Shown here one piece after another: positions 1 through 64,000 of a stretch of 64,000 nucleotides of DNA (position 1 is its first letter; each line of letters starts with the position of its first letter). The notes beneath the pieces are model-generated. The model made no database searches, had not been told where the DNA came from, and saw only the letters and a program-made list of their open reading frames with translations. Both the position numbers and the translations under genes were made by a program. The stretch spans positions 992,001-1,056,000 of the forward strand of contig NZ_CP110224.1 in NCBI RefSeq assembly GCF_026013645.1, written 5' to 3'. The stretch comes from Virgibacillus natechei (GTDB taxonomy: Bacteria; Bacillota; Bacilli; Bacillales; Amphibacillaceae).

Positions 1-333
1 GATAATATTGATATTGCATGGGTTCCTGGTGCATTTGAAATTCCATTAATTGCACAGAAAATGGCAAACAATCCAGCATACGATGCAGTTATTACATTAG
101 GGACTGTGATTCGAGGCTCAACACCACACTTTGATTATGTTTGTAATGAAGCTGCTAAAGGTGTCTCAAATGCATCTACTCAATCTGGCAAGCCAGTAAT
201 CTTTGGAGTGCTAACAACCGAAACGATTGAACAGGCAATGGAACGTGCAGGTACTAAAGCAGGAAATAAAGGTGCAGAAGCAGCAGTCTCTTCGATTGAG
301 ATGGCAAATCTCATAAAAGTGATAGAAGAGTAA
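1..333 (+). CDS. ribH: 6,7-dimethyl-8-ribityllumazine synthase, C-terminal part
   Basis: Lumazine synthase condenses 5-amino-6-ribitylamino-uracil with 3,4-dihydroxy-2-butanone 4-phosphate in the penultimate step of riboflavin synthesis. The reading frame is open from base 1, so the gene starts outside the window and about 110 C-terminal residues are present. Visible family features are [10 protein letters not shown] at the left edge, the [14 protein letters not shown] segment with the catalytic-region histidine, and [14 protein letters not shown] followed by [14 protein letters not shown]. In Bacillus it is the last gene of ribDEAH. A strong terminator follows directly, which fits an operon end. 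The family call is secure; only the 5' truncation limits the entry. Confidence 0.95.
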
Positions 334-337
334 AAGG

Positions 338-377
338 AAGTCGAGAAAGCAGGTTGGTTCTGCTCTCTCGACTTTTT
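338..377 (+). terminator. intrinsic terminator after ribH
   Basis: A GTCGAGAAAGCAG arm pairs with CTGCTCTCTCGAC (one mismatch) across a short loop and is followed by a T run, directly after the ribH stop codon. Confidence 0.85.
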
Positions 378-497
378 AAATGGAAAATTATCCGTTAGTA
401 CGATAAACTAGTAATGTGTGTTAAAAGCCTACAGAATCAGTATGTAGAGTCGAGCTTTTGAACACCCCTATAAGGAAGCTATTTAGAATCGGGGGAG

Positions 498-686
498 ATT
501 GCAATCAAACTATTAATCGTACAATTGGCCATTACAGCTGTTGTTTGGACAGGAATGGCATTCTTTTTTTCTGAAATGGATCAAGTGAGTAAAGCAATAT
601 TCTACATTGTTACATCATGGCTACTGTTATTAATTGTTATCACTTTGAAAGCATATATTCGTAATAAAAAGGGCGACACACAATAG
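498..686 (+). CDS. small two-helix membrane protein with non-standard start (putative)
   Basis: An open frame of about 62 codons encodes two hydrophobic stretches (about residues 5-25, with VQLAITAVVWTGMAFFF, and 32-52, with FYIVTSWLLLLIVITL) separated by an acidic SEMDQ loop, ending in a basic tail with RNKKGD. This looks like a small two-spanning membrane protein. No ATG, GTG or TTG precedes the first helix. A GGGGGAG ribosome-site-like sequence (491-497) sits directly in front of ATT (498) and six bases before ATC (504), so a rare ATT or ATC start is possible. The first ordinary in-frame start is TTG at 525, without a ribosome site. It lies 32 bases before yfmR. Function unknown; the coding character is moderately convincing. 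Confidence 0.45.
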   Translation: MAIKLLIVQLAITAVVWTGMAFFFSEMDQVSKAIFYIVTSWLLLLIVITLKAYIRNKKGDTQ

Positions 687-718
687 CTGCTAGCTTAAAG
701 CGTGAGGAAGGTATGTAA

Positions 719-2596
719 ATGCTTAATATAGAAAATTTATATAAATCATATGGAGAAAAGGTACTATTTCGTGATATTACATGTACGATTTCCGACCGTG
801 AACGGATTGGTCTAATCGGTGTAAATGGTACGGGAAAGTCCACTTTTTTAAAAACGATTGCCGGAATAGATACACCTGAAAAAGGAACGATCAAGCATGC
901 CAAAGATTATCACATTGAATATTTGGCACAGGATCCTGAGCTAGATGAAAATTTAACTGTTATTGAACAAATTTATCATGGTGAAGCTGCAATTATGAAG
1001 GTGATGCGTGACTATGAGCAGGCTTTGTACCGTCTTCAATCAAAACCAGATGACGATGAGGTGCAATCTCACTTACTTAAAATGCAACAAAGGATGGATG
1101 AGTATGAAGCCTGGGAGGCAAATACGACTGCTAAAACGGTACTTACAAAATTAGGAATCATGGATTTTGAAAAGAAGGTTACAGAGCTTTCCGGAGGGCA
1201 AAAGAAACGAGTGGCGATCGCAAAAGCGCTCATTCAACCTGCTGATCTACTAATATTAGACGAGCCGACCAACCATTTGGATAACGAAACAGTCGAATGG
1301 CTAGAGAAATATTTACAAGTATATAAAGGATCTCTATTACTCGTTACGCACGACAGATACTTTTTAAATCGTGTTACCAATCGAATTTATGAATTGGATC
1401 AAGGTAACTTATATATTTATGAGGGTAATTACGAAGTCTTCCTGGAGAAAAAGGCAGAGCGTGAAGAACTAGAAGCGAGTAATGAACAGAAGCATCAAAA
1501 CACGTTGCGACGTGAAATTGCCTGGTTAAAACGAGGAGCAAAAGCTCGGTCAACAAAACAAAAGGCGAGAATTGATCGTGTTTCCGAGATGAAGGAAGAG
1601 ACGTTTCATACAACAAAGCAAAACGTCGATTTCCAAGTAGGCTCCACACGGTTAGGCAAAAAAGTTATTGAATTAAAAGATGTTGAAAAGTCATTTGAAA
1701 ATAAACAGTTATTAGATGGGTTTAACCATCTGGTCGTACCCAGAGACCGTATTGGTATAATTGGTCCAAATGGAACAGGGAAAACAACATTATTAAACAT
1801 AATGGCTGAGCGGATTCAGCCTGATCAAGGAGAAGTAGAAATAGGCGAAACGGTTAAAATTGGCTACTATACCCAAGGCGACGAAGAACTCGATGGAAAT
1901 ATACGGGTTATCGACTATATAAAAGAAGTTGCAGAAGTTGTCCATACGAAAGATGGTTCCGTCATTACTGCAGAACAGATGCTGGAGCGGTTTTTATTTT
2001 CCCGACCTGAACAGTGGACCTATATTCGCAGGCTTTCCGGCGGGGAGAAGCGGCGTCTTTATTTATTAAAGGTTTTAATGACAGAACCCAATGTGTTGTT
2101 TTTAGATGAGCCAACGAATGATTTGGATACCCAAACATTGAGTGTGCTTGAAGAGTATTTGGAGCAATTTCCTGGTGTTGTCATCACCGTTTCCCACGAT
2201 CGTTACTTTTTGGACCGGGTCGTGGATCATTTACTTGTTTTTATAGGTAATGGTAAAACCCAGCATTTCTTTGGAAATTATAGTGACTACCTGGAGCAGA
2301 AAGAGCCAGATGAAGAGAAACCCGCGAAGCAGGAAAAAGTAGAGAAGAAACCGAAACAAAAGAAAAAGCTTTCCTACAAGGAACAAAAAGAATGGAATGA
2401 GATTGAAGATAAAATTATGGATTTGGAAGCAAAAATAGAAGAGATACAAGCAGGCATTGTAGAAGCTGGAAGTGATTCAGAAAAAGTTCAGGATTTATTC
2501 ACCGAGCAGCAGAAAGTGGAAGAAGAATTAGAGATAAAGATGGAGCGTTGGGAGGAACTATCCCTAATAGTCGAGGAATTGGAAAACAAAGCATAA
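719..2596 (+). CDS. yfmR: ABC-F ribosome-associated ATPase, YfmR/Uup type
   Basis: A soluble protein of 625 residues with two ABC ATPase domains and no membrane segment, as in ABC-F translation factors that bind the ribosomal E site. Domain 1 (about 1-250) has Walker A GVNGTGKST, signature LSGGQKKR and Walker B LLILDEPTNHLD. A basic linker (about 250-310, WLKRGAKARSTKQKARIDR) precedes domain 2 with GPNGTGKTT, LSGGEKRR and VLFLDEPTNDLD. The C-terminal 90 residues form a charged coiled coil, which is the Uup/YfmR hallmark. Length matches B. subtilis YfmR (about 629). In B. subtilis YfmR is linked to EF-P in relieving stalled translation. Start ATG has GAGGAAGG upstream. An antibiotic-resistance role is less likely given the Uup-type C terminus. 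Confidence 0.88.
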   Translation: MLNIENLYKSYGEKVLFRDITCTISDRERIGLIGVNGTGKSTFLKTIAGIDTPEKGTIKHAKDYHIEYLAQDPELDENLTVIEQIYHGEAAIMKVMRDYEQALYRLQSKPDDDEVQSHLLKMQQRMDEYEAWEANTTAKTVLTKLGIMDFEKKVTELSGGQKKRVAIAKALIQPADLLILDEPTNHLDNETVEWLEKYLQVYKGSLLLVTHDRYFLNRVTNRIYELDQGNLYIYEGNYEVFLEKKAEREELEASNEQKHQNTLRREIAWLKRGAKARSTKQKARIDRVSEMKEETFHTTKQNVDFQVGSTRLGKKVIELKDVEKSFENKQLLDGFNHLVVPRDRIGIIGPNGTGKTTLLNIMAERIQPDQGEVEIGETVKIGYYTQGDEELDGNIRVIDYIKEVAEVVHTKDGSVITAEQMLERFLFSRPEQWTYIRRLSGGEKRRLYLLKVLMTEPNVLFLDEPTNDLDTQTLSVLEEYLEQFPGVVITVSHDRYFLDRVVDHLLVFIGNGKTQHFFGNYSDYLEQKEPDEEKPAKQEKVEKKPKQKKKLSYKEQKEWNEIEDKIMDLEAKIEEIQAGIVEAGSDSEKVQDLFTEQQKVEEELEIKMERWEELSLIVEELENKA

Positions 2597-2702
2597 CACG
2601 CTTGTAAGAGATTGCAAATTTTCTAAAGTTCACTGCATAACCTGAATAAGATTATGGATATAGATGAAAACTATCATCATAACTTATTTAGGTGGGTCAT
2701 AT

Positions 2703-3272
2703 ATGAATAAAAGGCAATTGTATAATGAAATTTATGAACGAAGGGAGCAACTAGATAGCCTATATACTGAATTCTGGAATTCTTATTCGGGATTAGATAC
2801 ATGGTATTTTTGGTTTCTTATTACGTGTATCGTGCTACCATTGGTTTTCCTTTACTTTGTAATAGACAGAAATAGGTTATTCGAAATTGCTTTTTATGGT
2901 TATACAGCACATATCCTCTGGCTAATGATTGATACTATTTTAACTGCACAAAATTATTTTGTTCATCCACATAGTATCAGCCACCTCACTCCAACTGGAA
3001 TATCGGTAACAGCTGTTTTATTTCCAGTAACTTTTATGTTACTGTATCAATATTGTACCAATAAAGGGAAAAATTTCTATCTGTATGCCGTGATGACATC
3101 GATTGTATTTGCTTTTGGATATGGTGGAATTTCTAATGTGGTAGGCTTATTGGAAATGCACAAAGGTATGAATTTAGCCTATTTATTTCTTATTGATATA
3201 GCAATCGCATTCATTGCTCTATGGGCGACGAAGGTATTCTTGAAAATAAAGAAGACAAATAGGAAAATATAA
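2703..3272 (+). CDS. polytopic membrane protein of unknown function
   Basis: A protein of 189 residues that I do not recognise. After a charged N terminus (about 1-30, NEIYERREQLDSLYTEFW) come about five hydrophobic segments, including WYFWFLITCIVLPLVFLYF, AFYGYTAHILWLMIDTIL, VTAVLFPVTFMLLYQY, a glycine-rich FAFGYGGISNVVGL and a final LIDIAIAFIALWATKV, then a lysine-rich tail. The start is placed at 2703 because TAGGTGG lies about seven bases upstream; a longer frame from 2664 lacks a ribosome site. The gene stands alone, with 107 bases to yfmR upstream and about 90 bases to the next gene. The helix pattern resembles small Bacillus integral membrane proteins, but no function is claimed. Confidence 0.75.
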   Translation: MNKRQLYNEIYERREQLDSLYTEFWNSYSGLDTWYFWFLITCIVLPLVFLYFVIDRNRLFEIAFYGYTAHILWLMIDTILTAQNYFVHPHSISHLTPTGISVTAVLFPVTFMLLYQYCTNKGKNFYLYAVMTSIVFAFGYGGISNVVGLLEMHKGMNLAYLFLIDIAIAFIALWATKVFLKIKKTNRKI

Positions 3273-3361
3273 TTTTTTTGATATTTTATTAAATTTTCCA
3301 TTTCATTCCCTGTTGCGATCGGTTAAAGTAAAGATAGAAAATTAAAATGAGGGATGGATAC

Positions 3362-4411
3362 ATGCAGCAGATATATAGTGATATCATGCAATTTCGTGGG
3401 AGTCATTATGCGTTCGGATATCGGCAGGGAGAATTAGTAAAGGATTCTGTTATGCTAACGAATCGGCAAAGGCAATGGAAAATAAGAAAGCCGCGTTTTA
3501 GCATTCGTGAAGATGAGGTGAAAGAGGCAATTTTACCGATCGCACCCGGAATTTGGGATGAGTTAATCGGTCTTTCGGATGGTTTAAAGATATCGATGGA
3601 AGAAGTATTGAAAGAATTCGGTGGATATCGGCTGGATTATGTAAAAAGCGGGTGCTCTATTTTTACAACCTCTGATTATATGGTTCGAAATTATGATTTT
3701 CATCCTAGAACATATGAAGGACGGTATACGATTTTTCAGCCAAGTGATCAGGGCTATGCTGTTATTGGGCCTGCTCAGCGAATTACAGGGCGTATGGATG
3801 GAATGAATGAGCATGGGCTTACAATGGGCTATAATTTTATCCACCGGAAGAAGCCAGGTGCGGGGTTTATCTGTAACATGATTGGTAGAATCATTCTGGA
3901 AAATTGTGCAAATGTGGAAGAAGCAATTACACTTTTAAAGCAAATACCACATCGTCATTCTTTCAGTTACACGGTGCTGGATGAAAGTGGGGAAACGTTT
4001 GTTATTGAGGCGACTCCAAGAGGGGTTGAAGTGCGACAGTCAAATGTATGTACAAACCACTTTGAAATATTGGGGGAAGAAAATCGCCATCATTTAGATG
4101 ATTCTTATCAAAGGATGCATGCTATCCAACAGCAACAAAGTCAGGCAACGGATGGATACCAAGCTTTTCGAATGATGAATGATTCCGATAAAGGCATTTT
4201 TTCCGATAAATATAAGAATTGGGCTGGAACGATTCATACATCTGTATACTTTCCAAAAGAAAAGAAAGCTTGGTTCGCTCTGGGAGGTGACCGGAAGCCA
4301 GTTATTTTTGACTTTGCAAGATGGCTGGAGGGGGAAAGAATCTCAACAAAGCGGGTTTTAGGTGAAGTTGATACAGATTTACCTTTTATGCACATGGCGA
4401 ATGTACGCTGA
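3362..4411 (+). CDS. C45-type Ntn hydrolase (acyl-CoA:6-APA acyltransferase-like)
   Basis: A 349-residue protein resembling the peptidase C45 / penicillin acyltransferase branch of N-terminal-nucleophile hydrolases, which cleave or transfer acyl groups on amide bonds after autoproteolysis that exposes a cysteine. The likely nucleophile is the cysteine in KSGCSIFTT (about residue 95 here), followed by the family-typical VRNYDF block, then GRMDGMNEHGLTMGYN and a TPRGVEVRQSNVCTNHFE segment. In Bacilli such proteins are often annotated as choloylglycine-hydrolase-like. No signal peptide is seen. Start ATG at 3362 is preferred over ATG at 3347 because GAGGGATGG lies directly upstream of it. The gene is monocistronic. 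The substrate cannot be told from sequence; an N-acyl amino acid or peptide is plausible. Confidence 0.75.
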   Translation: MQQIYSDIMQFRGSHYAFGYRQGELVKDSVMLTNRQRQWKIRKPRFSIREDEVKEAILPIAPGIWDELIGLSDGLKISMEEVLKEFGGYRLDYVKSGCSIFTTSDYMVRNYDFHPRTYEGRYTIFQPSDQGYAVIGPAQRITGRMDGMNEHGLTMGYNFIHRKKPGAGFICNMIGRIILENCANVEEAITLLKQIPHRHSFSYTVLDESGETFVIEATPRGVEVRQSNVCTNHFEILGEENRHHLDDSYQRMHAIQQQQSQATDGYQAFRMMNDSDKGIFSDKYKNWAGTIHTSVYFPKEKKAWFALGGDRKPVIFDFARWLEGERISTKRVLGEVDTDLPFMHMANVR

Positions 4412-4629
4412 TTACTATATTATTTCTCTCTTATTTGGTATAATTAATCATATTTTTAATAGACTAAAAAGGAAGTAATAATCTAATAACATTACATTTT
4501 GATCTATTTTAAGGTTTAGTCTTCATACGAATAAGGGAAACTGTAATCAGACTTTCTTTTTTTGGAAGTAAGCATTTTCTAAGAAATACAGTTATAATAA
4601 GTACAGACAAGTATAATGGAGGTATTATT

Positions 4630-5298
4630 ATGAAACTTTACCAAGTAAGAAAAGGACAATTTGTTTTTTATAAAAATGAATTGCACAAAGTTTATTCTGT
4701 AAAACCTGTTTTTAAAAAATCGATCCACTTGTATCGCTTGAAAGATATGCAGCAAGTCTTAACTAGAGCCAGCGAGATTGAACTGTATAGACCACAAAAT
4801 AATGATACCTTTATTTTTTATGGGAAGCGATATACCATCGATAAAGATAAGAAGCCGGAATCTGGTGATTATATTTTGATTACGAAGCCAGCACCTGATT
4901 TTCTAGATCATTACTCGCTGAATGAAATTGAAAAAGTAGAAAGTGTTGAAGATGGAAATGTTGTAACTACGAAAGACAATGGTGTAAAACATAGCGAATA
5001 TGTTGTTCTGGTTCCTGGGAAAACAGATGCTAGTCAGGAAATAGCTTATCTTGATAAAAATTTAGTACCTGAAGCACAACAAATTGAAGATGAGTCCATT
5101 ACTTATTTGTCAGAAAAAGATACAGCACTGAGACCGGCTGTTAGTGATATCTATATTGATGTTAGAAATGATACGAAAGCAATGGTTGTTGCAATGACAG
5201 AAGATGAAGTAATCTTTGGTCATGGCGTACGCGTACATGTTGCAGAATTGTTGGATGAAAATAATTTTCAGCTTATTTATCGAGATGAAGACTTGTAA
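4630..5298 (+). CDS. conserved hypothetical soluble protein
   Basis: A 222-residue acidic protein without signal peptide or membrane segment. It is rich in short beta-strand-like stretches (KGQFVFYKNELHKVYSVKP near the N terminus, FIFYGKRYTIDKD, YVVLVPGK, EDEVIFGHGVRVHVAELL near the C terminus), suggesting repeated small beta-barrel or SH3-like units. I do not recognise the family. The start has a good GGAGG seven bases upstream. A TATAAT sequence at 4593-4598 precedes it, but I see no convincing -35 element. It is transcribed alone and ends in a strong hairpin terminator shared with the convergent CoA-disulfide reductase gene. Confidence 0.7.
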   Translation: MKLYQVRKGQFVFYKNELHKVYSVKPVFKKSIHLYRLKDMQQVLTRASEIELYRPQNNDTFIFYGKRYTIDKDKKPESGDYILITKPAPDFLDHYSLNEIEKVESVEDGNVVTTKDNGVKHSEYVVLVPGKTDASQEIAYLDKNLVPEAQQIEDESITYLSEKDTALRPAVSDIYIDVRNDTKAMVVAMTEDEVIFGHGVRVHVAELLDENNFQLIYRDEDL

Positions 5299-5303
5299 AC
5301 ATT

Positions 5304-5337
5304 GAAATCCCAGCTTGTGCGCATAGCTGGGATTTTA
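5304..5337. terminator. terminator between convergent genes
   Basis: AAATCCCAGCT and AGCTGGGATTT form an 11-bp stem around a nine-base loop, with T residues after it on the plus strand and a shorter run on the minus strand. It can serve the gene ending at 5298 and possibly the convergent gene ending at 5371. Confidence 0.8.
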
Positions 5338-5370
5338 TATTTGTTGTATTTTAACGCGCAGGCTATTTAA

Positions 5371-6711
5371 TTAGTCAAGCATGCTTGATGCTTTATAACC
5401 GAGAATATTGACAGGATCTTTTGCGCTGGAATAAGGTGGTGCGTAGGCAAGTTCCAATTCTGGGAGATCAGCTACCGTTAACTTTGCCTTGATTGCGGTT
5501 GTTAGGACAGCTAGCCTTTTATCGGCCCCGTCAAAACCAACAACATGCGCGCCGTACAGTTGCCCTGTATTCTCATCAAATAGTACTTTAAGCCAGAGTT
5601 TATCAGATCCAGGATAATATCCAGTGTGCGAGTAAGATTGTAAGGTGGCTTCTTTAAATGTATATCCTGATTGTTTCAACGAAGTACTGTTATTTCCTGT
5701 TGCCCCAACTGTTAAATCAAATATTTTTAAAATAGCGGATCCCATTGTCCCCTTATAAGCAATAGCTTCTCCATTAAGGTGGCTAGCGATGATAAATGCT
5801 TGTCTATGTGCAGGCCAGGCTAGAGCAACGTGACGGGGTTCTTCTATAATTAGACCTTTTGTTTCAATCGCGTCACCAAGTGCATAGATATTCGGATCGG
5901 TTGTCTGCATATAGTCGTTCACAGCAATAGCACCAGTGCTTCCAAGCTTTAAAGAGGCATCAGAAGCAAGACTCGTATTTGGCTTAACGCCTGTTGCTAA
6001 TATTGTCATATCCGCCTGTACGGTGTCCCCACTGTTGAGGTGGATCGTCTTCCCATCATCGGAGTAGCTTTCCATCCCATCATCCAAAATTAACGTAACA
6101 TCTTTTTCTTCTAGATGATCCTCAACAATCGCAGCCATATTTTTATCCACTAATTTCATGACCTGGTCTGATCGATCGATAATTGTACAATCTAATCCAA
6201 GGGCATGTAAGTTTTCAACCATTTCTAAACCGATAAAACCTGCTCCTACAATTGCAACTGTTTTTGGCTGTTCTTTTTTAATGTAGGAATATATGTCATC
6301 CATATCCGGAATTGTGTGAAGGGGAAACATACATGATTCCTTCATTCCTTCTACAGTTGGAATAGAGGCAGATGCCCCTGGTGATAAGATTAATTTATCA
6401 TAGGTTTCCTCATACGTACCTGCATCACTTTTATAGTGAATTTGTTTCGTGGAGCGGTTAATACCAGTGACTTCACAGTTCGTGCGAATCGTAACATCGT
6501 ATTTATCGATAAACGTGTCGGTAGGTACAAGTAAATCGTCTCTTTCCTTTACAACCTCTCCGATATAATAGGGCATACCGCAATTTGAAAATGCGATATG
6601 ATCCCCCTTATCAAAAATGATAATTTGCGATTCTTTATCTTTTCTCCTAATTTGTGCTGCTACGGTTGCGCCACCGCCAACTCCTCCGACAATTATTATT
6701 TTTTGGCCCAT
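5371..6711 (-). CDS. cdr: CoA-disulfide reductase (FAD/NAD(P)H-dependent)
   Basis: A 446-residue pyridine nucleotide-disulfide oxidoreductase that would reduce CoA disulfide with NAD(P)H, keeping CoA, a main low-molecular-weight thiol of many Firmicutes, in thiol form. The N terminus has the FAD dinucleotide fold IIIVGGVGGGATVAAQ, the single redox cysteine in SNCGMPYYIG (about residue 44), the second nucleotide fold VAIVGAGFIGLEMVENL (about 150-165), the FAD aspartate in IYALGDAIE, and the C-terminal YAPPYSSAKDPVNI block typical of CoADR. There is no C-terminal rhodanese domain, so it is the short form. It lies 34 bases behind the NSS transporter on the same strand and may be co-transcribed with the kyn operon. 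Related NADH oxidases are the main alternative. Confidence 0.85.
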   Translation of the reverse strand: MGQKIIIVGGVGGGATVAAQIRRKDKESQIIIFDKGDHIAFSNCGMPYYIGEVVKERDDLLVPTDTFIDKYDVTIRTNCEVTGINRSTKQIHYKSDAGTYEETYDKLILSPGASASIPTVEGMKESCMFPLHTIPDMDDIYSYIKKEQPKTVAIVGAGFIGLEMVENLHALGLDCTIIDRSDQVMKLVDKNMAAIVEDHLEEKDVTLILDDGMESYSDDGKTIHLNSGDTVQADMTILATGVKPNTSLASDASLKLGSTGAIAVNDYMQTTDPNIYALGDAIETKGLIIEEPRHVALAWPAHRQAFIIASHLNGEAIAYKGTMGSAILKIFDLTVGATGNNSTSLKQSGYTFKEATLQSYSHTGYYPGSDKLWLKVLFDENTGQLYGAHVVGFDGADKRLAVLTTAIKAKLTVADLPELELAYAPPYSSAKDPVNILGYKASSMLD

Positions 6712-6745
6712 TCGAAAACGCTCCTTTTTATAGTTAACTTTAGAT

Positions 6746-8089
6746 TTAAATGTCGAATATTGTACTTAGGAAAACGATTATGATGGTAATAGGGGCGACC
6801 CACCTCATAATTTGAAACCATACCTCATAAAGGCCGGTTGACAATTTATTGCTATAGGCGAACTCTTTTATCATAAGCGTCTTATCCATTTTAAAGCCAA
6901 TGAATAAAGCAATTAATAAACAGCCACCTGGTAGTAGAATATTACTTACAAGGTAGTCAGTTGCATCAAACACGGTTAAACCGAAAATCGTAAAATCTGC
7001 TAAGACATTTGATGACAATGCTGCTGGTATACCTGCAAGGAAAACAATTGAACCAGCGATAACTGCGACTTTCCTGCGCGACCGCTGTTTCCCCTCTGTG
7101 AACGCAGAAGTAATGATTTCCAGCATGCTAAAGGACGATGTCATAATAGCGAATAAAAATAATAATAAAAACAGACTCAGGAAGAGTTCTCCAAATGGCA
7201 TTTGGGCGAATGCTTCTGGTAAAACGATGAACAATAAACCGGGTCCTTCTGCTGGTTCAAGCCCGAATGAAAAGACAACCGGAAATATGGCTAGACCTGC
7301 TAAGAAGGAGACAATGATGTTCATGATGGAAACAGACCCTGCAGACATGGGAAGACTTATATCCTTATTTAAGTAAGAACTATAGGTGACCATCACCGAA
7401 AATCCAACAGCTAAAGAGAAAAAGGATTGTCCAAGTGCATACAAGACACCTTCTGTTGTGATCATGGAAAAGTCAGGTTGAAGGAAGAACGTTACGCCTT
7501 CCATAGCTCCTTCAAACGTTAATGCACGTATCACAATAATAATGAAGAAGATAAATAATAAGGGCATTAGTAATTTACTTGCCTTTTCAATCCCATTTTT
7601 TATCCCAAGCGAAACGACGGCTATGTTAATAATTAAAAAGGATGCAAGGCCTACAATTACAATTAGTGGATTTTCCGTAATCGTTGCGAATAGCTCGGAA
7701 TAATCTGTGTTGTCCTGAATGATCATGCCAGGAATGGACAAGGCGCTGTAAATTAACACCCAGCCACCTACCACACTATAAAAGGACATGAGAAGAAAGG
7801 CACCAACTACACCCCAGCGCCCGATGATGGACCAGCCGCTTTTAGGTGCTAGTGTTTGATAGGCGCTGATTGCTTCCTTTTGTGAACCTCGTCCGATAAT
7901 GAATTCGGCAAGTAATATAGGTAGTCCAATAATTATAGTGAATAAGATAAATAATAAGAAAAAAGCACCGCCACCGTTCATTCCTGTCATATAAGGGAAT
8001 TTCCAAATGGCTCCCAGGCCGATGGCTGCACCTGCTGATGATAAAATAAAGCCAAGCTTCGTTGACCACTGATCTTTTTGAGCGGGCAT
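6746..8089 (-). CDS. neurotransmitter:sodium symporter family transporter, probable tryptophan importer
   Basis: A 447-residue protein with about eleven hydrophobic helices and no large soluble domain, the size of bacterial NSS (LeuT-fold) transporters, which import amino acids with Na+. The unwound first helix is visible as SSAGAAIGLGAIWKFPY (about residues 17-33), followed by NGGGAFFLLF and the GLPILLAEFIIGR block. Helix 6 and 8 regions have FSLAVGFSVMVTYSSY and SFSMLEIITSAF. It is the last or next-to-last gene of the kynU-kynB-kynA unit, about 100 bases behind kynA. Characterised family members include TnaT, a tryptophan transporter, so tryptophan is the probable substrate; this is inferred from context. 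The ribosome site (AAGGAAA) is modest. Confidence 0.85.
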   Translation of the reverse strand: MPAQKDQWSTKLGFILSSAGAAIGLGAIWKFPYMTGMNGGGAFFLLFILFTIIIGLPILLAEFIIGRGSQKEAISAYQTLAPKSGWSIIGRWGVVGAFLLMSFYSVVGGWVLIYSALSIPGMIIQDNTDYSELFATITENPLIVIVGLASFLIINIAVVSLGIKNGIEKASKLLMPLLFIFFIIIVIRALTFEGAMEGVTFFLQPDFSMITTEGVLYALGQSFFSLAVGFSVMVTYSSYLNKDISLPMSAGSVSIMNIIVSFLAGLAIFPVVFSFGLEPAEGPGLLFIVLPEAFAQMPFGELFLSLFLLLFLFAIMTSSFSMLEIITSAFTEGKQRSRRKVAVIAGSIVFLAGIPAALSSNVLADFTIFGLTVFDATDYLVSNILLPGGCLLIALFIGFKMDKTLMIKEFAYSNKLSTGLYEVWFQIMRWVAPITIIIVFLSTIFDI

Positions 8090-8190
8090 AATATGATTTC
8101 CTTTCTAAGGTATACTTCGTTTCTATTATTGGGCAGATTTTATCGTAGTTTAATGGGCAAGAAGCCCCCACTGAATGAAGTTTTACTTTA

Positions 8191-9042
8191 CTACATTTTT
8201 GTTCGAATGTCCCATAATTCTGGGAAGAAATAATGATCCAATACTTTTTTAAGGTAGCCAACACCGGAAGAACCACCTGTCCCTGTTTTGTGGCCAATAA
8301 CCCTTTCTACTGTTTTCATATGTTTGAAGCGCCATTGCTGAAATGAATATTCAATATCCACTAGTTTTTCTCCTAACTGATAGAGCTCCCAATATTGATC
8401 AACATTTTTATAAATCGTTAGCCACGCTTGTTCAACGGAGGCATCTTTAACATATGTTTTTGAAACATCTCGATTCAAAAGACTTTCATTAATAGGGAAT
8501 CCTTTTCTTGCCAACGTTTCAATTGCAACATCATAAAGCCCAGGAGACTGGTATGCCTTTTCTAGTGTGTCATGAATCTCCGGTTGTTTTTCATAGATAT
8601 CCAGAATGAATGGTGTCTTATAGCCAAGAACAAATTCAACGAGTCGATATTGATAGGATTGGAAGCCAGATGCATTCCCTAGTTTATCACGGAATTCCAT
8701 GTACTCAGCTGGAGTTAATGTTGAAAGTACATCCCATGCTTGAATCATTTGATCTTGGATGTTAGAAACACGTGCCAGCATTTTAAAGGAAGCCTGTAAG
8801 TCGTTACGCTGTATAGCAGCGATGGCCCCTTGAATTTCGTGAATGGTGAGTTTAAGCCAAAGCTCGCTAACGTGATGAATAATAATAAATAACATTTCAT
8901 CATGGTGATTGGATAACCCTTTCTGGCTAGATAATAATGTATCGAGTTGCAGGTAATCGCCATAGGTCATTTTTTCGATGAAATCTGTATGTATGCCTTT
9001 TTCTGATTGAAATGTATCCTTTAGGTGCTTATCATCAGTCAT
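8191..9042 (-). CDS. kynA: tryptophan 2,3-dioxygenase
   Basis: Haem enzyme that opens the indole ring of L-tryptophan with O2 to give N-formylkynurenine, the first step of the kynurenine pathway. The 283-residue protein has the size of the bacterial enzyme. Visible signatures are the [11 protein letters not shown] segment near residue 30, [18 protein letters not shown] (about 50-67) lining the substrate pocket, the [15 protein letters not shown] block, the axial-ligand region [14 protein letters not shown] (about 235-248) and the flexible [12 protein letters not shown] loop that closes on substrate. Its ATG overlaps the kynB stop by four bases (ATGA), so the two are translationally coupled. 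It is third in the minus-strand order kynU, kynB, kynA, transporter. Confidence 0.96.
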
Positions 9043-9680
9043 GATGGAATCTCCTCATTGATGGGACGTAACACTGCACGAACAGGACTACCGTCTGCAC
9101 CATGAATTGCTAAGGGAAGTGCTATTAGTTCATAATGCCCTGTATTGACATGATCCAGCATTACGTTTTCTAAAATATGAATGCCATTCCTGTAAAGGGC
9201 ATGATGTGTCTCTAAGTCTTTACTATCTGGAGCATCGACGGACGGAATATCTACACCAATTAATATGACGCCTTTCTCCTGTAAAAAACCTGCAATATCT
9301 GGGTCAAGATAAGGAAGTTTGTCAGGAAAATAGGCTGGGTTATTAGGCAACGAAGTATGTAAAAGGACTCGCGTTACATTTTCCCATTCAAATTCCTGTA
9401 ATACGTCGGCAGTAATCCAGTTCGTATGGCTAACATCAATGACCATTGCTTTTCCAATATAATGATCTATATTCAGTTGTTCCACTGTCTTACCATCTGA
9501 GTCATAATGAAATGGTGCATCGATATGTGTGCCAATGTGTAAACTAGCTGTCATTTGTCCGATGTTGGCAGATCCTGTTTCTTCCTTTGTAAACGTAGGG
9601 GAGTAGGAGAAAGGAGTATCTCCTGGAAATTGCGCAATATCATTCGTTAAAGGTTGTGAAATATCTATCCAGTTAGCCAT
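9039..9680 (-). CDS. kynB: kynurenine formamidase (cyclase-like, metal-dependent)
   Basis: Hydrolyses N-formylkynurenine to kynurenine and formate. The 213-residue protein has the cyclase-family metal site [13 protein letters not shown] (about residues 50-62), with two histidines and an aspartate as ligands, a conserved [18 protein letters not shown] start, [11 protein letters not shown] in the middle, and a [19 protein letters not shown] end typical of KynB. It overlaps kynU upstream by one base (TAATG arrangement) and kynA downstream by four bases, so all three genes form a tight operon. Length and context make the call firm; generic cyclase-family hydrolases are the only alternative. Confidence 0.95.
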
Positions 9681-10948
9681 TATGCAATGACACCTCGCTT
9701 ATTTTCAAATTTTTTATAACGCTCTTCATTCATAATTGTTTTCAGTATTTGTATCATCTGCCAAACTTCTTCAAATGTATTATACAAGGCAACAGGCGCA
9801 AGGCGAATGCCATTTGGATTACGGAAATCAGGAATCACGCCATCTGCTTTTAATGCTTTGCATATACGAGCGGCTTCTGGGTGTTCAAGGAAAACGTGAC
9901 CACCTCGTGTGTTATCATTTCTCGGGTTAGCGATTGTGAAGGTAAACCCCACTAATTCAGTTTCAACCAATTTCATTAAATAATTCGTTAGCTGGAGCGA
10001 TTTTTGGCGTATTTTATTTATCCCAGCTTCTTGAAACATTTCTAAGGATCCAAGTAATGGCGCGGCACTTAATACGTTCGGTGTTCCAATTTGGTATGCA
10101 CTTGCATCGTCAGCCGGTGTGAGTGTATGGTCCATATCGAATTGTTTTTCCTTTGATGAGCTAAACCATCCTGCGAGGCCTGGATCATTGCCAAAGTGCT
10201 TTTCATTTACATACAGACCCCCGACACTTCCAGGTCCTCCATTCAAGTGTTTATACGTACACCAAAAGGCAAAATCGACACCCCAGTCTATTAATTGATG
10301 GGGGATAGATCCAATCGAATGGCACAGATCAAATCCAATTAAAATACCGCGTTTATGTGCTTCTTTTGTTAAGGTCTGCATATCTAAAATTTGTCCACTG
10401 CGATAGAGTATGCTTGGCAATACAATTAATGCGACATCGTCTGTCATAGCATCAATTATATCCTGTGTATCGAGTGTGTTATTAGTGCTCTTAACCTGAA
10501 TCAAATGCTCTTCAGGGTCCAGTCCCTTTTGCTTCAGTTGGCTCTTAAGTGCATATATGTCTGAAGGGAAATTCAGTTCATCGGCAAGGATTTTCGTTTT
10601 ATTTCCTTCAGGTTGGAAAAAGCTCGCAACGAGTTGATGAAGGTTGGTTGTCGTGGAACCTGTTACGATAACTTCTTCTGGCTTAGCACCAACTAAGGAA
10701 GCAGACATTTTACCAAGTTTCTCGGATAAGTAAAACCATGGATGTGTTCCTTCTGTCCATCCATCTATTGCATGCATTTTCCAGGATTCCATAATTGTAT
10801 CGACGGCTTGTTCTGCCCGTATTGACAGGAGTCCCAATGAGTTACCATCAAAATAAATCGTGTCCTTCGGGATATAAAATTCGTTGCGGTAATGCTTAAG
10901 TTCGTCTTGTGCGTCTAAATGTCGTGCGTGTTTAATCCCAGTATTCAT
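9680..10948 (-). CDS. kynU: kynureninase
   Basis: PLP enzyme that splits kynurenine into anthranilate and L-alanine. The 422-residue protein has the N-terminal [16 protein letters not shown] block, a fold-type I aminotransferase core, the phosphate-contact [13 protein letters not shown] segment, the aspartate in GFDLCHSIG and the PLP lysine in [13 protein letters not shown] (about residue 237). ATG at 10948 is chosen because AAGGAGG ends ten bases before it; an upstream in-frame GTG overlaps that ribosome site. It is the first gene of the operon, so the operon runs opposite to pathway order. With kynA and kynB it converts tryptophan to anthranilate. No anthranilate-degrading gene is nearby. 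Confidence 0.95.
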
Positions 10949-11249
10949 TCTCAGCACACCTCCTTTTCGGTTAGGTTATAGTATCATTCTAACAAATGTT
11001 TCTATTTTCGCGTAAGGAAAACTGTGAAAGGCAAAAATGTATTTAATCGCTGGATTCATTATATTCGAATAATAGTGATCTTTATTTAAATAATATAGGT
11101 TATAAGAAATGAGGCGTTCATTTCTTTGTTAAATATTGCAAATAATAAGACGATGTTTTATGCTAGTGTTAGGTAGTTGAAATGTGGTTTGATTTATTGA
11201 AATAGATAGGTTGGTACGTCATTTATGTAATCGGTTTCATTTGCCGAGA
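10949..11249. other. kyn operon upstream region, no gene seen
   Basis: AT-rich, with many stops in all frames. It should hold the kynU promoter on the minus strand. A TATAAT lies about 110 bases upstream of kynU, but I see no matching -35 at normal spacing, no T-box core and no regulator gene, so I do not mark a promoter. Confidence 0.6.
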
Positions 11250-11803
11250 AGGCTCTTTTCGTAAGGATTGTTACTTTTAGATCTTCTTAGTTGATATAAA
11301 GTGCGACGTAACTACTGTCTGCTATAAGTATTTGCTATAATCGCCGTTCGGGGTCGCTACGGGCGGATGCTTTCCGCGGGCACGGCTTTGCCCTGGCAAA
11401 GGGTATGTCGACGTTGTTCGCAAAGAACGGTTTTAGTCGACCTTCCTTAGGATAATGCTGCGGGGTCTTCAGACTCGTGCTGGGGCTGCGCGTAAATGCT
11501 CGCCCCACCGAAAACCATTGTTCCCGCAGGAGTCACCGCCCTTCGCTCACCCGAACTGGTGAGGTGGTTCGTTGTTTTGAATATTGATTACTAATGCTAT
11601 TTAGCGGCAGTAATACCAGCGGAGGAAACACATGAAGACTCCTGCGGGAGGAAAGGCCTCGGTGAGACCCCGCAGTGCGCCAGCACAAGGAGGCTCACCA
11701 GCCGCCCGCGGAAAGCGAAATGTGTTTCCGTAGCGAATCTCCGCTCTCAACCAGTGTTTGCAAAAGAATTCTCACTGCGTCGTCTACTATTGATTTTGTG
11801 TTT
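11250..11803. repeat. GC-rich inverted-repeat intergenic element, long copy A
   Basis: This stretch is much more GC-rich than its surroundings and lacks a plausible gene. Its left end (GTTGATATAAAGTGCGACGTA near 11290) reappears inverted at the right end of copy B (57979-58535), and its right end (near 11760-11803, with CAAAAGAATTCTCACTGCG) matches the inverted left end of copy B. Inside are inverted GCTTTCCGCGGGC modules (about 11369 and 11705), a CCCGCAGGAGTCACCGCCC / ACTCCTGCGGGAGG pair (about 11523 and 11638), and a GTCGAC-bounded module. The whole can fold on itself and looks like a non-autonomous, MITE-like sequence. Confidence 0.75.
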
Positions 11804-11894
11804 AGAAAACTTGGCATTCGTTAAAGGGATTCTTAGAAAGTGTTCTTTGCTTTGTAAGAAACCCTTATGCTTTGGAGTGCGAGCTTTTAATGGC

Positions 11895-11952
11895 GAGTGC
11901 CTTAGTTACACTTATGCAGTAGGAAAGTTTTCCTGTCTGCCAAAAACAAAAA
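11895..11952. repeat. short shared module with CTTATGCA and GGAAAGTTTT
   Basis: Contains GCCTTAGTTACACTTATGCA followed by TAGGAAAGTTTTCCTG, closely matching a copy at 48718-48770 and more loosely sequences at 36815-36840 and 63660-63715. It is non-coding and of unknown role. Confidence 0.6.
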
Positions 11953-11959
11953 TCATTTA

Positions 11960-12351
11960 GAAAATAGCCATCAAGAAAAACGCCCTTATACTTGTACAAT
12001 GCTGCGGCTTATGACCTCGTGACACTCGATTATTATAAGGTTTCGAGCGTGTTATAAGTCTCTGGCGCCAAGGGTACTGCGGTTGAATGTGGATCATTAT
12101 CCAAAAGTCTCAACATGAACTGGATGGTCGGGAATAAGGAAGTTTTACAAGCATTAGCGACTTTCGGCATTGATGCAGAAAAACCAAGTGGAACGATATT
12201 TCTTTGAGCTAAAGTTCCTGACGGGTATTATTCCATTGATTTAACGAATAAGCTATAGGGTGAAGCTGATGTTATTGTTACTCGAGAACAGCCTTTGGGG
12301 ATTCTCGTGAAGAAGGTTATTTTAGGATAGCGTTACGGTAACAACAGATAG
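11960..12351 (+). pseudogene. decayed PLP aminotransferase (class I, DapL/aspartate aminotransferase-like)
   Basis: Conceptual translation gives the C-terminal half of a class I aminotransferase. AAYDLVTLDYYK corresponds to the PLP-tyrosine region, GSLSKSLNMNWMVGN to the PLP-lysine region (usually SLSKTYNMTGWR-GFAVGN), and AKVPDGYYSIDLTNKL to the family WAPVPEGY-type segment. In-frame stops occur after SSVL, after TIFL, after NKL and after VILG, about 90 residues are missing between the PLP lysine and the C-terminal segment, and a frameshift lies near 12000, so no active protein can be made. It lies about 50 bases upstream of the ThDP enzyme, in the position of the aminotransferase that the lysine route needs. 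The exact substrate of the ancestor is inference. Confidence 0.75.
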
Positions 12352-12399
12352 CAGTACAGCGTCTTTAACAAGCTTAATTTGAATGGAGGTCAGTTGCTC

Positions 12400-14043
12400 G
12401 TGAAAATGACCGCAGCTCAAGCAATTATAGAATGTATGAAAAAAGAGGGTGCTCGAAAGACGTTTTGCGTGCCTGGTGAAAGTTATTTACCTGTTCTTGA
12501 TGCGTTACATGATGAACCTACCATTGATGTAATTTCAGCCAGACATGAAGGCGGGGCTGCATTTATGGCAGAAGGGTATGCAAAAGCTGCTTTAAAGGCG
12601 GGCATTGTGCTTGCTACAAGAGCAGTTGGTGCAGCGAATTTGTCCATCGGTGTACATACGGCCTACCAAGATTCCACACCAATGATCGTTTTCTTAGGGC
12701 AGGTTCATCGTAAAGTCAGGGGGAGAGAAGGGTTTCAAGAAGTGGATTTAGTCAGGTATTTCGAGCCTATTGCGAAATGGACCACAGAAGTCAGTGATCC
12801 TGAACGTATACCAGAAATCGTTCAGCGCGCGTTTCGGATTGCACAATCAGGTAGACCAGGTCCTGTCGTCATTTCATTGCCGGAAGATGTTTTGCCACAA
12901 GAAGCAGAAATGGAATTTGGGCCTGTCACAGTTATTCCGAAGCCTGCACCATCGCAGACAGAAATAGCACGCGTTGAAGAACTTCTTAAAACAGCAAAAA
13001 AACCATTAATTATAGCTGGGGGAGGGGTGAAAAGTGCTCGAGCGGAAGAGGATTTGATTCGTTTTGCAGAGAAGTACAACATACCCGTCGTTGCAGCATT
13101 TCGTCGTCATGACGCATTTCCACATGATCACCCCTCCTATGTAGGTCATCTTGGCCTTGGTACGAATAAAGAAATTCTGAAAACTGTAGAAGAAGCAGAT
13201 GTCATTCTGGCACTGGGTACAAGGCTTTCAGAAGTGACGACGCAAGACTATTCGATTATAACACCGGCTAAAAGATTGATTCATGTAGCAATTGATTATG
13301 ACACGATTGGTAAAGTTTACCCACCGGAAATTGGGATCGTTGCTGACTTAAAAGAGGCATTACAGCTGTTCATTCATATGGAGGTAGATGGGGACTGGGG
13401 GAGCTGGATTAATGAAAGGCGAAAAGCATATGTGAATATAAGTCGTTTGAATGTTTCAGATAATGATGTAATCAATAAACATATTGTCGCTATCATGGCG
13501 AAACATCTTCCCAAAAATGCGCTTCTAACAACAGATGCAGGTAACTTTGCAGGGTGGCTTCATGGTTTCTATCCATTCCGTGAAAAACATACGTATGTTG
13601 GTCCGACTTCAGGGGCAATGGGTTATGGGATGCCTGCAGCACTAGGGGCGAAGCTTGCTTTTCCAGAAAAAATAGTCGTTTCGTTATCTGGAGATGGTGG
13701 ATTTATGATGACAAGTCAGGAACTGGAAACAGCTGTGAGAAATAATATTCCTGTCATATGTCTTGTTTTTAATAATAATATGTATGGTACCATCCGTATG
13801 CATCAAGAAATGCATTATCCGGAAAAAGTAGAAGCGACCGATTTAGGTGACGTTTCGTTTAAGGATTTAGCAATTAGTGTTGGAGCTGACGGATATGCCG
13901 TAAATACGATAGCGTCATTTGAAATAGCATTGGAAAAAGCAATGACTAGCGAAAAACCATCCGTGATCGAAATTATAACGGATAAAGAGCAAATTTCTGT
14001 TTCATCAACGATTACAGAAATCCGTAGCCGGAATCTGAAATAG
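12400..14043 (+). CDS. ThDP-dependent decarboxylase-like enzyme, candidate 2-oxoadipate decarboxylase
   Basis: A 547-residue enzyme of the acetolactate synthase/benzoylformate decarboxylase family. It has the catalytic glutamate in ISARHEGGAAFMAEGYAK (about residue 50), a central nucleotide-fold domain (LIIAGGGVKSARAEEDL, about 205), and the ThDP/Mg2+ motif GDGGFMMTSQE to VFNNNMYG (about 432-465). GTG at 12400 is preferred because GGAGGT ends nine bases upstream; TTG at 12394 and ATG at 12406 are possible. It lies about 80 bases before an aldehyde dehydrogenase, with lysine dehydrogenase next. A non-oxidative decarboxylation of 2-oxoadipate to glutarate semialdehyde would link the two operons of this region. 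The family is certain, the substrate is inferred, and a synthase activity is not excluded. Confidence 0.85.
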   Translation: MKMTAAQAIIECMKKEGARKTFCVPGESYLPVLDALHDEPTIDVISARHEGGAAFMAEGYAKAALKAGIVLATRAVGAANLSIGVHTAYQDSTPMIVFLGQVHRKVRGREGFQEVDLVRYFEPIAKWTTEVSDPERIPEIVQRAFRIAQSGRPGPVVISLPEDVLPQEAEMEFGPVTVIPKPAPSQTEIARVEELLKTAKKPLIIAGGGVKSARAEEDLIRFAEKYNIPVVAAFRRHDAFPHDHPSYVGHLGLGTNKEILKTVEEADVILALGTRLSEVTTQDYSIITPAKRLIHVAIDYDTIGKVYPPEIGIVADLKEALQLFIHMEVDGDWGSWINERRKAYVNISRLNVSDNDVINKHIVAIMAKHLPKNALLTTDAGNFAGWLHGFYPFREKHTYVGPTSGAMGYGMPAALGAKLAFPEKIVVSLSGDGGFMMTSQELETAVRNNIPVICLVFNNNMYGTIRMHQEMHYPEKVEATDLGDVSFKDLAISVGADGYAVNTIASFEIALEKAMTSEKPSVIEIITDKEQISVSSTITEIRSRNLK

Positions 14044-14123
14044 TAGTAATGCGTGTTCGGAAGGGGGACGGACTTTTTGAACGTGCTCTATTAATAAAAT
14101 TTCTATATAGGAGGTATTTTTTC

Positions 14124-15620
14124 ATGACAGTCGTATCATTGGAAACAAACAAACTAGCAAACTATATTAACGGAGAATGGGTAGATATAAGGAATGCTGC
14201 ATTAGTGCTTAATCCGGCAACAAGAGAAACGATTGTGGAGGTACCGCTATCGGACGCATCGAGCGTGGATCATGCTGTCTCTGCTGCTAAGAAAGCCCAA
14301 AAGGATTGGGCGTTAGTTCCTGCACCACAACGTGCTGAAGTACTCTATCAAGTTGGTTATCTAATGAAAGAACGTAAAGAGAGGCTTTCTCAGTTATTGA
14401 CGATGGAAAATGGGAAGGTTCTGGAAGAAGCGCGTGGAGAGGTACAGGAAGGTATTGATATGGCCTTTTATATGGCGGGTGAAGGACGTCGTCTCTTTGG
14501 GCAGACGACACCAGCCGAATTGAACGATAAATTTGCTATGAGCCAACGCTCTCCAGTTGGTGTGGTTGGGATTATTACGCCATGGAACTTCCCGATTGCT
14601 ATCGCAACATGGAAGTCGTTCCCTGCGATTGTTTCCGGTAATGCAGTGATCTGGAAGCCTGCGACTGAAACACCGATTATGGCCCATGAACTTGCGAAGA
14701 TATTTGAAGAGGCAGGGTTGCCTAAAGGCTTATTGAATGTCGTCTTTGGTGCTGGTTCTACCGTTGGAGATGCAATGGTTCAACATCAGGATATTCGTGT
14801 TATTTCATTTACAGGTTCGGATGTGACAGGTCGAACTATTGCTAGTGAGTGCGGAAAGCAGTTGAAGAAAGTATCCCTTGAAATGGGTGGGAAAAATGCT
14901 GTTATTGTCATGGATGATGCTGACTTGGATCTGGCTGTGGAAGGTATCTTATGGAGTGCGTTTGGTACGAGTGGACAGCGCTGCACAGCCTGTAGTCGTG
15001 TTATCGTGCATGAAAAGGTAAAAGAAACGCTGGAGGAGCGCTTACTTGCAGCGATGGAAAAATTGACTATTGGTAATGGGCTTGACGAATCGAATAAAGT
15101 TGGGCCAATTATTAATAAAGCTGGCATGGATAAAATTAAGGAATACATGGAAATCGGAAGGGAGGAAGGTGCTAAATTACTTGCTGGTGGTTATGTGTTG
15201 AATGAAGGAGAGCACGGGAAAGGAAATTACTTTGCACCAACACTATTTTCGGATGCTACTTCCGACATGCGCATTGCTCAGGAAGAAATCTTCGGACCAG
15301 TTGTTTCCTTAATTTCAGTCCCAAATTTTGAAGAAGCGATTGAAGTAAATAATGGGGTGACATTTGGACTTTCAAGCTCGATATTCACAAGTGATGTCAA
15401 TCGTGTATTTAAAGCACAGCGCGATTTGGATACTGGAATTGTTTACGTGAATGCAGGTACTACTGGAGCGGAAATTCATTTGCCGTTTGGTGGAACAAAA
15501 GGTACAGGGAATGGTCATCGTGATTCAGGTGTGCAGGCACTGGATGTATTTACGGAATGGAAAGCGATTTACGTAGACTACAGTGGAAAATTACAACGCG
15601 CACAGATTGATGTAGATTAA
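14124..15620 (+). CDS. aldehyde dehydrogenase, candidate 2-aminoadipate 6-semialdehyde dehydrogenase
   Basis: A 498-residue NAD(P)-dependent aldehyde dehydrogenase. It shows TPWNFPIAIATWK (about residues 150-162), VIWKPATETP, the SFTGSDVTGRT nucleotide loop, the general-base glutamate in SLEMGGKNA (about 257) and the nucleophilic cysteine in GTSGQRCTACSR (about 291). The start is set by AGGAGG nine bases upstream of ATG 14124; a longer frame from 14049 is unlikely. It sits between the ThDP enzyme and lysine 6-dehydrogenase, whose product is aminoadipate semialdehyde. Oxidising that aldehyde to 2-aminoadipate is therefore the most likely role. Family certain, substrate inferred. Confidence 0.88.
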   Translation: MTVVSLETNKLANYINGEWVDIRNAALVLNPATRETIVEVPLSDASSVDHAVSAAKKAQKDWALVPAPQRAEVLYQVGYLMKERKERLSQLLTMENGKVLEEARGEVQEGIDMAFYMAGEGRRLFGQTTPAELNDKFAMSQRSPVGVVGIITPWNFPIAIATWKSFPAIVSGNAVIWKPATETPIMAHELAKIFEEAGLPKGLLNVVFGAGSTVGDAMVQHQDIRVISFTGSDVTGRTIASECGKQLKKVSLEMGGKNAVIVMDDADLDLAVEGILWSAFGTSGQRCTACSRVIVHEKVKETLEERLLAAMEKLTIGNGLDESNKVGPIINKAGMDKIKEYMEIGREEGAKLLAGGYVLNEGEHGKGNYFAPTLFSDATSDMRIAQEEIFGPVVSLISVPNFEEAIEVNNGVTFGLSSSIFTSDVNRVFKAQRDLDTGIVYVNAGTTGAEIHLPFGGTKGTGNGHRDSGVQALDVFTEWKAIYVDYSGKLQRAQIDVD

Positions 15621-15680
15621 TATAGGAATGTGTAAGATCTCTTGTTCAGGTTTGATTAATTTTTCACAGGGAGGAATTGC

Positions 15681-16853
15681 ATGAAAATCGGTGTATTAGG
15701 TTCAGGCTTAATGGGAAAAGAAGCTGCACGTGATTTAATAGATAGTAATGGTGTAACAGCTGTTGGTTTAGCAGATATTGATCTAACCCGTGCACAGCAA
15801 GTTGTTGATCAATTACATTCATCTAAACTGACTGCATATCAAGTGAATGCAAGTGATGAAATGGAATTGGCAACATATATGCGGCAATTTGATGTGATTA
15901 TTAATGCACTATTTTACTCCTTTAATGAGACCGTTGCAAAAGTGGCAATTCAAGTAGGCGTGAATTCGGTTGATCTTGGTGGACATATTGGTCATATGAC
16001 AGACCGGGTGTTAGCACTGAAAGAAGATGCAAAAGCAGCAGGTGTTACGCTCATTCCAGATCTAGGTGTTGCACCAGGTATGATTAATATTTTATCGGGA
16101 CACGGAGCTAGCAAACTAAACCAATTAGAATCTATAAAATTGTATGTAGGCGGAATTCCTGTTAAACCAGAGGCCCCAATTGAATATAATCATGTATTTT
16201 CAATGGAAGGGGTTTTTGACCATTATACAGATCCCTCCCTCATTATTCGAAATGGAATTAAACAAGAAATCTCCTCTTTGACAGAGGTAGAGCGCGTTTA
16301 CTTTAAACAATTTGGCCCGTTGGAAGCATTCCATACTTCAGGCGGGACATCAACATTATCCCTATCCTACCCTAATTTAAAAACATTGGAGTATAAAACA
16401 ATTCGTTATCCTGGTCATGCTGAGAAATTCAAATTACTAGTGGATCTAAACCTGACCAAGGCGGATTATGAAGTCGATGTAAATGGGCAAAAAATTAAAC
16501 CACGCGAAGTATTCCTTAAAGTGTTGGATCCGATCGTTGAACTAGGGGAGAAAGACGATGCAGTCTTATTAAGAGTGGTGGTTTCTGGCGAAAAAGAAGG
16601 GAAACCAGCAACCTATGAATATGAAATGACAACTTATAAAGATAGAAATACAAATGTAACCGCAATGGCTCGAGCTACTGCGAATACAATATCCGTTGTT
16701 GCTCAAATGATTGGGACTGGAACCATTTCCCAAAAAGGTGTTTATCCACCAGAGAAAATTGTTATTGGCGATACGTATATGAAGGAAATGGAAAAGCGTG
16801 GCGTAACGATTACAGAAACAGAAAGTGTAGAAAAACCCTGGGTAAATACGTAA
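15681..16853 (+). CDS. lysDH: L-lysine 6-dehydrogenase (saccharopine dehydrogenase-like fold)
   Basis: A 390-residue NAD-dependent enzyme that oxidatively deaminates the epsilon-amino group of L-lysine to 2-aminoadipate 6-semialdehyde, which cyclises to piperideine-6-carboxylate. The N-terminal Rossmann motif is [15 protein letters not shown] (about residues 5-19). [30 protein letters not shown] and [11 protein letters not shown] are strongly like the characterised Geobacillus lysine 6-dehydrogenase, which I recall as the closest known relative, and the length is similar. A GGGAGG ribosome site precedes ATG at 15681. It follows the aldehyde dehydrogenase by 60 bases in a common operon. This gene anchors the lysine interpretation of the cluster; saccharopine dehydrogenase proper is less likely because of the close whole-length likeness. 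Confidence 0.88.
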
Positions 16854-16857
16854 ATGA

Positions 16858-16892
16858 TTTCCCTCTGCTTTTTGGTAGAGGGAGTTGCTTTT
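16858..16892 (+). terminator. possible weak terminator after lysDH
   Basis: CCCTCTGC and GTAGAGGG form a short stem followed by TTGCTTTT. The interrupted T run makes it weak, so read-through into the DUF3870 gene is likely. Confidence 0.4.
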
Positions 16893-17016
16893 AGGATAAA
16901 AATCGAAGCAAAGGATAGACGAAAAGAAAATACTTTAATAGTGAAAGTCGTATCTAATCATGATCGGGTTATCAAGAAGAATTTAAACCACTAAAAGATG
17001 AAGGAATGATTATAAA

Positions 17017-17325
17017 ATGAATACTGTATTTATTGCAGGACATGCACGCCTCCCTTCAGGAATGGCTGCAAAAAGTATATACGAAACCTTAACGATAACA
17101 GCGGAAATAGACAAGAAATATGGTGTAGTCGTAACAGCCAGTTGCACATTGGCGACCGTTCATGGTAGAGAATTTGTTCAACAACTACTTCGTGGCCATA
17201 GTTTACAAGATGGCATCGATAAACCAGTGGAAGAAATAAAAGAACATTACTTAGGAAAAGCTGGTGGCGCTCTAGCTTCAGCATTGAAGGATTTGTATAA
17301 GCAGTATGAGGGGTATATTGCATGA
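17017..17325 (+). CDS. DUF3870 family protein
   Basis: A 102-residue protein with the DUF3870 pattern. FIAGHARLPSGMAAKSIYETL at the start (all but one residue conserved in my memory of the family), VVVTASCTLATVHGREFV in the middle and HYLGKAGGALASALKDLYKQY at the end. The conserved cysteine in ASCTLAT and the small size suggest a ligand-binding or accessory role, but no function is established to my knowledge. It is the last gene of the plus-strand lysine cluster, 163 bases behind lysDH, with a modest GAAGGA ribosome site. The association with amino-acid catabolism here may hint at its role. Confidence 0.8.
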   Translation: MNTVFIAGHARLPSGMAAKSIYETLTITAEIDKKYGVVVTASCTLATVHGREFVQQLLRGHSLQDGIDKPVEEIKEHYLGKAGGALASALKDLYKQYEGYIA

Positions 17326-17349
17326 ATAATCACGTGGATCGATAGAACC

Positions 17350-17480
17350 TCAGGTCGACTCGAGAGCAGCCCCAGGTCGACTCGAGAGCAGCCCCAGGTC
17401 GAGCATTAGAACGCTTTTCGCTTGAGCAGGAGAGGTTGTCGCTCGAGTAAGACTCGTCCTCGCTCGAATGAGCAGCAACA
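17350..17480. repeat. 22-bp tandem repeat and degenerate TCGA-rich array
   Basis: CAGGTCGACTCGAGAGCAGC recurs with a 22-base period from 17351, two full copies and a partial third to about 17404. It is followed by looser units (CGCTTGAGCAGGAG, CGCTCGAGTAAGAC, CGCTCGAATGAGCAG) to about 17480. Non-coding and unlike the neighbouring composition. Confidence 0.8.
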
Positions 17481-17515
17481 TTCGAAACTCGCGCGGTAGC
17501 ATCGCGTCCCCACAA

Positions 17516-17550
17516 AAAAAGCGATCCAAATCAATCAAGGATCGCTTTTC
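17516..17550. terminator. bidirectional terminator between the two catabolic operons
   Basis: AAAAGCGATCC and GGATCGCTTTT pair around an eleven-base loop, with an A run before and T residues after, so it can end both the plus-strand operon (to 17325) and the minus-strand operon (to 17554). Confidence 0.85.
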
Positions 17551-17553
17551 AAA

Positions 17554-18993
17554 TTAGCTTATTCCAATCGATACAAATTTCTTTTCTAGAAATTCATCCA
17601 TTCCGTGATGTCCGCCTTCTTTGCCGTTTCCGGATTGCTTTATTCCGCCAAATGGTGCTTCCGCAACGGCAGGGAAGACGTCATTTATGCCAACAATGCC
17701 GAATTCTAATTTTTCGGAGGCGCGAATGGCCTGATTTGTGCTTTCTGTAAAAATATACGCAGCTAAACCATAATCTGTATCATTCGCTTTGTGTAAAACT
17801 TCTTCCTCATCCCGAAATGTTTGTATGGGTATAATCGGGCCGAATGTCTCCTCGTTCATAATCAGCATATCATCTGAAACATTGGTGAGAACAGAAGGGT
17901 TGTAGAAGCAGCCTTCCAAATTACCTTCCCATTCACCACCACCAACGACAACCTGTGCGCCTTTTTCGATAGCATCCTTAAGGTGTGATTGGACTTTTTC
18001 CAGAGCCTGTTGATTGATCAGTGGCCCAAGATCAACATCTTCTTCCAGACCAGAGCCAACTTTTAATTGGGAGACTTTTTCGGTAAGTAATGCTGTAAAT
18101 TGGTCGGCAATCGATTCATGCACATACAAACGGTTGGTACAAATACAGGTTTGCCCATTATTTCTGAATTTGCTAGCTAATACTAGATTGGTAGCCAGGT
18201 CGATATCTGCATCGTCAAAAACAATACTGGGTGCATGGCCACCAAGTTCAAGTGAAAGCTTCTTTACATGCTCGGCGCTTTCCCGCATTAAGTATTTTCC
18301 CACCGCAGTAGAACCTGTGAATGTCAATAATCGTACGTCTTTGTCTAAAAGCAGTGCATTTCCAATTGCTTGAGCATCACCAGTTACTAAATTAACAACA
18401 CCTTCAGGCATTCCAGCACGATCGAAAATCTTTATAATTTCAATTGCTGATAATGGTGTCTCAGGCGCGGGTTTTAATACTACCGTACATCCAGCCGCTA
18501 AAGCAGGGCCAATTTTTCGTGTGACCATGGAAGAGGGGAAATTCCAAGGTGTGATCGCACCGACAACTCCTACAGGTTGTGGAATAACAAGCATTCGTTT
18601 TGATTTAATGGAGGAGGGGATCCACTCCCCATAGCCTCTGCTAGCTTCTTCTGCGTACCATAATAAAAAGTTCGCAGCACCTTTCACTTCACCTATTGCT
18701 TCATTTAAAGGCTTTCCTTGTTCTAATGTTAAAATTTCTCCTAGTCGATCGGCTTCTTCTAACATAAGTTGAGATGCTTTGTATAAAACACGTGAACGCT
18801 GTCGGCCTGTCATGTCACTCCACACGGTAAATGCCTTAGAGGCAGCCTGAATTGCTATCTCCGTTTCTTGAGCTCCACCATATGCAACCTCCGTAATTGG
18901 TTCTAGTGTAGTAGGATTATATATGGTTTCTTTCTCCTGAACATCGATCCATTTACCACCAATAAAAATACTCTTTGTTTGTTTGTCAAACAT
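17554..18993 (-). CDS. GabD-type semialdehyde dehydrogenase, candidate glutarate semialdehyde dehydrogenase
   Basis: A 479-residue aldehyde dehydrogenase of the succinate/glutarate semialdehyde group. Visible are TPWNFPSSMVTRKIGPALAA (about residues 143-162), VVLKPAPETPLSA, the TFTGSTAVGKY loop, the glutamate in SLELGGHAPSIVF and the nucleophile in NNGQTCICTNRLYVH (about 278), the last being typical of GabD. The start at 18993 follows GGGAGGT by ten bases; the frame opens at 19017, but that ATG precedes the ribosome site. It lies 27 bases behind the acyl-CoA dehydrogenase in the same operon. Conversion of glutarate semialdehyde to glutarate, feeding the CoA-transferase, is inferred from the operon; succinate semialdehyde is the alternative substrate. 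Confidence 0.88.
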   Translation of the reverse strand: MFDKQTKSIFIGGKWIDVQEKETIYNPTTLEPITEVAYGGAQETEIAIQAASKAFTVWSDMTGRQRSRVLYKASQLMLEEADRLGEILTLEQGKPLNEAIGEVKGAANFLLWYAEEASRGYGEWIPSSIKSKRMLVIPQPVGVVGAITPWNFPSSMVTRKIGPALAAGCTVVLKPAPETPLSAIEIIKIFDRAGMPEGVVNLVTGDAQAIGNALLLDKDVRLLTFTGSTAVGKYLMRESAEHVKKLSLELGGHAPSIVFDDADIDLATNLVLASKFRNNGQTCICTNRLYVHESIADQFTALLTEKVSQLKVGSGLEEDVDLGPLINQQALEKVQSHLKDAIEKGAQVVVGGGEWEGNLEGCFYNPSVLTNVSDDMLIMNEETFGPIIPIQTFRDEEEVLHKANDTDYGLAAYIFTESTNQAIRASEKLEFGIVGINDVFPAVAEAPFGGIKQSGNGKEGGHHGMDEFLEKKFVSIGIS

Positions 18994-19020
18994 TACATCC
19001 GATACCTCCCAATGCATAAG

Positions 19021-20226
19021 TTATTTTACTGTTTCTGGATTTCCCCATGCTGGCAGCATTTTATTTAACTGCTTATCCTGGCGATATCCTAACACGTACT
19101 CTGCTTGCATAACTGTATGGATCTCACGAGTCCCTTCATAAATGACAGGTGCTTTGGAATTGCGCAAATACCTTTCAACTGGATACTCATCGGAATAGCC
19201 GTAGGCACCATGAACCTGAACAGCGTCATCAGCAGCTTTATTAGCAAAATCACATGCCTGCCATTTTGCCAGAGATGTTTCTCGAGTGTTTCGCTTCCCT
19301 TGATTTTTTAATTCACCTGCACGATAAACAAGCAAGCGGCTCATTTGTAGTCCTGCTTCCATGTTAGCAATCATTTGTTGTACCAACTGATGCTTCCCAA
19401 TTTCTTTACCAAATGTCTCGCGTTCATGACAATATTTCACACTGGCTTCCAGACATGCCATAATCTGTCCAACTGCACCTGCCGCAACCGTGAACCTTCC
19501 ATTATCAAGTGCTGCCATTGCAATTTTGAAACCTTCACCTTCTTCACCAAGCAGATTTTCTTTTGGTACCTTTACATGATCAAAGAAGATTTCGCCAGTA
19601 TTACCAGAACGAATGCCATGTTTTCCTTTGATAGCTTTTGAAGAAAACCCTTCCCATGTACGTTCGACAATAAATGCTGAAATCCCTTTATGTTTTTCCG
19701 ATTTGTCTTTCGTATAGGCAAAAACTAAAAAATGATCGGCTGTATCGCATAAGGAAATCCATGTTTTTTGGCCATTTAAAATATAGTAATCGCCTTCCTG
19801 AACGGCAGTTGATTGTAAGGCGGAAACATCGGATCCAGCTCCTGGCTCAGTCAGTCCGAATGCACCAAGTTTTTCTCCTTTTGCTTGTGGAGTGAGGTAC
19901 TTTTTCTTTTGTTCTTCGTTCCCCCATTGGAGCAATGTCATGCTGTTTAACCCAGTGTGAACAGATACCGCAGTTCGAAATGTGGTGTCTCCACGCTCTA
20001 ACTCTTCACAAACAATCGCGAGTGAATTATAATCCATTCCACTTCCGCCATATTCTTCGGGTATACAGACTCCCATTAATCCTAGGTCTGCAAGCTTCGG
20101 CAGGATAGATGGATCAAATCTTCCCTCGCGATCCCATTCAGCTATATATGGCATAATTTCCTTATCTGTAAAACTTCTCACGGTATCTCGCAATATTGCT
20201 TGTTCTTCAGTAGATTCAAAATTCAT
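19021..20226 (-). CDS. acyl-CoA dehydrogenase, candidate glutaryl-CoA dehydrogenase
   Basis: A 401-residue FAD enzyme of the acyl-CoA dehydrogenase family. It has the IPEEYGGSGMDYNSLAIV block (about residues 55-72), FAD-contact GLTEPGAGSDVSALQS and TWISLCDTADHFLVF segments, RETFGKEIGKHQLVQQ, QVHGAYGYSDEYPVERYLR and the catalytic-glutamate region IYEGTREIHTVMQAEYVLG. Start ATG 20226 is preferred since AGGGAG lies eight bases upstream and abuts the ATG at 20235. It follows the CoA-transferase by 24 bases. Dehydrogenation and decarboxylation of glutaryl-CoA to crotonyl-CoA would complete the proposed lysine route; this substrate is inferred from the neighbours, and a short-chain acyl-CoA dehydrogenase is the alternative. 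Confidence 0.85.
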   Translation of the reverse strand: MNFESTEEQAILRDTVRSFTDKEIMPYIAEWDREGRFDPSILPKLADLGLMGVCIPEEYGGSGMDYNSLAIVCEELERGDTTFRTAVSVHTGLNSMTLLQWGNEEQKKKYLTPQAKGEKLGAFGLTEPGAGSDVSALQSTAVQEGDYYILNGQKTWISLCDTADHFLVFAYTKDKSEKHKGISAFIVERTWEGFSSKAIKGKHGIRSGNTGEIFFDHVKVPKENLLGEEGEGFKIAMAALDNGRFTVAAGAVGQIMACLEASVKYCHERETFGKEIGKHQLVQQMIANMEAGLQMSRLLVYRAGELKNQGKRNTRETSLAKWQACDFANKAADDAVQVHGAYGYSDEYPVERYLRNSKAPVIYEGTREIHTVMQAEYVLGYRQDKQLNKMLPAWGNPETVK

Positions 20227-20250
20227 TCTAGTCATCTCCCTAAATTTAAT

Positions 20251-21402
20251 TTATTTTACAATCCCTAAACGGCTGAATATATCTTCATTATGCTCTCCTG
20301 CATTTGGTGGGTGATGGTTCATCGATACTGGTGTTCGTGATAACTTTAATGGACTTCCTATCATATTAATTGCACCAGCAGTAGGGTGTTGATAATGAAT
20401 AAACATATTTCTCGCTTTTAATTGTGGATCCTTTGCCACTTCTTCAATCGTATGAATGGGTCCACATGGTATGTTATTTTCCTGGCATTTTCCCTGCCAG
20501 TAGGCTGTTGTTTTCGTTGAAAAAATATCTTGTAGTAACGGGACTAAATCCGCTCGATGCTGTACCCTGTCTGGATTTGATTGAAATCTTTTATCTGTAC
20601 TTAATTCCGTTTTTTCTAAAACAGTACACAATGCCTTGAACTGATTGTCGTTACCTACTGCAATGACCATTTCCCCATCTAACGTTTTGAAGGTTTGGTA
20701 CGGGACAATATTGGCGTGATGATTACCAAGTGCTGTAGGTGTTTTTCCTGACATTAAATAATTACTGCCGATATTCACAAGGGAACTTACTGCAGAATCA
20801 TACAACGAAAGATCTAACTTTTGACCTTTACCGGATATAGTACGTTCCAGTAAAGCACTTTGAATGCCAATACAGGCATATAACCCTGTTAGAATATCCG
20901 TAATGGCTACCCCTAGTTTTTGTGGACCTGAATCTTCATCGCCTGTTATACTCATTAATCCACTCATTGCTTGAATAATAAAATCATAGCCTGGCATGTC
21001 CTTATAGGGACCTGTTTCTCCAAACCCCGTAATGGAGCAATCTACAATTCCAGGATTAATTTGAGCAAGTGTCTCGTAATCCAGTCCAAACCGTTCCATG
21101 GTGCCAGACTTGAAATTATTAACGATGACATCGCTTTCGGTGACGAGTTTCTTAATGATTTCTATTCCTTCATCTGTCTTTAAATCAACCGTAATACTCT
21201 TTTTATTACGGTTAGCAGATAGGTAATAGGCACTTACATCGTTTTGAAAGGGTGGCCCCCATCTACGTGTCTCATCACTTCCGCCGGGAGCTTCAACTTT
21301 AATTATTTCTGCCCCCAGGTCACCTAGAATCATGGTACAGTATGGACCCGCAAGAACACGCGATAAATCTAGCACTCTAATATTCCCCAGTGCACCATTC
21401 AT
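20251..21402 (-). CDS. CaiB/BaiF (class III) CoA-transferase, candidate for glutarate activation
   Basis: A 383-residue class III CoA-transferase, an interlocked dimer that moves CoA between carboxylic acids through aspartyl-CoA intermediates. The family start RVLDLSRVLAGPYCTMILGD is nearly complete, followed by EIIKVEAPGGSDETRRWGPP, SANRNKKSITVDLKT, VDCSITGFGETGPYKDMPGYD (the last split as two motifs in the family) and the catalytic-aspartate region GVAITDILTGLYAC. Human SUGCT, which activates glutarate, belongs to this family. AAGGAG precedes ATG 21402. It is the first gene of the minus-strand operon and sits behind a sigma-A promoter and a leader with a terminator. The glutarate role is inferred from the acyl-CoA and semialdehyde dehydrogenases downstream. 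Confidence 0.86.
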   Translation of the reverse strand: MNGALGNIRVLDLSRVLAGPYCTMILGDLGAEIIKVEAPGGSDETRRWGPPFQNDVSAYYLSANRNKKSITVDLKTDEGIEIIKKLVTESDVIVNNFKSGTMERFGLDYETLAQINPGIVDCSITGFGETGPYKDMPGYDFIIQAMSGLMSITGDEDSGPQKLGVAITDILTGLYACIGIQSALLERTISGKGQKLDLSLYDSAVSSLVNIGSNYLMSGKTPTALGNHHANIVPYQTFKTLDGEMVIAVGNDNQFKALCTVLEKTELSTDKRFQSNPDRVQHRADLVPLLQDIFSTKTTAYWQGKCQENNIPCGPIHTIEEVAKDPQLKARNMFIHYQHPTAGAINMIGSPLKLSRTPVSMNHHPPNAGEHNEDIFSRLGIVK

Positions 21403-21425
21403 TATGTCACTCCTTCCATGTAGAT

Positions 21426-21488
21426 ACTAAAAAAAGCCAATTCAAATTGATTACAGTACTTCTGCAATTCAACTATGAACTGGCTTTT
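21426..21488 (-). terminator. intrinsic terminator inside the 5' leader of the CoA-transferase operon
   Basis: On the minus strand AAAAGCCAGTTC pairs with GAATTGGCTTTT (one mismatch) across a loop of about 33 bases and runs into seven T residues. It ends about 25 bases before the CoA-transferase start, between promoter and gene, so it is an attenuator candidate. Confidence 0.75.
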
Positions 21489-21603
21489 ATCTGTTGGAAC
21501 GACTCCAGAATTAGAACCGTGAACAGATTAGGCAGCATTATAATTTTTTAAGCGATCATGTGTGATAAACGTGGATGCGTTTTAAACATGATTCATTATT
21601 TTC

Positions 21604-21632
21604 ATTATACATTATTCTGAATAAAGTGTAAA
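21604..21632 (-). promoter_or_regulatory. sigma-A promoter of the glutaryl-CoA operon
   Basis: On the minus strand TTTACA (21632-21627), a 17-base spacer and a perfect TATAAT (21609-21604). Transcription would begin near 21597 and give a leader of about 195 bases before the CoA-transferase ATG. Confidence 0.8.
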
Positions 21633-21656
21633 TGTTTTGTGAAAAAATAGAATCTT

Positions 21657-22010
21657 CTACACTCGAGTCGTGAAGGATGCAGTGATGGTTTCGGATAAAT
21701 CAATATTTTTCTTTAATTCTTCAAGTAATTGATTCATTTCGTCGTTATGATTAACCTGATTTTTAACATCCTCATAATGAGACTTGTTGCGATAAATACT
21801 TTGTCCGAAGAAAATTTGTTCATTGTTGTTGACACTTATAAGACTATGTAGACCATTGCAACCATGGTGTCCGTCTAAATTATCGACATGATAAATTGTT
21901 TTTTCTAAAGTACCATTTAGTAAGTGAATTTCATTAATCCTATCCCTAATATCAAGAAATATTTCTACATTCTCTTTCTTAACCCGGTATAAGTGAATAA
22001 CTGTATACAT
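21657..22010 (-). CDS. DUF1428-like / dimeric alpha-beta barrel protein
   Basis: A 117-residue protein beginning MYTVIHLYRVKKENVEIFL, a beta strand followed by a helix, with a second strand region NEQIFFGQSIYRNKSHYEDV and a C-terminal helix DEMNQLLEELKKN before ETITASFTTRV. This layout matches the ferredoxin-like dimeric alpha-beta barrel of DUF1428 and antibiotic-biosynthesis-monooxygenase-type proteins, and the IYRNKSHYEDVKNQV stretch resembles the DUF1428 core. No catalytic residues can be named. It is preceded by a GGGGGTG-type ribosome site and ends just before the promoter of the CoA-transferase operon on the same strand. The function is unknown. Confidence 0.6.
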   Translation of the reverse strand: MYTVIHLYRVKKENVEIFLDIRDRINEIHLLNGTLEKTIYHVDNLDGHHGCNGLHSLISVNNNEQIFFGQSIYRNKSHYEDVKNQVNHNDEMNQLLEELKKNIDLSETITASFTTRV

Positions 22011-22115
22011 TTCACGTCACCCCCACTATGCTTTCTCTAAAAGTAGTTCGATATAAAAGAGAAAATTCCTTTAAATTATCTAAGAAACTTGTAAGAAGGT
22101 GGTTTAGAAAAAAAT

Positions 22116-22151
22116 AAAAATGCTCGTGCACGGAAGGCATGAGCATTTTTA
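22116..22151. terminator. bidirectional hairpin terminator downstream of mreBH
   Basis: AAAATGCTCGTGC and GCATGAGCATTTT form a stem with one mismatch and a seven-base loop; T runs exist on both strands, the longer on the minus strand, about 70 bases after mreBH. Confidence 0.75.
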
Positions 22152-22222
22152 AGTAGTTTGAGGATTGGTCGACGACACTAGTACGTCCTGTACATCGTCA
22201 CCCCGTACGGATGAGTTTTCCT

Positions 22223-23236
22223 TTATTTTGCAGCTTTTTGCAGTTTTTCAATCATTTTTAAGGCACGACCCGTCCCAATAGCAACAGATTCAAGTGGGGT
22301 TGGAGCAAGGTGTACAGGGACGAATATTTCATTTGCTAGCCATTCCTGCATACCTGCTAAGAGAGAGCCACCACCAGTTAGAACAATTCCGTGATCGACA
22401 ATATCACCACTTAATTCGGGTGGGCAACTTTCTAATGTAGAACGAACTGTTTCTAAAATATGCTCCAGTGATTCCTTCAAAGCATAATATATCTCGGTAG
22501 AAGTTATGGTAATCGTTTTTGGTAACCCAGTAACCATATCTCGTCCTCGTATTTCCATTGTTTCTTCTTTGTGATTCTTGTGTGCATAGCCGATTTCCAT
22601 CTTAATATTCTCAGCCGTACGTTCACCAATTAGTATATTATAGTTTTTGCGGATATGTTGGATAATTTCCTCGTCCATTTTGTCGCCACCTGTGCGAACA
22701 GAGTTACATGATACAACGCCACCAAATGAAATAATACCTACTTCAGAAGACCCCCCGCCAATATCGACAATAACATTTGCGGTAGGTTCATCCACAGGAA
22801 GATCAGCACCAATTGCTGCTGCGACAGGTTCTTCTATTAAATGAACCTGTTTAGCGCCGTAACTTGTTACAGCATTATGAATGGCTCGTCTTTCTACGGA
22901 GGTACTTCCCGAAGGCGTACAAACAACAACAGTCGGCTTGCGCATGGACGAGCCAACTTTCTTGCTTACTTTTTTCAAAAATTCCTTCAGCATTTGTGCG
23001 GTTACATCGTAATCAGCTATAACGCCGTCTCTTAAGGGGCGTATCGGGACAATGTTCTGTGGTGTTTTTCCGACCATTTCTTTAGCTTCCGTGCCAACGG
23101 CTACTACTTGTTTTGTATTGATATTAATGGCCACTACAGATGGCTCATTTAAGACAATTCCTTTTGTTTTTGAATAGATAAGAATATTAGCTGTACCTAA
23201 ATCAATCCCCAGTTCAGCGTTAGATAACATAGACAT
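22223..23236 (-). CDS. mreBH: MreB-like actin homologue MreBH
   Basis: A 337-residue bacterial actin that forms membrane-bound filaments guiding lateral cell-wall synthesis; in B. subtilis MreBH helps position the hydrolase LytE. Visible nucleotide-binding motifs are [14 protein letters not shown] (phosphate 1, about residues 9-22), [17 protein letters not shown] (phosphate 2) and [17 protein letters not shown] (adenosine). [16 protein letters not shown] and [20 protein letters not shown] are typical of the family. The solitary location, without mreC or mreD, and closeness to B. subtilis MreBH over the whole length favour MreBH over MreB or Mbl. Start ATG 23236 follows TTGGAGGA by seven bases; the TTG at 23251 overlaps that ribosome site. 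Confidence 0.9.
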
Positions 23237-23673
23237 GTTGTGATCCTCCAATGATGACAGTTTACTTACATATAAATTCTATCATATTTCATGATTTATG
23301 GGGGTGTGTGCATACGTTACACTTTTTGGTAATAAGCGCACTTCTCCCTATACGACCTTCATTTAAAATAAAGCATGTAACGGGCGATATCAAGTAACAA
23401 TTCAATGACAGTTTTGGAATTCTTGTAATAAAACAAGGTAGTTAGAAAGGGTGTCAATGGTAATTCTATTGTAATTTTTACCAGTACGTTAATTTTTTTC
23501 CTATACACTTGAATTCAGTTCGTTTCATATCTTTGAAAATAAAAGGTTTTTGAGTCGTAGAAATGGAAGAAAACCCCTCTATATATACCTTGGAAAAGAC
23601 TGCCACAATTATTACAAAAAACTCGTGCTATGATGATTTTGCAAAACAAAACAAAAGGAGAGTGTGCAAAGAA
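23237..23673. other. divergent intergenic region, no gene seen
   Basis: AT-rich region of about 440 bases between mreBH and the CAP-protein gene. A frame open to 23563 extends the CAP gene upstream but lacks a ribosome site. It must hold both promoters; I cannot assign either with confidence. Confidence 0.6.
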
Positions 23674-24741
23674 ATGTTTAAAAAATTAAGCATAGCTACG
23701 GCATTATCAACCGCATTATTAGTAAGCGGAGCTTTTCAGACTTCTGTTGACGCATCAGAAAGTGCCGATAAGTCACAAGTTCTATCATATAACGTCTATT
23801 ATTCTGTGAATGGGAATTGGAATTCATTTTCAGAAGGTAATATAACTGGATTTTTAACTGGTATTTTTAATAAATTCCAATTAAACGAAAATACAGTTCA
23901 ACAGAATGATGAAGCAAAACAAGAAGATTCAGAGCCAAAAGAGGAACAACCGGCTAAGGAAGAAGAATCAGAACCAAAAGAGGAACAACCGGCTAAGGAA
24001 GAAGAATCAGAACCAAAAGAGGAACAACCGGCTAAGGAAGAAGAATCAGAACCAAAAGAAGAACAACCGGCTAAGGAAGAAGAATCAGAACCAAAAGAAG
24101 AACAACCAGCTAAGGAAGAAGGTTCAGAACCAAAAGAAGAGCAACCAGCTAAGGAAGAAGGTTCAGAACCAAAAGAAGAGCAACCAGCTAAGGAAGAAGA
24201 TTCAGAGCCAAAAGAAGAACAACCGGCTAAGGAAGAATCAGAACAAACAGAGGAGCAATCCGATCAAAATGAAGCACCAGTAGAACAACCGGAAGCTCCA
24301 GCACCACAGCAACCATCTAATAACCAGGAACAGCAAAACCAAAATCAAGAGCAATCTCAACAATTAAATCAATTTGAACAAGAAGTGGTAGATTTAACAA
24401 ACCAGGAACGTGCAAATCATGGTCTAAGCGCACTTGAAATTGATGAAGAATTAAGTAACGTAGCTCGCGATAAATCAGCCGATATGGCAGATAGCAATTA
24501 TTTTTCACACGATAGTCCAACACATGGTTCACCGTTTGATATGATGGATAGCTATGGAGTAGATTACCGCACTGCTGGTGAGAACATCGCCAAAGGCCAA
24601 CAAACTCCAGCTGAAGTTGTAGATGGATGGATGAATAGTGATGGGCACCGTGCCAATATCTTAAGTGAGGACTTTACGCATATTGGAGTAGGGTATGTAG
24701 AACAAGGTAATCACTGGACACAGCAATTTATAGGCAAATAA
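23674..24741 (+). CDS. secreted CAP/SCP domain protein (YkwD-like) with acidic repeat linker
   Basis: A 355-residue exported protein. The signal peptide (MFKKLSIATALSTALLVSGA, about residues 1-27) is followed by about 55 residues of mature N terminus, then eight tandem 13-residue repeats of SEPKEEQPAKEE type, a Gln/Pro-rich spacer (QQPSNNQEQQNQNQ) and a C-terminal CAP domain of about 125 residues. The CAP domain has LTNQERANHGLSAL, the histidine in YFSHDSPTHGSPF, AGENIAKGQQTPAEVVDGWMNSDGHRAN (two family signatures) and GVGYVEQGNHWTQQFIG, as in YkwD and the spore-coat related family. Start ATG 23674 has AAAGGAG upstream. It probably acts at the cell wall; the CAP role in Bacilli is not well defined. 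Confidence 0.9.
   Translation: MFKKLSIATALSTALLVSGAFQTSVDASESADKSQVLSYNVYYSVNGNWNSFSEGNITGFLTGIFNKFQLNENTVQQNDEAKQEDSEPKEEQPAKEEESEPKEEQPAKEEESEPKEEQPAKEEESEPKEEQPAKEEESEPKEEQPAKEEGSEPKEEQPAKEEGSEPKEEQPAKEEDSEPKEEQPAKEESEQTEEQSDQNEAPVEQPEAPAPQQPSNNQEQQNQNQEQSQQLNQFEQEVVDLTNQERANHGLSALEIDEELSNVARDKSADMADSNYFSHDSPTHGSPFDMMDSYGVDYRTAGENIAKGQQTPAEVVDGWMNSDGHRANILSEDFTHIGVGYVEQGNHWTQQFIGK
23923..24234 (+). repeat. eight tandem 39-bp repeats inside the CAP-protein gene
   Basis: Eight in-frame 39-base units, nearly identical, each coding 13 residues of the type E-(E/D/G)-S-E-P-K-E-E-Q-P-A-K-E. Third-position changes group neighbouring units, which suggests recent local duplication. Confidence 0.95.
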
Positions 24742-24753
24742 ACGATAGATTTA

Positions 24754-24787
24754 GGAGAGGCTAATTTTAAAATTAGTCTCTTCTTTT
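24754..24787 (+). terminator. terminator after the CAP-protein gene
   Basis: GAGAGGCTAATTTT and AAAATTAGTCTC form a nearly perfect palindrome with a bulged G, followed by TTCTTTT. Confidence 0.75.
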
Positions 24788-24862
24788 ACTTTATATATTC
24801 AAAATAGTAAGTGAAGGTGCTATACTAAATAATCATCAAATTAGAAAGTGTGGCTATGTATC

Positions 24863-25210
24863 TATGTCATCCATGAACAACAGTAAACACATATATAATA
24901 GTTTCTTGTACGATCCTATTTCTCTTGATTTCTATATTATCAATCTGGAACAATCTGGATTTAATAGATCAATGGATTCATTCATTGCTAACGGATAATA
25001 CGCCAACATTTGTTTTTACACTAATGGAAGGTGTAACAAAAATTGGTGCTTCGGAAATTATTTTAATAGCAACCTTTATTATATCTATTCTATTATTAAT
25101 GAAAAAAATGTGGATACATATATTTTAGCAGCAGTCTTGATTTCAATTGCTTGGTTTAATTTCTGTTTAGTTGCTTTTCGATATCTGTTTAAGACCAGAG
25201 TTTCCCTATA
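24863..25210 (+). pseudogene. decayed PAP2-family phosphatase fragment
   Basis: Two adjoining frames together give a piece of a membrane PAP2 phosphatase. The first gives DQWIHSLLTDNTPTFVFTLM, then EGVTKIGASEIILIATFIIS and a lysine-rich KKMWIHIF. After a stop, another frame continues with LAAVLISIAWFN and LVAFRYLFKTRVSL. In intact family members this region runs into the K-x6-RP catalytic motif, which is missing here, as is the PSGH histidine region. The N-terminal start is also in another frame. It lies between the CAP-protein terminator and the mgtE riboswitch. The family call rests on the helix pattern and is moderate. Confidence 0.5.
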
Positions 25211-25223
25211 GTAATTGTCAAGG

Positions 25224-25252
25224 TTGACATATAGGGAGGATTCATGTAAATT
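25224..25252 (+). promoter_or_regulatory. possible promoter of the M-box/mgtE transcript
   Basis: A perfect TTGACA (25224-25229) lies 17 bases from a poor -10 (TAAATT, 25247-25252), about 20 bases before the conserved M-box begins. Position is right, the -10 is weak. Confidence 0.45.
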
Positions 25253-25264
25253 CTTCCTTGTAAA

Positions 25265-25425
25265 TTGAATACTTCGTTAGGTGAGGCTCCTGTGCTGGAG
25301 ATAAGCTACTGCCCAAAAATGTCCAAAGACGCCAATGGGTCAACAGGAACCATCGAAATAAGGTGGTTTTTAATGTAGCTGGAATATCGTTCCTATGCCG
25401 TACAGTGCTAAAGCTCTACGAATGG
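25265..25425 (+). promoter_or_regulatory. M-box (ykoK) Mg2+ riboswitch
   Basis: The leader carries the conserved M-box blocks in order: CTTCGTTAGGTGAGGCTCCT, GGAGATAAGCTACTGCCCAA, AAATGTCCAAAGACGCCAAT, GGGTCAACAGGAACCATCGA, AATAAGGTGG, TTTTTAATGTAGCTGG, CCTATGCCGTACAGTGCTAA and AGCTCTACG. The aptamer folds around Mg2+ and, when occupied, favours the terminator downstream, lowering expression of the Mg2+ transporter gene mgtE. Confidence 0.97.
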
Positions 25426-25456
25426 AGAATGTTAATAATAGTAGTTTATTTGCTGA

Positions 25457-25487
25457 GACATCTTCCATTCGAGGAAGGTGTTTTTTT
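25457..25487 (+). terminator. M-box expression-platform terminator
   Basis: ACATCTTCC pairs with GGAAGGTGT around ATTCGA and is followed by seven T residues, about 35 bases after the aptamer and 197 bases before the mgtE start. Confidence 0.9.
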
Positions 25488-25683
25488 GATGCATAGGAAA
25501 CCAATATGGAGCCAAAAAATGTGAGGTGAAGTGGAATGGAAGCCAATTATGATCGTAAATGAAATGTAAAGCATCAGACGTTAGCCAGAAAAAAGAATAA
25601 CATAATAGAAGTCCATTCCGATTCTCAGGCATGGGATTTTGAACCAAGATATTAATGGACTCCTAGTAGAAGGAGGAATTATT

Positions 25684-27048
25684 TTGGTAAGATTAGATGA
25701 ACAAAATCGTGAGCAGTACGCTAAATTAATTTTAGATGCTTTAGAAACAGAAAATAAAGAACAATTTCGTGATAACTTCTTAGAATTGCACCCAACAGAC
25801 CAAGTAGAGATTTTTGTATCTGTTGAAATAGAGAAACGCGTACGTATATATAGGTATCTTTTTCCTAAAGAATTTGCAGAAATATTTGGAGGCCTTGAGA
25901 TCAAGCGGCAAAAGGAGATTTTTCAGGAATTAGATGAAACATACTCTTCCAATGTGTTTAACCACATGTCTGCCGATGATGTAGCATATTTTTTAGTCGA
26001 ATTAAAAGATGAAAAAGCACAAGAAATCCTGCAAAAAATGAATAAAGAAGAAGCTGTGAGTGTAAAAGAATTACTATCCTATCCACCAGAAACTGCAGGG
26101 GCCATTATGACGAAGGAATTCGTAAGCCTTTCATCAACGGATCGTTCTTCCAATGTAATTGAGCAATTGCGAGAATCTGGTCCTGAAGCAGAAACAATAT
26201 ATTACCTGTATGTTGTTGATGAGCTAGATAAATTGGTAGGGGTTGTGTCCTTAAGGGATCTTATTATCGCACCACCAGATAAACGAATTGAAAATATCAT
26301 GAGTACAAGGGTCGTCTCTGTACCAGATGATATGGATCAGGAAGAAGTAGCAATGTTAATCAAAGATTATGATTTCTTAGCCGTACCAGTTATATCAAAA
26401 CAACAACATTTACTGGGAATCATTACATTTGATGATGTCATAGACATCATTGAAGAAGAAACAACTGAAGATTTAGGTGAAATTTCAGCAGCTAAAGGGG
26501 CAACGGACGTCAACGTTAGTTCTTTTACGGCCGCTAAAAAGCGTGCACCTTGGATTATTTTACTCATGTTTTTCGGATTAATTACCGCTGAAATCATTGG
26601 TCAATTTGAAGAAACATTGGAACAAATCGTTCTATTAGCTGCTTTTATCCCGCTTATTATGGACTCAGCTGGTAATACTGGCACACAGTCTTTAGCTGTT
26701 GCGGTTCGCGGTCTCGCACTGGGGACGATTCACAAAAAAAGTATTGGCAAAATGATTAGGAGAGAGTTTGGCACGGGAGTCATGTTAGGATTAATTTGTA
26801 TGATAATGTTAGCAGCTATAATTACGATTCTATATCAAGGTAATTGGATGATAGCAGTGATTGTTGGTGTCACTATATTTCTCACCTTAAGTATTGCAAC
26901 CGTTATTGGGTCTACGGTTCCGTTGATCATAAATAAATTGAAATTAGATCCAGCTATTGCTTCTGGTCCATTTATTACCACTGTAAATGATATTTTAGGA
27001 TTGCTTATTTACTTTACCATTGCTACTTCATTGCTAGAGTTTTTATAA
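25684..27048 (+). CDS. mgtE: Mg2+ channel/transporter MgtE
   Basis: A 454-residue magnesium channel. It has the cytoplasmic MgtE N domain (about residues 20-125, including SADDVAYFLVELKDEKAQEIL), two CBS domains (about 130-255, starting with YPPETAGAIMTKEFV and ending in GIITFDDVIDIIEEE) that sense Mg2+, a plug helix, and five membrane helices (about 280-454) with the pore motif DSAGNTGTQSLAVAVRG. Length matches B. subtilis MgtE (451). TTG 25684 is the start because AAGGAGG ends seven bases upstream; the frame opens at 25639 without a ribosome site. Expression is controlled by the M-box riboswitch in its leader. The stop codon forms part of the target duplication of the element inserted behind it. 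Confidence 0.95.
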   Translation: MVRLDEQNREQYAKLILDALETENKEQFRDNFLELHPTDQVEIFVSVEIEKRVRIYRYLFPKEFAEIFGGLEIKRQKEIFQELDETYSSNVFNHMSADDVAYFLVELKDEKAQEILQKMNKEEAVSVKELLSYPPETAGAIMTKEFVSLSSTDRSSNVIEQLRESGPEAETIYYLYVVDELDKLVGVVSLRDLIIAPPDKRIENIMSTRVVSVPDDMDQEEVAMLIKDYDFLAVPVISKQQHLLGIITFDDVIDIIEEETTEDLGEISAAKGATDVNVSSFTAAKKRAPWIILLMFFGLITAEIIGQFEETLEQIVLLAAFIPLIMDSAGNTGTQSLAVAVRGLALGTIHKKSIGKMIRREFGTGVMLGLICMIMLAAIITILYQGNWMIAVIVGVTIFLTLSIATVIGSTVPLIINKLKLDPAIASGPFITTVNDILGLLIYFTIATSLLEFL

Positions 27049-27131
27049 GAGTATGTTCAAAAAGCCCGGTAAAATTGACACATCGAACTTAACCGACGCG
27101 GTCCTTTTTATCCTCCTTTTTGAATACGCAC
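27049..27131. mobile_element. 83-bp MITE-like element with TATAA target duplication
   Basis: Ends GAGTATGTTC and GAATACGCAC form imperfect 10-bp terminal inverted repeats, each continuing into an AAAAAG / CTTTTT run. The flanks are TATAA on both sides (27044-27048 and 27132-27136), a 5-bp target duplication. The inside matches the two ends of the longer copy at 39493-39725 (GGTAAAAWTGACAMATCGA on the left, CGGTCCTTTTTATCCTCC on the right). Confidence 0.85.
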
Positions 27132-27222
27132 TATAAATAAGGAAACTTTAGCGTTTTTCCTTTATACTTTGAGGGCAATACTATTTGTATATAGTATTGT
27201 AAGGACTAAACGGAACGTCCTT

Positions 27223-27262
27223 GAAAAGAAAACCCACTTTTTCTACGTAGGGTTTCTTTTCT
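27223..27262 (+). terminator. hairpin terminator before the glutaminase gene
   Basis: GAAAAGAAAACCC and GGGTTTCTTTTC pair across a loop of about 14 bases. It probably ends mgtE transcription now separated from the gene by the inserted element. A second small inverted repeat (ATACTATTTG/TATAGTATT, about 27180) lies upstream. Confidence 0.65.
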
Positions 27263-27335
27263 TCAGGGAAGTTTTACGATATAAATGAAATGCATGAATA
27301 AGCATACAGATACTATTAGTGAGGTGGTAGCAACG

Positions 27336-28331
27336 ATGGTACAAGGAGCGACAAATTGGAATACGGAGTTAACGCAGGAATGGTTACAAGAGTATGTGGA
27401 TGATTGGGTTTCTTTCTATAGAAAGCGTACAGCCGATGGGGAAGTGGCATCCTATATACCCATTTTAGAAGAGGCGAATCGAGATCATTTAGGAATTTCA
27501 ATTGTTGGAAATAATGGTATGACCGTTCGCTCTGGTGATGCTGATATACCATTTACCATACAAAGTATTTCTAAAGTGCTGACTTTTGTAGTTGCATGCA
27601 TGGAACGTGGACTATCTTATATACTTGATCGTGTAGATGTGGAGCCGACAGGCGGTTCTTTTAACTCGATTATGCACCTGGAAATAAGTAGAGTAGAAAA
27701 ACCATTTAATCCTTTCGTTAATGCAGGTGCAATTACAGTTACATCCATGCTTGAAGGCAAAACCTCTGATCAAAAATTGGAGCCTTTTTATGAATTACTG
27801 GAAAAAATGCTTGATTATCGCCCAGCCTTAAATGTGGATGTATATGAGTCAGAAAGAGATTCTTCTATGCGAAATCGGGCAATAGGCTATTATTTATTGG
27901 AAACTGGATTTCTGGAATCGGATCTTAATGTCACATTAGAGACATACTTTAAGCAATGTTCCGTTGAAATAACGATAGATGATTTAGCCAGAATTGGTAT
28001 GATTATTGCTAATGATGGCGAAAATCCTGCTAATCAAGAGGAAATCATACCACGCCAAGTAGCTAGACTTGCAAAGGCGTTAATGCTGACGTGTGGCATG
28101 TATGACGCTTCTGGGAAATTTGCTGCCTATGTAGGTGTACCTGCAAAAAGTGGCGTTTCCGGTGGGATTATTGCGTTATCGCCATCAAGAGCTCGTGATG
28201 AAACATTACCGTTTATGAGTGGATGTGGTATTGGTGTTTATGGTCCGGCTTTGGACGATAAAGGAAATAGCATAGCAGGTATTCGGTTATTAAGACATAT
28301 TGCTAACCAGTGGGACCTTAGTGTGTTTTAG
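27336..28331 (+). CDS. glsA: glutaminase A
   Basis: A 331-residue serine-dependent glutaminase that hydrolyses L-glutamine to glutamate and ammonia, of the beta-lactamase-like fold. The catalytic SxxK is seen in TIQSISKVL (about residue 74). Further family blocks are VDVEPTGGSFNS, PFNPFVNAGAI, ERDSSMRNRAIGYYL, YFKQCSVEI and the C-terminal VPAKSGVSGGIIAL and MSGCGIGVYGPALDDKGNS. ATG 27336 is chosen because GAGGTGG ends eight bases before it; the frame opens at 27285 without a ribosome site. B. subtilis has two such enzymes (YbgJ/GlsA1 and YlaM/GlsA2); I cannot tell which this matches. It stands alone. Confidence 0.93.
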   Translation: MVQGATNWNTELTQEWLQEYVDDWVSFYRKRTADGEVASYIPILEEANRDHLGISIVGNNGMTVRSGDADIPFTIQSISKVLTFVVACMERGLSYILDRVDVEPTGGSFNSIMHLEISRVEKPFNPFVNAGAITVTSMLEGKTSDQKLEPFYELLEKMLDYRPALNVDVYESERDSSMRNRAIGYYLLETGFLESDLNVTLETYFKQCSVEITIDDLARIGMIIANDGENPANQEEIIPRQVARLAKALMLTCGMYDASGKFAAYVGVPAKSGVSGGIIALSPSRARDETLPFMSGCGIGVYGPALDDKGNSIAGIRLLRHIANQWDLSVF

Positions 28332-28355
28332 AGGATTTTTAAATGAGGTGATAGT

Positions 28356-29021
28356 ATGTGTGGTCGGTATACATTGCTTGCAGATGAGCTTGAGATTTTA
28401 CAGGAATTTGGGTTAGAGAAGAATATTAAATCATACCAACCGAGCTTTAATATTGCACCAGGCCAAAATGTACTCGCAATCATTCATGATGGCAAAGAAA
28501 AACGAGCTGGCTACCTGCGATGGGGGCTTGTACCTTCATGGGCAAAGGATGAGAAGATCGGTTATAAGATGATTAATGCAAGAAGTGAAACAGCTCATAA
28601 AAAACCAAGCTTTAAAAAATTAATGGCCAGAAAAAGATGTTTGATTACTGCAGATAGTTTCTATGAATGGGAGAAAACAGATGAAGGAAAACAGCCAAAA
28701 CGGATTCAATTGCCAGATAGACAAGTATTTGCGTTCGCAGGTCTTTGGGATAAATGGGTGCAAGAAGATAAGGTAATTTTCACATGCACGATTTTAACAA
28801 AAGAAGCTAATGAATTTATGCAGGGAATTCACCACCGAATGCCCATTATTTTACCGAAAAATAAACAAGATGAATGGATTAAACCAGAACAACAGTCGCC
28901 AGATCAGGCATATGACTTTTTACAAACGATCAAAGATGATCCATTAACAGCTTATAATGTGAACCGTTACGTAAATGCTGCAAAAAATGATGATGCAGCA
29001 TGTATAGAACCAATGATGTAA
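28356..29021 (+). CDS. SRAP-domain (HMCES/YedK) abasic-site DNA-protein crosslink protein
   Basis: A 221-residue protein that covalently traps abasic sites in single-stranded DNA through its N-terminal cysteine. Cys2 directly follows the initiator methionine (MCGRYTL). The other active-site residues are visible: the asparagine in SFNIAPGQNV (about residue 32), the glutamate in DSFYEWEK (about 105) and the histidine in GIHHRMPIIL (about 155). RWGLVPSWAKD and MINARSETA are the family signatures. An AGGTGA-type ribosome site precedes ATG. B. subtilis relatives are YoqW and YoaM. It follows glsA by 24 bases; the two may share a transcript. Confidence 0.93.
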   Translation: MCGRYTLLADELEILQEFGLEKNIKSYQPSFNIAPGQNVLAIIHDGKEKRAGYLRWGLVPSWAKDEKIGYKMINARSETAHKKPSFKKLMARKRCLITADSFYEWEKTDEGKQPKRIQLPDRQVFAFAGLWDKWVQEDKVIFTCTILTKEANEFMQGIHHRMPIILPKNKQDEWIKPEQQSPDQAYDFLQTIKDDPLTAYNVNRYVNAAKNDDAACIEPMM

Positions 29022-29158
29022 AAGAAGTTGCAGCAATTTCATCAGTTGGAATCATAATCTAACGGCAGTTTGCTTTTCTTTTGATCTAAGGTGTTATTTT
29101 TGTTTATATCCTATATAGAAGCTTATAATATAACTAATGCAATGGGGAGAGGATAAGG

Positions 29159-29629
29159 ATGATTCGTGTATTATTTGTTTGTTTAGGTAATATTTGCCGT
29201 TCACCAATGGCAGAGGCTGTATTTCGTGATTTAGTGGAAAAAGAAAATCTAGCTGGTAAAATAGAAGTAGATTCAAGTGGAACTGGTGATTGGCATATTG
29301 GCGCTGCTCCACATAAAGGAACAAGGGAACTATTGGATAAACAGCAAGTTCCGCATGAGGGTTTGTCAGCCAGACAATTTCATGATAGTGACTGGGATGA
29401 TTTTGATTATATTATCGCAATGGATGATAAAAATATAAGTGATCTCAAAAAAGTTTATCAAAAAAATGAAGGGTTTGCCGTTAGAAAACTAATGGATTTC
29501 GTTGAAGAGTCAGAAGTTGGTAACATACCGGATCCGTACTTTACAGGAGACTTTGACCATACGTATGAATTGGTTTCAAAAGGTTGTAAGAATTTATTTA
29601 CTTATATAAAAGAAAAGCATACTATCTGA
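29159..29629 (+). CDS. yfkJ: low-molecular-weight protein tyrosine phosphatase YfkJ
   Basis: A 156-residue phosphatase of the LMW-PTP family. The P-loop is CLGNICRSP (about residues 8-16) with the nucleophilic cysteine and arginine; the general-acid aspartate lies in NIPDPYFTGDF (about 122-132). Length equals that of B. subtilis YfkJ, and it is followed by a YtxH protein and a YihY protein as in yfkJ-yfkI-yfkH. It dephosphorylates tyrosine or arginine residues on proteins; the exact targets are not visible. A GGAGAGGA ribosome site precedes ATG. YfkJ has been linked to ethanol and stress resistance in B. subtilis. Confidence 0.93.
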   Translation: MIRVLFVCLGNICRSPMAEAVFRDLVEKENLAGKIEVDSSGTGDWHIGAAPHKGTRELLDKQQVPHEGLSARQFHDSDWDDFDYIIAMDDKNISDLKKVYQKNEGFAVRKLMDFVEESEVGNIPDPYFTGDFDHTYELVSKGCKNLFTYIKEKHTI

Positions 29630-29647
29630 CTAAAGGAGAGAATACTT

Positions 29648-29920
29648 ATGGGTAAACGTAAATTATTTATAGGAATTATAACAGGAGCTGCTATTGGAGG
29701 GTTCGCTGCACTACTCGATAGAGAAACAAGGAATTATACGAAAAACAAAATCAATTCAATGAAGCGGAGTACTGGAAATATTGTAAACAATCCATCTGAA
29801 GCGGTTCATAATGTACGAATTGCGTTAGACAAATTCAATGAGAACTTTCCGAGCGGAGCAACGAGTGTGATGAATGCATTGGAGCAAGTTGAAAATACAT
29901 TGGACAAGACAAGAAAATAA
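29648..29920 (+). CDS. yfkI: YtxH-domain protein (YfkI-like)
   Basis: A 90-residue protein with a glycine-rich membrane segment near the N terminus (FIGIITGAAIGGFAALL, about residues 7-23), followed by a basic and amphipathic tail (KINSMKRSTGNIVNNP) and a C-terminal helix LEQVENTLDKTRK. This is the YtxH pattern of small general-stress proteins. It lies 18 bases behind yfkJ with an AAGGAGAG ribosome site and before yfkH, the B. subtilis order. The molecular role is unknown. Confidence 0.8.
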   Translation: MGKRKLFIGIITGAAIGGFAALLDRETRNYTKNKINSMKRSTGNIVNNPSEAVHNVRIALDKFNENFPSGATSVMNALEQVENTLDKTRK

Positions 29921-29929
29921 TGCTGTTTT

Positions 29930-30115
29930 CTAAAAGGTTGTTTTTGACGCGAGATATTTAAACTCCGACATAGTATACCGCTACGCAAATACACTGCGCA
30001 CCTTAGGGTGACCCGTGAGCCTCCTTGCCCTTGCAAGGCCGTGCCCGCGGAAATCAACATAGCAGGTACGTCGCAATTTATATCATTTGCGAAGATTTAA
30101 AAGCAACGACTTAAT
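29930..30115. repeat. partial copy C of the GC-rich intergenic element
   Basis: The right part, TACGTCGCAATTTATATCA followed by GCGAAGATTTAAAAGCAAC, matches the inverted left end of copy A. The middle (GTGAGCCTCCTTGCCC, GGCCGTGCCCGCGGAAATCA) matches, inverted, the copy at 52780-52995. It splits yfkI from yfkH. Confidence 0.7.
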
Positions 30116-30133
30116 ATAGTAGGGGGAGAGTTG

Positions 30134-30952
30134 ATGAAGCAGGTAATAGACTTTGTGAAGCAAGTATATCAAAAGGTTATGAATGATGATATTATGGGCT
30201 TAGCAGCGCAGTTGTCTTACTTTTTCTTACTATCACTTTTCCCGCTTTTAATATTTTTATTAACATTAGTTGGTTACTTGCCAATTGAAGAACAACGGGT
30301 ATTAGGGTTGATTGCAGATTACGCACCAGCGCAAATAATGGATCTAATAAATACAAATATTAGTGAACTTCTCAATCAACAACATGGAGGACTATTATCA
30401 ATTGGGATTATAGGTACACTTTGGTCTGCATCGAATGCGATTAAAGCACTTACGAAAGCGTTTAACAAAGGTTACGAGGTCGTAGAGGACCGATCGTTTA
30501 TTGTTTCCAGGTTAATCGCTATTGCAATGACTATTGGAATGGTACTTGTTCTCTGTATAGCGCTCTTACTACCTGTATTTGGACGTGTGATTGGAGAGTA
30601 TATATTTTCCTTTTTTGGTCTTTCTGAAGGTTTTATAACTGTTTGGGAAGGCTTGCGCTGGCTTGTTTCATCCATTATATTTTACATTGTATTTCTCACA
30701 TTGTATAAAATAGCACCAAATGTGCGAATTTACTTTAGAAATGCGATCTGGGGCGCGCTGTTTGCTACAATCAGTTGGCAGGTGGTATCCCTCGGCTTTT
30801 CATTTTATGTCAATAATATGGGGAATTTCTCTGCAACCTATGGAAGCTTAGGTGCTTTTATCGTTCTTATGATATGGCTCTACATTTCGGGGATCGTTAT
30901 CATGACCGGTGGTGTGATCAACGCAGTTATAAAGGAAAATAAACAAAAATAG
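30134..30952 (+). CDS. yfkH: YihY/BrkB-family membrane protein YfkH
   Basis: A 272-residue polytopic membrane protein of the YihY family (once misnamed ribonuclease BN). It has the conserved LAAQLSYFFLLSLFPLLIFLL start (as two motifs), an SIGIIGTLWSASNAIKALT block with the family SxxxA pattern, six membrane helices and the end segment YGSLGAFIVLMIWLYISG. ATG 30134 is used, with GGGGGAG upstream; a TTG lies one codon before. It completes the yfkJ-yfkI-yfkH group, although a repeat element now lies in front of it. Its function is not established. Confidence 0.88.
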   Translation: MKQVIDFVKQVYQKVMNDDIMGLAAQLSYFFLLSLFPLLIFLLTLVGYLPIEEQRVLGLIADYAPAQIMDLINTNISELLNQQHGGLLSIGIIGTLWSASNAIKALTKAFNKGYEVVEDRSFIVSRLIAIAMTIGMVLVLCIALLLPVFGRVIGEYIFSFFGLSEGFITVWEGLRWLVSSIIFYIVFLTLYKIAPNVRIYFRNAIWGALFATISWQVVSLGFSFYVNNMGNFSATYGSLGAFIVLMIWLYISGIVIMTGGVINAVIKENKQK

Positions 30953-30975
30953 CTAGCCAAATGGCTAGCTATTTT
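30946..30975 (+). terminator. terminator overlapping the yfkH stop codon
   Basis: AAATAGCTAGCC and GGCTAGCTATTT form a perfect 12-bp stem with a four-base loop followed by TT. The yfkH stop lies in the left arm, and the stop of the convergent P-type ATPase remnant lies in the right arm. Confidence 0.85.
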
Positions 30976-31545
30976 AGCAATCGTAACCCGTTTAGAATAA
31001 CTAAGATGGTGCGATGTCCGATTACTCCGAGTAGTACATCTATCATCAGAAGGAAGTTTGTAATAATAAGTACAACGATAACCGCTAATCGAAAAGATAA
31101 CATTTTGCCTAACTACGCTGTTCATACTACCTGACAGGATAATGGTATTTGAGATTTTAGATAGACGTTTTTTATTAAGGCGATATCCGCTGTTTCGAGT
31201 GCAACGTTTGTACCTTCTCCCATTGCTATGCCTGTGTGCGCTTGCCAAGGCGGAAGCATTATTGATCCCATCCACAACCATTGCAACGTATTTCCTCTAT
31301 TTCTCTATTTCCTAATTATGACCGTCTACATAGGCGAATACACCATTCCCACTGATGTTTTCCATGTCAACAATATCGATTTTTGGTATGTTTCTGAGCT
31401 GTTCCACACTGTAATCGGTAATAGCTTGTGCCAATGGGTGAGTTGATTCATTTTCTATTGGACACACAATTGCTAGAACTTCATGTTTGTTGAAATCGTG
31501 ATTGTAGTACACGTCGGTTACTACATATTCTTTAAAAATTGTCAT
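30969..31545 (-). pseudogene. decayed heavy-metal P1B-type ATPase (CadA/ZosA-like)
   Basis: On the minus strand the first frame (31545-31312) gives ENESTHPLAQAITDYSVEQL, the HP motif region of the nucleotide-binding domain, then IDIVDMENISGNGVFAYVDG and a stop. About 200 residues, including the rest of the ATP site, are missing. The remnant resumes with VAMVVDGINNASALASAHRH, the counterpart of the GDGINDAPALA hinge, and frameshifted pieces including LSKISNTIILSGSMN, RQNVIFSIS and a final TILVILNGLRLLK just before the stop. The start with TGTLT-K and the DKTG phosphorylation site are absent. It cannot transport metal. The family call is strong because three separate signatures are in order. 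Confidence 0.85.
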
Positions 31546-31643
31546 TCAATTTACGGATTTAAAATTTTGAATTCAATAAAACAATCTGTTACTATAAATA
31601 TAATATTTTTAATATAACAGATTAATTTGGAGGGGGATGTAGA

Positions 31644-32516
31644 TTGAATAAATTAAAGTCATTATTGATTTTATCTGTAATAATAACTGTTTTAAGTGCA
31701 TGTGGTAATGCAGATGAAACGGATACAAGTAATAGTGAAGTTGCTAGTACAGATGAGGTTTGGGAAGAAGTACAGGAGGCGGGGGAGATTGTTGTAGGAA
31801 CTGCTGGTACGTTATTTCCGGCATCTTTCTATGATGGTGAAGAGGGAAACCAAAATCATTTAACAGGTTATGATGTAGAAGTAGCTCGTGAGATTGGCGA
31901 CCGTTTAGATTTAGAGGTAAATTTTGAAATTATGAATTTTGATGCGATGTTGTCGGCTGTGGACACTGGCAGAGTTGACGTTATTTTGGCGGGACCTAGA
32001 GAAGGAAGTGAAGATTCGTTCGGGTTTAGTGAGCCTGTGAAATACTCCTATTCAACGATGGTAGTTAGATCAGATGATCATTCAGGAATAGAGACGCTTG
32101 AGGACTTAGAAGGAAAAGATGCTGGTGGTGCAGCAACTACCGTTTATAGTGATATTGCCAGAAAGTTTAATGCAGAAGTGGTTACATATGGTAATGCTCC
32201 AAATGAAGCATACTTGCGTGATGTGCATAATGGACGAACAGACTTAGTTATCAACGATTATTATTTACAACGATTAGGTATTAGTGAATTTCCAGACTTA
32301 GATATTGAACTACATCCAGACTTGAAATTTCACCCAACAACAAATAATGTTGTAATGGATAAAGAGGCTGATGTGTTTATGGAAAATGTAAATGAAGCAA
32401 TTAATGATATGAAAGAAGATGGAACGTTATCCGAATTATCAGGTGAATTTTTCCATGGTGATGATGTTTCCCAGGAACCAGAAGAGGATATAATTGAAAT
32501 TGAGGGCATTGAATAG
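31644..32516 (+). CDS. amino-acid ABC transporter substrate-binding lipoprotein, copy 1
   Basis: A 290-residue type-3 family solute-binding protein. The lipoprotein signal is LLILSVIITVLSACGN with the lipobox LSAC (Cys20). The binding fold follows with GEIVVGTAGTLFPASFYD, LTGYDVEVAREIGDRL, the DAMLSAVDTGRVDVILAG hinge segment and TYGNAPNEAYLRDVHNGRTD. The start is TTG 31644, seven bases after GGAGGGGG. The closest families are cystine and polar amino-acid binders (TcyJ/TcyK, YtmK). The next gene is a diverged copy of this one, then a permease; no ATPase gene is present. The C terminus is acidic (EEDIIEIEGIE), as in a halotolerant proteome. Confidence 0.9.
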   Translation: MNKLKSLLILSVIITVLSACGNADETDTSNSEVASTDEVWEEVQEAGEIVVGTAGTLFPASFYDGEEGNQNHLTGYDVEVAREIGDRLDLEVNFEIMNFDAMLSAVDTGRVDVILAGPREGSEDSFGFSEPVKYSYSTMVVRSDDHSGIETLEDLEGKDAGGAATTVYSDIARKFNAEVVTYGNAPNEAYLRDVHNGRTDLVINDYYLQRLGISEFPDLDIELHPDLKFHPTTNNVVMDKEADVFMENVNEAINDMKEDGTLSELSGEFFHGDDVSQEPEEDIIEIEGIE

Positions 32517-32603
32517 CAACAGGTGTCAAGAGTGGATTATCAGTTTCAAACTGTTACACGAATATATACTATTAATCTAACAACAGGAGTAGGAGTGAAT
32601 GTA

Positions 32604-33470
32604 TTGAAAAGGCTTCATTTATTATTTATTTTACTAATAGCTATCGTGGTTTTAAGTGCATGTGGTGATTCAAATGAAGAGGACGCGGATAGTGATGAGA
32701 CAGATGATGAAAAATGGGAAGAAATTCAGAATGAAGGTGAACTTGTTGTTGGAACTTCCGGAACGTTAATTGGTGGTTCTTATTATGACGGAGAAGAGGA
32801 AAGTGAAGATCAATTAACCGGTTATGAAGTTGAAACAATGAGGGAAATAGCTGAACGTCTTGACTTGGATATATCATTTGAAATCATTGGTGTTGATAAT
32901 GTGATGGCGGCTATAGATAGTGGTCGGATTGACATATCAGCAGCCACTATTACAGATAAAAGGGAAGAAGATTTTAATTTTAGTGATCCGCACAAATATT
33001 CATATGTAACAATGGCTGTTCGAGAAGATGATAATTCCGGAATTGACTCTTTGGAAGATTTAGAAGGAAAAGCTGCTGGCGGTGGGGCAACTACAATATA
33101 TAGTCAAATCGCTGAACAGTACGGGGCAGAAGTAGTTACTTATGGAAATGCGCCGAATGAAGCTTACTTACGTGATGTGCATAATGGTCGAACGGACGTC
33201 GTAATAAATGATTACTTTTTAACCAAATTTGGAGTAGCAGGCTTTCCAGATTTTGATATACATCTACATCCAGATTTAAAATTCCATCCAACGGAAACGG
33301 GTGTTATCATGCCAAAAGATGCAGATGTACTTAAGGAAGAAATTAACAGTGTATTAGATGAAATGCGAGAAGATGGAACCTTATCTGAGCTTGCCATACA
33401 ATTTTATGAGGAAGATGCCTCACAAGTCCCAGAAGGTGAAATTGAAGAGGTAGAAGGATTAGAGCTGTAG
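32604..33470 (+). CDS. amino-acid ABC transporter substrate-binding lipoprotein, copy 2
   Basis: A 288-residue paralogue of the preceding gene. Signal and lipobox LLFILLIAIVVLSACGD, then GELVVGTSGTLIGGSYYD, LTGYEVETMREIAERL, DNVMAAIDSGRIDISAAT, and the same TYGNAPNEAYLRDVHNGRTD block. TTG 32604 (AGGAG eight bases upstream) is preferred; GTG 32595 is possible, while the frame from 32523 lacks a lipoprotein signal at its start. It ends 12 bases before the permease. The two binding proteins probably recognise related but different amino acids through one permease; this is inference. Confidence 0.9.
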   Translation: MKRLHLLFILLIAIVVLSACGDSNEEDADSDETDDEKWEEIQNEGELVVGTSGTLIGGSYYDGEEESEDQLTGYEVETMREIAERLDLDISFEIIGVDNVMAAIDSGRIDISAATITDKREEDFNFSDPHKYSYVTMAVREDDNSGIDSLEDLEGKAAGGGATTIYSQIAEQYGAEVVTYGNAPNEAYLRDVHNGRTDVVINDYFLTKFGVAGFPDFDIHLHPDLKFHPTETGVIMPKDADVLKEEINSVLDEMREDGTLSELAIQFYEEDASQVPEGEIEEVEGLEL

Positions 33471-33482
33471 GGAGAAATTACA

Positions 33483-34166
33483 ATGGACTTTAATGGTTTT
33501 GATTTCGGTGGATTATTTGATATAGAACTGGCGATAGAAAGTTTACCTTTTATTCTTGAAGGATTGCCTATGACGCTTCTAATTGCGATAATTGGTATGG
33601 CAATCGGACTTGTATTAGGATTATTATTAGCGTTAGCGCGCGGCTCGAAACGGGGTGTGCTGCGCTGGCCAGCTCGTATCTATATATCATTTATGCGTGG
33701 AACACCAATGCTCGTGTTTTTGTTCATATTATATTTTGGTCTCCCGGTAGTTGGGATAGAGCTCACAGCAATAGTGGCGGCTTCTCTTGGATTTGGATTA
33801 AACAGTGCGGCATATATTGCTGAAATAGATCGTTCTTCATTAAACAGTATTGATATTGGACAATGGGAATCAGCGAGAGCTTTGAATATAAGTTACTGGC
33901 CAACATTAAGAAAGATCATATTACCACAAGCGACTAGAATTGCAATTCCTCCACTAACCAATGTGTTCATGGATATCGTTAAAGCAACGTCACTAGCAGC
34001 GGTTATCACGGTCCCAGAACTTTTTCAAAAGACACAGATTGTTGCTGGAAGAGAATTCGATGCAATGACCATGTACGTCTTAGTGGCATTCATTTATTGG
34101 CCGGTTTGTATATTGATAGGCTTCATGCAGGATAAACTGGAAGCAAAATATAGTCGATTTTTATAA
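33483..34166 (+). CDS. amino-acid ABC transporter permease (HisM/GlnP type)
   Basis: A 227-residue inner-membrane permease with about five helices. The N-terminal LPFILEGLPMTLLIAIIGM and FMRGTPMLVFLFILYFGLP blocks are typical of the polar amino-acid family, and the EAA coupling loop is seen as GQWESARALNISYWPTLRKI (about residues 125-145). It follows the second binding protein by 12 bases. In most such operons an ATPase gene follows, but here a terminator does, so the ATPase must be encoded elsewhere. TcyL-like cystine permeases are close relatives; the substrate is not certain. Confidence 0.9.
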   Translation: MDFNGFDFGGLFDIELAIESLPFILEGLPMTLLIAIIGMAIGLVLGLLLALARGSKRGVLRWPARIYISFMRGTPMLVFLFILYFGLPVVGIELTAIVAASLGFGLNSAAYIAEIDRSSLNSIDIGQWESARALNISYWPTLRKIILPQATRIAIPPLTNVFMDIVKATSLAAVITVPELFQKTQIVAGREFDAMTMYVLVAFIYWPVCILIGFMQDKLEAKYSRFL

Positions 34167-34179
34167 GCTGGCTGGAGAA

Positions 34180-34209
34180 AGGCATTCATATGGTGAGTGT
34201 CTTTTTTTG
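34180..34209 (+). terminator. terminator after the amino-acid permease gene
   Basis: GGCATTCA and TGAGTGTC form a short stem with G-T pairs and are followed by seven T residues. Confidence 0.6.
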
Positions 34210-34349
34210 ATAGTAATGAGATATCGTACATCTGCAATGTTTTACGTACTCCTATACTAGGGTAAATATTTGTATCATCTTTGGAATTTAAAGGAGGATA
34301 CTTTATAAAAGGGTGACGGATTACAAGATAAAACAGCTGGGAGCGTGAT

Positions 34350-35072
34350 ATGATGACGATAGATGCTGTTTTACTGGTGCTTGTTTATTTAACCGTACAG
34401 TTATTGGCTAATAAAATCATTTCATCTTCCACCATCGGACGATTTAAGTGGCTTTCTTTTTCAGGTGGAGTGGCTGTTTCCTATGTATTTGTTTATATAT
34501 TGCCCTCCATGCATCGGGAGCAAGAAGGTCTTTCACAAGATGCAGCGCTTACCATGGAATCAGAACTTTATGTGTTAGGTCTGTTTGGCCTGCTTATTTT
34601 TTATGGTGTTCATAAAGCAGCAGACAGAGCGTCTAGGCAATATGAACATGGTGAAGGGCCATTTTTTTGGATTCAAATGGTGTTTTTTTCTATTTATAAC
34701 ATGCTCATTTCCTATATTGTGTTCGCCTCTGATATCGAGGGTGTGCAAGCAGTGTTTTACGGGTTAGCAGTCGGTTTGCATTTTATGGCTGTCGCCCACG
34801 ATTTGTGGAGAGAAGACAGTCAACGCTATGAATCACTGGGTAGATATATACTAGCAGTTGGAATCATTATCGGCTGGGTAGTGGGAGTGTTTGCTCCCTT
34901 AGCTAATAATACGCTTGCAATTGTATTTGCCTTTATTTCTGGTGCAATGATACTTAACGTACTAAAAAAAGAGATCCCTAATGAGGAAAATGCACATTTC
35001 CCAACATTTTTAGTAGGATCCCTTGGTTACGCGTTCATTACGTTAACATTGAAATACTTCTTTAATTGGTGA
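34350..35072 (+). CDS. ZIP-like polytopic membrane protein
   Basis: A 240-residue protein with about eight hydrophobic helices. GGVAVSYVFVYILPSMH (about residues 40-56), a central charged loop (RASRQYEHGEG), GLAVGLHFMAVAHDLWRE with two histidines (about 137-153), and AFISGAMILNVLKKEIPNEE near the C terminus resemble divergent ZIP-family metal transporters, where helices 4 and 5 carry the metal ligands. The canonical HxxxE ligand pairs are not obvious, so metal transport is a weak inference. GGGAG lies six bases before ATG. It is transcribed alone. Confidence 0.6.
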   Translation: MMTIDAVLLVLVYLTVQLLANKIISSSTIGRFKWLSFSGGVAVSYVFVYILPSMHREQEGLSQDAALTMESELYVLGLFGLLIFYGVHKAADRASRQYEHGEGPFFWIQMVFFSIYNMLISYIVFASDIEGVQAVFYGLAVGLHFMAVAHDLWREDSQRYESLGRYILAVGIIIGWVVGVFAPLANNTLAIVFAFISGAMILNVLKKEIPNEENAHFPTFLVGSLGYAFITLTLKYFFNW

Positions 35073-35107
35073 GATACCAACCTATTAAGTAGTTAGCATT
35101 ATAAAAA

Positions 35108-35165
35108 TGACTGTTTTCTAAACGATTAGGGCTACGGTTACTCGTCCCACCGAAAAGAATTGTAA
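35108..35165. repeat. short copy of the CTCGTCCCACCGAAAA module
   Basis: GGTTACTCGTCCCACCGAAAAGAATTG is preceded by GTTTTCTAAACGATTAGGG. The same module occurs at 11490-11515, 36730-36765 (inverted), 52785-52860 (twice) and 58510-58550 (inverted). Confidence 0.65.
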
Positions 35166-35301
35166 CCACTAAAAAATAAATTATCTACATATAAACTGTG
35201 ATGTAGCATGACGTGTGTTAAAAACTGCAATTCTTTAAAAAATTAGGTTATGATAGGCTTATAAAGGAAATATATAAGTAGAACCTAAAGGAGGAACTAA
35301 T

Positions 35302-35694
35302 ATGCAATTTTATTTGAAAGAAAATGGAATGCGAACAGATTTAGAATATGGTGAGTTATGTATATCTGGGAATGAGGATTATGGATTTAGACCATTCCAA
35401 TTAATGGTAGCTTCTATTGCTGGTTGTAGTGCTTCCGTATTTCGAAAAATTTTGGCTAAGCAGCGTACGGAGGTGCAAGACCTTACCATTGATGCAGATG
35501 TAGTTAGAAATCCAGAGGAAGCAAACCGAATCGAGGAAATAAAATTACGTTATGTGATCAAAGGTTATAACCTAGATCCGGAAAAGCTCTATAAAAACTT
35601 AGAAATTGCAAGGAAAAACTGCTCAATGGTTCGTTCTGTTGAGAATAGCATTAAAATAGAGGAAAATATTGATACCATTGAATTAAGCCGCTAA
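35302..35694 (+). CDS. OsmC family thiol peroxidase-like protein
   Basis: A 130-residue OsmC/Ohr family protein. Both family cysteines are present, in SIAGCSASVFRKIL (about residue 47) and ARKNCSMVRSVENS (about 110), so a peroxide-reducing function is possible. It is closer to the YhfA-like OsmC subgroup than to Ohr, whose first cysteine motif differs. A GGAGGAA ribosome site precedes ATG. It is transcribed alone and may protect against organic hydroperoxides or handle reactive sulfur; neither is shown by the sequence. Confidence 0.85.
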   Translation: MQFYLKENGMRTDLEYGELCISGNEDYGFRPFQLMVASIAGCSASVFRKILAKQRTEVQDLTIDADVVRNPEEANRIEEIKLRYVIKGYNLDPEKLYKNLEIARKNCSMVRSVENSIKIEENIDTIELSR

Positions 35695-35791
35695 ATTCTT
35701 GGATAATCGCCTCTTCATTTTTAAAAGTTAAATTTTAGGTATAATATTCATGTGTCCGAAAAAACTATAAAAAAAGGAAAGGACTGGGCAC

Positions 35792-36595
35792 ATGAAATAT
35801 AAAAGAAGTTATGTCATCGTATTAATTGTTTTCGTTTATGCTTTCTTATCACCGCTAACTGTATTGGGTGAAGAGGAAGAAGAAGAAAAAGGGGGCGAAT
35901 TTGAGCCACCTAATCATGTTCTTACGATTTCAAAAGAAAATACGTTTCCTAATTCAAGTGAAGATCAAGAGGTCATTGAGCCTAGTGAATTAACACAGGA
36001 ATTAATAGATGAAATGGACATCCCGATTGAAAATCCAGATTTAATAAAAATGCTTAATGAAACATCCTTGAATCCATCTCCCATTTCGTTTGGATATCGG
36101 GGAGAAGTTTATTTAGGGCGGTGGGCATTAAATTACGAATCATTAGAAACAACTGTGAACTGGGAATATCAGGATATAAATAAGAATGAACTTAATAATC
36201 TTGGTGGAGAAAATGATCAGGAAATGAATTATGTGCAGCAAGAGGATAAAGAAGTAAAAGGAGCATTAACAAACAAAATTACCGATCCTGAGGAAGTTAA
36301 AAAAATGATGCTGTTAACGACAGAAGCTAAGACAGAATTACCACTTACCTATGAGACAGTAATAGGGAAAAACACGAAAAAGAACAATTCATATAATGTT
36401 CCTGTAGAAAAATATGCTGAATTAAATGCACATGCTCCAGCTGTAAGCGAAAAAGGAGAAGTAACTTTTGGCGAGGTCTATATTGAATTAAAAGGGTCAA
36501 ATAAATCTATTGTCATTAAGAATGTGACGAACCAGGGAATTGGAGCATGGATCCCAGTTGAGGATCATATATCATTCTCCTTTCAGCTTGAATAA
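35792..36595 (+). CDS. yfkD: YfkD family exported protein
   Basis: A 267-residue protein with an N-terminal signal (YVIVLIVFVYAFLSPLTVLG, about residues 7-26) that matches B. subtilis YfkD along its length. Shared blocks are EPSELTQELIDE, ENPDLIKMLNETS, FGYRGEVYLGRWALNYES, TTVNWEYQ, KGALTNKI, YETVIGKNTKKN and KNVTNQGIGAWIPVEDH. A long EEEEEE stretch follows the signal. The function is unknown; in B. subtilis yfkD lies in the same neighbourhood as pdaA and yfkH-J, and pdaA also follows here. It is transcribed alone and ends in a strong terminator. Confidence 0.92.
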   Translation: MKYKRSYVIVLIVFVYAFLSPLTVLGEEEEEEKGGEFEPPNHVLTISKENTFPNSSEDQEVIEPSELTQELIDEMDIPIENPDLIKMLNETSLNPSPISFGYRGEVYLGRWALNYESLETTVNWEYQDINKNELNNLGGENDQEMNYVQQEDKEVKGALTNKITDPEEVKKMMLLTTEAKTELPLTYETVIGKNTKKNNSYNVPVEKYAELNAHAPAVSEKGEVTFGEVYIELKGSNKSIVIKNVTNQGIGAWIPVEDHISFSFQLE

Positions 36596-36610
36596 CAGTA
36601 CACATCACTG

Positions 36611-36643
36611 CAAAACCCTGTGAGAATATCACAGGGTTTTTCG
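36611..36643 (+). terminator. terminator after yfkD
   Basis: AAACCCTGTGA and TCACAGGGTTT pair around a short loop and are followed by TTCG. Confidence 0.85.
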
Positions 36644-36689
36644 TTGCATAGCGTAGAATTTAAAAGCTGTGGATAACTTATATACTGGA

Positions 36690-37115
36690 ATAGCCACGTC
36701 CAGCTCCAGCGCCCAGCAACTATCAATCTTTACGGTGGGGCGAGCATTTAGCGCAGCCCCAAACTTCACACCCCTCCACTACGATAAAGAAGACTTGCCG
36801 ATTGGCTCCGCCAGAGGCTTAGTCGCACTTATGCCCTTGTGGTGAAAGTCAACATCGACTCCCTAGGCTTAAGGAAGGCCGACTAAAACCGGGCTTTGCG
36901 CTCAGGCGTCGGCATACCCCTATGAAGGGGCATGTTTCTTTTTCGCTTTCCAAGCATAAGATTCACTTTGATTTTCGCCACTACTGGCGATAAGTCAAGT
37001 TCATCTCATCTCATTGCGGCAGTGGAAGTTCAACTAAAACCGTCACTTTGCGTGGCAACGTTGAACCACCCGCAGCGCTGAGCGCAGTTTGTACGTTGCT
37101 AAACGGGCGCTTGCG
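36690..37115. repeat. scrambled GC-rich repeat region E
   Basis: No gene is seen in this 600-base gap. It holds modules of the GC-rich families: TTTACGGTGGGGCGAGCATT (inverted CTCGCCCCACCG module), GGCTTAGTCGCACTTATGCC, GGCCGACTAAAACCGGGCTT followed by GTCGGCATACCCC (as in copy B near 58335-58370), and a second AACTAAAACCGTCACTTTGC unit. Order and orientation differ from copies A and B. Confidence 0.7.
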
Positions 37116-37281
37116 CTTTTGTTATATAAAAGTATCAGTAATAATTTAAAACGAAGGGTTGATTTTTTCGCTTTAATACTTTATCATGATGAAGTATTAA
37201 AGTTTATTGAAGTGAATGTATAAGTGGTCATGGTTCGGTGGCTAGTTGAATATATCTATAGAGATGAAGGGGGAATGGAGT

Positions 37282-38592
37282 ATGGGATGGGTCGTCGTTA
37301 TTTCGGTATTGGTTATGACAGTGCTTAGTTTGTTACGTGTTAATGTTATTATCGCAATAATTGCTGCAGCACTGACTGCTGGTGTAATGGCAGGACTTGG
37401 TGTAGTAGAGTCAATTGAAATGCTGGTAAGTGGAATGGGAGGACAGGCCAACACCGCGTTAAGTTATATCTTGCTTGGTGCATTTGCCGTAGCTATCAGT
37501 TACACGGGAATAACTACTATTTTAGTAAACTATCTTATTCGAGTATTAACAGGGAAGAAAACAATGATGCTATTGGTAATAGCAGGTGTTGCCTCTTTAT
37601 CACAGAATTTAGTCCCCGTGCATATCGCATTTATACCAATTTTAATTCCACCATTATTAAAGCTATTTGATGAAATGCGCATGGATCGTCGCGCAACTGC
37701 AGCTGCATTGACATTCGGTTTAAAAGCGCCATATGTCATGATTCCAGCCGGTTTTGGACTTATTTTTCATAATACGATCGTGGATGGGATGGAACAAAAT
37801 GGAGTGCAGGTTACAGTGGGAGAATCCGCATTATCAATGTTAATACCTGGATTAGGTATGGTGATCGGTTTGCTGATTGCAATATTTATAACATATCGCA
37901 AAGACAGAGATGCTATACCTGGGGCGGGTGGAGCAGAAAGTACAATAATGGAGCCTGAAAATAAGAATGTGACATTTAATAGAAGTCATTTGTTTACACT
38001 AATTGCCATTGGCGCAGCATTAACTGTACAACTTATTACGGACAACTTAATAGCTGGAGCATTGACTGGATTGGTATTGATGTTTGCGTTCATTGCCGTA
38101 CCATTTAAGAATGGGGATAAAGTAGTCTCTGATGGTATTAGTATGATGGGAACAATCGCATTTGTTATGTTAGTTGCTTCAGGGTATGGAGAAATTTTAA
38201 CAGAAACAGGAGCAGTGAATGCATTAGTTGAAGTATCTTCCGGATTTTTAGGTGATAATCAACCATTGATTGCAATTATCTTATTACTTGTTGGGTTAAT
38301 TGTAACAATGGGAATAGGTTCATCTTTTGGGACAATACCGATACTGGCGGCACTATATGTTCCAATTTGTGTAGCAGCTGGCTTTTCGCCAATGGCTACA
38401 GCAACATTAATCGGAACAGCTGGCGCACTTGGTGACGCAGGTTCACCAGCTTCAGACAGTACACTCGGATCTACAGCAGGATTAAACGCAGATGGAAAGC
38501 ACCATCATATTTGGGACACAGTTGTACCAACATTTATCCACTTTAATATTCCGTTAATTCTATTCGGTTGGATAGCTGCAATTATATTATAA
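37282..38592 (+). CDS. yuiF: YuiF family putative amino-acid/Na+ transporter
   Basis: A 436-residue membrane protein with about 12 helices of the Na+/H+ antiporter NhaC-like/ion transporter superfamily, close to B. subtilis YuiF, which is annotated as a putative amino-acid transporter. The conserved hairpin-type segments are VASLSQNLVPVHIAFIPILI, GLKAPYVMIPAGFGLIFHN, GIGSSFGTIPILAAL and GALGDAGSPASDSTLGSTAGL near the C terminus. ATG 37282 is preferred since GGGGGA lies seven bases upstream; earlier in-frame ATG codons at 37246 and 37264 lack a ribosome site. It stands alone. Substrate unknown. Confidence 0.85.
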   Translation: MGWVVVISVLVMTVLSLLRVNVIIAIIAAALTAGVMAGLGVVESIEMLVSGMGGQANTALSYILLGAFAVAISYTGITTILVNYLIRVLTGKKTMMLLVIAGVASLSQNLVPVHIAFIPILIPPLLKLFDEMRMDRRATAAALTFGLKAPYVMIPAGFGLIFHNTIVDGMEQNGVQVTVGESALSMLIPGLGMVIGLLIAIFITYRKDRDAIPGAGGAESTIMEPENKNVTFNRSHLFTLIAIGAALTVQLITDNLIAGALTGLVLMFAFIAVPFKNGDKVVSDGISMMGTIAFVMLVASGYGEILTETGAVNALVEVSSGFLGDNQPLIAIILLLVGLIVTMGIGSSFGTIPILAALYVPICVAAGFSPMATATLIGTAGALGDAGSPASDSTLGSTAGLNADGKHHHIWDTVVPTFIHFNIPLILFGWIAAIIL

Positions 38593-38701
38593 ATGCTTGC
38601 ACAAAAAGAGAATAAATAGGACCGAGTCGAAGATCGCTTTATAGCTGGATGAATAGTTAAAGCAGAAAAAGGAAAAGGTAAGGAAAAACAGGTGGGTTGT
38701 T

Positions 38702-39490
38702 ATGCGAAAATATATTGTAGTGACACCAATTATTGCTTTTCTTACCTTTTTCATGGTTCTTATGCAACCTGCAGACTCCGGTGCTTATGGTTGGGGATTT
38801 AAAAAAAATACAGACCATCAAATACCAGATATCGGAGAATACAAGGAAATACTTAAGGAATATGGGGCGTATTATGTTGACGATTCAGGAGAAAAGAATA
38901 TTTACTTAACATTTGATAATGGCTATGAGGCGGGTTATACAGACGAAATATTGGATGTACTAAAACAGGAAGATGTACCAGCAACTTTTTTTGTGACCGG
39001 GCATTATGTAGATAGTGAACCGGATCTTATAGCCAGAATGGTAGATGAGGGCCATATAATTGGAAACCACTCCTATCATCATCCAGACTTCACTATAATC
39101 TCTGAAGAATCGATGCAAGAAGAGCTTGAAACACTGGAAGAGGCGGTAGCAAATGTTTCCGAACAAAAAGATATAAAATACCTGAGGCCGCCCAAAGGGG
39201 TCTTTAACGAACGAACCTTGAATTGGGCGAATGAGTTAGGATATATTCATGTTTTTTGGTCGTTAGCTTTTGTGGATTGGGAGGAGCAAAAGGGTTGGGA
39301 ATATGCATATGACCAGCTAATGAATCAAATTCACCCTGGAGCTATTATGCTTCTTCATACCGTTTCTTCTGATAACGCAGAATCACTGGAGCACATCATT
39401 GTAGAATTGAAAGAACAGGGATATACCTTTAAAAGCCTGGATGATTTCGTTCTGAAAGATAAGATGCCAGAGGGAATACATGGGTTCTAG
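38702..39490 (+). CDS. pdaA: peptidoglycan N-acetylmuramic acid deacetylase PdaA
   Basis: A 262-residue exported polysaccharide deacetylase needed to make muramic delta-lactam in spore cortex peptidoglycan, a germination prerequisite in B. subtilis. A signal segment (IIAFLTFFMVLMQPADSGA, about residues 10-28) precedes the NodB-like domain with LTFDNGYEAGYTDEIL (the PdaA variant of TFDDG, about 68-83), the metal-binding HSYHHPDF (about 122-129), LRPPKGVFNERT and the C-terminal IMLLHTVSSDNAE. Length and the TFDNGYE variant distinguish it from other deacetylases. AGGTGGG precedes ATG. The TAG stop is part of the target duplication of the element inserted behind it. Confidence 0.93.
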   Translation: MRKYIVVTPIIAFLTFFMVLMQPADSGAYGWGFKKNTDHQIPDIGEYKEILKEYGAYYVDDSGEKNIYLTFDNGYEAGYTDEILDVLKQEDVPATFFVTGHYVDSEPDLIARMVDEGHIIGNHSYHHPDFTIISEESMQEELETLEEAVANVSEQKDIKYLRPPKGVFNERTLNWANELGYIHVFWSLAFVDWEEQKGWEYAYDQLMNQIHPGAIMLLHTVSSDNAESLEHIIVELKEQGYTFKSLDDFVLKDKMPEGIHGF

Positions 39491-39492
39491 TA

Positions 39493-39725
39493 GAGGATGT
39501 TCAAAAAAGTCTGGTAAAAATGACAAATCGAAGGGGACCTTCTGCTAAAACCGCCCACGTCCTGTGGGCAATGCAGAAGTCACCACATCCTGTGGAAGTC
39601 CGCTACTCAAAGCTACGCCGCCTCGAACTTTCGACGCACAGGACGTGCTAGTGTCGGCGTTGCAGGCAGGACGCCTGCGACTTTAGCCGACCCGGTCCTT
39701 TTTATCCTCCTTTTTGAACACGTAC
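39493..39725. mobile_element. 233-bp MITE-like element with TAGTA target duplication
   Basis: Ends GAGGATGTTC and GAACACGTAC are imperfect 10-bp terminal inverted repeats continuing into AAAAAA / CTTTTT. The flanking sequence is TAGTA on both sides (39488-39492, 39726-39730). The inner sequence is GC-rich, with inverted CACGTCCTGTG and CAGGACGTG pieces, and has no frame of note. The ends match the 83-bp element at 27049-27131. Confidence 0.85.
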
Positions 39726-39746
39726 TAGTAGAGCTTTAAACCATGA

Positions 39747-39793
39747 AGAAAAAAAGGTGGACGCAAATAAATTATTGCGTTCATCTTTTTTTG
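39747..39793 (+). terminator. terminator behind pdaA
   Basis: AAAAAAAGGTGGACGCAA and TTGCGTTCATCTTTTTTT form a long stem (two mismatches) with an eight-base loop. It was probably the pdaA terminator before the element separated them. Confidence 0.8.
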
Positions 39794-39913
39794 CAGATAC
39801 GTAGGGATATTTATCTGCGTTATCAAATGTTAAAATAGTCTATCTTATTTCATTTAAAATTTTCTCAACCTTTGGTATAATAAAACAATCAAACATGTAC
39901 TGGGGTTGATAGA

Positions 39914-41494
39914 ATGGACAAGGAAGAATTAATTGCTCCAAAAGCCTATAATATTGCGAGTGAAATGGAACAGTATGCAGCAGACCCGAGCAGAAAAGCT
40001 TTAATTTGGCAGGATGACAATGGTCATTCGAAAGAGATAACATATGCAAATTTAATGAAAAATGTAAACAAAATTGGAAATGCTTTTCTTGAGAAAGGTT
40101 TAAAAAAGGGGGATAAGATCCTTATTATGGTTCCTCGTATTATTGAAGCATACGAGGTATACTTAGCGGCATTAAAAACGGGAATCATTATTATACCAAG
40201 CTCTGAGATGTTGAAGACGAAGGATTTGCAATACCGTGTTAACCATGGAGAAGTAAGTGGGGTGGTAAGTTATTTTCCTTTCGTTGACCAATATAAGGGT
40301 ATAAATGAATATGATCAATTAATCAAATTCGTGGTTGGGGAGCCCGTGGAAGATTGGCACTTCATGGACAGTTTGAAAGAGAAGTCCTCCGATCAGTTAA
40401 AAATAGCGGATACAAGCAGCGGTGATATTGCATTTTTACCATATACATCTGGTACTACTGGTAATCCAAAAGGGGTTGTACATACACATGGATGGGGTTT
40501 TGCCCATTTGAAAACAGCAGCTCCAAATTGGTTGTCTATTAATGAAGGTGATAAAGTATGGGCTACAGCAGGACCGGGATGGCAAAAATGGGTATGGAGT
40601 CCATTTTTATCTGTGCTTGGATCAGGTGCAACAGGTTTTGTTTATAATGGAAAATTTGACCCGAACACGTACTTACGTTTATTACAGGATAATGAAATAA
40701 ATGTACTATGTTGTACACCGACAGAGTATCGTATCATGGCAAAAGTCGATAATTTAACGGACTATCAGTTTCCAGCACTTCATAGTATGGTTTCTGCAGG
40801 TGAACCATTAAACGTCGAGGTTATTGATATATTTCGAAAGAATTTTGATATAACGGTTCGTGATGGCTATGGTCAAACGGAGAATACACTATTACTAGGG
40901 TTCATGAAAGGTATGGAGGTAAAACCAGGTTCAATGGGGAAACCTACTCCGGGTAATGAGGTCGAAATAATCGATGAAGACGGACAACCTGTTGCAGATA
41001 ATGAAGTAGGAGATATTGCTGTTAAACTAGATTCCCCTGCATTATTCAGGGAGTATTATAAAGATGTCGAACGAACGAAAATGTCACTACGAGGCAATTA
41101 CTATGTAACAGGGGATCAGGCTCTGAAGGATGAAGATGGATACTTCTGGTTTGAAGGACGTAAAGACGATATCATCATTAGCTCTGGCTACACCATAGGT
41201 CCATTTGAAGTAGAGGACGCATTGATTAAACATCCTTCTGTTCAAGAATGCGCTGTGATAGCAGCTCCAGATGAAGTCCGTGGCAACATTGTAAAAGCAT
41301 TTGTTGTCTTAAAGGAAAATGTGACGGTGGATAATTCAGGTTTAGTTAAAGAATTACAGGATCATGTAAAACAACTGACTGCTCCATATAAATACCCAAG
41401 ACAAATAGAGTTCATCAAAGAGTTACCGAAAACGACATCAGGGAAAATTATGCGTGTGGAGCTAAGGAAGAAGGAAAAGCAGCGAATTAATTAG
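39914..41494 (+). CDS. mbcS: acyl-CoA synthetase MbcS (medium/branched-chain)
   Basis: A 526-residue ANL-family acyl-CoA synthetase that activates carboxylic acids with ATP and CoA. The P-loop is YTSGTTGNPKGVVHTHG (about residues 175-191), followed by TAGPGWQKWVWSPFL, the YGQTENT core (about 319-325), VTGDQALKDEDGYFWFEGR (about 397-415) and the acetylated lysine region LPKTTSGKIMRVELRKK at the end. The length matches B. subtilis MbcS (YtcI, about 529), which activates isobutyrate and similar short-chain acids for branched-chain fatty acid synthesis. GGGGTTG precedes ATG. Acetyl-CoA synthetase AcsA is longer and less similar in this region. Confidence 0.85.
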   Translation: MDKEELIAPKAYNIASEMEQYAADPSRKALIWQDDNGHSKEITYANLMKNVNKIGNAFLEKGLKKGDKILIMVPRIIEAYEVYLAALKTGIIIIPSSEMLKTKDLQYRVNHGEVSGVVSYFPFVDQYKGINEYDQLIKFVVGEPVEDWHFMDSLKEKSSDQLKIADTSSGDIAFLPYTSGTTGNPKGVVHTHGWGFAHLKTAAPNWLSINEGDKVWATAGPGWQKWVWSPFLSVLGSGATGFVYNGKFDPNTYLRLLQDNEINVLCCTPTEYRIMAKVDNLTDYQFPALHSMVSAGEPLNVEVIDIFRKNFDITVRDGYGQTENTLLLGFMKGMEVKPGSMGKPTPGNEVEIIDEDGQPVADNEVGDIAVKLDSPALFREYYKDVERTKMSLRGNYYVTGDQALKDEDGYFWFEGRKDDIIISSGYTIGPFEVEDALIKHPSVQECAVIAAPDEVRGNIVKAFVVLKENVTVDNSGLVKELQDHVKQLTAPYKYPRQIEFIKELPKTTSGKIMRVELRKKEKQRIN

Positions 41495-41498
41495 CAGA

Positions 41499-41541
41499 GG
41501 AAACAGGTGAGAGCATAAAGTTCTTATCTGTTTCTTTTTTT
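41499..41541 (+). terminator. terminator after mbcS
   Basis: GAAACAGGTGAGA and TCTTATCTGTTTC form an imperfect stem followed by seven T residues. Confidence 0.7.
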
Positions 41542-41562
41542 AAGCTTTTCTAAACAAAACAC

Positions 41563-41625
41563 TTGAAAGTCAAAATAGGTCAGGTTATAATAAATTCACA
41601 AGGTCAAAGATAGTCAAAGTCAAAT
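41563..41625 (+). promoter_or_regulatory. clpE: clpE promoter with two or three CtsR operators
   Basis: TTGAAA (41563-41568), a 17-base spacer and a perfect TATAAT (41586-41591) form a sigma-A promoter. CtsR boxes with the A/GGTCAAA-NAN-A/GGTCAAA pattern overlap it: AGTCAAA-ATA-GGTCAGG (41568-41584) across the spacer and GGTCAAA-GAT-AGTCAAA (41602-41618) just after the start site, with a further half-site GTCAAA. B. subtilis clpE is known to be under strong CtsR control. Confidence 0.92.
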
Positions 41626-41667
41626 TTGATTTAAATAATAAATGAAAACCCTAAGGAGGAATAGAAA

Positions 41668-43803
41668 ATGCAATGTCAACAATGTGGTACGAACGCTGCC
41701 GCTATTAATGTAGCGATGCAAATCAATAATGAGAAAATAAACATGCATGTCTGTAATGAATGTTTCCGTGAAATTCAAAATCAAATGATGAACACAGATG
41801 ACTTTTTCTCAGATTCATCAAAGGAAAATGCAGATAACGCATTTTCTAATAAATTTTCCCAGGGAAATGGTTCAAATAAAATGGGAACACAAACAAAACA
41901 AAAACAAGGGAACAATGGTTTACTTGACCAACTAGCAAAAAATGTAACAGACGAAGCCAGAAACGGTCAGATTGATCCAATAATAGGCCGCGATAATGAA
42001 GTTAAACGAGTTGTTGAGACATTAAATAGAAGAAATAAAAATAATCCTGTCCTTATTGGTGAGCCAGGTGTTGGTAAAACTGCAATTGCAGAAGGGCTTG
42101 CACTCAAAATTATAGAAGGAAACGTAAGCGCAAAATTGATGAAAAAGCAAGTTTATCTATTAGATGTATCATCATTAGTAGCAAATACAAGCATGCGCGG
42201 GCAATTTGAAGAGCGTATGAATCAATTGATTAAAGAATTACAGTCCCGTAAAGATGTTATACTGTTCGTTGATGAGATTCATCTGTTAGTTGGTGCTGGC
42301 TCAGCAGAAAGCTCGCAAATGGATGCAGGAAATATCTTAAAACCAGCATTAGCCCGAGGTGACTTGCAGTTAATCGGGGCAACAACGTTAAAAGAGTATC
42401 GTCAAATTGAAAAAGATGCTGCGCTGGAGAGACGTCTACAACCAATTATGGTTAAAGAACCGTCGGCAGAGGAATCGATACAAATTCTAAATGGTATTAA
42501 AGACCGCTATGAGACGTTTCATGCCGTGCGTTATTCGGAGGAAGCAATTCGTGCATTCGTAACGTTGTCTGGTCGCTATATTCAAGATCGCTTTCTACCA
42601 GATAAAGCCATTGATTTAATGGATGAAGTAGGGTCACGATTAAATATAAAAAATGCAGAAAAAGATTCGAATTCTATTGGTAATCACCTTGATGAAATAA
42701 TCAAAGAAAAAGAAGAAGCAGCTGAAAAAGAGGATTATGAACGTGCTGCCAACCTTCGTTATCAAGAAATTCAACTTCAAAAGCAGTTAGATCAAGCGAA
42801 AGATGAGGCTCAAGATATCGATGTAGATATTTCAGATATTCAATTAATTGTAGAAGAAAAAACAGGGATACCAGTCACAAAACTACAAACAGATGAACAA
42901 GAAAAAATGAAAAACATCGCTGGAAATCTTGGTGGCAAAGTAATCGGACAACAAGAAGCAGTTGGCAAAGTTGCAAAAGCAATCCGCCGAAGCCGTGCAG
43001 GTCTTAAATCCAAATATCGTCCAATTGGTTCGTTTTTATTTGTTGGACCAACGGGTGTCGGTAAAACGGAATTGACAAAAGCATTAGCTGAAGAATTATT
43101 CGGTTCACGAGACTTACTGACTCGCCTGGATATGAGTGAATACATGGAAAAACATGCTATATCCAAAATTATCGGTTCGCCTCCTGGTTACGTAGGTCAT
43201 GAAGAAGCTGGGCAATTAACAGAACGTGTACGTCATAATCCATATTCAATTATTTTGCTTGATGAAATCGAAAAAGCACATCCAGACGTACAAAATATGT
43301 TCCTACAAATTATGGAGGATGGTCACTTAACGGATTCTCATGGAAGACAAGTGAGTTTTAAGGAAACGGTTATCATTATGACAAGTAATGCAGGTACCGG
43401 TGATAAACAAGTGAATGTAGGATTTAACAGAGACACACATGAATCTGTTTCTACATTGGAAAAACTAGGTGATTACTTTAAACCAGAATTCTTAAACCGA
43501 TTTGACTCGATTATTAATTTCAACGAGCTATCTGAAGATAATTTAATGGAAATTGTGGAGCTAATGCTTCGTGAATTACAAGAAACAATTGAAGAAAACG
43601 ACATTAAAATTAAGATCACAGATGAAGCAAAACGTGAGTTGGTACGAATTGGCTATGACAAGCGCTTTGGTGCAAGGCCTCTGCGTAGAGTAATTCAGGA
43701 TAAAATTGAAGATCAATTAACAGATCTGATCTTAGAAGAAGAAACTGTTGAAAATGTTAAAATTGATATTGAAGATGAAGAAATTGTAATTAAAAATAAA
43801 TAA
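41668..43803 (+). CDS. clpE: ATP-dependent Clp protease ATPase subunit ClpE
   Basis: A 711-residue Clp/Hsp100 unfoldase. The N-terminal treble-clef zinc finger (Cys3, Cys6, Cys29, Cys32) is the ClpE hallmark. AAA domain 1 has GEPGVGKTA (about residue 130) and VILFVDEIH; a UVR segment (about 345-385, [19 protein letters not shown]) follows; AAA domain 2 has GPTGVGKTE and [16 protein letters not shown], and the C-terminal D2 part ends at DEEIVIKNK. It partners ClpP in degrading heat-damaged proteins. Expression is controlled by CtsR through the boxes in its promoter. A strong AAGGAGG ribosome site precedes ATG. Confidence 0.96.
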
Positions 43804-43822
43804 TGGTGAACCATGATCAAAT

Positions 43823-43854
43823 AAAACCCGCTGCTTTTGTGCAGCGGGTTTTTA
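43823..43854 (+). terminator. terminator after clpE
   Basis: AAACCCGCTGC and GCAGCGGGTTT pair around TTTTGT and are followed by TTATG. Confidence 0.88.
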
Positions 43855-44067
43855 TGTGTGTGCTCCATTATTGCATAAAACTTACAGATCCTCCAGATCG
43901 CAAACTCCGTACATTAATATATTATCTGCAATTTATTTTAAAAGAAGAAAATGAGTCAAAAGCACCCTATAAAATCCCCATTAATTCAAGTAATATGTAA
44001 TTATTAGAAAAATATGGATGTTTTTATATATAAGTACAAAGTATTAGTTAAAAATTGAGGTGGAATG

Positions 44068-44487
44068 ATGAGTACGGATTTGTATTCGATAAATACAGAG
44101 CTGAAGGAAGTGAAACGCCTTGTGGGTTCCTATCAATTTCAAATAAGCAATAAAAGGGAAGATCTCGATCGTCTGGAAAGAGCACTGACAGAGTTGGAAT
44201 TAACAAAAGGTGATTATTATGAAACCGAAGACGAATGTTCAAAACCTGAATTCACACCAAAAACATTCCATGGTGATCAAGCGAAAGGTTTAACTTCCTT
44301 GAAAGAAGAGGAACTCAGGCCAAGTTTCGCTTTGATTTCTGAAGAGCAGATTACAAAGGCAGTAGAGAAAATAAGGGAACAAATTAAACTCCTGCAGGAA
44401 CAAATAGGAAACTTGGGAAGCAGTATAACATCATTGGAATCACAGCAGCGAAGCCTGAATGCCAGGAAGCAGGAGGTGAAAAATTAG
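44068..44487 (+). CDS. DUF5082 (YwqH-like) LXG accessory protein
   Basis: A 139-residue helical coiled-coil protein. The N terminus (TDLYSINTELKEVKRLVGSY) and C-terminal helices (KIREQIKLLQEQIGNLGSSI, residue 105 onward) match the DUF5082/YwqH pattern of small WXG100-like partners encoded before LXG toxins. In B. subtilis ywqH-ywqI-ywqJ-ywqK forms such a unit. It would bind the LXG domain and guide it to the type VII secretion machine. ATG 44068 is preferred because GAGGTGG lies four bases upstream, while ATG 44065 is one base away. It is followed two bases later by the next helper gene. The toxin itself is decayed here. Confidence 0.8.
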   Translation: MSTDLYSINTELKEVKRLVGSYQFQISNKREDLDRLERALTELELTKGDYYETEDECSKPEFTPKTFHGDQAKGLTSLKEEELRPSFALISEEQITKAVEKIREQIKLLQEQIGNLGSSITSLESQQRSLNARKQEVKN

Positions 44488-44489
44488 AT

Positions 44490-44771
44490 ATGAGTGAAGA
44501 AATTAAGGTACAGCCTGATGCTGCGAACCGGGGAATCACCGATATGCGATCATCGACAAGTGCGATCCCAACAACGTTTGCAAAAGAAATTGAAGGAGAA
44601 AATAAGCTTGATATGGTGCGCGAATACAATGAAATTAAGCAGGAATATGATGACCTTTTAACTCAATTTGAAAATATCTTTCATCAGCATTTGCAAGCGT
44701 CAGAAGAAGCTGTGGAGAAATATCAGGAGACAGATCAACACGTGGCCAATGCGATTAGATCGAGGAGTTAA
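44490..44771 (+). CDS. DUF5344 (YwqI-like) LXG accessory protein
   Basis: A 93-residue helical protein matching the DUF5344/YwqI type, a second WXG100-sized partner of LXG toxins. EEIKVQPDAANRGITDMRSS at the start is followed by a two-helix hairpin core (MVREYNEIKQEYDDLLTQFE, then HLQASEEAVEKYQETDQHV). It starts two bases after the DUF5082 gene; the GGAGGTG ribosome site lies inside that gene's end, 12 bases upstream, so coupling is likely. It lies 57 bases before the LXG gene. It appears intact although its partner is not. Confidence 0.8.
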   Translation: MSEEIKVQPDAANRGITDMRSSTSAIPTTFAKEIEGENKLDMVREYNEIKQEYDDLLTQFENIFHQHLQASEEAVEKYQETDQHVANAIRSRS

Positions 44772-44828
44772 GGGCACGGGATAATGTTATATGGGATTTG
44801 AATGATTGAAGATTTGGAGGTGCTATGA

Positions 44829-46608
44829 ATGAAGGTTTTGGATGTAGATTCACTAATGACCGGACTTGAAGAAGGTGTTCGGGATATTGATGATATACAC
44901 GAAAAAATCAGCGCAGTTCAGCGGTCTATTCGAGATTTCCACTCCATGGAAGATGCGTTGCGTGGAAAAGGCGGAGCGTCCATCCGTAATTTTTTCAATG
45001 AAGTCCAACAGCATTTCTCATTTTTCTGTATCAATCATTAGAAGATTATAAAAATGTGCTGTCAAAAACGCAAAATCACGTGGAAGGTTTTGAACCGAAT
45101 CCAATCGGGTTTGTTAGACAGGACTTCCTGGAAAATGAAGTGATCGATGGTTTTGAAAAAGTCAAAAACCGTACTGTGGAATTAACCGATGATGCAAATA
45201 GTATTATAAGTAGTGTGCAGGATCTGGTCACTGTGGACCAGATCGATGATACAGAGGTGCTTGAAAATGTGGATTGGGGAAAGAAGAAGGTCAGTCATAT
45301 CGTAGAGGACCTGCATACGCTTGATCAGGACCAAGTGAAAGCGATGGAAGCGGTAAGGGCAGATCTGCAGACGATGAGGAGTTATCTTGCGGATGTAGAA
45401 TCGAAGGTGAAGCGTGGGGATTTGTCACCACCGATTTTAATTTAAAAGCATTAATGGACATTAATGGATATTCTGCCATGATGGAAAGTATATATGGAGA
45501 AGAAAACCTGAATAATGTTTATTTGGAAAGTTTAATTGAAAGAATGACGAATGGAGAAACGTTACCCTAAGATGAACAAGAAATGCTATTTACTTATTTT
45601 CGAAATGAATATCTGAATGCTGGAAGAGAAGATGAGTTGCAGGAAATCACTAAGTCTATTAGTGAAGATAAAATTGATGAGTTAAAAGAACGTTTAAATA
45701 ATAAAGTGATTACGTCAAAAGAAAAATTAGAAGAGGAAATGGTAATGATTTATGCTTATTTATATATGGGAGATAAAGGAGTAGAAGGAATTGATGTAGA
45801 GCGAGATGATAGGGCGAAATTTGACGCTTATTTAATTTTACTAAATAATTATCATTCTGCAATGGACGATAATGTTGTTGCAGAGGTTGATATGCTTAAT
45901 TATGAAAAAGACCCAAATGATATTTCTGGACACTTTTTTGAAACTGCATTGCAGACAGCTGAGTTTGATCCGGCATCAAGAGAAGTCATGAGTGAAGAGG
46001 AATTTCGTGATTATAAATTTGATCCAAATAACCCTATAGTTAAAACTTTTGATTTAACAGAGGTGACCTATTATTCATCAGCGAGTTCAACTGCCCTATA
46101 TCAACATCTTGCCAATGAAGGATTAGCAGAAAAGGAAGCGAATTATACTTCGAACTTTATTACAGAAGAAGTTATAAATCGAATAATAAGCGAGGTAGGA
46201 AAAGGTGCTGATTCTATCCAAACATGGATAGAATTTCAATCTGGGAAACAAGAACTTGAAGAAGCAATAACAATCGGAGATTCTCAGAAAGCAGCTGCTT
46301 TCTTAGGAATGGAATTTTCAATTTCACAAAATCGTTCTGTTCCTGGACTACAGCATGGAACAGATGTCCAGCTCTATCCTACTGAAACCACATATGCTAT
46401 TGTTGATAGATGGCAAACAGTCCATGAAATTAATTCGAGTATTCCTTATCCGAAAAACCATATTGCATCACAAAATTGGTATAAAGTCAGTGATTTTTTA
46501 AGTGATAATAATACACAAATCGATGATGATATATTAGATTATATTACAAATGAAACTCCAAGCGATAATCCGACTGTTGAAGCAGCAATCACTAAAGACA
46601 ATAATTAA
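44829..46608 (+). pseudogene. frameshifted LXG-domain polymorphic toxin (type VII secretion substrate)
   Basis: Four pieces of one former gene lie in order. Piece 1 (44829 to about 45010) starts the LXG domain with MKVLDVDSLMTGLEEGV and ends in a frameshift near 45010. Piece 2 continues the LXG domain with LIFLYQSLEDYKNVLSKTQ and VDWGKKKVSHIVEDLHTLD to about 45430. Another frameshift near 45420-45430 leads to piece 3 with LKALMDINGYSAMMESIYG, ended by TAA at 45568. Piece 4 continues in the same frame after that stop (DEQEMLFTYFRNEYLNAGRE) to 46608. The final 340 residues are a long, acidic, unrecognised C-terminal region (for example FLGMEFSISQNRSVPGLQHG) that should include the toxin. A GGAGGTG ribosome site precedes 44829. 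Piece 4 could still be translated from an internal start. Confidence 0.85.
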
Positions 46609-46730
46609 ATTAATAATCAACCAGAATAAATTAAAATGGAACCATCATTTTCTGCGTATTTTTCTTTCTTTGAATAAACCATTTTAATTTTTAGTACTGA
46701 TATACGCAGAAGATCAAGGGGGGACTTACT

Positions 46731-47120
46731 ATGAATATGAAGAAAACTTATTTGCTGACCTTTTCTCTTTTAATCTTTGTTCTTGGAGGATGCACTGAAG
46801 AAATAACAGAAGAAAATTTAATAGGAGGAAATTGGGTAGCGATAGCAGGGTTCCAAGATGGAGAAGTAGTTGGAGATCCTAATTGCTCTCCTTTTGAAGA
46901 AGGAATAGAATTTAAAGATGAAGATACTGTTTTTGTTGAAACGCATGATAGGGATTATGAGTACTGGTTATATGAAGCTGATAATGGGTTTGAGATTATG
47001 TTTAATGATACGGGTTCGGGAATTTACAGTTACGAAATCTCGATATTAGGAGAAAATGAAATAGGCATTACAGGTAAAGGGGATTTCCAAAGTGAAGAAT
47101 CATGTTACTTAGAAAGGTAG
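46731..47120 (+). CDS. lipoprotein, putative immunity protein of the LXG locus
   Basis: A 129-residue lipoprotein. Signal and lipobox are LLTFSLLIFVLGGCTEE (Cys at about residue 22). The mature part is acidic with two conserved cysteines, one in VVGDPNCSPFEEGIEF and one in SEESCYLER, and a beta-rich middle (YEYWLYEADNGFEIMFND), giving a small lipocalin-like or META-like impression. I do not recognise the family. Position right after an LXG toxin gene and the presence of a second, related copy downstream suggest an immunity protein at the outer membrane face. GGGGGGAC precedes ATG. The immunity role is inference. Confidence 0.7.
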   Translation: MNMKKTYLLTFSLLIFVLGGCTEEITEENLIGGNWVAIAGFQDGEVVGDPNCSPFEEGIEFKDEDTVFVETHDRDYEYWLYEADNGFEIMFNDTGSGIYSYEISILGENEIGITGKGDFQSEESCYLER

Positions 47121-47450
47121 TATTGCTTTTTCATAAGGTTGAGGGATATTATAGAAGATGGTGAAGTGGCGGCTGACCCTTATTGTAATCCATTTGATGA
47201 AGGTATAGAATTCACTGATGAAGAATTCCGTTTATGTCGAGTGGTTTGAAAGAGAGTTGAATACAGGCTTAGTGAAAATGATGAAGGTTTTACAATTACT
47301 TTTCGTGATAGAGGTCCAGACTCTCCATCTAGAGATCCAGGATCCGTTGATTATTACTTTCAAATAAAAATGTCAAGTTCAGATGAAATGGTTTTAGAAG
47401 GAGATGGGATGAAGGAGGGTCATAATTGCTATTTGGAAATGGAAGAATAA
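47121..47450 (+). pseudogene. decayed second copy of the putative immunity lipoprotein
   Basis: Three frames together restore a homologue of the preceding gene. EDGEVAADPYCNPFDEGIEF corresponds to DGEVVGDPNCSPFEEGIEF; after one frameshift comes VYVEWFERE; after another, EYRLSENDEGFTITFRDRG through GHNCYLEMEE and a stop at 47450. Signal peptide and start are missing. Both conserved cysteine regions are still visible. Confidence 0.82.
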
Positions 47451-47767
47451 ATAAGGAAAAAATAACAAAACATCCTCATACCCAGTCTTCAAATAATTTT
47501 TAAATCCTTAGCATAGAAGCTAATCAACAATATAGTATGATTAGCTTTTGTTAATGCTGTAAGTATAAAACAGGAAATTTTTGAGAAGATTTTCAAAGCA
47601 TACTTCTGTCAACTATTGATCCTCCAGCTTGCTCACGCTTACCCCAATTTCGTATAAAGGAATCCCAAAGTTTCTAATAGCAACAGAAAAATTTCAACCC
47701 AAGTAATAAATATTAAACAAGATCTGTGTAAAAACTAACAACATCATTTTAATAAAGGATGTTTTCC
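47451..47767. other. intergenic region without recognised feature
   Basis: About 320 AT-rich bases with no coding frame, no repeat module shared with other gaps and no strong hairpin. It should contain the promoter of the metallo-hydrolase gene. Confidence 0.55.
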
Positions 47768-48643
47768 ATGCGTAGCAGCAAAATTTCCCTCGTATTTATA
47801 CTGTTCATTTCCATTTTCACCCTGCAACCAGCACAAATTCACAGTGAATCCCAAGATGAAATGCAAGTTCATTTCATTGATGTAGGCCAAGGGGACAGCA
47901 TTTTAATACAAACACCAACAAATAAGACAATCCTGATTGATGGCGGGCCACCTGAAACTGGGAAAAAGGTTGTATCCTACTTGGAAAAGCAACAGGTTGA
48001 AAAAATTGATCTTCTTATTGCTACACATCCCGATATCGACCATATTGGCGGACTTCCCAATGTAATGAAATCCTTTGAAGTAGATCAAATACTGGATTCT
48101 GGAAAATTGTATACAACCAAAACGTATGCAAAGTATTTAAATCAAATTCGCAAGCAAAATATTCCTATAAATATAGCGGAGGAAGGCGAACTCATAAAAC
48201 TTGATCCAATGTTAACGATTCGTGTTCTAAATAGTTTCGAGAAAGACAAAAATAATAACCAATCTTCCATTGCACTAAAAATAACCTATAATGATATTGA
48301 TTTTGTCCTAATGAGTGATGTGGAGATGGATCAGGAAAAAGAAATAATAGATAAAAATGAGCTTCAAGCTGAAATTCTAAAAGTTGCACACCACGGTTCC
48401 AATACAAGTAGTTCATTTGAATTTTTACAGGAAGTTAATCCGCAAATAGCAATACTCACTTACAGTATGGATAATGATTTTGGTCATCCAGTGGATCGTG
48501 TTATTAAAAATTTAGAAAAGATAAATGCAACGATTTATTCAACAGCAACGTTTGGAAATGTCGTCGTTACAACAGACGGGGATAACTACTTTATCACCCC
48601 ACAAAAAAGTCCAATTCATAACTTGGAAAAATCAGCTAGCTAA
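47768..48643 (+). CDS. exported ComEC-like metallo-beta-lactamase-fold hydrolase
   Basis: A 291-residue protein with a signal peptide (ISLVFILFISIFTLQPAQIHS, about residues 6-26) and a metallo-beta-lactamase fold like the C-terminal domain of ComEC/Rec2. Metal motifs are seen in FIDVGQGDSILIQTP, IDGGPPETG, ATHPDIDHIGGLPN (the HxDxDH-like ligand set), DFVLMSDVEMDQE and VAHHGSNTSSS. In ComEC this domain degrades the non-transported DNA strand; stand-alone copies are common in Bacilli and of uncertain substrate. ATG 47768 follows AAAGGA by eight bases; the frame from 47759 overlaps that site. Extracellular nuclease or phosphodiesterase activity is likely. Confidence 0.82.
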   Translation: MRSSKISLVFILFISIFTLQPAQIHSESQDEMQVHFIDVGQGDSILIQTPTNKTILIDGGPPETGKKVVSYLEKQQVEKIDLLIATHPDIDHIGGLPNVMKSFEVDQILDSGKLYTTKTYAKYLNQIRKQNIPINIAEEGELIKLDPMLTIRVLNSFEKDKNNNQSSIALKITYNDIDFVLMSDVEMDQEKEIIDKNELQAEILKVAHHGSNTSSSFEFLQEVNPQIAILTYSMDNDFGHPVDRVIKNLEKINATIYSTATFGNVVVTTDGDNYFITPQKSPIHNLEKSAS

Positions 48644-48717
48644 TACTATACAGAATGAAATCAAAGTGACATCATAATAATATTAGTAAACTTAGCGTTC
48701 GACAAGCTTTTCGGAGA

Positions 48718-48770
48718 ATGCCTTAGTTGCACTTATGCAAATAGGAAAGTTTTAACTTTCCTATTTGCCA
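48718..48770. repeat. palindromic module GCAAATAGGAAAG / CTTTCCTATTTGC
   Basis: GCCTTAGTTGCACTTATGCA leads into the perfect inverted repeat GCAAATAGGAAAGTTTTAAC and its complement CTTTCCTATTTGC (48737-48768). Close to the module at 11895-11952. It lies 34 bases before the SPFH start. Confidence 0.7.
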
Positions 48771-48803
48771 ATAAATCACTTTAATTGGGGAAGGTGTGTT
48801 TAC

Positions 48804-49655
48804 ATGATTCAAGAGAAGAATGCTTGGATGATGAATGGGTTTTTAGGTATTTTTATGATTGCGCTTCTTTTAGCTGGGGCGGTGTTTGGTTTCGTTGAAC
48901 AACAATTTATATTGGGTGGTATTTGCTTAGTTCTAGCGGTTACTGTAGGTAGCGGGATCACGTTGGTTCAACCAAATCAATCTGTTGTCGTTATTTTTCT
49001 GGGGAAATATATGGGAACGATTCGTCGGGAAGGGATTGTAGTCACTGTTCCATTTTCTATAAGGCAGACGATTTCGCTTCGCGTGCGAAATTTTAATAGT
49101 AGTCGTCTAAAAGTAAATGATGTTAACGGGAATCCAATAGAGATTGCTGCGGTTGTAGTATATAAGGTGGTTGATTCAGCTAAAGCTGTTTTTGATGTGG
49201 ATAAATATGAGCAATTCATTGGTATTCAAAGTGAAACAGCAATCCGCGCTGTTGCTACAAAATATCCATACGATACATTTGAGCATGTGGAAGAACTTAC
49301 CCTCCGCGGAAATGCCCAAGAGATTTCAAATGAATTAACGGCTGAGTTACAGGATCGCCTAAAAGTGGCAGGTGTTGAAATTATCGAAGCACGATTAACT
49401 CATCTAGCCTACTCAACAGAAATTGCTCAAGCCATGCTTCAACGTCAACAGGCCAGTGCGATTATTGCAGCAAGAAAACAAATTGTTGAAGGTGCTGTTG
49501 GTATGGTTCAGGATGCTATCTCACGGATGGAAAAAGACGGATTAGTTGATTTGGATGACGAACGCCGGGCTGCCATGACAAATAATTTACTTGTTTCTAT
49601 CGTAGCTGACAGTGGCGCACAGCCTGTTGTGAACACTGGATCATTATATCAATAA
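48804..49655 (+). CDS. SPFH/band 7 domain membrane protein
   Basis: A 283-residue protein with two N-terminal membrane segments (MNGFLGIFMIALLLAGAVFG and FILGGICLVLAVTVGSG, about residues 10-55) followed by a band 7 domain (about 60-270). Family blocks are VVIFLGKYMGTIRREG, LKVNDVNGNPIEIAAVVVYK, ATKYPYDTFEHV, LRGNAQEISNELTAELQDRL and AQAMLQRQQASAIIAARKQIVEGAV. Such proteins scaffold membrane microdomains or cap membrane proteases; no NfeD or FtsH partner is encoded beside it. ATG 48804 is used, GAAGGTG being seven bases upstream. A small ribbon-helix-helix protein follows 12 bases later. Confidence 0.88.
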   Translation: MIQEKNAWMMNGFLGIFMIALLLAGAVFGFVEQQFILGGICLVLAVTVGSGITLVQPNQSVVVIFLGKYMGTIRREGIVVTVPFSIRQTISLRVRNFNSSRLKVNDVNGNPIEIAAVVVYKVVDSAKAVFDVDKYEQFIGIQSETAIRAVATKYPYDTFEHVEELTLRGNAQEISNELTAELQDRLKVAGVEIIEARLTHLAYSTEIAQAMLQRQQASAIIAARKQIVEGAVGMVQDAISRMEKDGLVDLDDERRAAMTNNLLVSIVADSGAQPVVNTGSLYQ

Positions 49656-49667
49656 AAGAGGGTTTTT

Positions 49668-49847
49668 ATGGCTAAGAAAAAGAATTTTCCATTGCGAATT
49701 GACCCGAAACTGTATGATGCTTTACAAGTCTGGGCGAAGGATGAATTTCGCAGCGTTAACAGCCATGTGGAATTTTTGTTAAGGGAATCAGTTAAAAAGG
49801 CTGGTAGGCTGCCGAAAAATGAAGATAAGGAGATAGAAGAAGATTAA
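49668..49847 (+). CDS. small Arc/CopG-type ribbon-helix-helix protein
   Basis: A 59-residue basic-to-acidic protein, too small for most gene callers. The sequence KKKNFPLRIDPKLYDALQVW followed by SVNSHVEFLLRESVKKAG is the Arc/CopG fold: a beta strand (FPLRID) that would contact DNA, then two helices. It starts 12 bases behind the SPFH stop with GAGGGTTTTT upstream, so it is co-transcribed. It may regulate the operon or link to the SPFH protein; the pairing of SPFH and Arc-type genes is recurring in Bacillaceae as far as I recall, but this is not shown here. Confidence 0.82.
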   Translation: MAKKKNFPLRIDPKLYDALQVWAKDEFRSVNSHVEFLLRESVKKAGRLPKNEDKEIEED

Positions 49848-49892
49848 GTTTATTAAATTTTTTGAGAAGCATAACGATGTGGAATAGAAAGG

Positions 49893-49922
49893 AGACTGGA
49901 GCATATGGCCCCAGTCTTTATT
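49893..49922 (+). terminator. terminator after the SPFH/RHH operon
   Basis: AGACTGGAGC and GGCCCCAGTCT pair (one bulge or mismatch) around ATAT, followed by TTATTT. Confidence 0.7.
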
Positions 49923-50698
49923 TAGTTCCCCAGTTCTTTATTTTTTAACGTAAAAACCGAAGCAGCTAACAGGATAATCGTAATCACTATTGTCACCAAT
50001 CCAGTCGCAACCAAGTCTGATGAAATACTACCAGTAATTAGCATTTCATGAATATAGCTCGATAAATGAACCGGACTCCATGTAAGCAGATGTCCAAATA
50101 TTTGTGTGATGATACTCATCAGCATGATCGTAATGATGGTCAGAAAAGCCACCAGGCCAGGTGTTTTAAATAATGTATTATAAAAGATAGAAACCGTCAC
50201 AACAAGTGTGAGCCAAAGTCCATAGAAAAAGACTATTTGTAAAAAGGCCAGTAAGGATAGGTGACCAAATAATATATTGGTGTAATACCAGCTTGCCAGC
50301 ATTCCTAAAAATAATGAACCCCATACAAGTACAAGCAGTGCTGCCCATTTTGCTGTAATATAATTTTGGTAAGAAACGGGTTTTACTAATATAAGCTCAG
50401 ATACCCCGCTTTTGCGCTCACCCGCTATTATTCCCATTGATATGAGTACAATAACCAATACCCCCAAACTGCTTAACTGTCCCAGGCTCATCATCACGAC
50501 GTCAGCCGGGGTAAATTCAGGTAGGTCAATAGAAGCTCCTTCAGGCATTCCACCAACTGATTCAATAATCTGCGGCAAATAATAATTGGATATTGGATCA
50601 ATAATGGCAATTAGAATAATAACTAAAGGAACCCAAATCCATTTCTTATTCCGCCAGTTCTCCAGCATTTCCTTTTTAAAAAGCGTTGACCACTGCAT
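49922..50698 (-). CDS. ABC-2 type permease (YxlG-like)
   Basis: A 258-residue membrane protein with six helices, the permease of the ABC exporter encoded just upstream. It starts with WSTLFKKEMLENWRNKKWIW, contains a periplasmic-type loop after helix 1 (SVGGMPEGASIDLPEFTP) and the coupling-helix region GIIAGERKSGVSELILVKPV (about residues 90-110), typical of ABC-2/NosY-like permeases. It overlaps the ATPase stop by one base. The B. subtilis relative is YxlG in the sigY-yxl operon, of unknown substrate. Toxic peptide or lipid export is a guess. Confidence 0.85.
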   Translation of the reverse strand: MQWSTLFKKEMLENWRNKKWIWVPLVIILIAIIDPISNYYLPQIIESVGGMPEGASIDLPEFTPADVVMMSLGQLSSLGVLVIVLISMGIIAGERKSGVSELILVKPVSYQNYITAKWAALLVLVWGSLFLGMLASWYYTNILFGHLSLLAFLQIVFFYGLWLTLVVTVSIFYNTLFKTPGLVAFLTIITIMLMSIITQIFGHLLTWSPVHLSSYIHEMLITGSISSDLVATGLVTIVITIILLAASVFTLKNKELGN

Positions 50699-51606
50699 TA
50701 CGTATTCACCACTTTCATGAACATGTCTTCAAGAGAAGCACGATTTAGTGTAAAGCTTGTTAACGGCCAATATCCACCAGATGCAGCCGTAAAGATTTCC
50801 TGCCTTGCTTTTAGAATGTCGGTTGCGGTGACATGTAGTACATTTCGGTCGATATAACTGTTTGTGATAGCTGAAAGCTGATCAATCTTGTCTTTGTATT
50901 TTCCAATATCACTCTGAAATTCGAGTTCAATTTTAGCTGTTTGATACTTTTGACGTAATGTATTCATGGACCCTGATTCCACAATTTCCCCTTGATGGAG
51001 AAGCAGTAGTTCATCACTAACCTCGTCAGCATCACTTAAAATATGGGTGGAAAATAGAATACTCATTTCTTCTTTTAATTCTTCCATCATGGTTAAAATT
51101 TCACGACGCCCAATCGGGTCTAATGATGAAACAGGTTCATCTAATAGCAACAGTTCTGGCTTGTGGATGAGTGCTTGGGCAATGCCAAGTCGTTGTTTCA
51201 TCCCACCGGAATATTTGCCAATTCGTTTGTCTTTTGCATCGAAAATCCCTACTTTATCTAGCAACTCGTCTGCACGATTATTGGCGTCTGTTTTTGATAG
51301 CAAAGCAAGCTCGCCACTGTAGACTAAAAACTCCCGGCCGGTCATCCATGAATAGAAAACAGGGTGTTGCGGCAAATAACCGATATATTTGCGAATATCA
51401 CCAGTTGTCTTCATATCCCCAAGTTGAAAGGATCCGGAAGTTGAATGTAAAAGTCCTGCTAATGTTCGCAAAATCGTTGTTTTTCCAGCACCATTCGGCC
51501 CGATTAATGCAATACATTTCCCGGAATCAATAGAAAAGCTTACATTGTTAACTACAGGTTTACTGTCGTATCTTTTGGAAAGATTGGAAACGGTTAATAA
51601 TGTCAT
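50698..51606 (-). CDS. ABC transporter ATP-binding protein (YxlF-like)
   Basis: A 302-residue ATPase with Walker A GPNGAGKTTILRTLAG (about residues 36-51), Q-loop YLPQHPVFYSW, signature YSGGMKQRLGIAQAL, Walker B LLLLDEPVSSLDPIGRRE and switch histidine in LFSTHILSDADE. The C-terminal part (about 215-302) is a regulatory extension common in DrrA/CcmA-type exporter ATPases. It overlaps the permease gene and starts one base after the small PLDc_N gene ends, so the three form an operon. It resembles YxlF of B. subtilis. The substrate is unknown. Confidence 0.88.
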   Translation of the reverse strand: MTLLTVSNLSKRYDSKPVVNNVSFSIDSGKCIALIGPNGAGKTTILRTLAGLLHSTSGSFQLGDMKTTGDIRKYIGYLPQHPVFYSWMTGREFLVYSGELALLSKTDANNRADELLDKVGIFDAKDKRIGKYSGGMKQRLGIAQALIHKPELLLLDEPVSSLDPIGRREILTMMEELKEEMSILFSTHILSDADEVSDELLLLHQGEIVESGSMNTLRQKYQTAKIELEFQSDIGKYKDKIDQLSAITNSYIDRNVLHVTATDILKARQEIFTAASGGYWPLTSFTLNRASLEDMFMKVVNT

Positions 51607-51810
51607 TTAATCTTTACTCCTTCCAAAAATAAAGTATAAGACAGGACCGATAATATTTACCAAAACAATAATAAAGAACCACATCCATTTTGGCCCATTT
51701 ATATTATCTGCTTTTGCCCAATCGATGAGGGCAACGATTAGCAATATCCCTTGAATGACTAAGAGCGGGGCAATAACAGCCCAATTAATTTGACTCAAAA
51801 CTTCCTGCAT
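51607..51810 (-). CDS. PLDc_N-domain small membrane protein (YxlE-like)
   Basis: A 67-residue protein with two membrane helices (IAPLLVIQGILLIVALIDW and MWFFIIVLVNIIGPVLYFIF), the DW-x-KAD pattern between them, and the FGRSKD end of the phospholipase D-nuclease N-terminal (PLDc_N) domain, which in itself is a membrane anchor. ATG 51810 is preferred since GGAG lies eight bases upstream; GTG 51819 is possible. It is first in the operon with the ABC ATPase and permease, in the order yxlE-yxlF-yxlG of B. subtilis, though no sigma factor gene is nearby. Confidence 0.83.
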   Translation of the reverse strand: MQEVLSQINWAVIAPLLVIQGILLIVALIDWAKADNINGPKWMWFFIIVLVNIIGPVLYFIFGRSKD

Positions 51811-51879
51811 TTTTGTCACTCCATTCCTTTTCTACTATTCTATTGTACGAATGATAGTAGAAAAGGATTCTTTAAAATA

Positions 51880-51912
51880 TAAAAAATCGAGTTTTCACTC
51901 GATTTTTTATAT
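51880..51912. terminator. hairpin terminator between the XRE regulator and the ABC operon
   Basis: AAAAAATCGAG and CTCGATTTTTT pair around TTTTCA; T runs are present on both strands. On the minus strand it ends the regulator gene and may separate it from the ABC operon. Confidence 0.8.
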
Positions 51913-52332
51913 TTTTTCATATTGATCAATGATACCGGCAAACATTGTATGTAATGATAATTGCTTTCTAATAGGTAATTTTTTTAACCGGTATACCTGG
52001 TCTTTAAAGTTTGGATGGGTCATTATATATTCGACAAGATCTACTACTTCCTCATCGAAAGATTTTGATTTCGAACTATAGATGCGCTTAAAATCTTTCA
52101 AGAGATCCTCATGGTAGGACTGCTTCCCAACTAACTGGTCAAGCGTTACTTCAAAGACATTACTCAACTTTATTAACGATGATATATCCGGGGTAACGGA
52201 ATTACTTTCCCACTTAGCGATTACCGAGCGAGAAACCACTAGTTGCTCGGATAGTTCCTTTTGTGTCCAGTCCTGCTGATCCCGAAAGAACTTTATATTA
52301 TATGCAATTTGTTCTAAAGTCATTATCATCAC
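51907..52332 (-). CDS. XRE-family transcriptional regulator
   Basis: A 141-residue DNA-binding protein. The helix-turn-helix covers about residues 7-62: IAYNIKFFRDQQDWTQKELS, then SRSVIAKWESNSVTPDISSL and the LSNVFEVTLDQLVG end. The C-terminal 70 residues (DLVEYIMTHPNFKDQVYRLK) are helical and probably for dimers or ligand. It lies just upstream of the yxlE-F-G-like operon on the same strand, separated by a terminator, and is likely its regulator; this is inference. The start at 52332 is uncertain because ribosome-site matches are weak; ATG 52323 is an alternative. Confidence 0.85.
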   Translation of the reverse strand: MMIMTLEQIAYNIKFFRDQQDWTQKELSEQLVVSRSVIAKWESNSVTPDISSLIKLSNVFEVTLDQLVGKQSYHEDLLKDFKRIYSSKSKSFDEEVVDLVEYIMTHPNFKDQVYRLKKLPIRKQLSLHTMFAGIIDQYEKI

Positions 52333-52479
52333 ATTCTCACATACTAGATTAGGATTAATGTATCCTTAAAGATTTACTTAATCCTATCATGATTGAAGTG
52401 ACTAGAAGGGGAAATGCTTGTTCCCATACAGAACATTTAGTAAAATGATCTTATAAAGAACAATGCGAGGAGGATTTCA

Positions 52480-52773
52480 GTGGTTAGTTGTTTGATTTTG
52501 TATCACTCTACAATTACAAACTTAACAAAACGCAAAATACTCCGCGCTATATTTCATCTAGAAGAATTTGAATTACATACTATGGATAATACTACGGTCA
52601 TTATTTATGTATGGAATATAAACAAGGAAGCGTTTTTAGAAGCAGTTGTTAACTTAGAAACAACTGATATAGAACTCGGTTATGGCTTTGGAAACCGGAA
52701 AATGAATGCAAGAATAGATGCAGAGGAATTAGTAGAGAACCATTTAGCACAGGTTAACGGTCAGGTCGACTAA
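52480..52773 (+). CDS. hypothetical protein, 97 residues
   Basis: I do not recognise this family. The protein starts at GTG 52480, six bases after GAGGAGG. It has a short alternating pattern, VSCLILYHSTITNLTKRKIL then FELHTMDNTTVIIYVWNINK, and a C-terminal acidic helix DAEELVENHLAQVNGQVD. It has no signal, membrane segment or obvious metal motif. It lies between the divergently oriented XRE regulator and a repeat region and seems to be transcribed alone. The strong ribosome site and ordered secondary-structure pattern support a real gene. Confidence 0.6.
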   Translation: MVSCLILYHSTITNLTKRKILRAIFHLEEFELHTMDNTTVIIYVWNINKEAFLEAVVNLETTDIELGYGFGNRKMNARIDAEELVENHLAQVNGQVD

Positions 52774-52779
52774 ATAAGC

Positions 52780-52995
52780 ACGTCCTGGGACTGCGCGTAA
52801 ATGCTCGCCCCATCGAAGCCCATTGGGACTGCGCGTGAATGCTCGTCCCACCGAAAAGAATTATAGTTTTTGACACAAGTTCCTATAGCATGCGACGTAA
52901 GAGCCAGGTTGATTTCCGCTGTGTACAGTCGCACACCGTAGGGCACGGCTTCAGCCTCCTTGCCCTAGTGTGAAATCATGTGGAGATCAATAATT
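52780..52995. repeat. partial copy D of the GC-rich intergenic element
   Basis: Two tandem copies of GGGACTGCGCGTRAATGCTC followed by GYCCCAYCGAA (52789-52855), then GCGACGTAAGAGCCAGGTTGATTTCCGC, GTAGGGCACGGC and CCTCCTTGCCC. These match copy C (29930-30115) in reverse orientation and pieces of copies A and B. No gene is seen. Confidence 0.7.
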
Positions 52996-53000
52996 TGATA

Positions 53001-53885
53001 TCAGGTTTTGATGTCTCGTAATGCATCGCGTAAATAAGGATAGGAAAATTGATAGCCTTTATTCTGGGCTTTTTTTGGTAAAACATATTGGCCTTTGGTA
53101 ATTAATTGGCTCATTTCTCCTAACGTTAACCGAATAAAAGGGGACGGTGTTGGAAACCAATACGGGCGCTTTAGTACATCAGATAATAGTTTAGTGAAGT
53201 CTTTATTTCTTCTTGGGTTGGGTGCCGTAACATTAACGGGGCCTTCTATATTGTTAAATAAACAAAACTGAAGAATACCTACAACGTCTTCAATATGAAC
53301 CCATGTAATCCATTGCTCTCCATCCCCAATTTTGCCACCGACAAACATTTTCACTGGCAGACTCATATACTGCAGCGCGCCTTTCTCGCCCAAAATGACG
53401 CCAAATCGTGCATAAACGGTTCGAATCCCCATTTCTTCCACCTGTTGTGCAGCTTGTTCCCATTCCGTAGCAACCTCTGCTAGAAAGTCATCACCTGGTT
53501 GAGTGGTTGCTTCTGTAAAGATTTGTTCGTCAGACATTCCATAAAACCCTACTGCAGATCCACTTATAAATACTTCAGGCTTTTTATCTAACTTACTTAT
53601 GATGTCGATGACTTTTTGTGTTATTTTTAATCTGCTATTTATGATGGATTCTTTTTTCTTATCGGTCCAATAACCGAAAAGTGATTCACCCGCAAGATTG
53701 ATGACGCCATGTATCAGTGGAAGTTTTTCAACTGGATAATCATAGCTAATAAAGGTAGTTCTATCGCTGATTGAGTAATTCTCAGGAAATCTAGTGAGTA
53801 CATAACAATGGTGATCTTTCTCATGTAATGCTGCTGTAAGGTTTCTGCCGACAAAGCCTGTTCCGCCAGTTACTAATATATTCAA
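53001..53885 (-). CDS. yfhF: TIGR01777/SDR39U1 NAD(P)-dependent epimerase-like protein YfhF
   Basis: A 294-residue extended short-chain dehydrogenase-like protein. The nucleotide fold is ILVTGGTGFVGRNLTAAL at the start; VINLAGESLFGYWTDKKKE (about residues 65-83) and FISGSAVGFYGMSDEQIFTE (about 110-130) are the TIGR01777 family marks; the end contains TPSPFIRLTLGEMSQLITKG. TTG 53885 is the start because GAGGAGG lies seven bases upstream; the frame opens at 53918. It is divergent from recX, as in the B. subtilis yfhF-recX arrangement. Its substrate is unknown. Confidence 0.9.
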   Translation of the reverse strand: MNILVTGGTGFVGRNLTAALHEKDHHCYVLTRFPENYSISDRTTFISYDYPVEKLPLIHGVINLAGESLFGYWTDKKKESIINSRLKITQKVIDIISKLDKKPEVFISGSAVGFYGMSDEQIFTEATTQPGDDFLAEVATEWEQAAQQVEEMGIRTVYARFGVILGEKGALQYMSLPVKMFVGGKIGDGEQWITWVHIEDVVGILQFCLFNNIEGPVNVTAPNPRRNKDFTKLLSDVLKRPYWFPTPSPFIRLTLGEMSQLITKGQYVLPKKAQNKGYQFSYPYLRDALRDIKT

Positions 53886-54011
53886 TGTATAAACCTCCTC
53901 TAATAATAGTATATGCAATTGTGATCATTTTTACGGTGTTTTTGCATGAAATCTTTTAAACAGGCACTTTTTATTCGTATTTGTTATTATAAATGAAAGG
54001 GGGGGCTATCG

Positions 54012-54827
54012 TTGAATAAAAAAATAACTCGCATTACCACACAAAAGAAAAGCAAAGATCGATATAATATTTTTTTGAATGAAGGCCAGGATGAAAGATT
54101 TGGCTTTAGTGTGGATGAAGCTATTTTAATAGAGTTCAACCTTCGAAAAGATCTTGTATTAGATGACGCTACGATTAATGAACTTATCGAAAAAGATACA
54201 GTACATAAATCATATACCCAAGCTATCAACTTTTTAAGCTACCGAATGAGAACAAAAAAAGAAATCCACGATTATTTAGTTAAAAAAGAGGTGGATCCAG
54301 AACATATTACGCAGATCATGGAAAAACTGAATGAAGAAAAATTAGTTGATGATAAGCAATTTGCCGAGATGTTTTTGCGAAATAGAATAAACACTTCGAC
54401 AAAAGGGCCTATGCTCATCAAAAAGGAAATGATTGAGAAAGGTGTCTCAGCCGATTTAGCTAGTCAGGCAGTTGATCAGTATCCGTATGAATCGCAATTC
54501 GAAAATGTATCCATTTGGATAAACAAGAAATTGAATGCAGGTAAAAAAGATTCTTTTCGTAAGCAGATTCAACAGCTACAAGCTACACTGATGCAAAAAG
54601 GATTTACCCAGGATGTTATTAAAGATGCTCTGTCCGAAATAAATGAAGAAAAAGATGAAGACGCAGAATGGGAGTCCGTCGTTTATCAAGGTGAAAAACT
54701 TGTACGAAAGCATCAGCAGAAGGTAACGGGATATAAACTACGAAATAAAGTGAAAGAAGGTTTATTTCGAAAGGGATTTTCAATGGAAATGATTAATCAG
54801 TTTTTGGACGAACAGGTAGAGGAATGA
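54012..54827 (+). CDS. recX: recombination regulator RecX
   Basis: A 271-residue protein that modulates RecA filaments. It has the RecX three-helix repeats: AINFLSYRMRTKKEIHDYL, KLVDDKQFAEMFLRNRINT, KGPMLIKKEMIEKGVSADLA, QLQATLMQKGFTQDVIKDAL and RNKVKEGLFRKGFSMEMINQF, consistent with the long RecX form of Bacilli (about 265). The start is TTG 54012, with a GGGGGGG-rich ribosome site. Its neighbour yfhF is divergent and yfhH follows, matching B. subtilis yfhF-recX(yfhG)-yfhH. Confidence 0.93.
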   Translation: MNKKITRITTQKKSKDRYNIFLNEGQDERFGFSVDEAILIEFNLRKDLVLDDATINELIEKDTVHKSYTQAINFLSYRMRTKKEIHDYLVKKEVDPEHITQIMEKLNEEKLVDDKQFAEMFLRNRINTSTKGPMLIKKEMIEKGVSADLASQAVDQYPYESQFENVSIWINKKLNAGKKDSFRKQIQQLQATLMQKGFTQDVIKDALSEINEEKDEDAEWESVVYQGEKLVRKHQQKVTGYKLRNKVKEGLFRKGFSMEMINQFLDEQVEE

Positions 54828-54934
54828 GGTCAATTATCAGAATGCAGTTCATCCAAGCCATTACGTAATGGAATAACATACATATTTCCAATGTCTAAAA
54901 CAATTGGTAAAATAGGCTAGAAGGGGGATAAAAA

Positions 54935-55270
54935 ATGAATTATCGATATAGTGATTACTCAATTGAGCAATTACGCGTAGAAGCTAGAAACTTTAAGGAG
55001 AAAGCAATGAAAGCAGAACAACTAGGTAACGTATCAGAGGTAGCAGTGAATGAACGAAAAATGCAAGTTGCTTTAGCATATACGATCAATCCAGAAGACT
55101 TTTATGCCACTGGAGTATATCAATTAAATAACGATCCTGGGCATAAATTCAAAATTAATTATATAAACGGTGTGTTTGCATGGGGACATCGGGTTAATTT
55201 GTTAAATGAAGCGTATGAAAAAGAAGAAGCTTTACCCATTTCCTTACTAGGTGATGAGATCTCTGAGTAA
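54935..55270 (+). CDS. yfhH: DUF1811 family protein YfhH
   Basis: A 111-residue protein of the YfhH/DUF1811 family. It begins YRYSDYSIEQLRVEARNFKE with the family-typical charged helix, followed by NERKMQVALAYTINPEDF and a small beta domain GHKFKINYINGVFAWGHRVN at the C terminus. The function is not known; B. subtilis YfhH has a SH3-like C-terminal domain in its structure, as I recall. AAGGGGG precedes ATG. It follows recX by about 107 bases, the conserved order. Confidence 0.88.
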   Translation: MNYRYSDYSIEQLRVEARNFKEKAMKAEQLGNVSEVAVNERKMQVALAYTINPEDFYATGVYQLNNDPGHKFKINYINGVFAWGHRVNLLNEAYEKEEALPISLLGDEISE

Positions 55271-55308
55271 TAATAACAGCAAGTGCAAATGCACTTGCTG
55301 TTATTATT
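55268..55308. terminator. long palindromic terminator between yfhH and yfhP
   Basis: AATAATAACAGCAAGTGCA and TGCACTTGCTGTTATTATT form a perfect stem of about 19 bp; it includes the yfhH stop region and can stop both convergent genes. Confidence 0.85.
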
Positions 55309-55331
55309 GGTACACTGATTGAAGTTTCACT

Positions 55332-56318
55332 TTATACTGGGCTATCTCTCATATATAATTTACTTTGCAGTTTTTGTTCAGAAAAGATCCATCCCGTATA
55401 GGAGCTCATTATCCGCATGTTATCATCAATTTGTACGACTGCAACAAATGGATAACGGCTATCAGATCGGTAACGTAAGTCAATAAATCGAATTTCTGTA
55501 AAATCATCAAAATCGTTTATTTCCCATCGATAGACAGGGGAAAATGTTAGGAATGCAGCAGCGTTCTTATCTTTTTTTGCTAATCCCATCATGTCTGAAT
55601 GAGGCATTGGTACTTTTTTAAATTCATCAACGATTTCAATATGACCATTTTCAACTGTAGCAACATAATAGGTCGTGTCTGTTGTAATGGCGACACGCCA
55701 GTAATTATGCTTTATTGTTGGTGAAGTATCAATCTGTTCGATGTTTGGAAGGTAATCTTTAATTTTTTTGACAATTTCTCTTTTATCCATATATCGCTTG
55801 ATATAATACAGCACAAGGACGCTATACATAATCACCCATGTATAAACAGGGTTTGCTCCGAGGATCCATGCACCTATACCTGCTATATGCAATATGAAAA
55901 TATAGGGATCAAATGTGTTGATAAATCCATATGCGACCCATCTATGGGTGAATGGTCGATAGGCTTGAGTTCCATATGCATTAAAAATATCTACAAAAAC
56001 ATGTATAATAACTGCTAAGAACGTCCATAGCCATAGATGGAGAAAGTCTACCTGTGGGACGAACATATAAATTATTCCAGAAACTAATAACCCCCAAATT
56101 ATAACTGCGGGGATCGAATGGGATGCTCCACGGTGGTGACGAATATAAGTAGCGTTGTTTTTTAATTTAAAAACGGTATCGAAGTCCGGCGCGTGGGAAC
56201 CTATGATTGTTCCAGTTAAAACGGCCGCGAATAATGTAGGGTTAGCTTGCACAACCGGATCTAGTGTTGCCAGTCCCCCTAGTGCAACTCCCATTACAAT
56301 GTGGGTTCCAGTATCCAT
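55332..56318 (-). CDS. yfhP: YfhP-like membrane metal-dependent hydrolase (YdjM/DUF457 type)
   Basis: A 328-residue membrane protein with an N-terminal YdjM-type domain. Conserved motifs are DTGTHIVMGVALGGLATLD, TIIGSHAPDFDTVF (metal ligands), RHHRGASHSIPAVIIW and IHVFVDIFNAYGTQAYRPFT, with histidines and aspartates that probably bind a metal. About five helices lie in the first 190 residues, followed by a soluble C-terminal domain of about 140 residues. Length agrees with B. subtilis YfhP (about 327). ATG 56318 is chosen; AAGGAG lies 12 bases upstream, a long spacing. It is divergent from mutY, as in B. subtilis. YfhP has been described as a negative regulator in the yfh region; I am not certain of that. 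Confidence 0.88.
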   Translation of the reverse strand: MDTGTHIVMGVALGGLATLDPVVQANPTLFAAVLTGTIIGSHAPDFDTVFKLKNNATYIRHHRGASHSIPAVIIWGLLVSGIIYMFVPQVDFLHLWLWTFLAVIIHVFVDIFNAYGTQAYRPFTHRWVAYGFINTFDPYIFILHIAGIGAWILGANPVYTWVIMYSVLVLYYIKRYMDKREIVKKIKDYLPNIEQIDTSPTIKHNYWRVAITTDTTYYVATVENGHIEIVDEFKKVPMPHSDMMGLAKKDKNAAAFLTFSPVYRWEINDFDDFTEIRFIDLRYRSDSRYPFVAVVQIDDNMRIMSSYTGWIFSEQKLQSKLYMRDSPV

Positions 56319-56452
56319 AATATTTAGATTCTCCTTGGATCTTTCAAAGTTTCGATTCATTTTTACTTTTTAAGTTGAGAACATTCTATGGTGTTCCATA
56401 TATTTCAACGTTCATTACATTGAGGTTATTGTACCATAAAGGAAGTGCTTTT

Positions 56453-57526
56453 ATGACATATAAAAACTTACAAAATTTTAACAAGTTGGCTTTTCAACAG
56501 AGATTACTTGATTGGTATCAAGCAAATAAACGTGACTTACCTTGGCGTAAGGATCAAAATCCTTATAAAGTCTGGGTATCCGAAATAATGCTACAGCAAA
56601 CAAAGGTAGATACGGTTATTCCATATTTTTATCGGTTTATTGAAAAGTTCCCTACTGTCTATAAACTCGCTGATGCTGAACCAGAGGATGTCCTCAAGGC
56701 ATGGGAAGGTCTAGGTTATTATTCCCGTGCAAGAAACTTACAAAACGCTGTGCGGGAAGTCGTCGCCACATACGGTGGTGAAATTCCATCAGATCCAGCC
56801 GAGCTTGGATCATTAAAAGGAGTTGGCCCATATACGAAAGGAGCAATTCTTTCCATCGCCTTTGATCAAGCTGAACCGGCAGTAGATGGGAATGTGATGC
56901 GTGTGCTTTCTCGTATTTTGAAGATAGAGGAAGATATAGCAAAAGCACGAACAAAGAAATTGTTTGAGTCGTATGTTCGTGAACTGATATCCGAACAAGA
57001 TCCGTCCTCATTCAACCAGGCGGTCATGGAACTAGGTGCATTAATTTGTACACCTAAATCACCAGCATGCCCGCGATGTCCAGTTCGAGAACATTGCCTT
57101 GCTTTTTCTGAAGGAATAGAGCAGGAGCTTCCAATCAAAACGAAAGCGAAGAAGCAAAAAACAATACCTTACGTTACACTACTAATCAAAAATGAAAAAA
57201 GTGAGTATATAATAGAAAAACGGGCAAATAAAGGGCTGTTGGCAGATCTATGGCAATTTCCAATGGTACCGATAAATGAAATAGGATGGGATCATTTGGA
57301 AAACTGGATTTATAATGAATATGGGTTAGACATTAAAATTTCCGAAAAAAAAGGAGAATTAAAGCATACGTTTTCCCACTTGATATGGGAATTGGAAATT
57401 TATACTGCAATGACTTCCCATCAACAAACAGATGATGAGCGTTTATGTTTTGTTGAACCAGAAGGCTTACAGGCATATCCTTTTCCAGTATCTCATCAAA
57501 AAATGATGCAATATATAGAAGAATGA
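56453..57526 (+). CDS. mutY: A/G-specific adenine DNA glycosylase MutY
   Basis: A 357-residue base-excision enzyme that removes adenine mispaired with 8-oxoguanine. The N-terminal catalytic domain shows LPWRKDQNPYKVWVSEIMLQ, VIPYFYRFIEKFP, EGLGYYSRARNLQNAV, the helix-hairpin-helix LKGVGPYTKGAILSIAF with the catalytic aspartate in AVDGNVMRVLSR, and the iron-sulfur cluster cysteines Cx6Cx2Cx5C in CTPKSPACPRCPVREHC. The C-terminal NUDIX-like domain (about residues 225-357) recognises 8-oxoG. ATG 56453 is used, AAAGGAAG being nine bases upstream. It is divergent from yfhP and precedes sspE. Confidence 0.95.
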   Translation: MTYKNLQNFNKLAFQQRLLDWYQANKRDLPWRKDQNPYKVWVSEIMLQQTKVDTVIPYFYRFIEKFPTVYKLADAEPEDVLKAWEGLGYYSRARNLQNAVREVVATYGGEIPSDPAELGSLKGVGPYTKGAILSIAFDQAEPAVDGNVMRVLSRILKIEEDIAKARTKKLFESYVRELISEQDPSSFNQAVMELGALICTPKSPACPRCPVREHCLAFSEGIEQELPIKTKAKKQKTIPYVTLLIKNEKSEYIIEKRANKGLLADLWQFPMVPINEIGWDHLENWIYNEYGLDIKISEKKGELKHTFSHLIWELEIYTAMTSHQQTDDERLCFVEPEGLQAYPFPVSHQKMMQYIEE

Positions 57527-57629
57527 TCGTTACCACAGACAGGTCGACAAAAAAGACTTTCCTTTGCTTTTATTATGCATAATAAGTTACTGATTATCCA
57601 CCAAGGTATATTTTCCATGAAAATTTTAC

Positions 57630-57658
57630 GAATAACAACCAATAAAATGGACAAATTA
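57630..57658 (+). promoter_or_regulatory. sspE: possible sigma-G promoter of sspE
   Basis: GAATA (57630-57634), a 17-base spacer and CAAATTA (57652-57658) resemble the forespore sigma-G elements (GNATA / CATNNTA) and lie about 20 bases before the sspE start. It would fit late forespore expression. The match is only moderate. Confidence 0.45.
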
Positions 57659-57678
57659 GTATTGCGGAGGTGATACTG

Positions 57679-57849
57679 ATGGCTAAAAAACCTAACAAAA
57701 CAGCTGCAAAAACCGATGTACAAGAAGTGAAACAACAAAACAAAAAAGCAGCTCAAGGGCAAGGTCAATACGGTACTGAATTTGCATCTGAAACGAATGC
57801 ACAAGAAGTTAAGAAACAAAATCAGCAATCTCAGCAAAGAAAGAAATAA
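57679..57849 (+). CDS. sspE: gamma-type small acid-soluble spore protein SspE
   Basis: A 56-residue spore protein missed by length cut-offs. It is Gln/Lys/Ala/Asn-rich with two related repeats: QEVKQQNKKAAQGQGQYGTE and the second FASETNAQEVKKQNQQSQQR. The FASET site matches the gamma-SASP cleavage site of the germination protease (TEFASET). It does not bind DNA but serves as an amino-acid store for germination. AGGTGATA with GGAGG lies 12-13 bases upstream of ATG. mutY-sspE order matches B. subtilis. A good terminator follows. Confidence 0.95.
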   Translation: MAKKPNKTAAKTDVQEVKQQNKKAAQGQGQYGTEFASETNAQEVKKQNQQSQQRKK

Positions 57850-57870
57850 ACACTTTCCCCATATAATACA

Positions 57871-57906
57871 AAAAGAGCTTCCTTTCTTCCAGGAAGCTCT
57901 TTTTTA
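57871..57906 (+). terminator. terminator after sspE
   Basis: AAAAGAGCTTCCT and AGGAAGCTCTTTT pair around TTCTTCC and are followed by a T run. Confidence 0.9.
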
Positions 57907-57928
57907 TTGGATAAAGAACTTATAGAGG

Positions 57929-57962
57929 TTATTCCAAAAGTCCGGTAAAAATGACACGTCGA
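57929..57962. mobile_element. left-end fragment of the 5-bp-TSD MITE-like element
   Basis: GAGGTTATTCCAAAAG followed by TCCGGTAAAAATGACACGTC matches the left ends of the elements at 27049 and 39493; the right end is missing. It joins directly to copy B of the GC-rich element. Confidence 0.65.
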
Positions 57963-57978
57963 GTTGGTTTGTTTCTCG

Positions 57979-58535
57979 CGTGGAAAATAAGGTTGTTTTC
58001 TAAGGATTGTTTTTGACACAAAATCTATAAAAGACGAAGTAATTACTGTTTGCTATAAACGCCGTTCGGGATCGCTCCGGGCGGATGCTTTCCGCGGGCA
58101 CGGCCTCAGACTCCTCGAGAAAACCACTCTGCGGGGTCTTCGGACTCGTGCTATTCCCGCAGGAGTCACCGCCCTTCGCTCACCCGAACTGGTGAGGTGG
58201 TCCGATGTTTTGAATATTGGTTACTAATGCAAATTAGCTGCAGTAACCGGAATACTAGCGTAGGAAATACATGGAGACTCCTGCGGGAGGAAAGGCATCG
58301 GTGAGACCCCACAGTGCGCTAAATGATGATGGCCAACTAAAACCGCCCTTTGCGGGCAACGTCGGCATACCCCTTGCCGGGGCAAGGGGGGCTCACCAGC
58401 CGCCCGCGGAAAGCGGAATGTATTTCCGTAGCGAATTCCTGCTCTCAACCAACGTTTGCAAAAGAAATTTCACTACGTCGTCTTTTATATCAACTACGAC
58501 GATTTAAAAGAGACAATTGTTTTCGGTGGGACGAG
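57979..58535. repeat. GC-rich inverted-repeat intergenic element, long copy B
   Basis: About 560 bases homologous to copy A (11250-11803). The order is left end (GTTGTTTTCTAAGGATTGTT), GCGGATGCTTTCCGCGGGCA (58081 onward), CCCGCAGGAGTCACCGCCC, CGCTCACCCGAACTGGTGAG, then the inverted ACTCCTGCGGGAGGAAAGGC (58275), a GCCGAC-type insert with TTTGCGGGCAACGTCGGCAT, GCTCACCAGCCGCCCGCGGA and the right end GTCGTCTTTTATATCAACTA. It has no credible gene; several small frames in it are shadows of the repeats. Confidence 0.75.
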
Positions 58536-58681
58536 TAAGTGCAGTCCCAATACTTACGAAAAGAGCCAAAAAGAAGAACCTAGGGCGTCTTTGAGTTCAT
58601 AATACTTTATATTTCATAATGTTACTATTATAATGAATGAAGGATGAAAACGGAAATAATTTGGATAGGAAGGAAGATAGG

Positions 58682-59209
58682 ATGATTGCTCCGAGACCGG
58701 GTTCTAAGATGCAAATTCAAAGTTATAAACACAATGGACGACTTCATCGGGTTTGGGAAAACAGTCTCGTGTTAAAAGGAACGGAAAAAATCGTTATCGG
58801 AGCTAATGATAAAACAAAGGTGACGGAAAGCGACGGTAGAACCTGGGTAACGAGAGAACCAGCGATTTGTTATTTCCATGCTCATTATTGGTTCAATATT
58901 ATTGGGATGCTCCGGCAAGACGGCATTTATTATTATTGTAATATAAGCTCTCCATTTATTTATGATGAAGAAGCATTGAAATATATTGATTATGACTTAG
59001 ATGTTAAAGTTTACCCCGATATGACATATAAAGTATTAGATGAAGATGAGTATGACGAACATAAAGTACAAATGAATTATCCAAAAGTATTAGACCGTAT
59101 TTTGCATCATAATCTTGAAAATCTATTAATATGTATACGGCAGAGGAAGGGTCCTTTCTCGCCGGATTTTATTGATCAATGGTACGAGCGCTATTTAACG
59201 TACCGATAG
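58682..59209 (+). CDS. ygaC: YgaC (DUF402) nucleoside tri/diphosphatase-like protein
   Basis: A 175-residue protein of the DUF402/Ntdp family, which hydrolyses nucleoside tri- and diphosphates. It matches B. subtilis YgaC in order: [98 protein letters not shown] and [17 protein letters not shown]. Conserved acidic residues in [10 protein letters not shown] and LDEDEYDEH would bind the metal. ATG 58682 is the start, AAGGAAGATA upstream being the ribosome site; the frame opens at 58637. It heads the ygaC-ygaD-gsaB-bcp block. Confidence 0.93.
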
Positions 59210-59284
59210 CTGTTAAAAGGATCCTTGTTACAGGTTGTAGCAAGGCTTTTCTATTCAATGATGATGATAGAGGTAGATTAATTT

Positions 59285-61042
59285 ATGAGTAGTATAAGAC
59301 AATTTATGAGTTTCGTAAAACCATATAAATGGAAAATTTTGTGGACCATACTAATTGGTGTTGTGAAATTTGGTATTCCACTATTAATGCCCTTGATTTT
59401 ACGGTATGTAATTGATGATATTATTGGTGCAGATGCAAGTGATGCTGCTAAGATATCTCAACTATTCTGGTTAATGGGAATAGCGTTCGTTGTTTTTCTG
59501 ATATTACGACCACCAGTAGAATATATTCGACAATACTTAGCACAATGGGTAGGTAACAAAATTCTATACGACATAAGGGATAGACTGTTTGACCATATTC
59601 AAAAATTAAGTTTAAAGTACTATTCTCAGACAAAAACCGGCGAAATTATTTCCCGGGTAATACATGATGTCGAACAATCGAAGAACTTTGTTATAACAGG
59701 ATTAATGAATATATGGCTGGATTTAGCTACCATCGCTATTGCTATTGTCATTATGTTGACGATGGATGTGCCTTTAACACTTGTTTCTATTATTTTATTT
59801 CCTTTATTTGGATTTGCGATCAAGTACTTCTACGGGAAGTTACGTCGTCTGACTCGGGAAAGGTCTCAAGCTCTCGCAGAGGTGCAGGGGCATCTACATG
59901 AACGAATACAAGGTGTACCTGTTACAAGAAGCTTTGCTTTAGAAGATTATGAACAGGGTCAATTTGATACGCGAAATGGTAATTTCCTTGATAAAGCATT
60001 GAAACACACCGACTGGAACGCTAAAACCTTCGCAGTTACAAATACGATTACAGATTTGGCACCATTACTTGTTATTACGTATGCAGGCTATCAGGTCATA
60101 ACTGGTAACTTGACAATGGGTACGATGGTTGCGTTTGTGGGTTATATGGAAAGGGTTTATAGTCCGCTACGACGGCTGATAAATTCATCAACCACCTTAG
60201 TTCAATCTATTGCATCGATCGATCGTGTATTTGAATTCTTTAATGAGAAATATGACGTTGTCGACAAAGATAATGCAAAAGAGCTCAAAAGAGTAGACGG
60301 TGCTGTAGAAATTGAAAATATTTCTTTCCGTTATGATGATGAAGAAGATGAAGTGTTGAAAAATGTTAATTTAAATGTGCAAAGAGGGGAAACTATTGCA
60401 TTTGTGGGAATGAGTGGTGGCGGAAAATCGACGCTTGTCAGTTTAATACCTCGTTTTTATGATGTCACAAGCGGTTCGATAAAAGTAGATGGTATTGATA
60501 TTCGTGATGTAAAGGCCCGCTCATTACGTAATAATATTGGGATGGTTTTACAAGATAACACATTGTTTAGTGAATCGGTTGCGATGAATATACGAATGGG
60601 TTCACCAAATGCAACAGATGAAGAAGTTGTAGATGCGGCAAAGGCAGCCAATGCGCATGAATTTATTGAGCATTTATCCTATGGCTATGATACATTAGTT
60701 GGGGAAAGAGGCGTGAAATTATCAGGAGGGCAAAAACAACGAATTGCCATCGCGCGTGTGTTCTTAAAAAATCCGCCAATCCTAATGTTCGATGAAGCAA
60801 CCTCAGCACTTGATCTGGAAAGTGAACAAACAATACAAGAAGCTGTCGAAAAGCTAGCTTCGGATCGCACGACATTTATCGTAGCACATCGACTGGCAAC
60901 CATTACACATGCCGACAGAATAGTTCTTATTGAAAATGGAGAGATCCAGGAAATCGGAACACATAAAGAATTAATGCGTATGAAAGGCAGTTATTACGAT
61001 TTATATCAAGTACAGCATTTAGATGACGGCACGATGACTTAA
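59285..61042 (+). CDS. ygaD: ABC transporter, ATP-binding and permease (YgaD)
   Basis: A 585-residue half-transporter exporter of the MsbA/LmrA type. Six helices occupy the first 320 residues (for example ILWTILIGVVKFGIPLLMPL and LWLMGIAFVVFLILRPPVEY), with YYSQTKTGEIISRVIHDVEQ typical of the domain. The ATPase has Walker A GMSGGGKSTLVSLIPRF (about residue 374), Q-loop NIGMVLQDNTLF, signature VKLSGGQKQRIAIAR and Walker B ILMFDEATSALDLESEQ. Length agrees with B. subtilis YgaD (about 580). It probably acts as a homodimer. Substrate unknown; lipid or drug export is a family possibility. Confidence 0.92.
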   Translation: MSSIRQFMSFVKPYKWKILWTILIGVVKFGIPLLMPLILRYVIDDIIGADASDAAKISQLFWLMGIAFVVFLILRPPVEYIRQYLAQWVGNKILYDIRDRLFDHIQKLSLKYYSQTKTGEIISRVIHDVEQSKNFVITGLMNIWLDLATIAIAIVIMLTMDVPLTLVSIILFPLFGFAIKYFYGKLRRLTRERSQALAEVQGHLHERIQGVPVTRSFALEDYEQGQFDTRNGNFLDKALKHTDWNAKTFAVTNTITDLAPLLVITYAGYQVITGNLTMGTMVAFVGYMERVYSPLRRLINSSTTLVQSIASIDRVFEFFNEKYDVVDKDNAKELKRVDGAVEIENISFRYDDEEDEVLKNVNLNVQRGETIAFVGMSGGGKSTLVSLIPRFYDVTSGSIKVDGIDIRDVKARSLRNNIGMVLQDNTLFSESVAMNIRMGSPNATDEEVVDAAKAANAHEFIEHLSYGYDTLVGERGVKLSGGQKQRIAIARVFLKNPPILMFDEATSALDLESEQTIQEAVEKLASDRTTFIVAHRLATITHADRIVLIENGEIQEIGTHKELMRMKGSYYDLYQVQHLDDGTMT

Positions 61043-61060
61043 AAAATATTATATGGTTGA

Positions 61061-61096
61061 TGAGCTCCTTCACATATAGTGTGAGGGAGCTTTATA
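61061..61096 (+). terminator. terminator after ygaD
   Basis: AGCTCCTTCACA and TGTGAGGGAGCT pair around a TATAG loop, followed by TTATATA. Confidence 0.8.
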
Positions 61097-61128
61097 TATG
61101 GTTTGGCGTGTGTTTCGCTCAAGCAAAA

Positions 61129-61161
61129 ATGAATACACCCCTAAATCGGAGAGTGTATTCA
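61129..61161 (-). terminator. terminator of the hemL gene
   Basis: GAATACAC and GTGTATTC form an 8-bp stem with a longer loop; on the minus strand it is followed by ATTTTTG, just after the hemL stop. Confidence 0.65.
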
Positions 61162-61169
61162 GTCAAAAT

Positions 61170-62465
61170 CTATTCATTGGCCATCATTGCAAATGCTCGA
61201 CCTACTGCTTCAATTGTTTCATCAATATCTGCTTCTGTATGTTCTGTCGTTATAAACCACGCTTCAAATTTAGATGGAGCTAAATTGACACCTTGATTAA
61301 GCATTAAATGGAAAAATTTTGCAAACGACTCGCCGTCACTTGCTTCAGCTTGATCATAATTGGTAACCTCATCTTCTCCGAAATAAACAGTCAGTGCGCC
61401 ACACAAGCGGTTTACAGAAAGTGCAACTCCATTCAGGGACGCTTTTTCCAGTATTCCACGTTCTAACCGTTCCCCGAGCTGGTCTAACTTTTCATAAACA
61501 CCATCTTCTTGTAAAACTTCTAAACAAGCAATTCCTGCTGCAATTGAGGCAGGATTACCAGACATTGTCCCAGCTTGATATGCAGGTCCAAGTGGTGCCA
61601 CTTGTTCCATAATATCCTGACGGCCACCGTATGCACCTATCGGCAGGCCACCGCCAATAATTTTTCCCATTGCAGTCATATCAGGCTCTATATTGTATAC
61701 TTGTTGAGCACTGCCATAAGTGAATCGAAAAGCAGTAATGACCTCATCATAAATGACTAATGCCCCCGTACCGTGTGTTAAATCATTGATAGCTTGCAAG
61801 AAACCTTCATGCGGCTTAACGATCCCAAAGTTTCCAACAATCGGTTCAACTAAGACAGCTGCAACCTGATCTCCCCATTGATCTAGCGCTTCTTTAAATG
61901 CAGTTAAATCATTAAAGGGTACGGTAATCACATCTTCAGCAACTGAACGAGGGATACCAGCTGAATCTGGCGTTCCAAGAGTAGCAGGGCCTGACCCCGC
62001 TTCAACCAATACAGCATCGAAATGGCCATGATAACTACCAGCAAACTTGATTATCTTTGTACGATCCGTGTAGGCACGTGCCACACGTATGGTTGTCATG
62101 ACAGCCTCTGTACCAGAATTAACAAAGCGTACTTTCTCCAGTGACGGAATCGCATCTTTGAGCATTTTAGCAAATTGATTCTCAAGTCGGGTTGGTGTTC
62201 CGTATAGCACGCCAGTTGTGGCCGCATGTGAAATGGCCGCAGCAACATGGGGATGCGCATGCCCTGTAATAATCGGGCCATAAGCCGCTAAGTAGTCAAT
62301 ATATTTATTCCCGTCAACATCCCAGAAATAAGCGCCTTGTCCACGTTCCATATATATTGGTGACCCACCCCCAACACCTTTATAGGCACGTGATGGTGAA
62401 TTAACACCACCAACGATATGTTCTTGAGCTTCTTCGTGTAACGCTTTTGATTTTGAAAAATCCAT
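61170..62465 (-). CDS. gsaB: glutamate-1-semialdehyde 2,1-aminomutase (GsaB/HemL)
   Basis: A 431-residue PLP enzyme that converts glutamate-1-semialdehyde to 5-aminolevulinate in haem synthesis. Family blocks are [82 protein letters not shown] and the PLP lysine in [20 protein letters not shown] (about residue 268). The position beside ygaD and bcp matches B. subtilis gsaB, the second aminomutase copy outside the hemAXCDBL operon. ATG 62465 is chosen because GGGAGG lies nine bases upstream; the frame opens 48 codons earlier. In B. subtilis the order is ygaD-ygaE-gsaB-ygaF. Confidence 0.93.
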
Positions 62466-62644
62466 TGAAGATTGCCTCCCTAAATTTACGTGACTTTTGG
62501 TTAAATTAAGTTCCATGATGCTAGGTAAAAGAATAGATGATGTGAATGTGTTTTGCAATGTAGGAATCATCCTGATAAAAAGTTGACAAGCTTTGTAGTA
62601 GATAAGCATATATATCAGGTAAAGTATTGAATAGAGGGGATTTT

Positions 62645-63088
62645 ATGGGGATCATTCCTTGGTTGATATTGATTGCGATCTGTTTTGTTATGTTGAAAAG
62701 TCTAATTGATTTCATTCGTGGAGGTGGTAAAGCACGTTTACGCATCGACATGCGACAAAGTAGATTTTCGGTTGGTCTTTTTTATATGTTATTAATGATA
62801 TATATAACCGTCATTATTGGGTTTGGATTGATTTATTTTATTATGTCCTTTAATGGAATAATTTTGGTGGAGGCTGGTGAATTACGCGAGGTTAGTGTAT
62901 TTGGTTCTTTCATTCATTCGTTGTATTTTAGCGGAGTGACCATGCTTACAATTGGCTATGGAGATATTACACCGATTGGAATTGGGCGGTTTATTGCATT
63001 AATAGAAGCACTCATTGGGTATATATTGCCTGCAGCATTTGTTTTGCGTCTTGTTCAATCACAGCAGGAGAGAAGTAGGGATAAATGA
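62645..63088 (+). CDS. two-helix potassium channel family protein
   Basis: A 147-residue membrane protein with an N-terminal helix (IIPWLILIAICFVMLKSLID) and a pair of helices flanking the pore loop, the second carrying the selectivity filter TIGYGDITPIG (about residues 108-118). This is the Ion_trans_2 / KcsA-type K+ channel fold. LFYMLLMIYITVIIGFGLIY and LIGYILPAAFVLRLVQ are the pore-lining helices. There is no RCK domain attached. ATG 62645 follows AGAGGGGA by seven bases; TTG 62627 is less likely. It is divergent from gsaB and lies about 60 bases before bcp. Confidence 0.85.
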   Translation: MGIIPWLILIAICFVMLKSLIDFIRGGGKARLRIDMRQSRFSVGLFYMLLMIYITVIIGFGLIYFIMSFNGIILVEAGELREVSVFGSFIHSLYFSGVTMLTIGYGDITPIGIGRFIALIEALIGYILPAAFVLRLVQSQQERSRDK

Positions 63089-63149
63089 AACCTGTGTTTT
63101 TGTGTGCTATAGTTGACCATATAATAAAACAAATATGGAGGGGACCCAC

Positions 63150-63620
63150 ATGGCAGTTGAAATAGGGAAACAAGTTGCAGACTTTACATTGCCAAACCAA
63201 AAAGGAGAAAAAGTCAGTCTGTCTGATTATAGCGGGAAGCATGTCGTATTATATTTTTATCCCAAAGACATGACGCCTGGCTGTACGACAGAGGCATGTG
63301 ATTTCCGAGATCACCATGAAAGTTTCGGAGAATTAGATGCAGTTATTATCGGGATAAGCCCGGATCCTGCCTCCAGCCATCAGAAATTTATTGATAAGCA
63401 TGACTTGCCATTTGAGCTTCTAGCAGACGAAGACCATAAAGTGGCAGAGGATTTTGATGTATGGAAGCTGAAGAAAAACTTTGGCAAAGAATATTATGGA
63501 ATCGAGCGTTCTACTTTCATTCTGGATAAGGAAGGACAGCTGCAAAAGGAATTTCGTAAAGTTAAGGTTAAAGGGCATGTGGAGGAAGCGTTGGAATTTA
63601 TAAAAGAAACATATAATTAA
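63150..63620 (+). CDS. bcp: bacterioferritin comigratory protein (thioredoxin-dependent peroxiredoxin)
   Basis: A 156-residue peroxiredoxin of the BCP/PrxQ type that reduces hydroperoxides with thioredoxin. The peroxidatic cysteine is Cys45 in PKDMTPGCTTEACDF and the resolving cysteine Cys50 lies in the same helix, the alpha2-type PrxQ arrangement. Other conserved parts are DFTLPNQKGEKVSLSDYSGK, VVLYFYPKD and SPDPASSHQKFIDKHDLPFE. ATG 63150 follows GGAGGGG by six bases; the frame opens at 63135. It is ygaF in B. subtilis, next to gsaB and perR. I see no clear PerR box upstream. Confidence 0.95.
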   Translation: MAVEIGKQVADFTLPNQKGEKVSLSDYSGKHVVLYFYPKDMTPGCTTEACDFRDHHESFGELDAVIIGISPDPASSHQKFIDKHDLPFELLADEDHKVAEDFDVWKLKKNFGKEYYGIERSTFILDKEGQLQKEFRKVKVKGHVEEALEFIKETYN

Positions 63621-63652
63621 AATGAGGCAGTCCTATGTGGGCTGTCTTTTTT
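63621..63652 (+). terminator. terminator after bcp
   Basis: AGGCAGTCC and GGGCTGTCT pair imperfectly around TATGT and are followed by TTTTTT. Confidence 0.65.
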
Positions 63653-63659
63653 ACAGATA

Positions 63660-63715
63660 CAGGTTAAAACTTTCCTATTTTCATAAGGGTGCAGTAACAC
63701 TTATGAAAAGAACCT
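63660..63715. repeat. short related module AACTTTCCTATTTTCATAAG
   Basis: TTAAAACTTTCCTATTTTCA followed by GTGCAGTAACACTTATGAAA resembles the modules at 11895 and 48718 in part. It lies in the gap before the last gene, with no other feature. Confidence 0.5.
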
Positions 63716-63815
63716 TGTTAATAGATAAATTATTCTATTGTTATATAAACTAGCTTTTTAGAATAGGATATAGTACGAGCTTTACCTATTGCTATTAAAA
63801 AGCGGGGTGTTTTAT

Positions 63816-64000
63816 ATGGAATTACAGGAAAACGTAAAGTCGAGAGTTGAGGCTAAGAAAATTGCCACACAGCCAAGTAAAATGTATTTTTTTATAAAAC
63901 GATTGGTAGATATCACTGTAAGCTTTATGCTACTTCTATTGTTAACGCCATTTTTTCTGTTTATCAGTTATAAGATTAATAAAAAAGAGGGAAGGCCTGT
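63816..64000 (+). CDS. undecaprenyl-phosphate sugar phosphotransferase, N-terminal part
   Basis: The first 61 codons of a gene that runs past the right edge. After a short basic lead (NVKSRVEAKKIATQPSKMY), FFIKRLVDITVSFMLLLLLT and PFFLFISYKINKKEGRPV match the membrane helix and start of the bacterial sugar transferase (WcaJ/EpsL-type) family, which attaches the first sugar phosphate to undecaprenyl phosphate in exopolysaccharide synthesis. GCGGGG lies eight bases before ATG 63816. In B. subtilis perR follows bcp, so an exopolysaccharide gene cluster may start here. The family is supported by the motif only; the catalytic region lies outside the window. Confidence 0.8.
   Translation, partial: MELQENVKSRVEAKKIATQPSKMYFFIKRLVDITVSFMLLLLLTPFFLFISYKINKKEGRP

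Follow-up and report, generated by a model that had tools for sequence, protein, structure and literature searches.

Two convergent sets of enzyme genes at 12400..21402 of the window, the 64,000-nucleotide stretch of Virgibacillus natechei DNA analysed here, raise the question of whether they encode lysine catabolism to crotonyl-CoA, with a ThDP-dependent enzyme acting on 2-oxoadipate. The sequence evidence makes it probable that the locus specifies such a route, or most of one, by way of a ThDP 2-oxoadipate decarboxylase.

Gene content and order

The open reading frames of all six enzymes were intact and complete, three on the plus and three on the minus strand, and the family of each protein agreed with Pfam. 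The two converging operons described in the initial annotation are therefore present. The features are as follows.

about 11986-12365, plus strand: decayed class I aminotransferase gene (tblastn with the relatives' aminotransferase)
12400-14043, plus strand: ThDP-dependent enzyme, PRK08199 subfamily (NF006052); GTG start, open reading frame from 12379
14124-15620, plus strand: ALDH1, aldehyde dehydrogenase (Pfam Aldedh)
15681-16853, plus strand: LysDH, saccharopine-dehydrogenase fold (saccharopine dehydrogenase domains; substrate-site residues)
17017-17325, plus strand: DUF3870 protein, between the operons (PF12986)
17554-19017, minus strand: ALDH2, SSADH/GabD-type dehydrogenase (TIGR01780 score below cut-off)
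19021-20235, minus strand: acyl-CoA dehydrogenase (Arg87, Tyr366-Glu367; alignment to 3mpi)
20251-21402, minus strand: CaiB/BaiF CoA-transferase (NF052585 the best curated model; SUGCT structure 9br6)

No promoter or terminator is claimed, because consensus matches were no commoner than in shuffled sequence (28 promoter matches vs 27.0 in shuffles, and 7 terminators vs 10.2). No Rfam family reached its gathering score within 8000-24000, and the literature matches listed for the 'BbmA' structure match held nothing relevant.

The gene order is not due to chance, because the same order recurs in relatives, where all seven enzymes, an aminotransferase included, were present in 36/80 fetched neighbourhoods. 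The ThDP gene was found in 68 of 146 family genomes, and LysDH and the CoA-transferase were also present in all 68. Lack of co-occurrence of the two operons in relatives had been named beforehand as evidence against the route; it was seen neither among the neighbourhoods nor among the 68 genomes. The CoA-transferase gene was missing within the fetched stretch in 10 of 59 ThDP neighbourhoods.

Proposed route

From the genes, their order and co-occurrence, and the key residues described below, we infer every activity and substrate of the following sequence. LysDH would convert lysine to 2-aminoadipate semialdehyde (P6C), and ALDH1 would convert this product to 2-aminoadipate. An aminotransferase, whose gene in relatives immediately precedes that of the ThDP enzyme, would then form 2-oxoadipate, from which the ThDP enzyme would yield glutarate semialdehyde by non-oxidative decarboxylation. 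ALDH2 would produce glutarate, the CoA-transferase would make glutaryl-CoA with succinyl-CoA as the CoA source, and the acyl-CoA dehydrogenase would complete the conversion to crotonyl-CoA. Families, gene order and co-occurrence favour this route, which the initial annotation had outlined as possibly complete. Points against it are the scores of ALDH1, ALDH2, the acyl-CoA dehydrogenase and the CoA-transferase, all under their best curated cut-offs, the name given to the relatives' aminotransferase, the decay of that gene in the window, and the neighbourhoods, loci and genomes that lack part of the gene set. Completeness was not borne out for the window: seven conversions had been listed for six enzymes, and the overlooked aminotransferase step is represented here by a decayed gene. 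Among the open-licence PubMed Central matches listed, no report of lysine breakdown by way of a ThDP 2-oxoadipate decarboxylase was found, which is weak evidence of absence; the available excerpts of PMC5653290 and PMC9007349 name no such enzyme.

LysDH and ALDH1

LysDH matched PF03435 and PF16653, both over cut-off. All seven substrate-site residues of G. stearothermophilus LysEDH (V130, V172, F173, H181, Y238, T240 and R242, taken from a homology model) were identical at the same numbers, and LysDH is thus presumably a lysine 6-dehydrogenase carrying out NAD-dependent epsilon-deamination of lysine. The best curated model for ALDH1 was GucD (527.6 bits, below the cut-off of 770), and the L-piperidine-6-carboxylate dehydrogenase model NF050084 gave 428.4 bits, below 730. 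The ALDH1 gene adjoins LysDH in 79/80 neighbourhoods, and we propose that it encodes a 2-aminoadipate semialdehyde (P6C) dehydrogenase. The LysEDH/aminoadipate pathway of G. stearothermophilus thus resembles the window in its modelled substrate-site residues, with LysDH of the window lying next to an aldehyde dehydrogenase gene, whereas the cluster of the window would run past 2-aminoadipate to crotonyl-CoA via the ThDP enzyme. If this is true, the bacterial lysine 6-dehydrogenase route is extended past 2-aminoadipate.

Minus-strand operon

ALDH2 scored 618.1 bits against the succinate-semialdehyde dehydrogenase model TIGR01780, slightly under its cut-off of 646.35, and is proposed to be an SSADH-like glutarate semialdehyde dehydrogenase. 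For the CoA-transferase, NF052585 (succinate--glutarate CoA-transferase) led all other models by more than 130 bits with a score of 450.7, below the cut-off of 750; homologues from Bosea and Maritalea, at 588.4 and 605.2, also fell under 750. The match to the SUGCT structure 9br6 was 346.6 bits, and a succinyl-CoA:glutarate CoA-transferase is proposed.

The acyl-CoA dehydrogenase had acryloyl-CoA reductase as its best model (388.7 vs a cut-off of 640) and scored 372 bits against NF045552, the Desulfococcus type of glutaryl-CoA dehydrogenase, below the cut-off of 470. Its Arg87 aligned with 3mpi, and the arginine is missing in 4l1f and 5ol2; we take this residue to be the counterpart of Arg94 of human glutaryl-CoA dehydrogenase, for the distal carboxylate. 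Arg87 and Tyr366-Glu367 were invariant in 56/56 family rows. Absence of the glutaryl-CoA specificity residues would have counted against the earlier assignment, but the arginine and Tyr-Glu pair of glutaryl-CoA dehydrogenases are kept, and we propose this activity for the enzyme.

Aminotransferase gene

Relatives carry intact aminotransferase homologues, named LL-diaminopimelate aminotransferase, directly upstream of the ThDP gene. The upstream gene was present in 55/59 neighbourhoods with ThDP, separated by a gap of at most 60 bases in 53 of the 55, and was intact in 63 of the 68 family genomes carrying the ThDP gene; four of the 146 family genomes had the aminotransferase without a ThDP gene. 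The cluster of the window holds no intact gene for converting 2-aminoadipate to 2-oxoadipate, only the decayed remnant, which covers about residues 202-377 of 393, has lost the N-terminal half and contains in-frame stops and an internal gap (best tblastn match to the relatives' aminotransferase 44% identity, E 7e-26). Therefore, either this strain relies on another aminotransferase or it is losing the route. The decayed gene could be replaced by a transaminase paralogue (40% identity) encoded at 433.9 kb of the Virgibacillus natechei genome.

ThDP enzyme and alternative explanations

The ThDP enzyme scored 746 bits against NF006052, the PRK08199 subfamily model, over its cut-off of 539. An acetolactate synthase (AHAS) or other carboligase that merely happens to lie in the operon would agree with its 36-37% identity to AHAS, with the catalytic Glu50 and Gln113 common to both, and with public annotation, which among the matches listed is often acetolactate synthase. 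However, the best AHAS model, TIGR00118, gave 436.5, below its cut-off of 538.35, and no AHAS model among the matches listed (25 of 60) reached its cut-off. In a quick tree with long outgroup branches, a 69-row ThDP clade (SH-aLRT 99; one distant row, L236, inside it) left out the 5 AHAS rows, so that the grouping with acetolactate synthases named beforehand as refuting was not found. The arginine, lysine and tryptophan positions, presumably the acceptor-site residues of AHAS, are V/I, mostly E, and His in the ThDP family. The arginine is replaced by V or I in 32/32 Bacillota rows, and the window has V279 and H468 at the arginine and tryptophan positions, where AHAS rows have R in 5/5, and W in 4/5 with Q in 1/5. 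The same genome also has a second, separate AHAS match. Plain acetolactate synthase was set aside on scores, clade and acceptor site, and we consider the carboligase explanation very unlikely. The simplest reading is that the enzyme would be a non-oxidative 2-oxoadipate decarboxylase yielding glutarate semialdehyde. This predicted activity, already suggested in the initial annotation, gained support from gene context in Proteobacteria.

Outside Bacillota, 27/65 ThDP loci had route-type genes within 8 kb, co-directional within 270 bases at 26 of the 27; no such gene was nearby at the other 38, of which 15 were on stretches <17 kb. Four P6C dehydrogenases tested among the Proteobacterial ThDP neighbours scored 805-817 bits, over the cut-off of 730. 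In a Bosea locus, genes for P6C dehydrogenase, a GCDH-like protein, CoA-transferase and ThDP enzyme lie in series, and at five Rhizobiales loci the ThDP gene is right behind a caiB-type gene. A pipecolate oxidase identity was not supported for the DAO-type neighbours (44.9 bits at L125 and 30.9 at L122 vs an L-pipecolate oxidase cut-off of 600), and three Proteobacterial DAO proteins had no model match at E 1e-40.

The same enzyme classes would also suit attack at the alpha end of lysine, in which the aminotransferase would give 6-amino-2-oxohexanoate, the ThDP enzyme 5-aminopentanal and ALDH1 5-aminovalerate, with LysDH or another enzyme leading to glutarate semialdehyde. An engineered counterpart with other enzymes exists (PMC7900509), and in an Anoxybacillus locus (L155) a GABA-type aminotransferase over its cut-off adjoins the cluster. 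However, LysDH retains the alpha-amino-acid site residues of the epsilon-deaminating enzyme, and non-Bacillota ThDP genes adjoin P6C dehydrogenases over the curated cut-off and, with no aminotransferase, lie beside CoA-transferase or GCDH-like genes; this scheme is very unlikely. A different proposal, compatible with the lysine route family-wide, is that this strain, having lost the aminotransferase, retains the route only as a relic on its way to losing function. The window has the remnant and lacks an IclR-type regulator, and the ratio of changes unique to the window to those of its relative G029 was 61:18 in ThDP, ALDH1 and LysDH and 42:27 in five neighbouring genes (p 0.03, or p 0.09 without short or partial genes). 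Yet the remaining genes have open reading frames, the ThDP enzyme keeps the residues that are invariant in its family, and the paralogous transaminase could substitute; we hold decay of the route possible but doubtful.

Relation to known systems

The D-lysine route of P. putida via HglS (DUF1338) passes through 2-oxoadipate, an intermediate shared with the proposed route; HglS is Fe(II)- and O2-dependent, with D-2-hydroxyglutarate as product (excerpt of PMC7286885). HglS was found in 0/146 family genomes, with the E. coli control detected. The mammalian 2-oxoadipate dehydrogenase complex also removes CO2 from 2-oxoadipate in a ThDP-dependent manner (PMC9367764). That complex is oxidative and makes glutaryl-CoA directly, whereas the window would use a single-chain AHAS-fold enzyme, a semialdehyde dehydrogenase and a CoA-transferase. 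Acetolactate synthase has fold, ThDP domains and catalytic Glu in common with this enzyme but differs in clade and acceptor site.

In Agrobacterium biotin synthesis, a CaiB-type enzyme converts glutarate to glutaryl-CoA, as proposed for the window, and cells use lysine, 2-oxoadipate or glutarate; the excerpt of PMC7645780 describing this names no enzyme for 2-oxoadipate to glutarate. The ThDP enzyme could account for that step behind alphaproteobacterial biotin synthesis. We regard it as evenly balanced whether PRK08199 holds phylum-crossing non-oxidative ThDP 2-oxoadipate decarboxylases, serving a lysine (perhaps pipecolate) route in Bacillota and Proteobacteria and supplying glutarate for Rhizobiales biotin via CaiB and BioZ. 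If so, a large enzyme family whose members, among the matches listed, are named acetolactate synthase or thiamine-pyrophosphate enzyme gains a function, and the step implied by the Agrobacterium work a named candidate.

The DUF3870 gene, which like the aminotransferase remnant was absent from the initial annotation, was retained in 64/80 neighbourhoods.

Gene content of the locus

The initial annotation proposed that six enzymes carry lysine through 2-aminoadipate semialdehyde, 2-aminoadipate, 2-oxoadipate, glutarate semialdehyde, glutarate and glutaryl-CoA to crotonyl-CoA. Analysis of open reading frames and Pfam domains confirmed six complete genes in two convergent sets on the single 3.87 Mb contig of this genome:

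12400-14043, + strand: ThDP enzyme, the proposed 2-oxoadipate decarboxylase
14124-15620, + strand: aldehyde dehydrogenase ALDH1
15681-16853, + strand: putative lysine 6-dehydrogenase, LysDH
17017-17325: DUF3870 gene between the converging sets, closing the lysine operon
17554-19017, - strand: aldehyde dehydrogenase ALDH2
19021-20235, - strand: acyl-CoA dehydrogenase
20251-21402, - strand: CaiB/BaiF CoA-transferase

A kynurenine-type tryptophan operon (named by eye) lies upstream of the lysine genes at 8191-10957, as in many relatives, and 23563-24741 encodes a putatively secreted protein that contains a long run of EEQPAKEEESEPK repeats.

The aminotransferase step

The claim that each enzyme fits one step did not hold, as seven conversions had been named for six enzymes and that from aminoadipate to 2-oxoadipate was passed over. 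Neighbourhoods were fetched from 80 of the 83 LysDH genomes in the family, leaving out the window's own genome and two more. Of these 80, 57 encode a class I aminotransferase, as do 55 of the 59 in which the ThDP gene is present. The gap between these two genes had a median of -1 base and was at most 60 bases in 53/55, taking the longest open frame as the gene, which favours overlaps. An IclR-type regulator was found in 54 of the 80 neighbourhoods and DUF3870 in 64. Because the best curated models of the relatives' aminotransferase are LL-diaminopimelate aminotransferases, we infer its substrate from gene context; it scored 513.3 bits against the PRK09276 subfamily (cut-off 507) and 511 bits against the DapC_direct equivalog (cut-off 593.25). 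Genome G050 carries a second aminotransferase-type copy (locus L128, 9260-10432; 53% identity) adjoining genes that resemble, by eye, aspartokinase and dihydrodipicolinate synthase.

The window itself contains neither an intact aminotransferase gene nor an IclR-type regulator. At 11986-12365 lies an aminotransferase fragment that contains stops and an internal gap and lacks the N-terminal half. Just before it, where the lost half would be expected, lies a GC-rich, palindrome-like genome-wide repeat (11340-11735, core 11704-11719), whose 15-base core has 26 exact copies in the genome and 41 with one mismatch (reversed control, 0). A transaminase paralogue at 433.9 kb of the genome shares 40% identity with the aminotransferase, scored 628 bits against PRK08068 (cut-off 494) and may substitute for the decayed copy. 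Residues unique to the window outnumbered those unique to its relative G029 by 61:18 in the ThDP enzyme, ALDH1 and LysDH, compared with 42:27 in five neighbouring genes (p 0.03), or 39:23 (p 0.09) when two short or partial genes were removed. This difference hints that the lysine genes of this strain may be under relaxed constraint, if both lineages had equal time.

Co-occurrence in the family

Of 146 family genomes, 83 had LysDH (by a score line that we set), 72 the CoA-transferase, 68 the ThDP gene and 67 the aminotransferase. All 68 ThDP genomes also encoded LysDH and the CoA-transferase, and 63 encoded the aminotransferase, the window's genome being one of the five lacking it; four of the 146 had the aminotransferase without ThDP. 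The 83 LysDH genomes comprised 68 with both ThDP and CoA-transferase, 4 with the CoA-transferase only and 11 with neither. As shared ancestry inflates the co-occurrence p-values, we relied on the pattern. The expected co-occurrence of the two sets in relatives was borne out, with acyl-CoA dehydrogenase and CoA-transferase in 49/59 ThDP neighbourhoods; the CoA-transferase was absent from the fetched stretch in the other 10, two of which had less than 3.5 kb of downstream sequence. All seven enzymes, aminotransferase included, occurred in 36 of the 80 neighbourhoods. HglS, the known alternative 2-oxoadipate enzyme, was found in 0/146 family genomes by a search that recovered control HglS in E. 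coli and Deinobacterium.

Distinction of the ThDP enzyme from acetolactate synthase

The ThDP enzyme, whose closest named homologue is from Virgibacillus (83% identity), could instead be an acetolactate synthase (AHAS); model cut-offs, a separate clade and changed residues make this unlikely. It scored above the PRK08199 cut-off and reached no AHAS cut-off among the best 25 of 60 models. A quick 77-row tree, which included 34 of 65 non-Bacillota loci and E. coli IlvB, IlvI and three Bacillaceae AHAS, placed it within a 69-row clade (SH-aLRT 99) with the AHAS rows outside, as had been anticipated; the outgroup branches are long, the tool warned of long branches meeting, and the distant row L236 was placed inside the clade. 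E27, R74, H86, R235, N382, T464, I465 and P474 are shared by all 32 Bacillota ThDP rows and all 34 others, and 5/5 AHAS rows differ at these sites. H468 was present in 31/32 and 34/34, respectively; the AHAS rows carry W (4) or Q (1) at this site. At the position of the AHAS arginine, presumably an acceptor-site residue, Bacillota ThDP rows had V (29/32) or I (3/32), and other rows varied. R74, H86, R235 and H468 are putative binders of the distal carboxylate; R235 alone is non-diagnostic, since E. coli PoxB shares an arginine there.

Enzymes at the two ends of the proposed route

The best solved-structure relative of LysDH was PH1688 (3abi), which we take to be a lysine dehydrogenase. A modelling study of G. 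stearothermophilus LysEDH surrounds its substrate with seven residues (V130, V172, F173, H181, Y238, T240 and R242; PMC6697735), and all seven are identical, with the same numbering, in the window's LysDH.

At the glutarate end, inspection of specificity residues was consistent with the acyl-CoA dehydrogenase being a glutaryl-CoA dehydrogenase (GCDH): Arg87 aligned with an arginine of the Desulfococcus GCDH 3mpi that three Proteobacterial GCDH-like proteins share and that 4l1f and 5ol2 lack. Tyr366-Glu367 aligned with Val-Glu of 3mpi; Arg94 and Tyr-Glu are features of the human decarboxylating enzyme. The protein scored 372 bits against the curated GCDH model, under its cut-off of 470. The best model of the CoA-transferase was succinate--glutarate CoA-transferase (450.7 bits, below the cut-off of 750).

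ThDP loci outside the family

Scanning of named genomes confirmed 590 places, of which the best 80 were kept, 15 in Bacillota and 65 elsewhere, the latter nearly all Proteobacteria by title. Among these best 80, at least one route-type gene was nearby at 14/15 Bacillota loci (LysDH at 11/15) and within 8 kb at 27/65 others, including four that supplied reference proteins and so match by construction. These 27 carried P6C dehydrogenase (12), DAO-family oxidase (10), GCDH-like (9), CoA-transferase (8), aminotransferase (7), LysDH (5) and SSADH (1) genes, and at 26 a route-type gene was co-directional with ThDP and no more than 270 bases from it. The four P6C dehydrogenases scanned, those of Acidovorax L217, Microvirga L195, alphaproteobacterial bin L173 and Bosea L216, scored 805-817 bits (cut-off 730). 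At the Bosea locus, P6C dehydrogenase, GCDH-like, CoA-transferase and ThDP genes stand in series. CoA-transferases of Bosea (588.4 bits) and Maritalea L170 (605.2 bits) were under the cut-off of 750, and no curated model was above cut-off for the GCDH-like proteins, a label that we base in part on an alignment motif. The partner enzymes belong to subfamilies other than the window's, and the ThDP enzyme is therefore the constant element. No route-type gene was seen near ThDP at 38 of the 65 non-Bacillota loci in the best 80 of 590 (15 on stretches under 17 kb), and thus the family is perhaps not uniform.

Agrobacterium can start biotin synthesis from any of lysine, 2-oxoadipate and glutarate, and depends for this on CaiB, which converts glutarate to glutaryl-CoA (PMC7645780). 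The portions available of that report name no enzyme for the conversion of 2-oxoadipate to glutarate. At five loci, one of Phyllobacterium, three of Mesorhizobium and one of Pseudaminobacter, the start of the ThDP match lies no more than 30 bases from a caiB-type match, and at L180 the two genes overlap by four bases.

Other gene settings

ThDP was located away from LysDH in seven LysDH genomes. G044 encodes a DAO-family oxidase followed by aminotransferase, ThDP and ALDH1; genes for an OCD-family protein and for a CdaR-type regulator are close by. In G094 a similar set includes a second ALDH1 copy and a PutP-type symporter, while G077 has such a set minus ThDP, and G109, G014 and G116 the gene pair without such neighbours. 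The second-best model of the OCD protein was pyrroline/piperideine-2-carboxylate reductase (200.3 bits, cut-off 322), but the DAO proteins reached only 44.9 and 30.9 bits with the model for L-pipecolate oxidase, whose cut-off is 600. A pipecolate-type entry at 2-aminoadipate semialdehyde is possible in this second setting.

A second ThDP group (L130 8900-12051, L161, and L131 9615-11258) has 47-51% identity to the window's enzyme. Its gene adjoins an SSADH above the curated cut-off at L130 and CoA-transferase and acyl-CoA dehydrogenase genes at L161; no route gene was seen at L131. In Anoxybacillus flavithermus (L155, 3771-15517), a GABA-type aminotransferase (above cut-off) and a GucD-like dehydrogenase flank the ThDP-ALDH1-LysDH set, and LysDH is followed by three frames resembling, by eye, EtfB, EtfA and ETF-quinone oxidoreductase.
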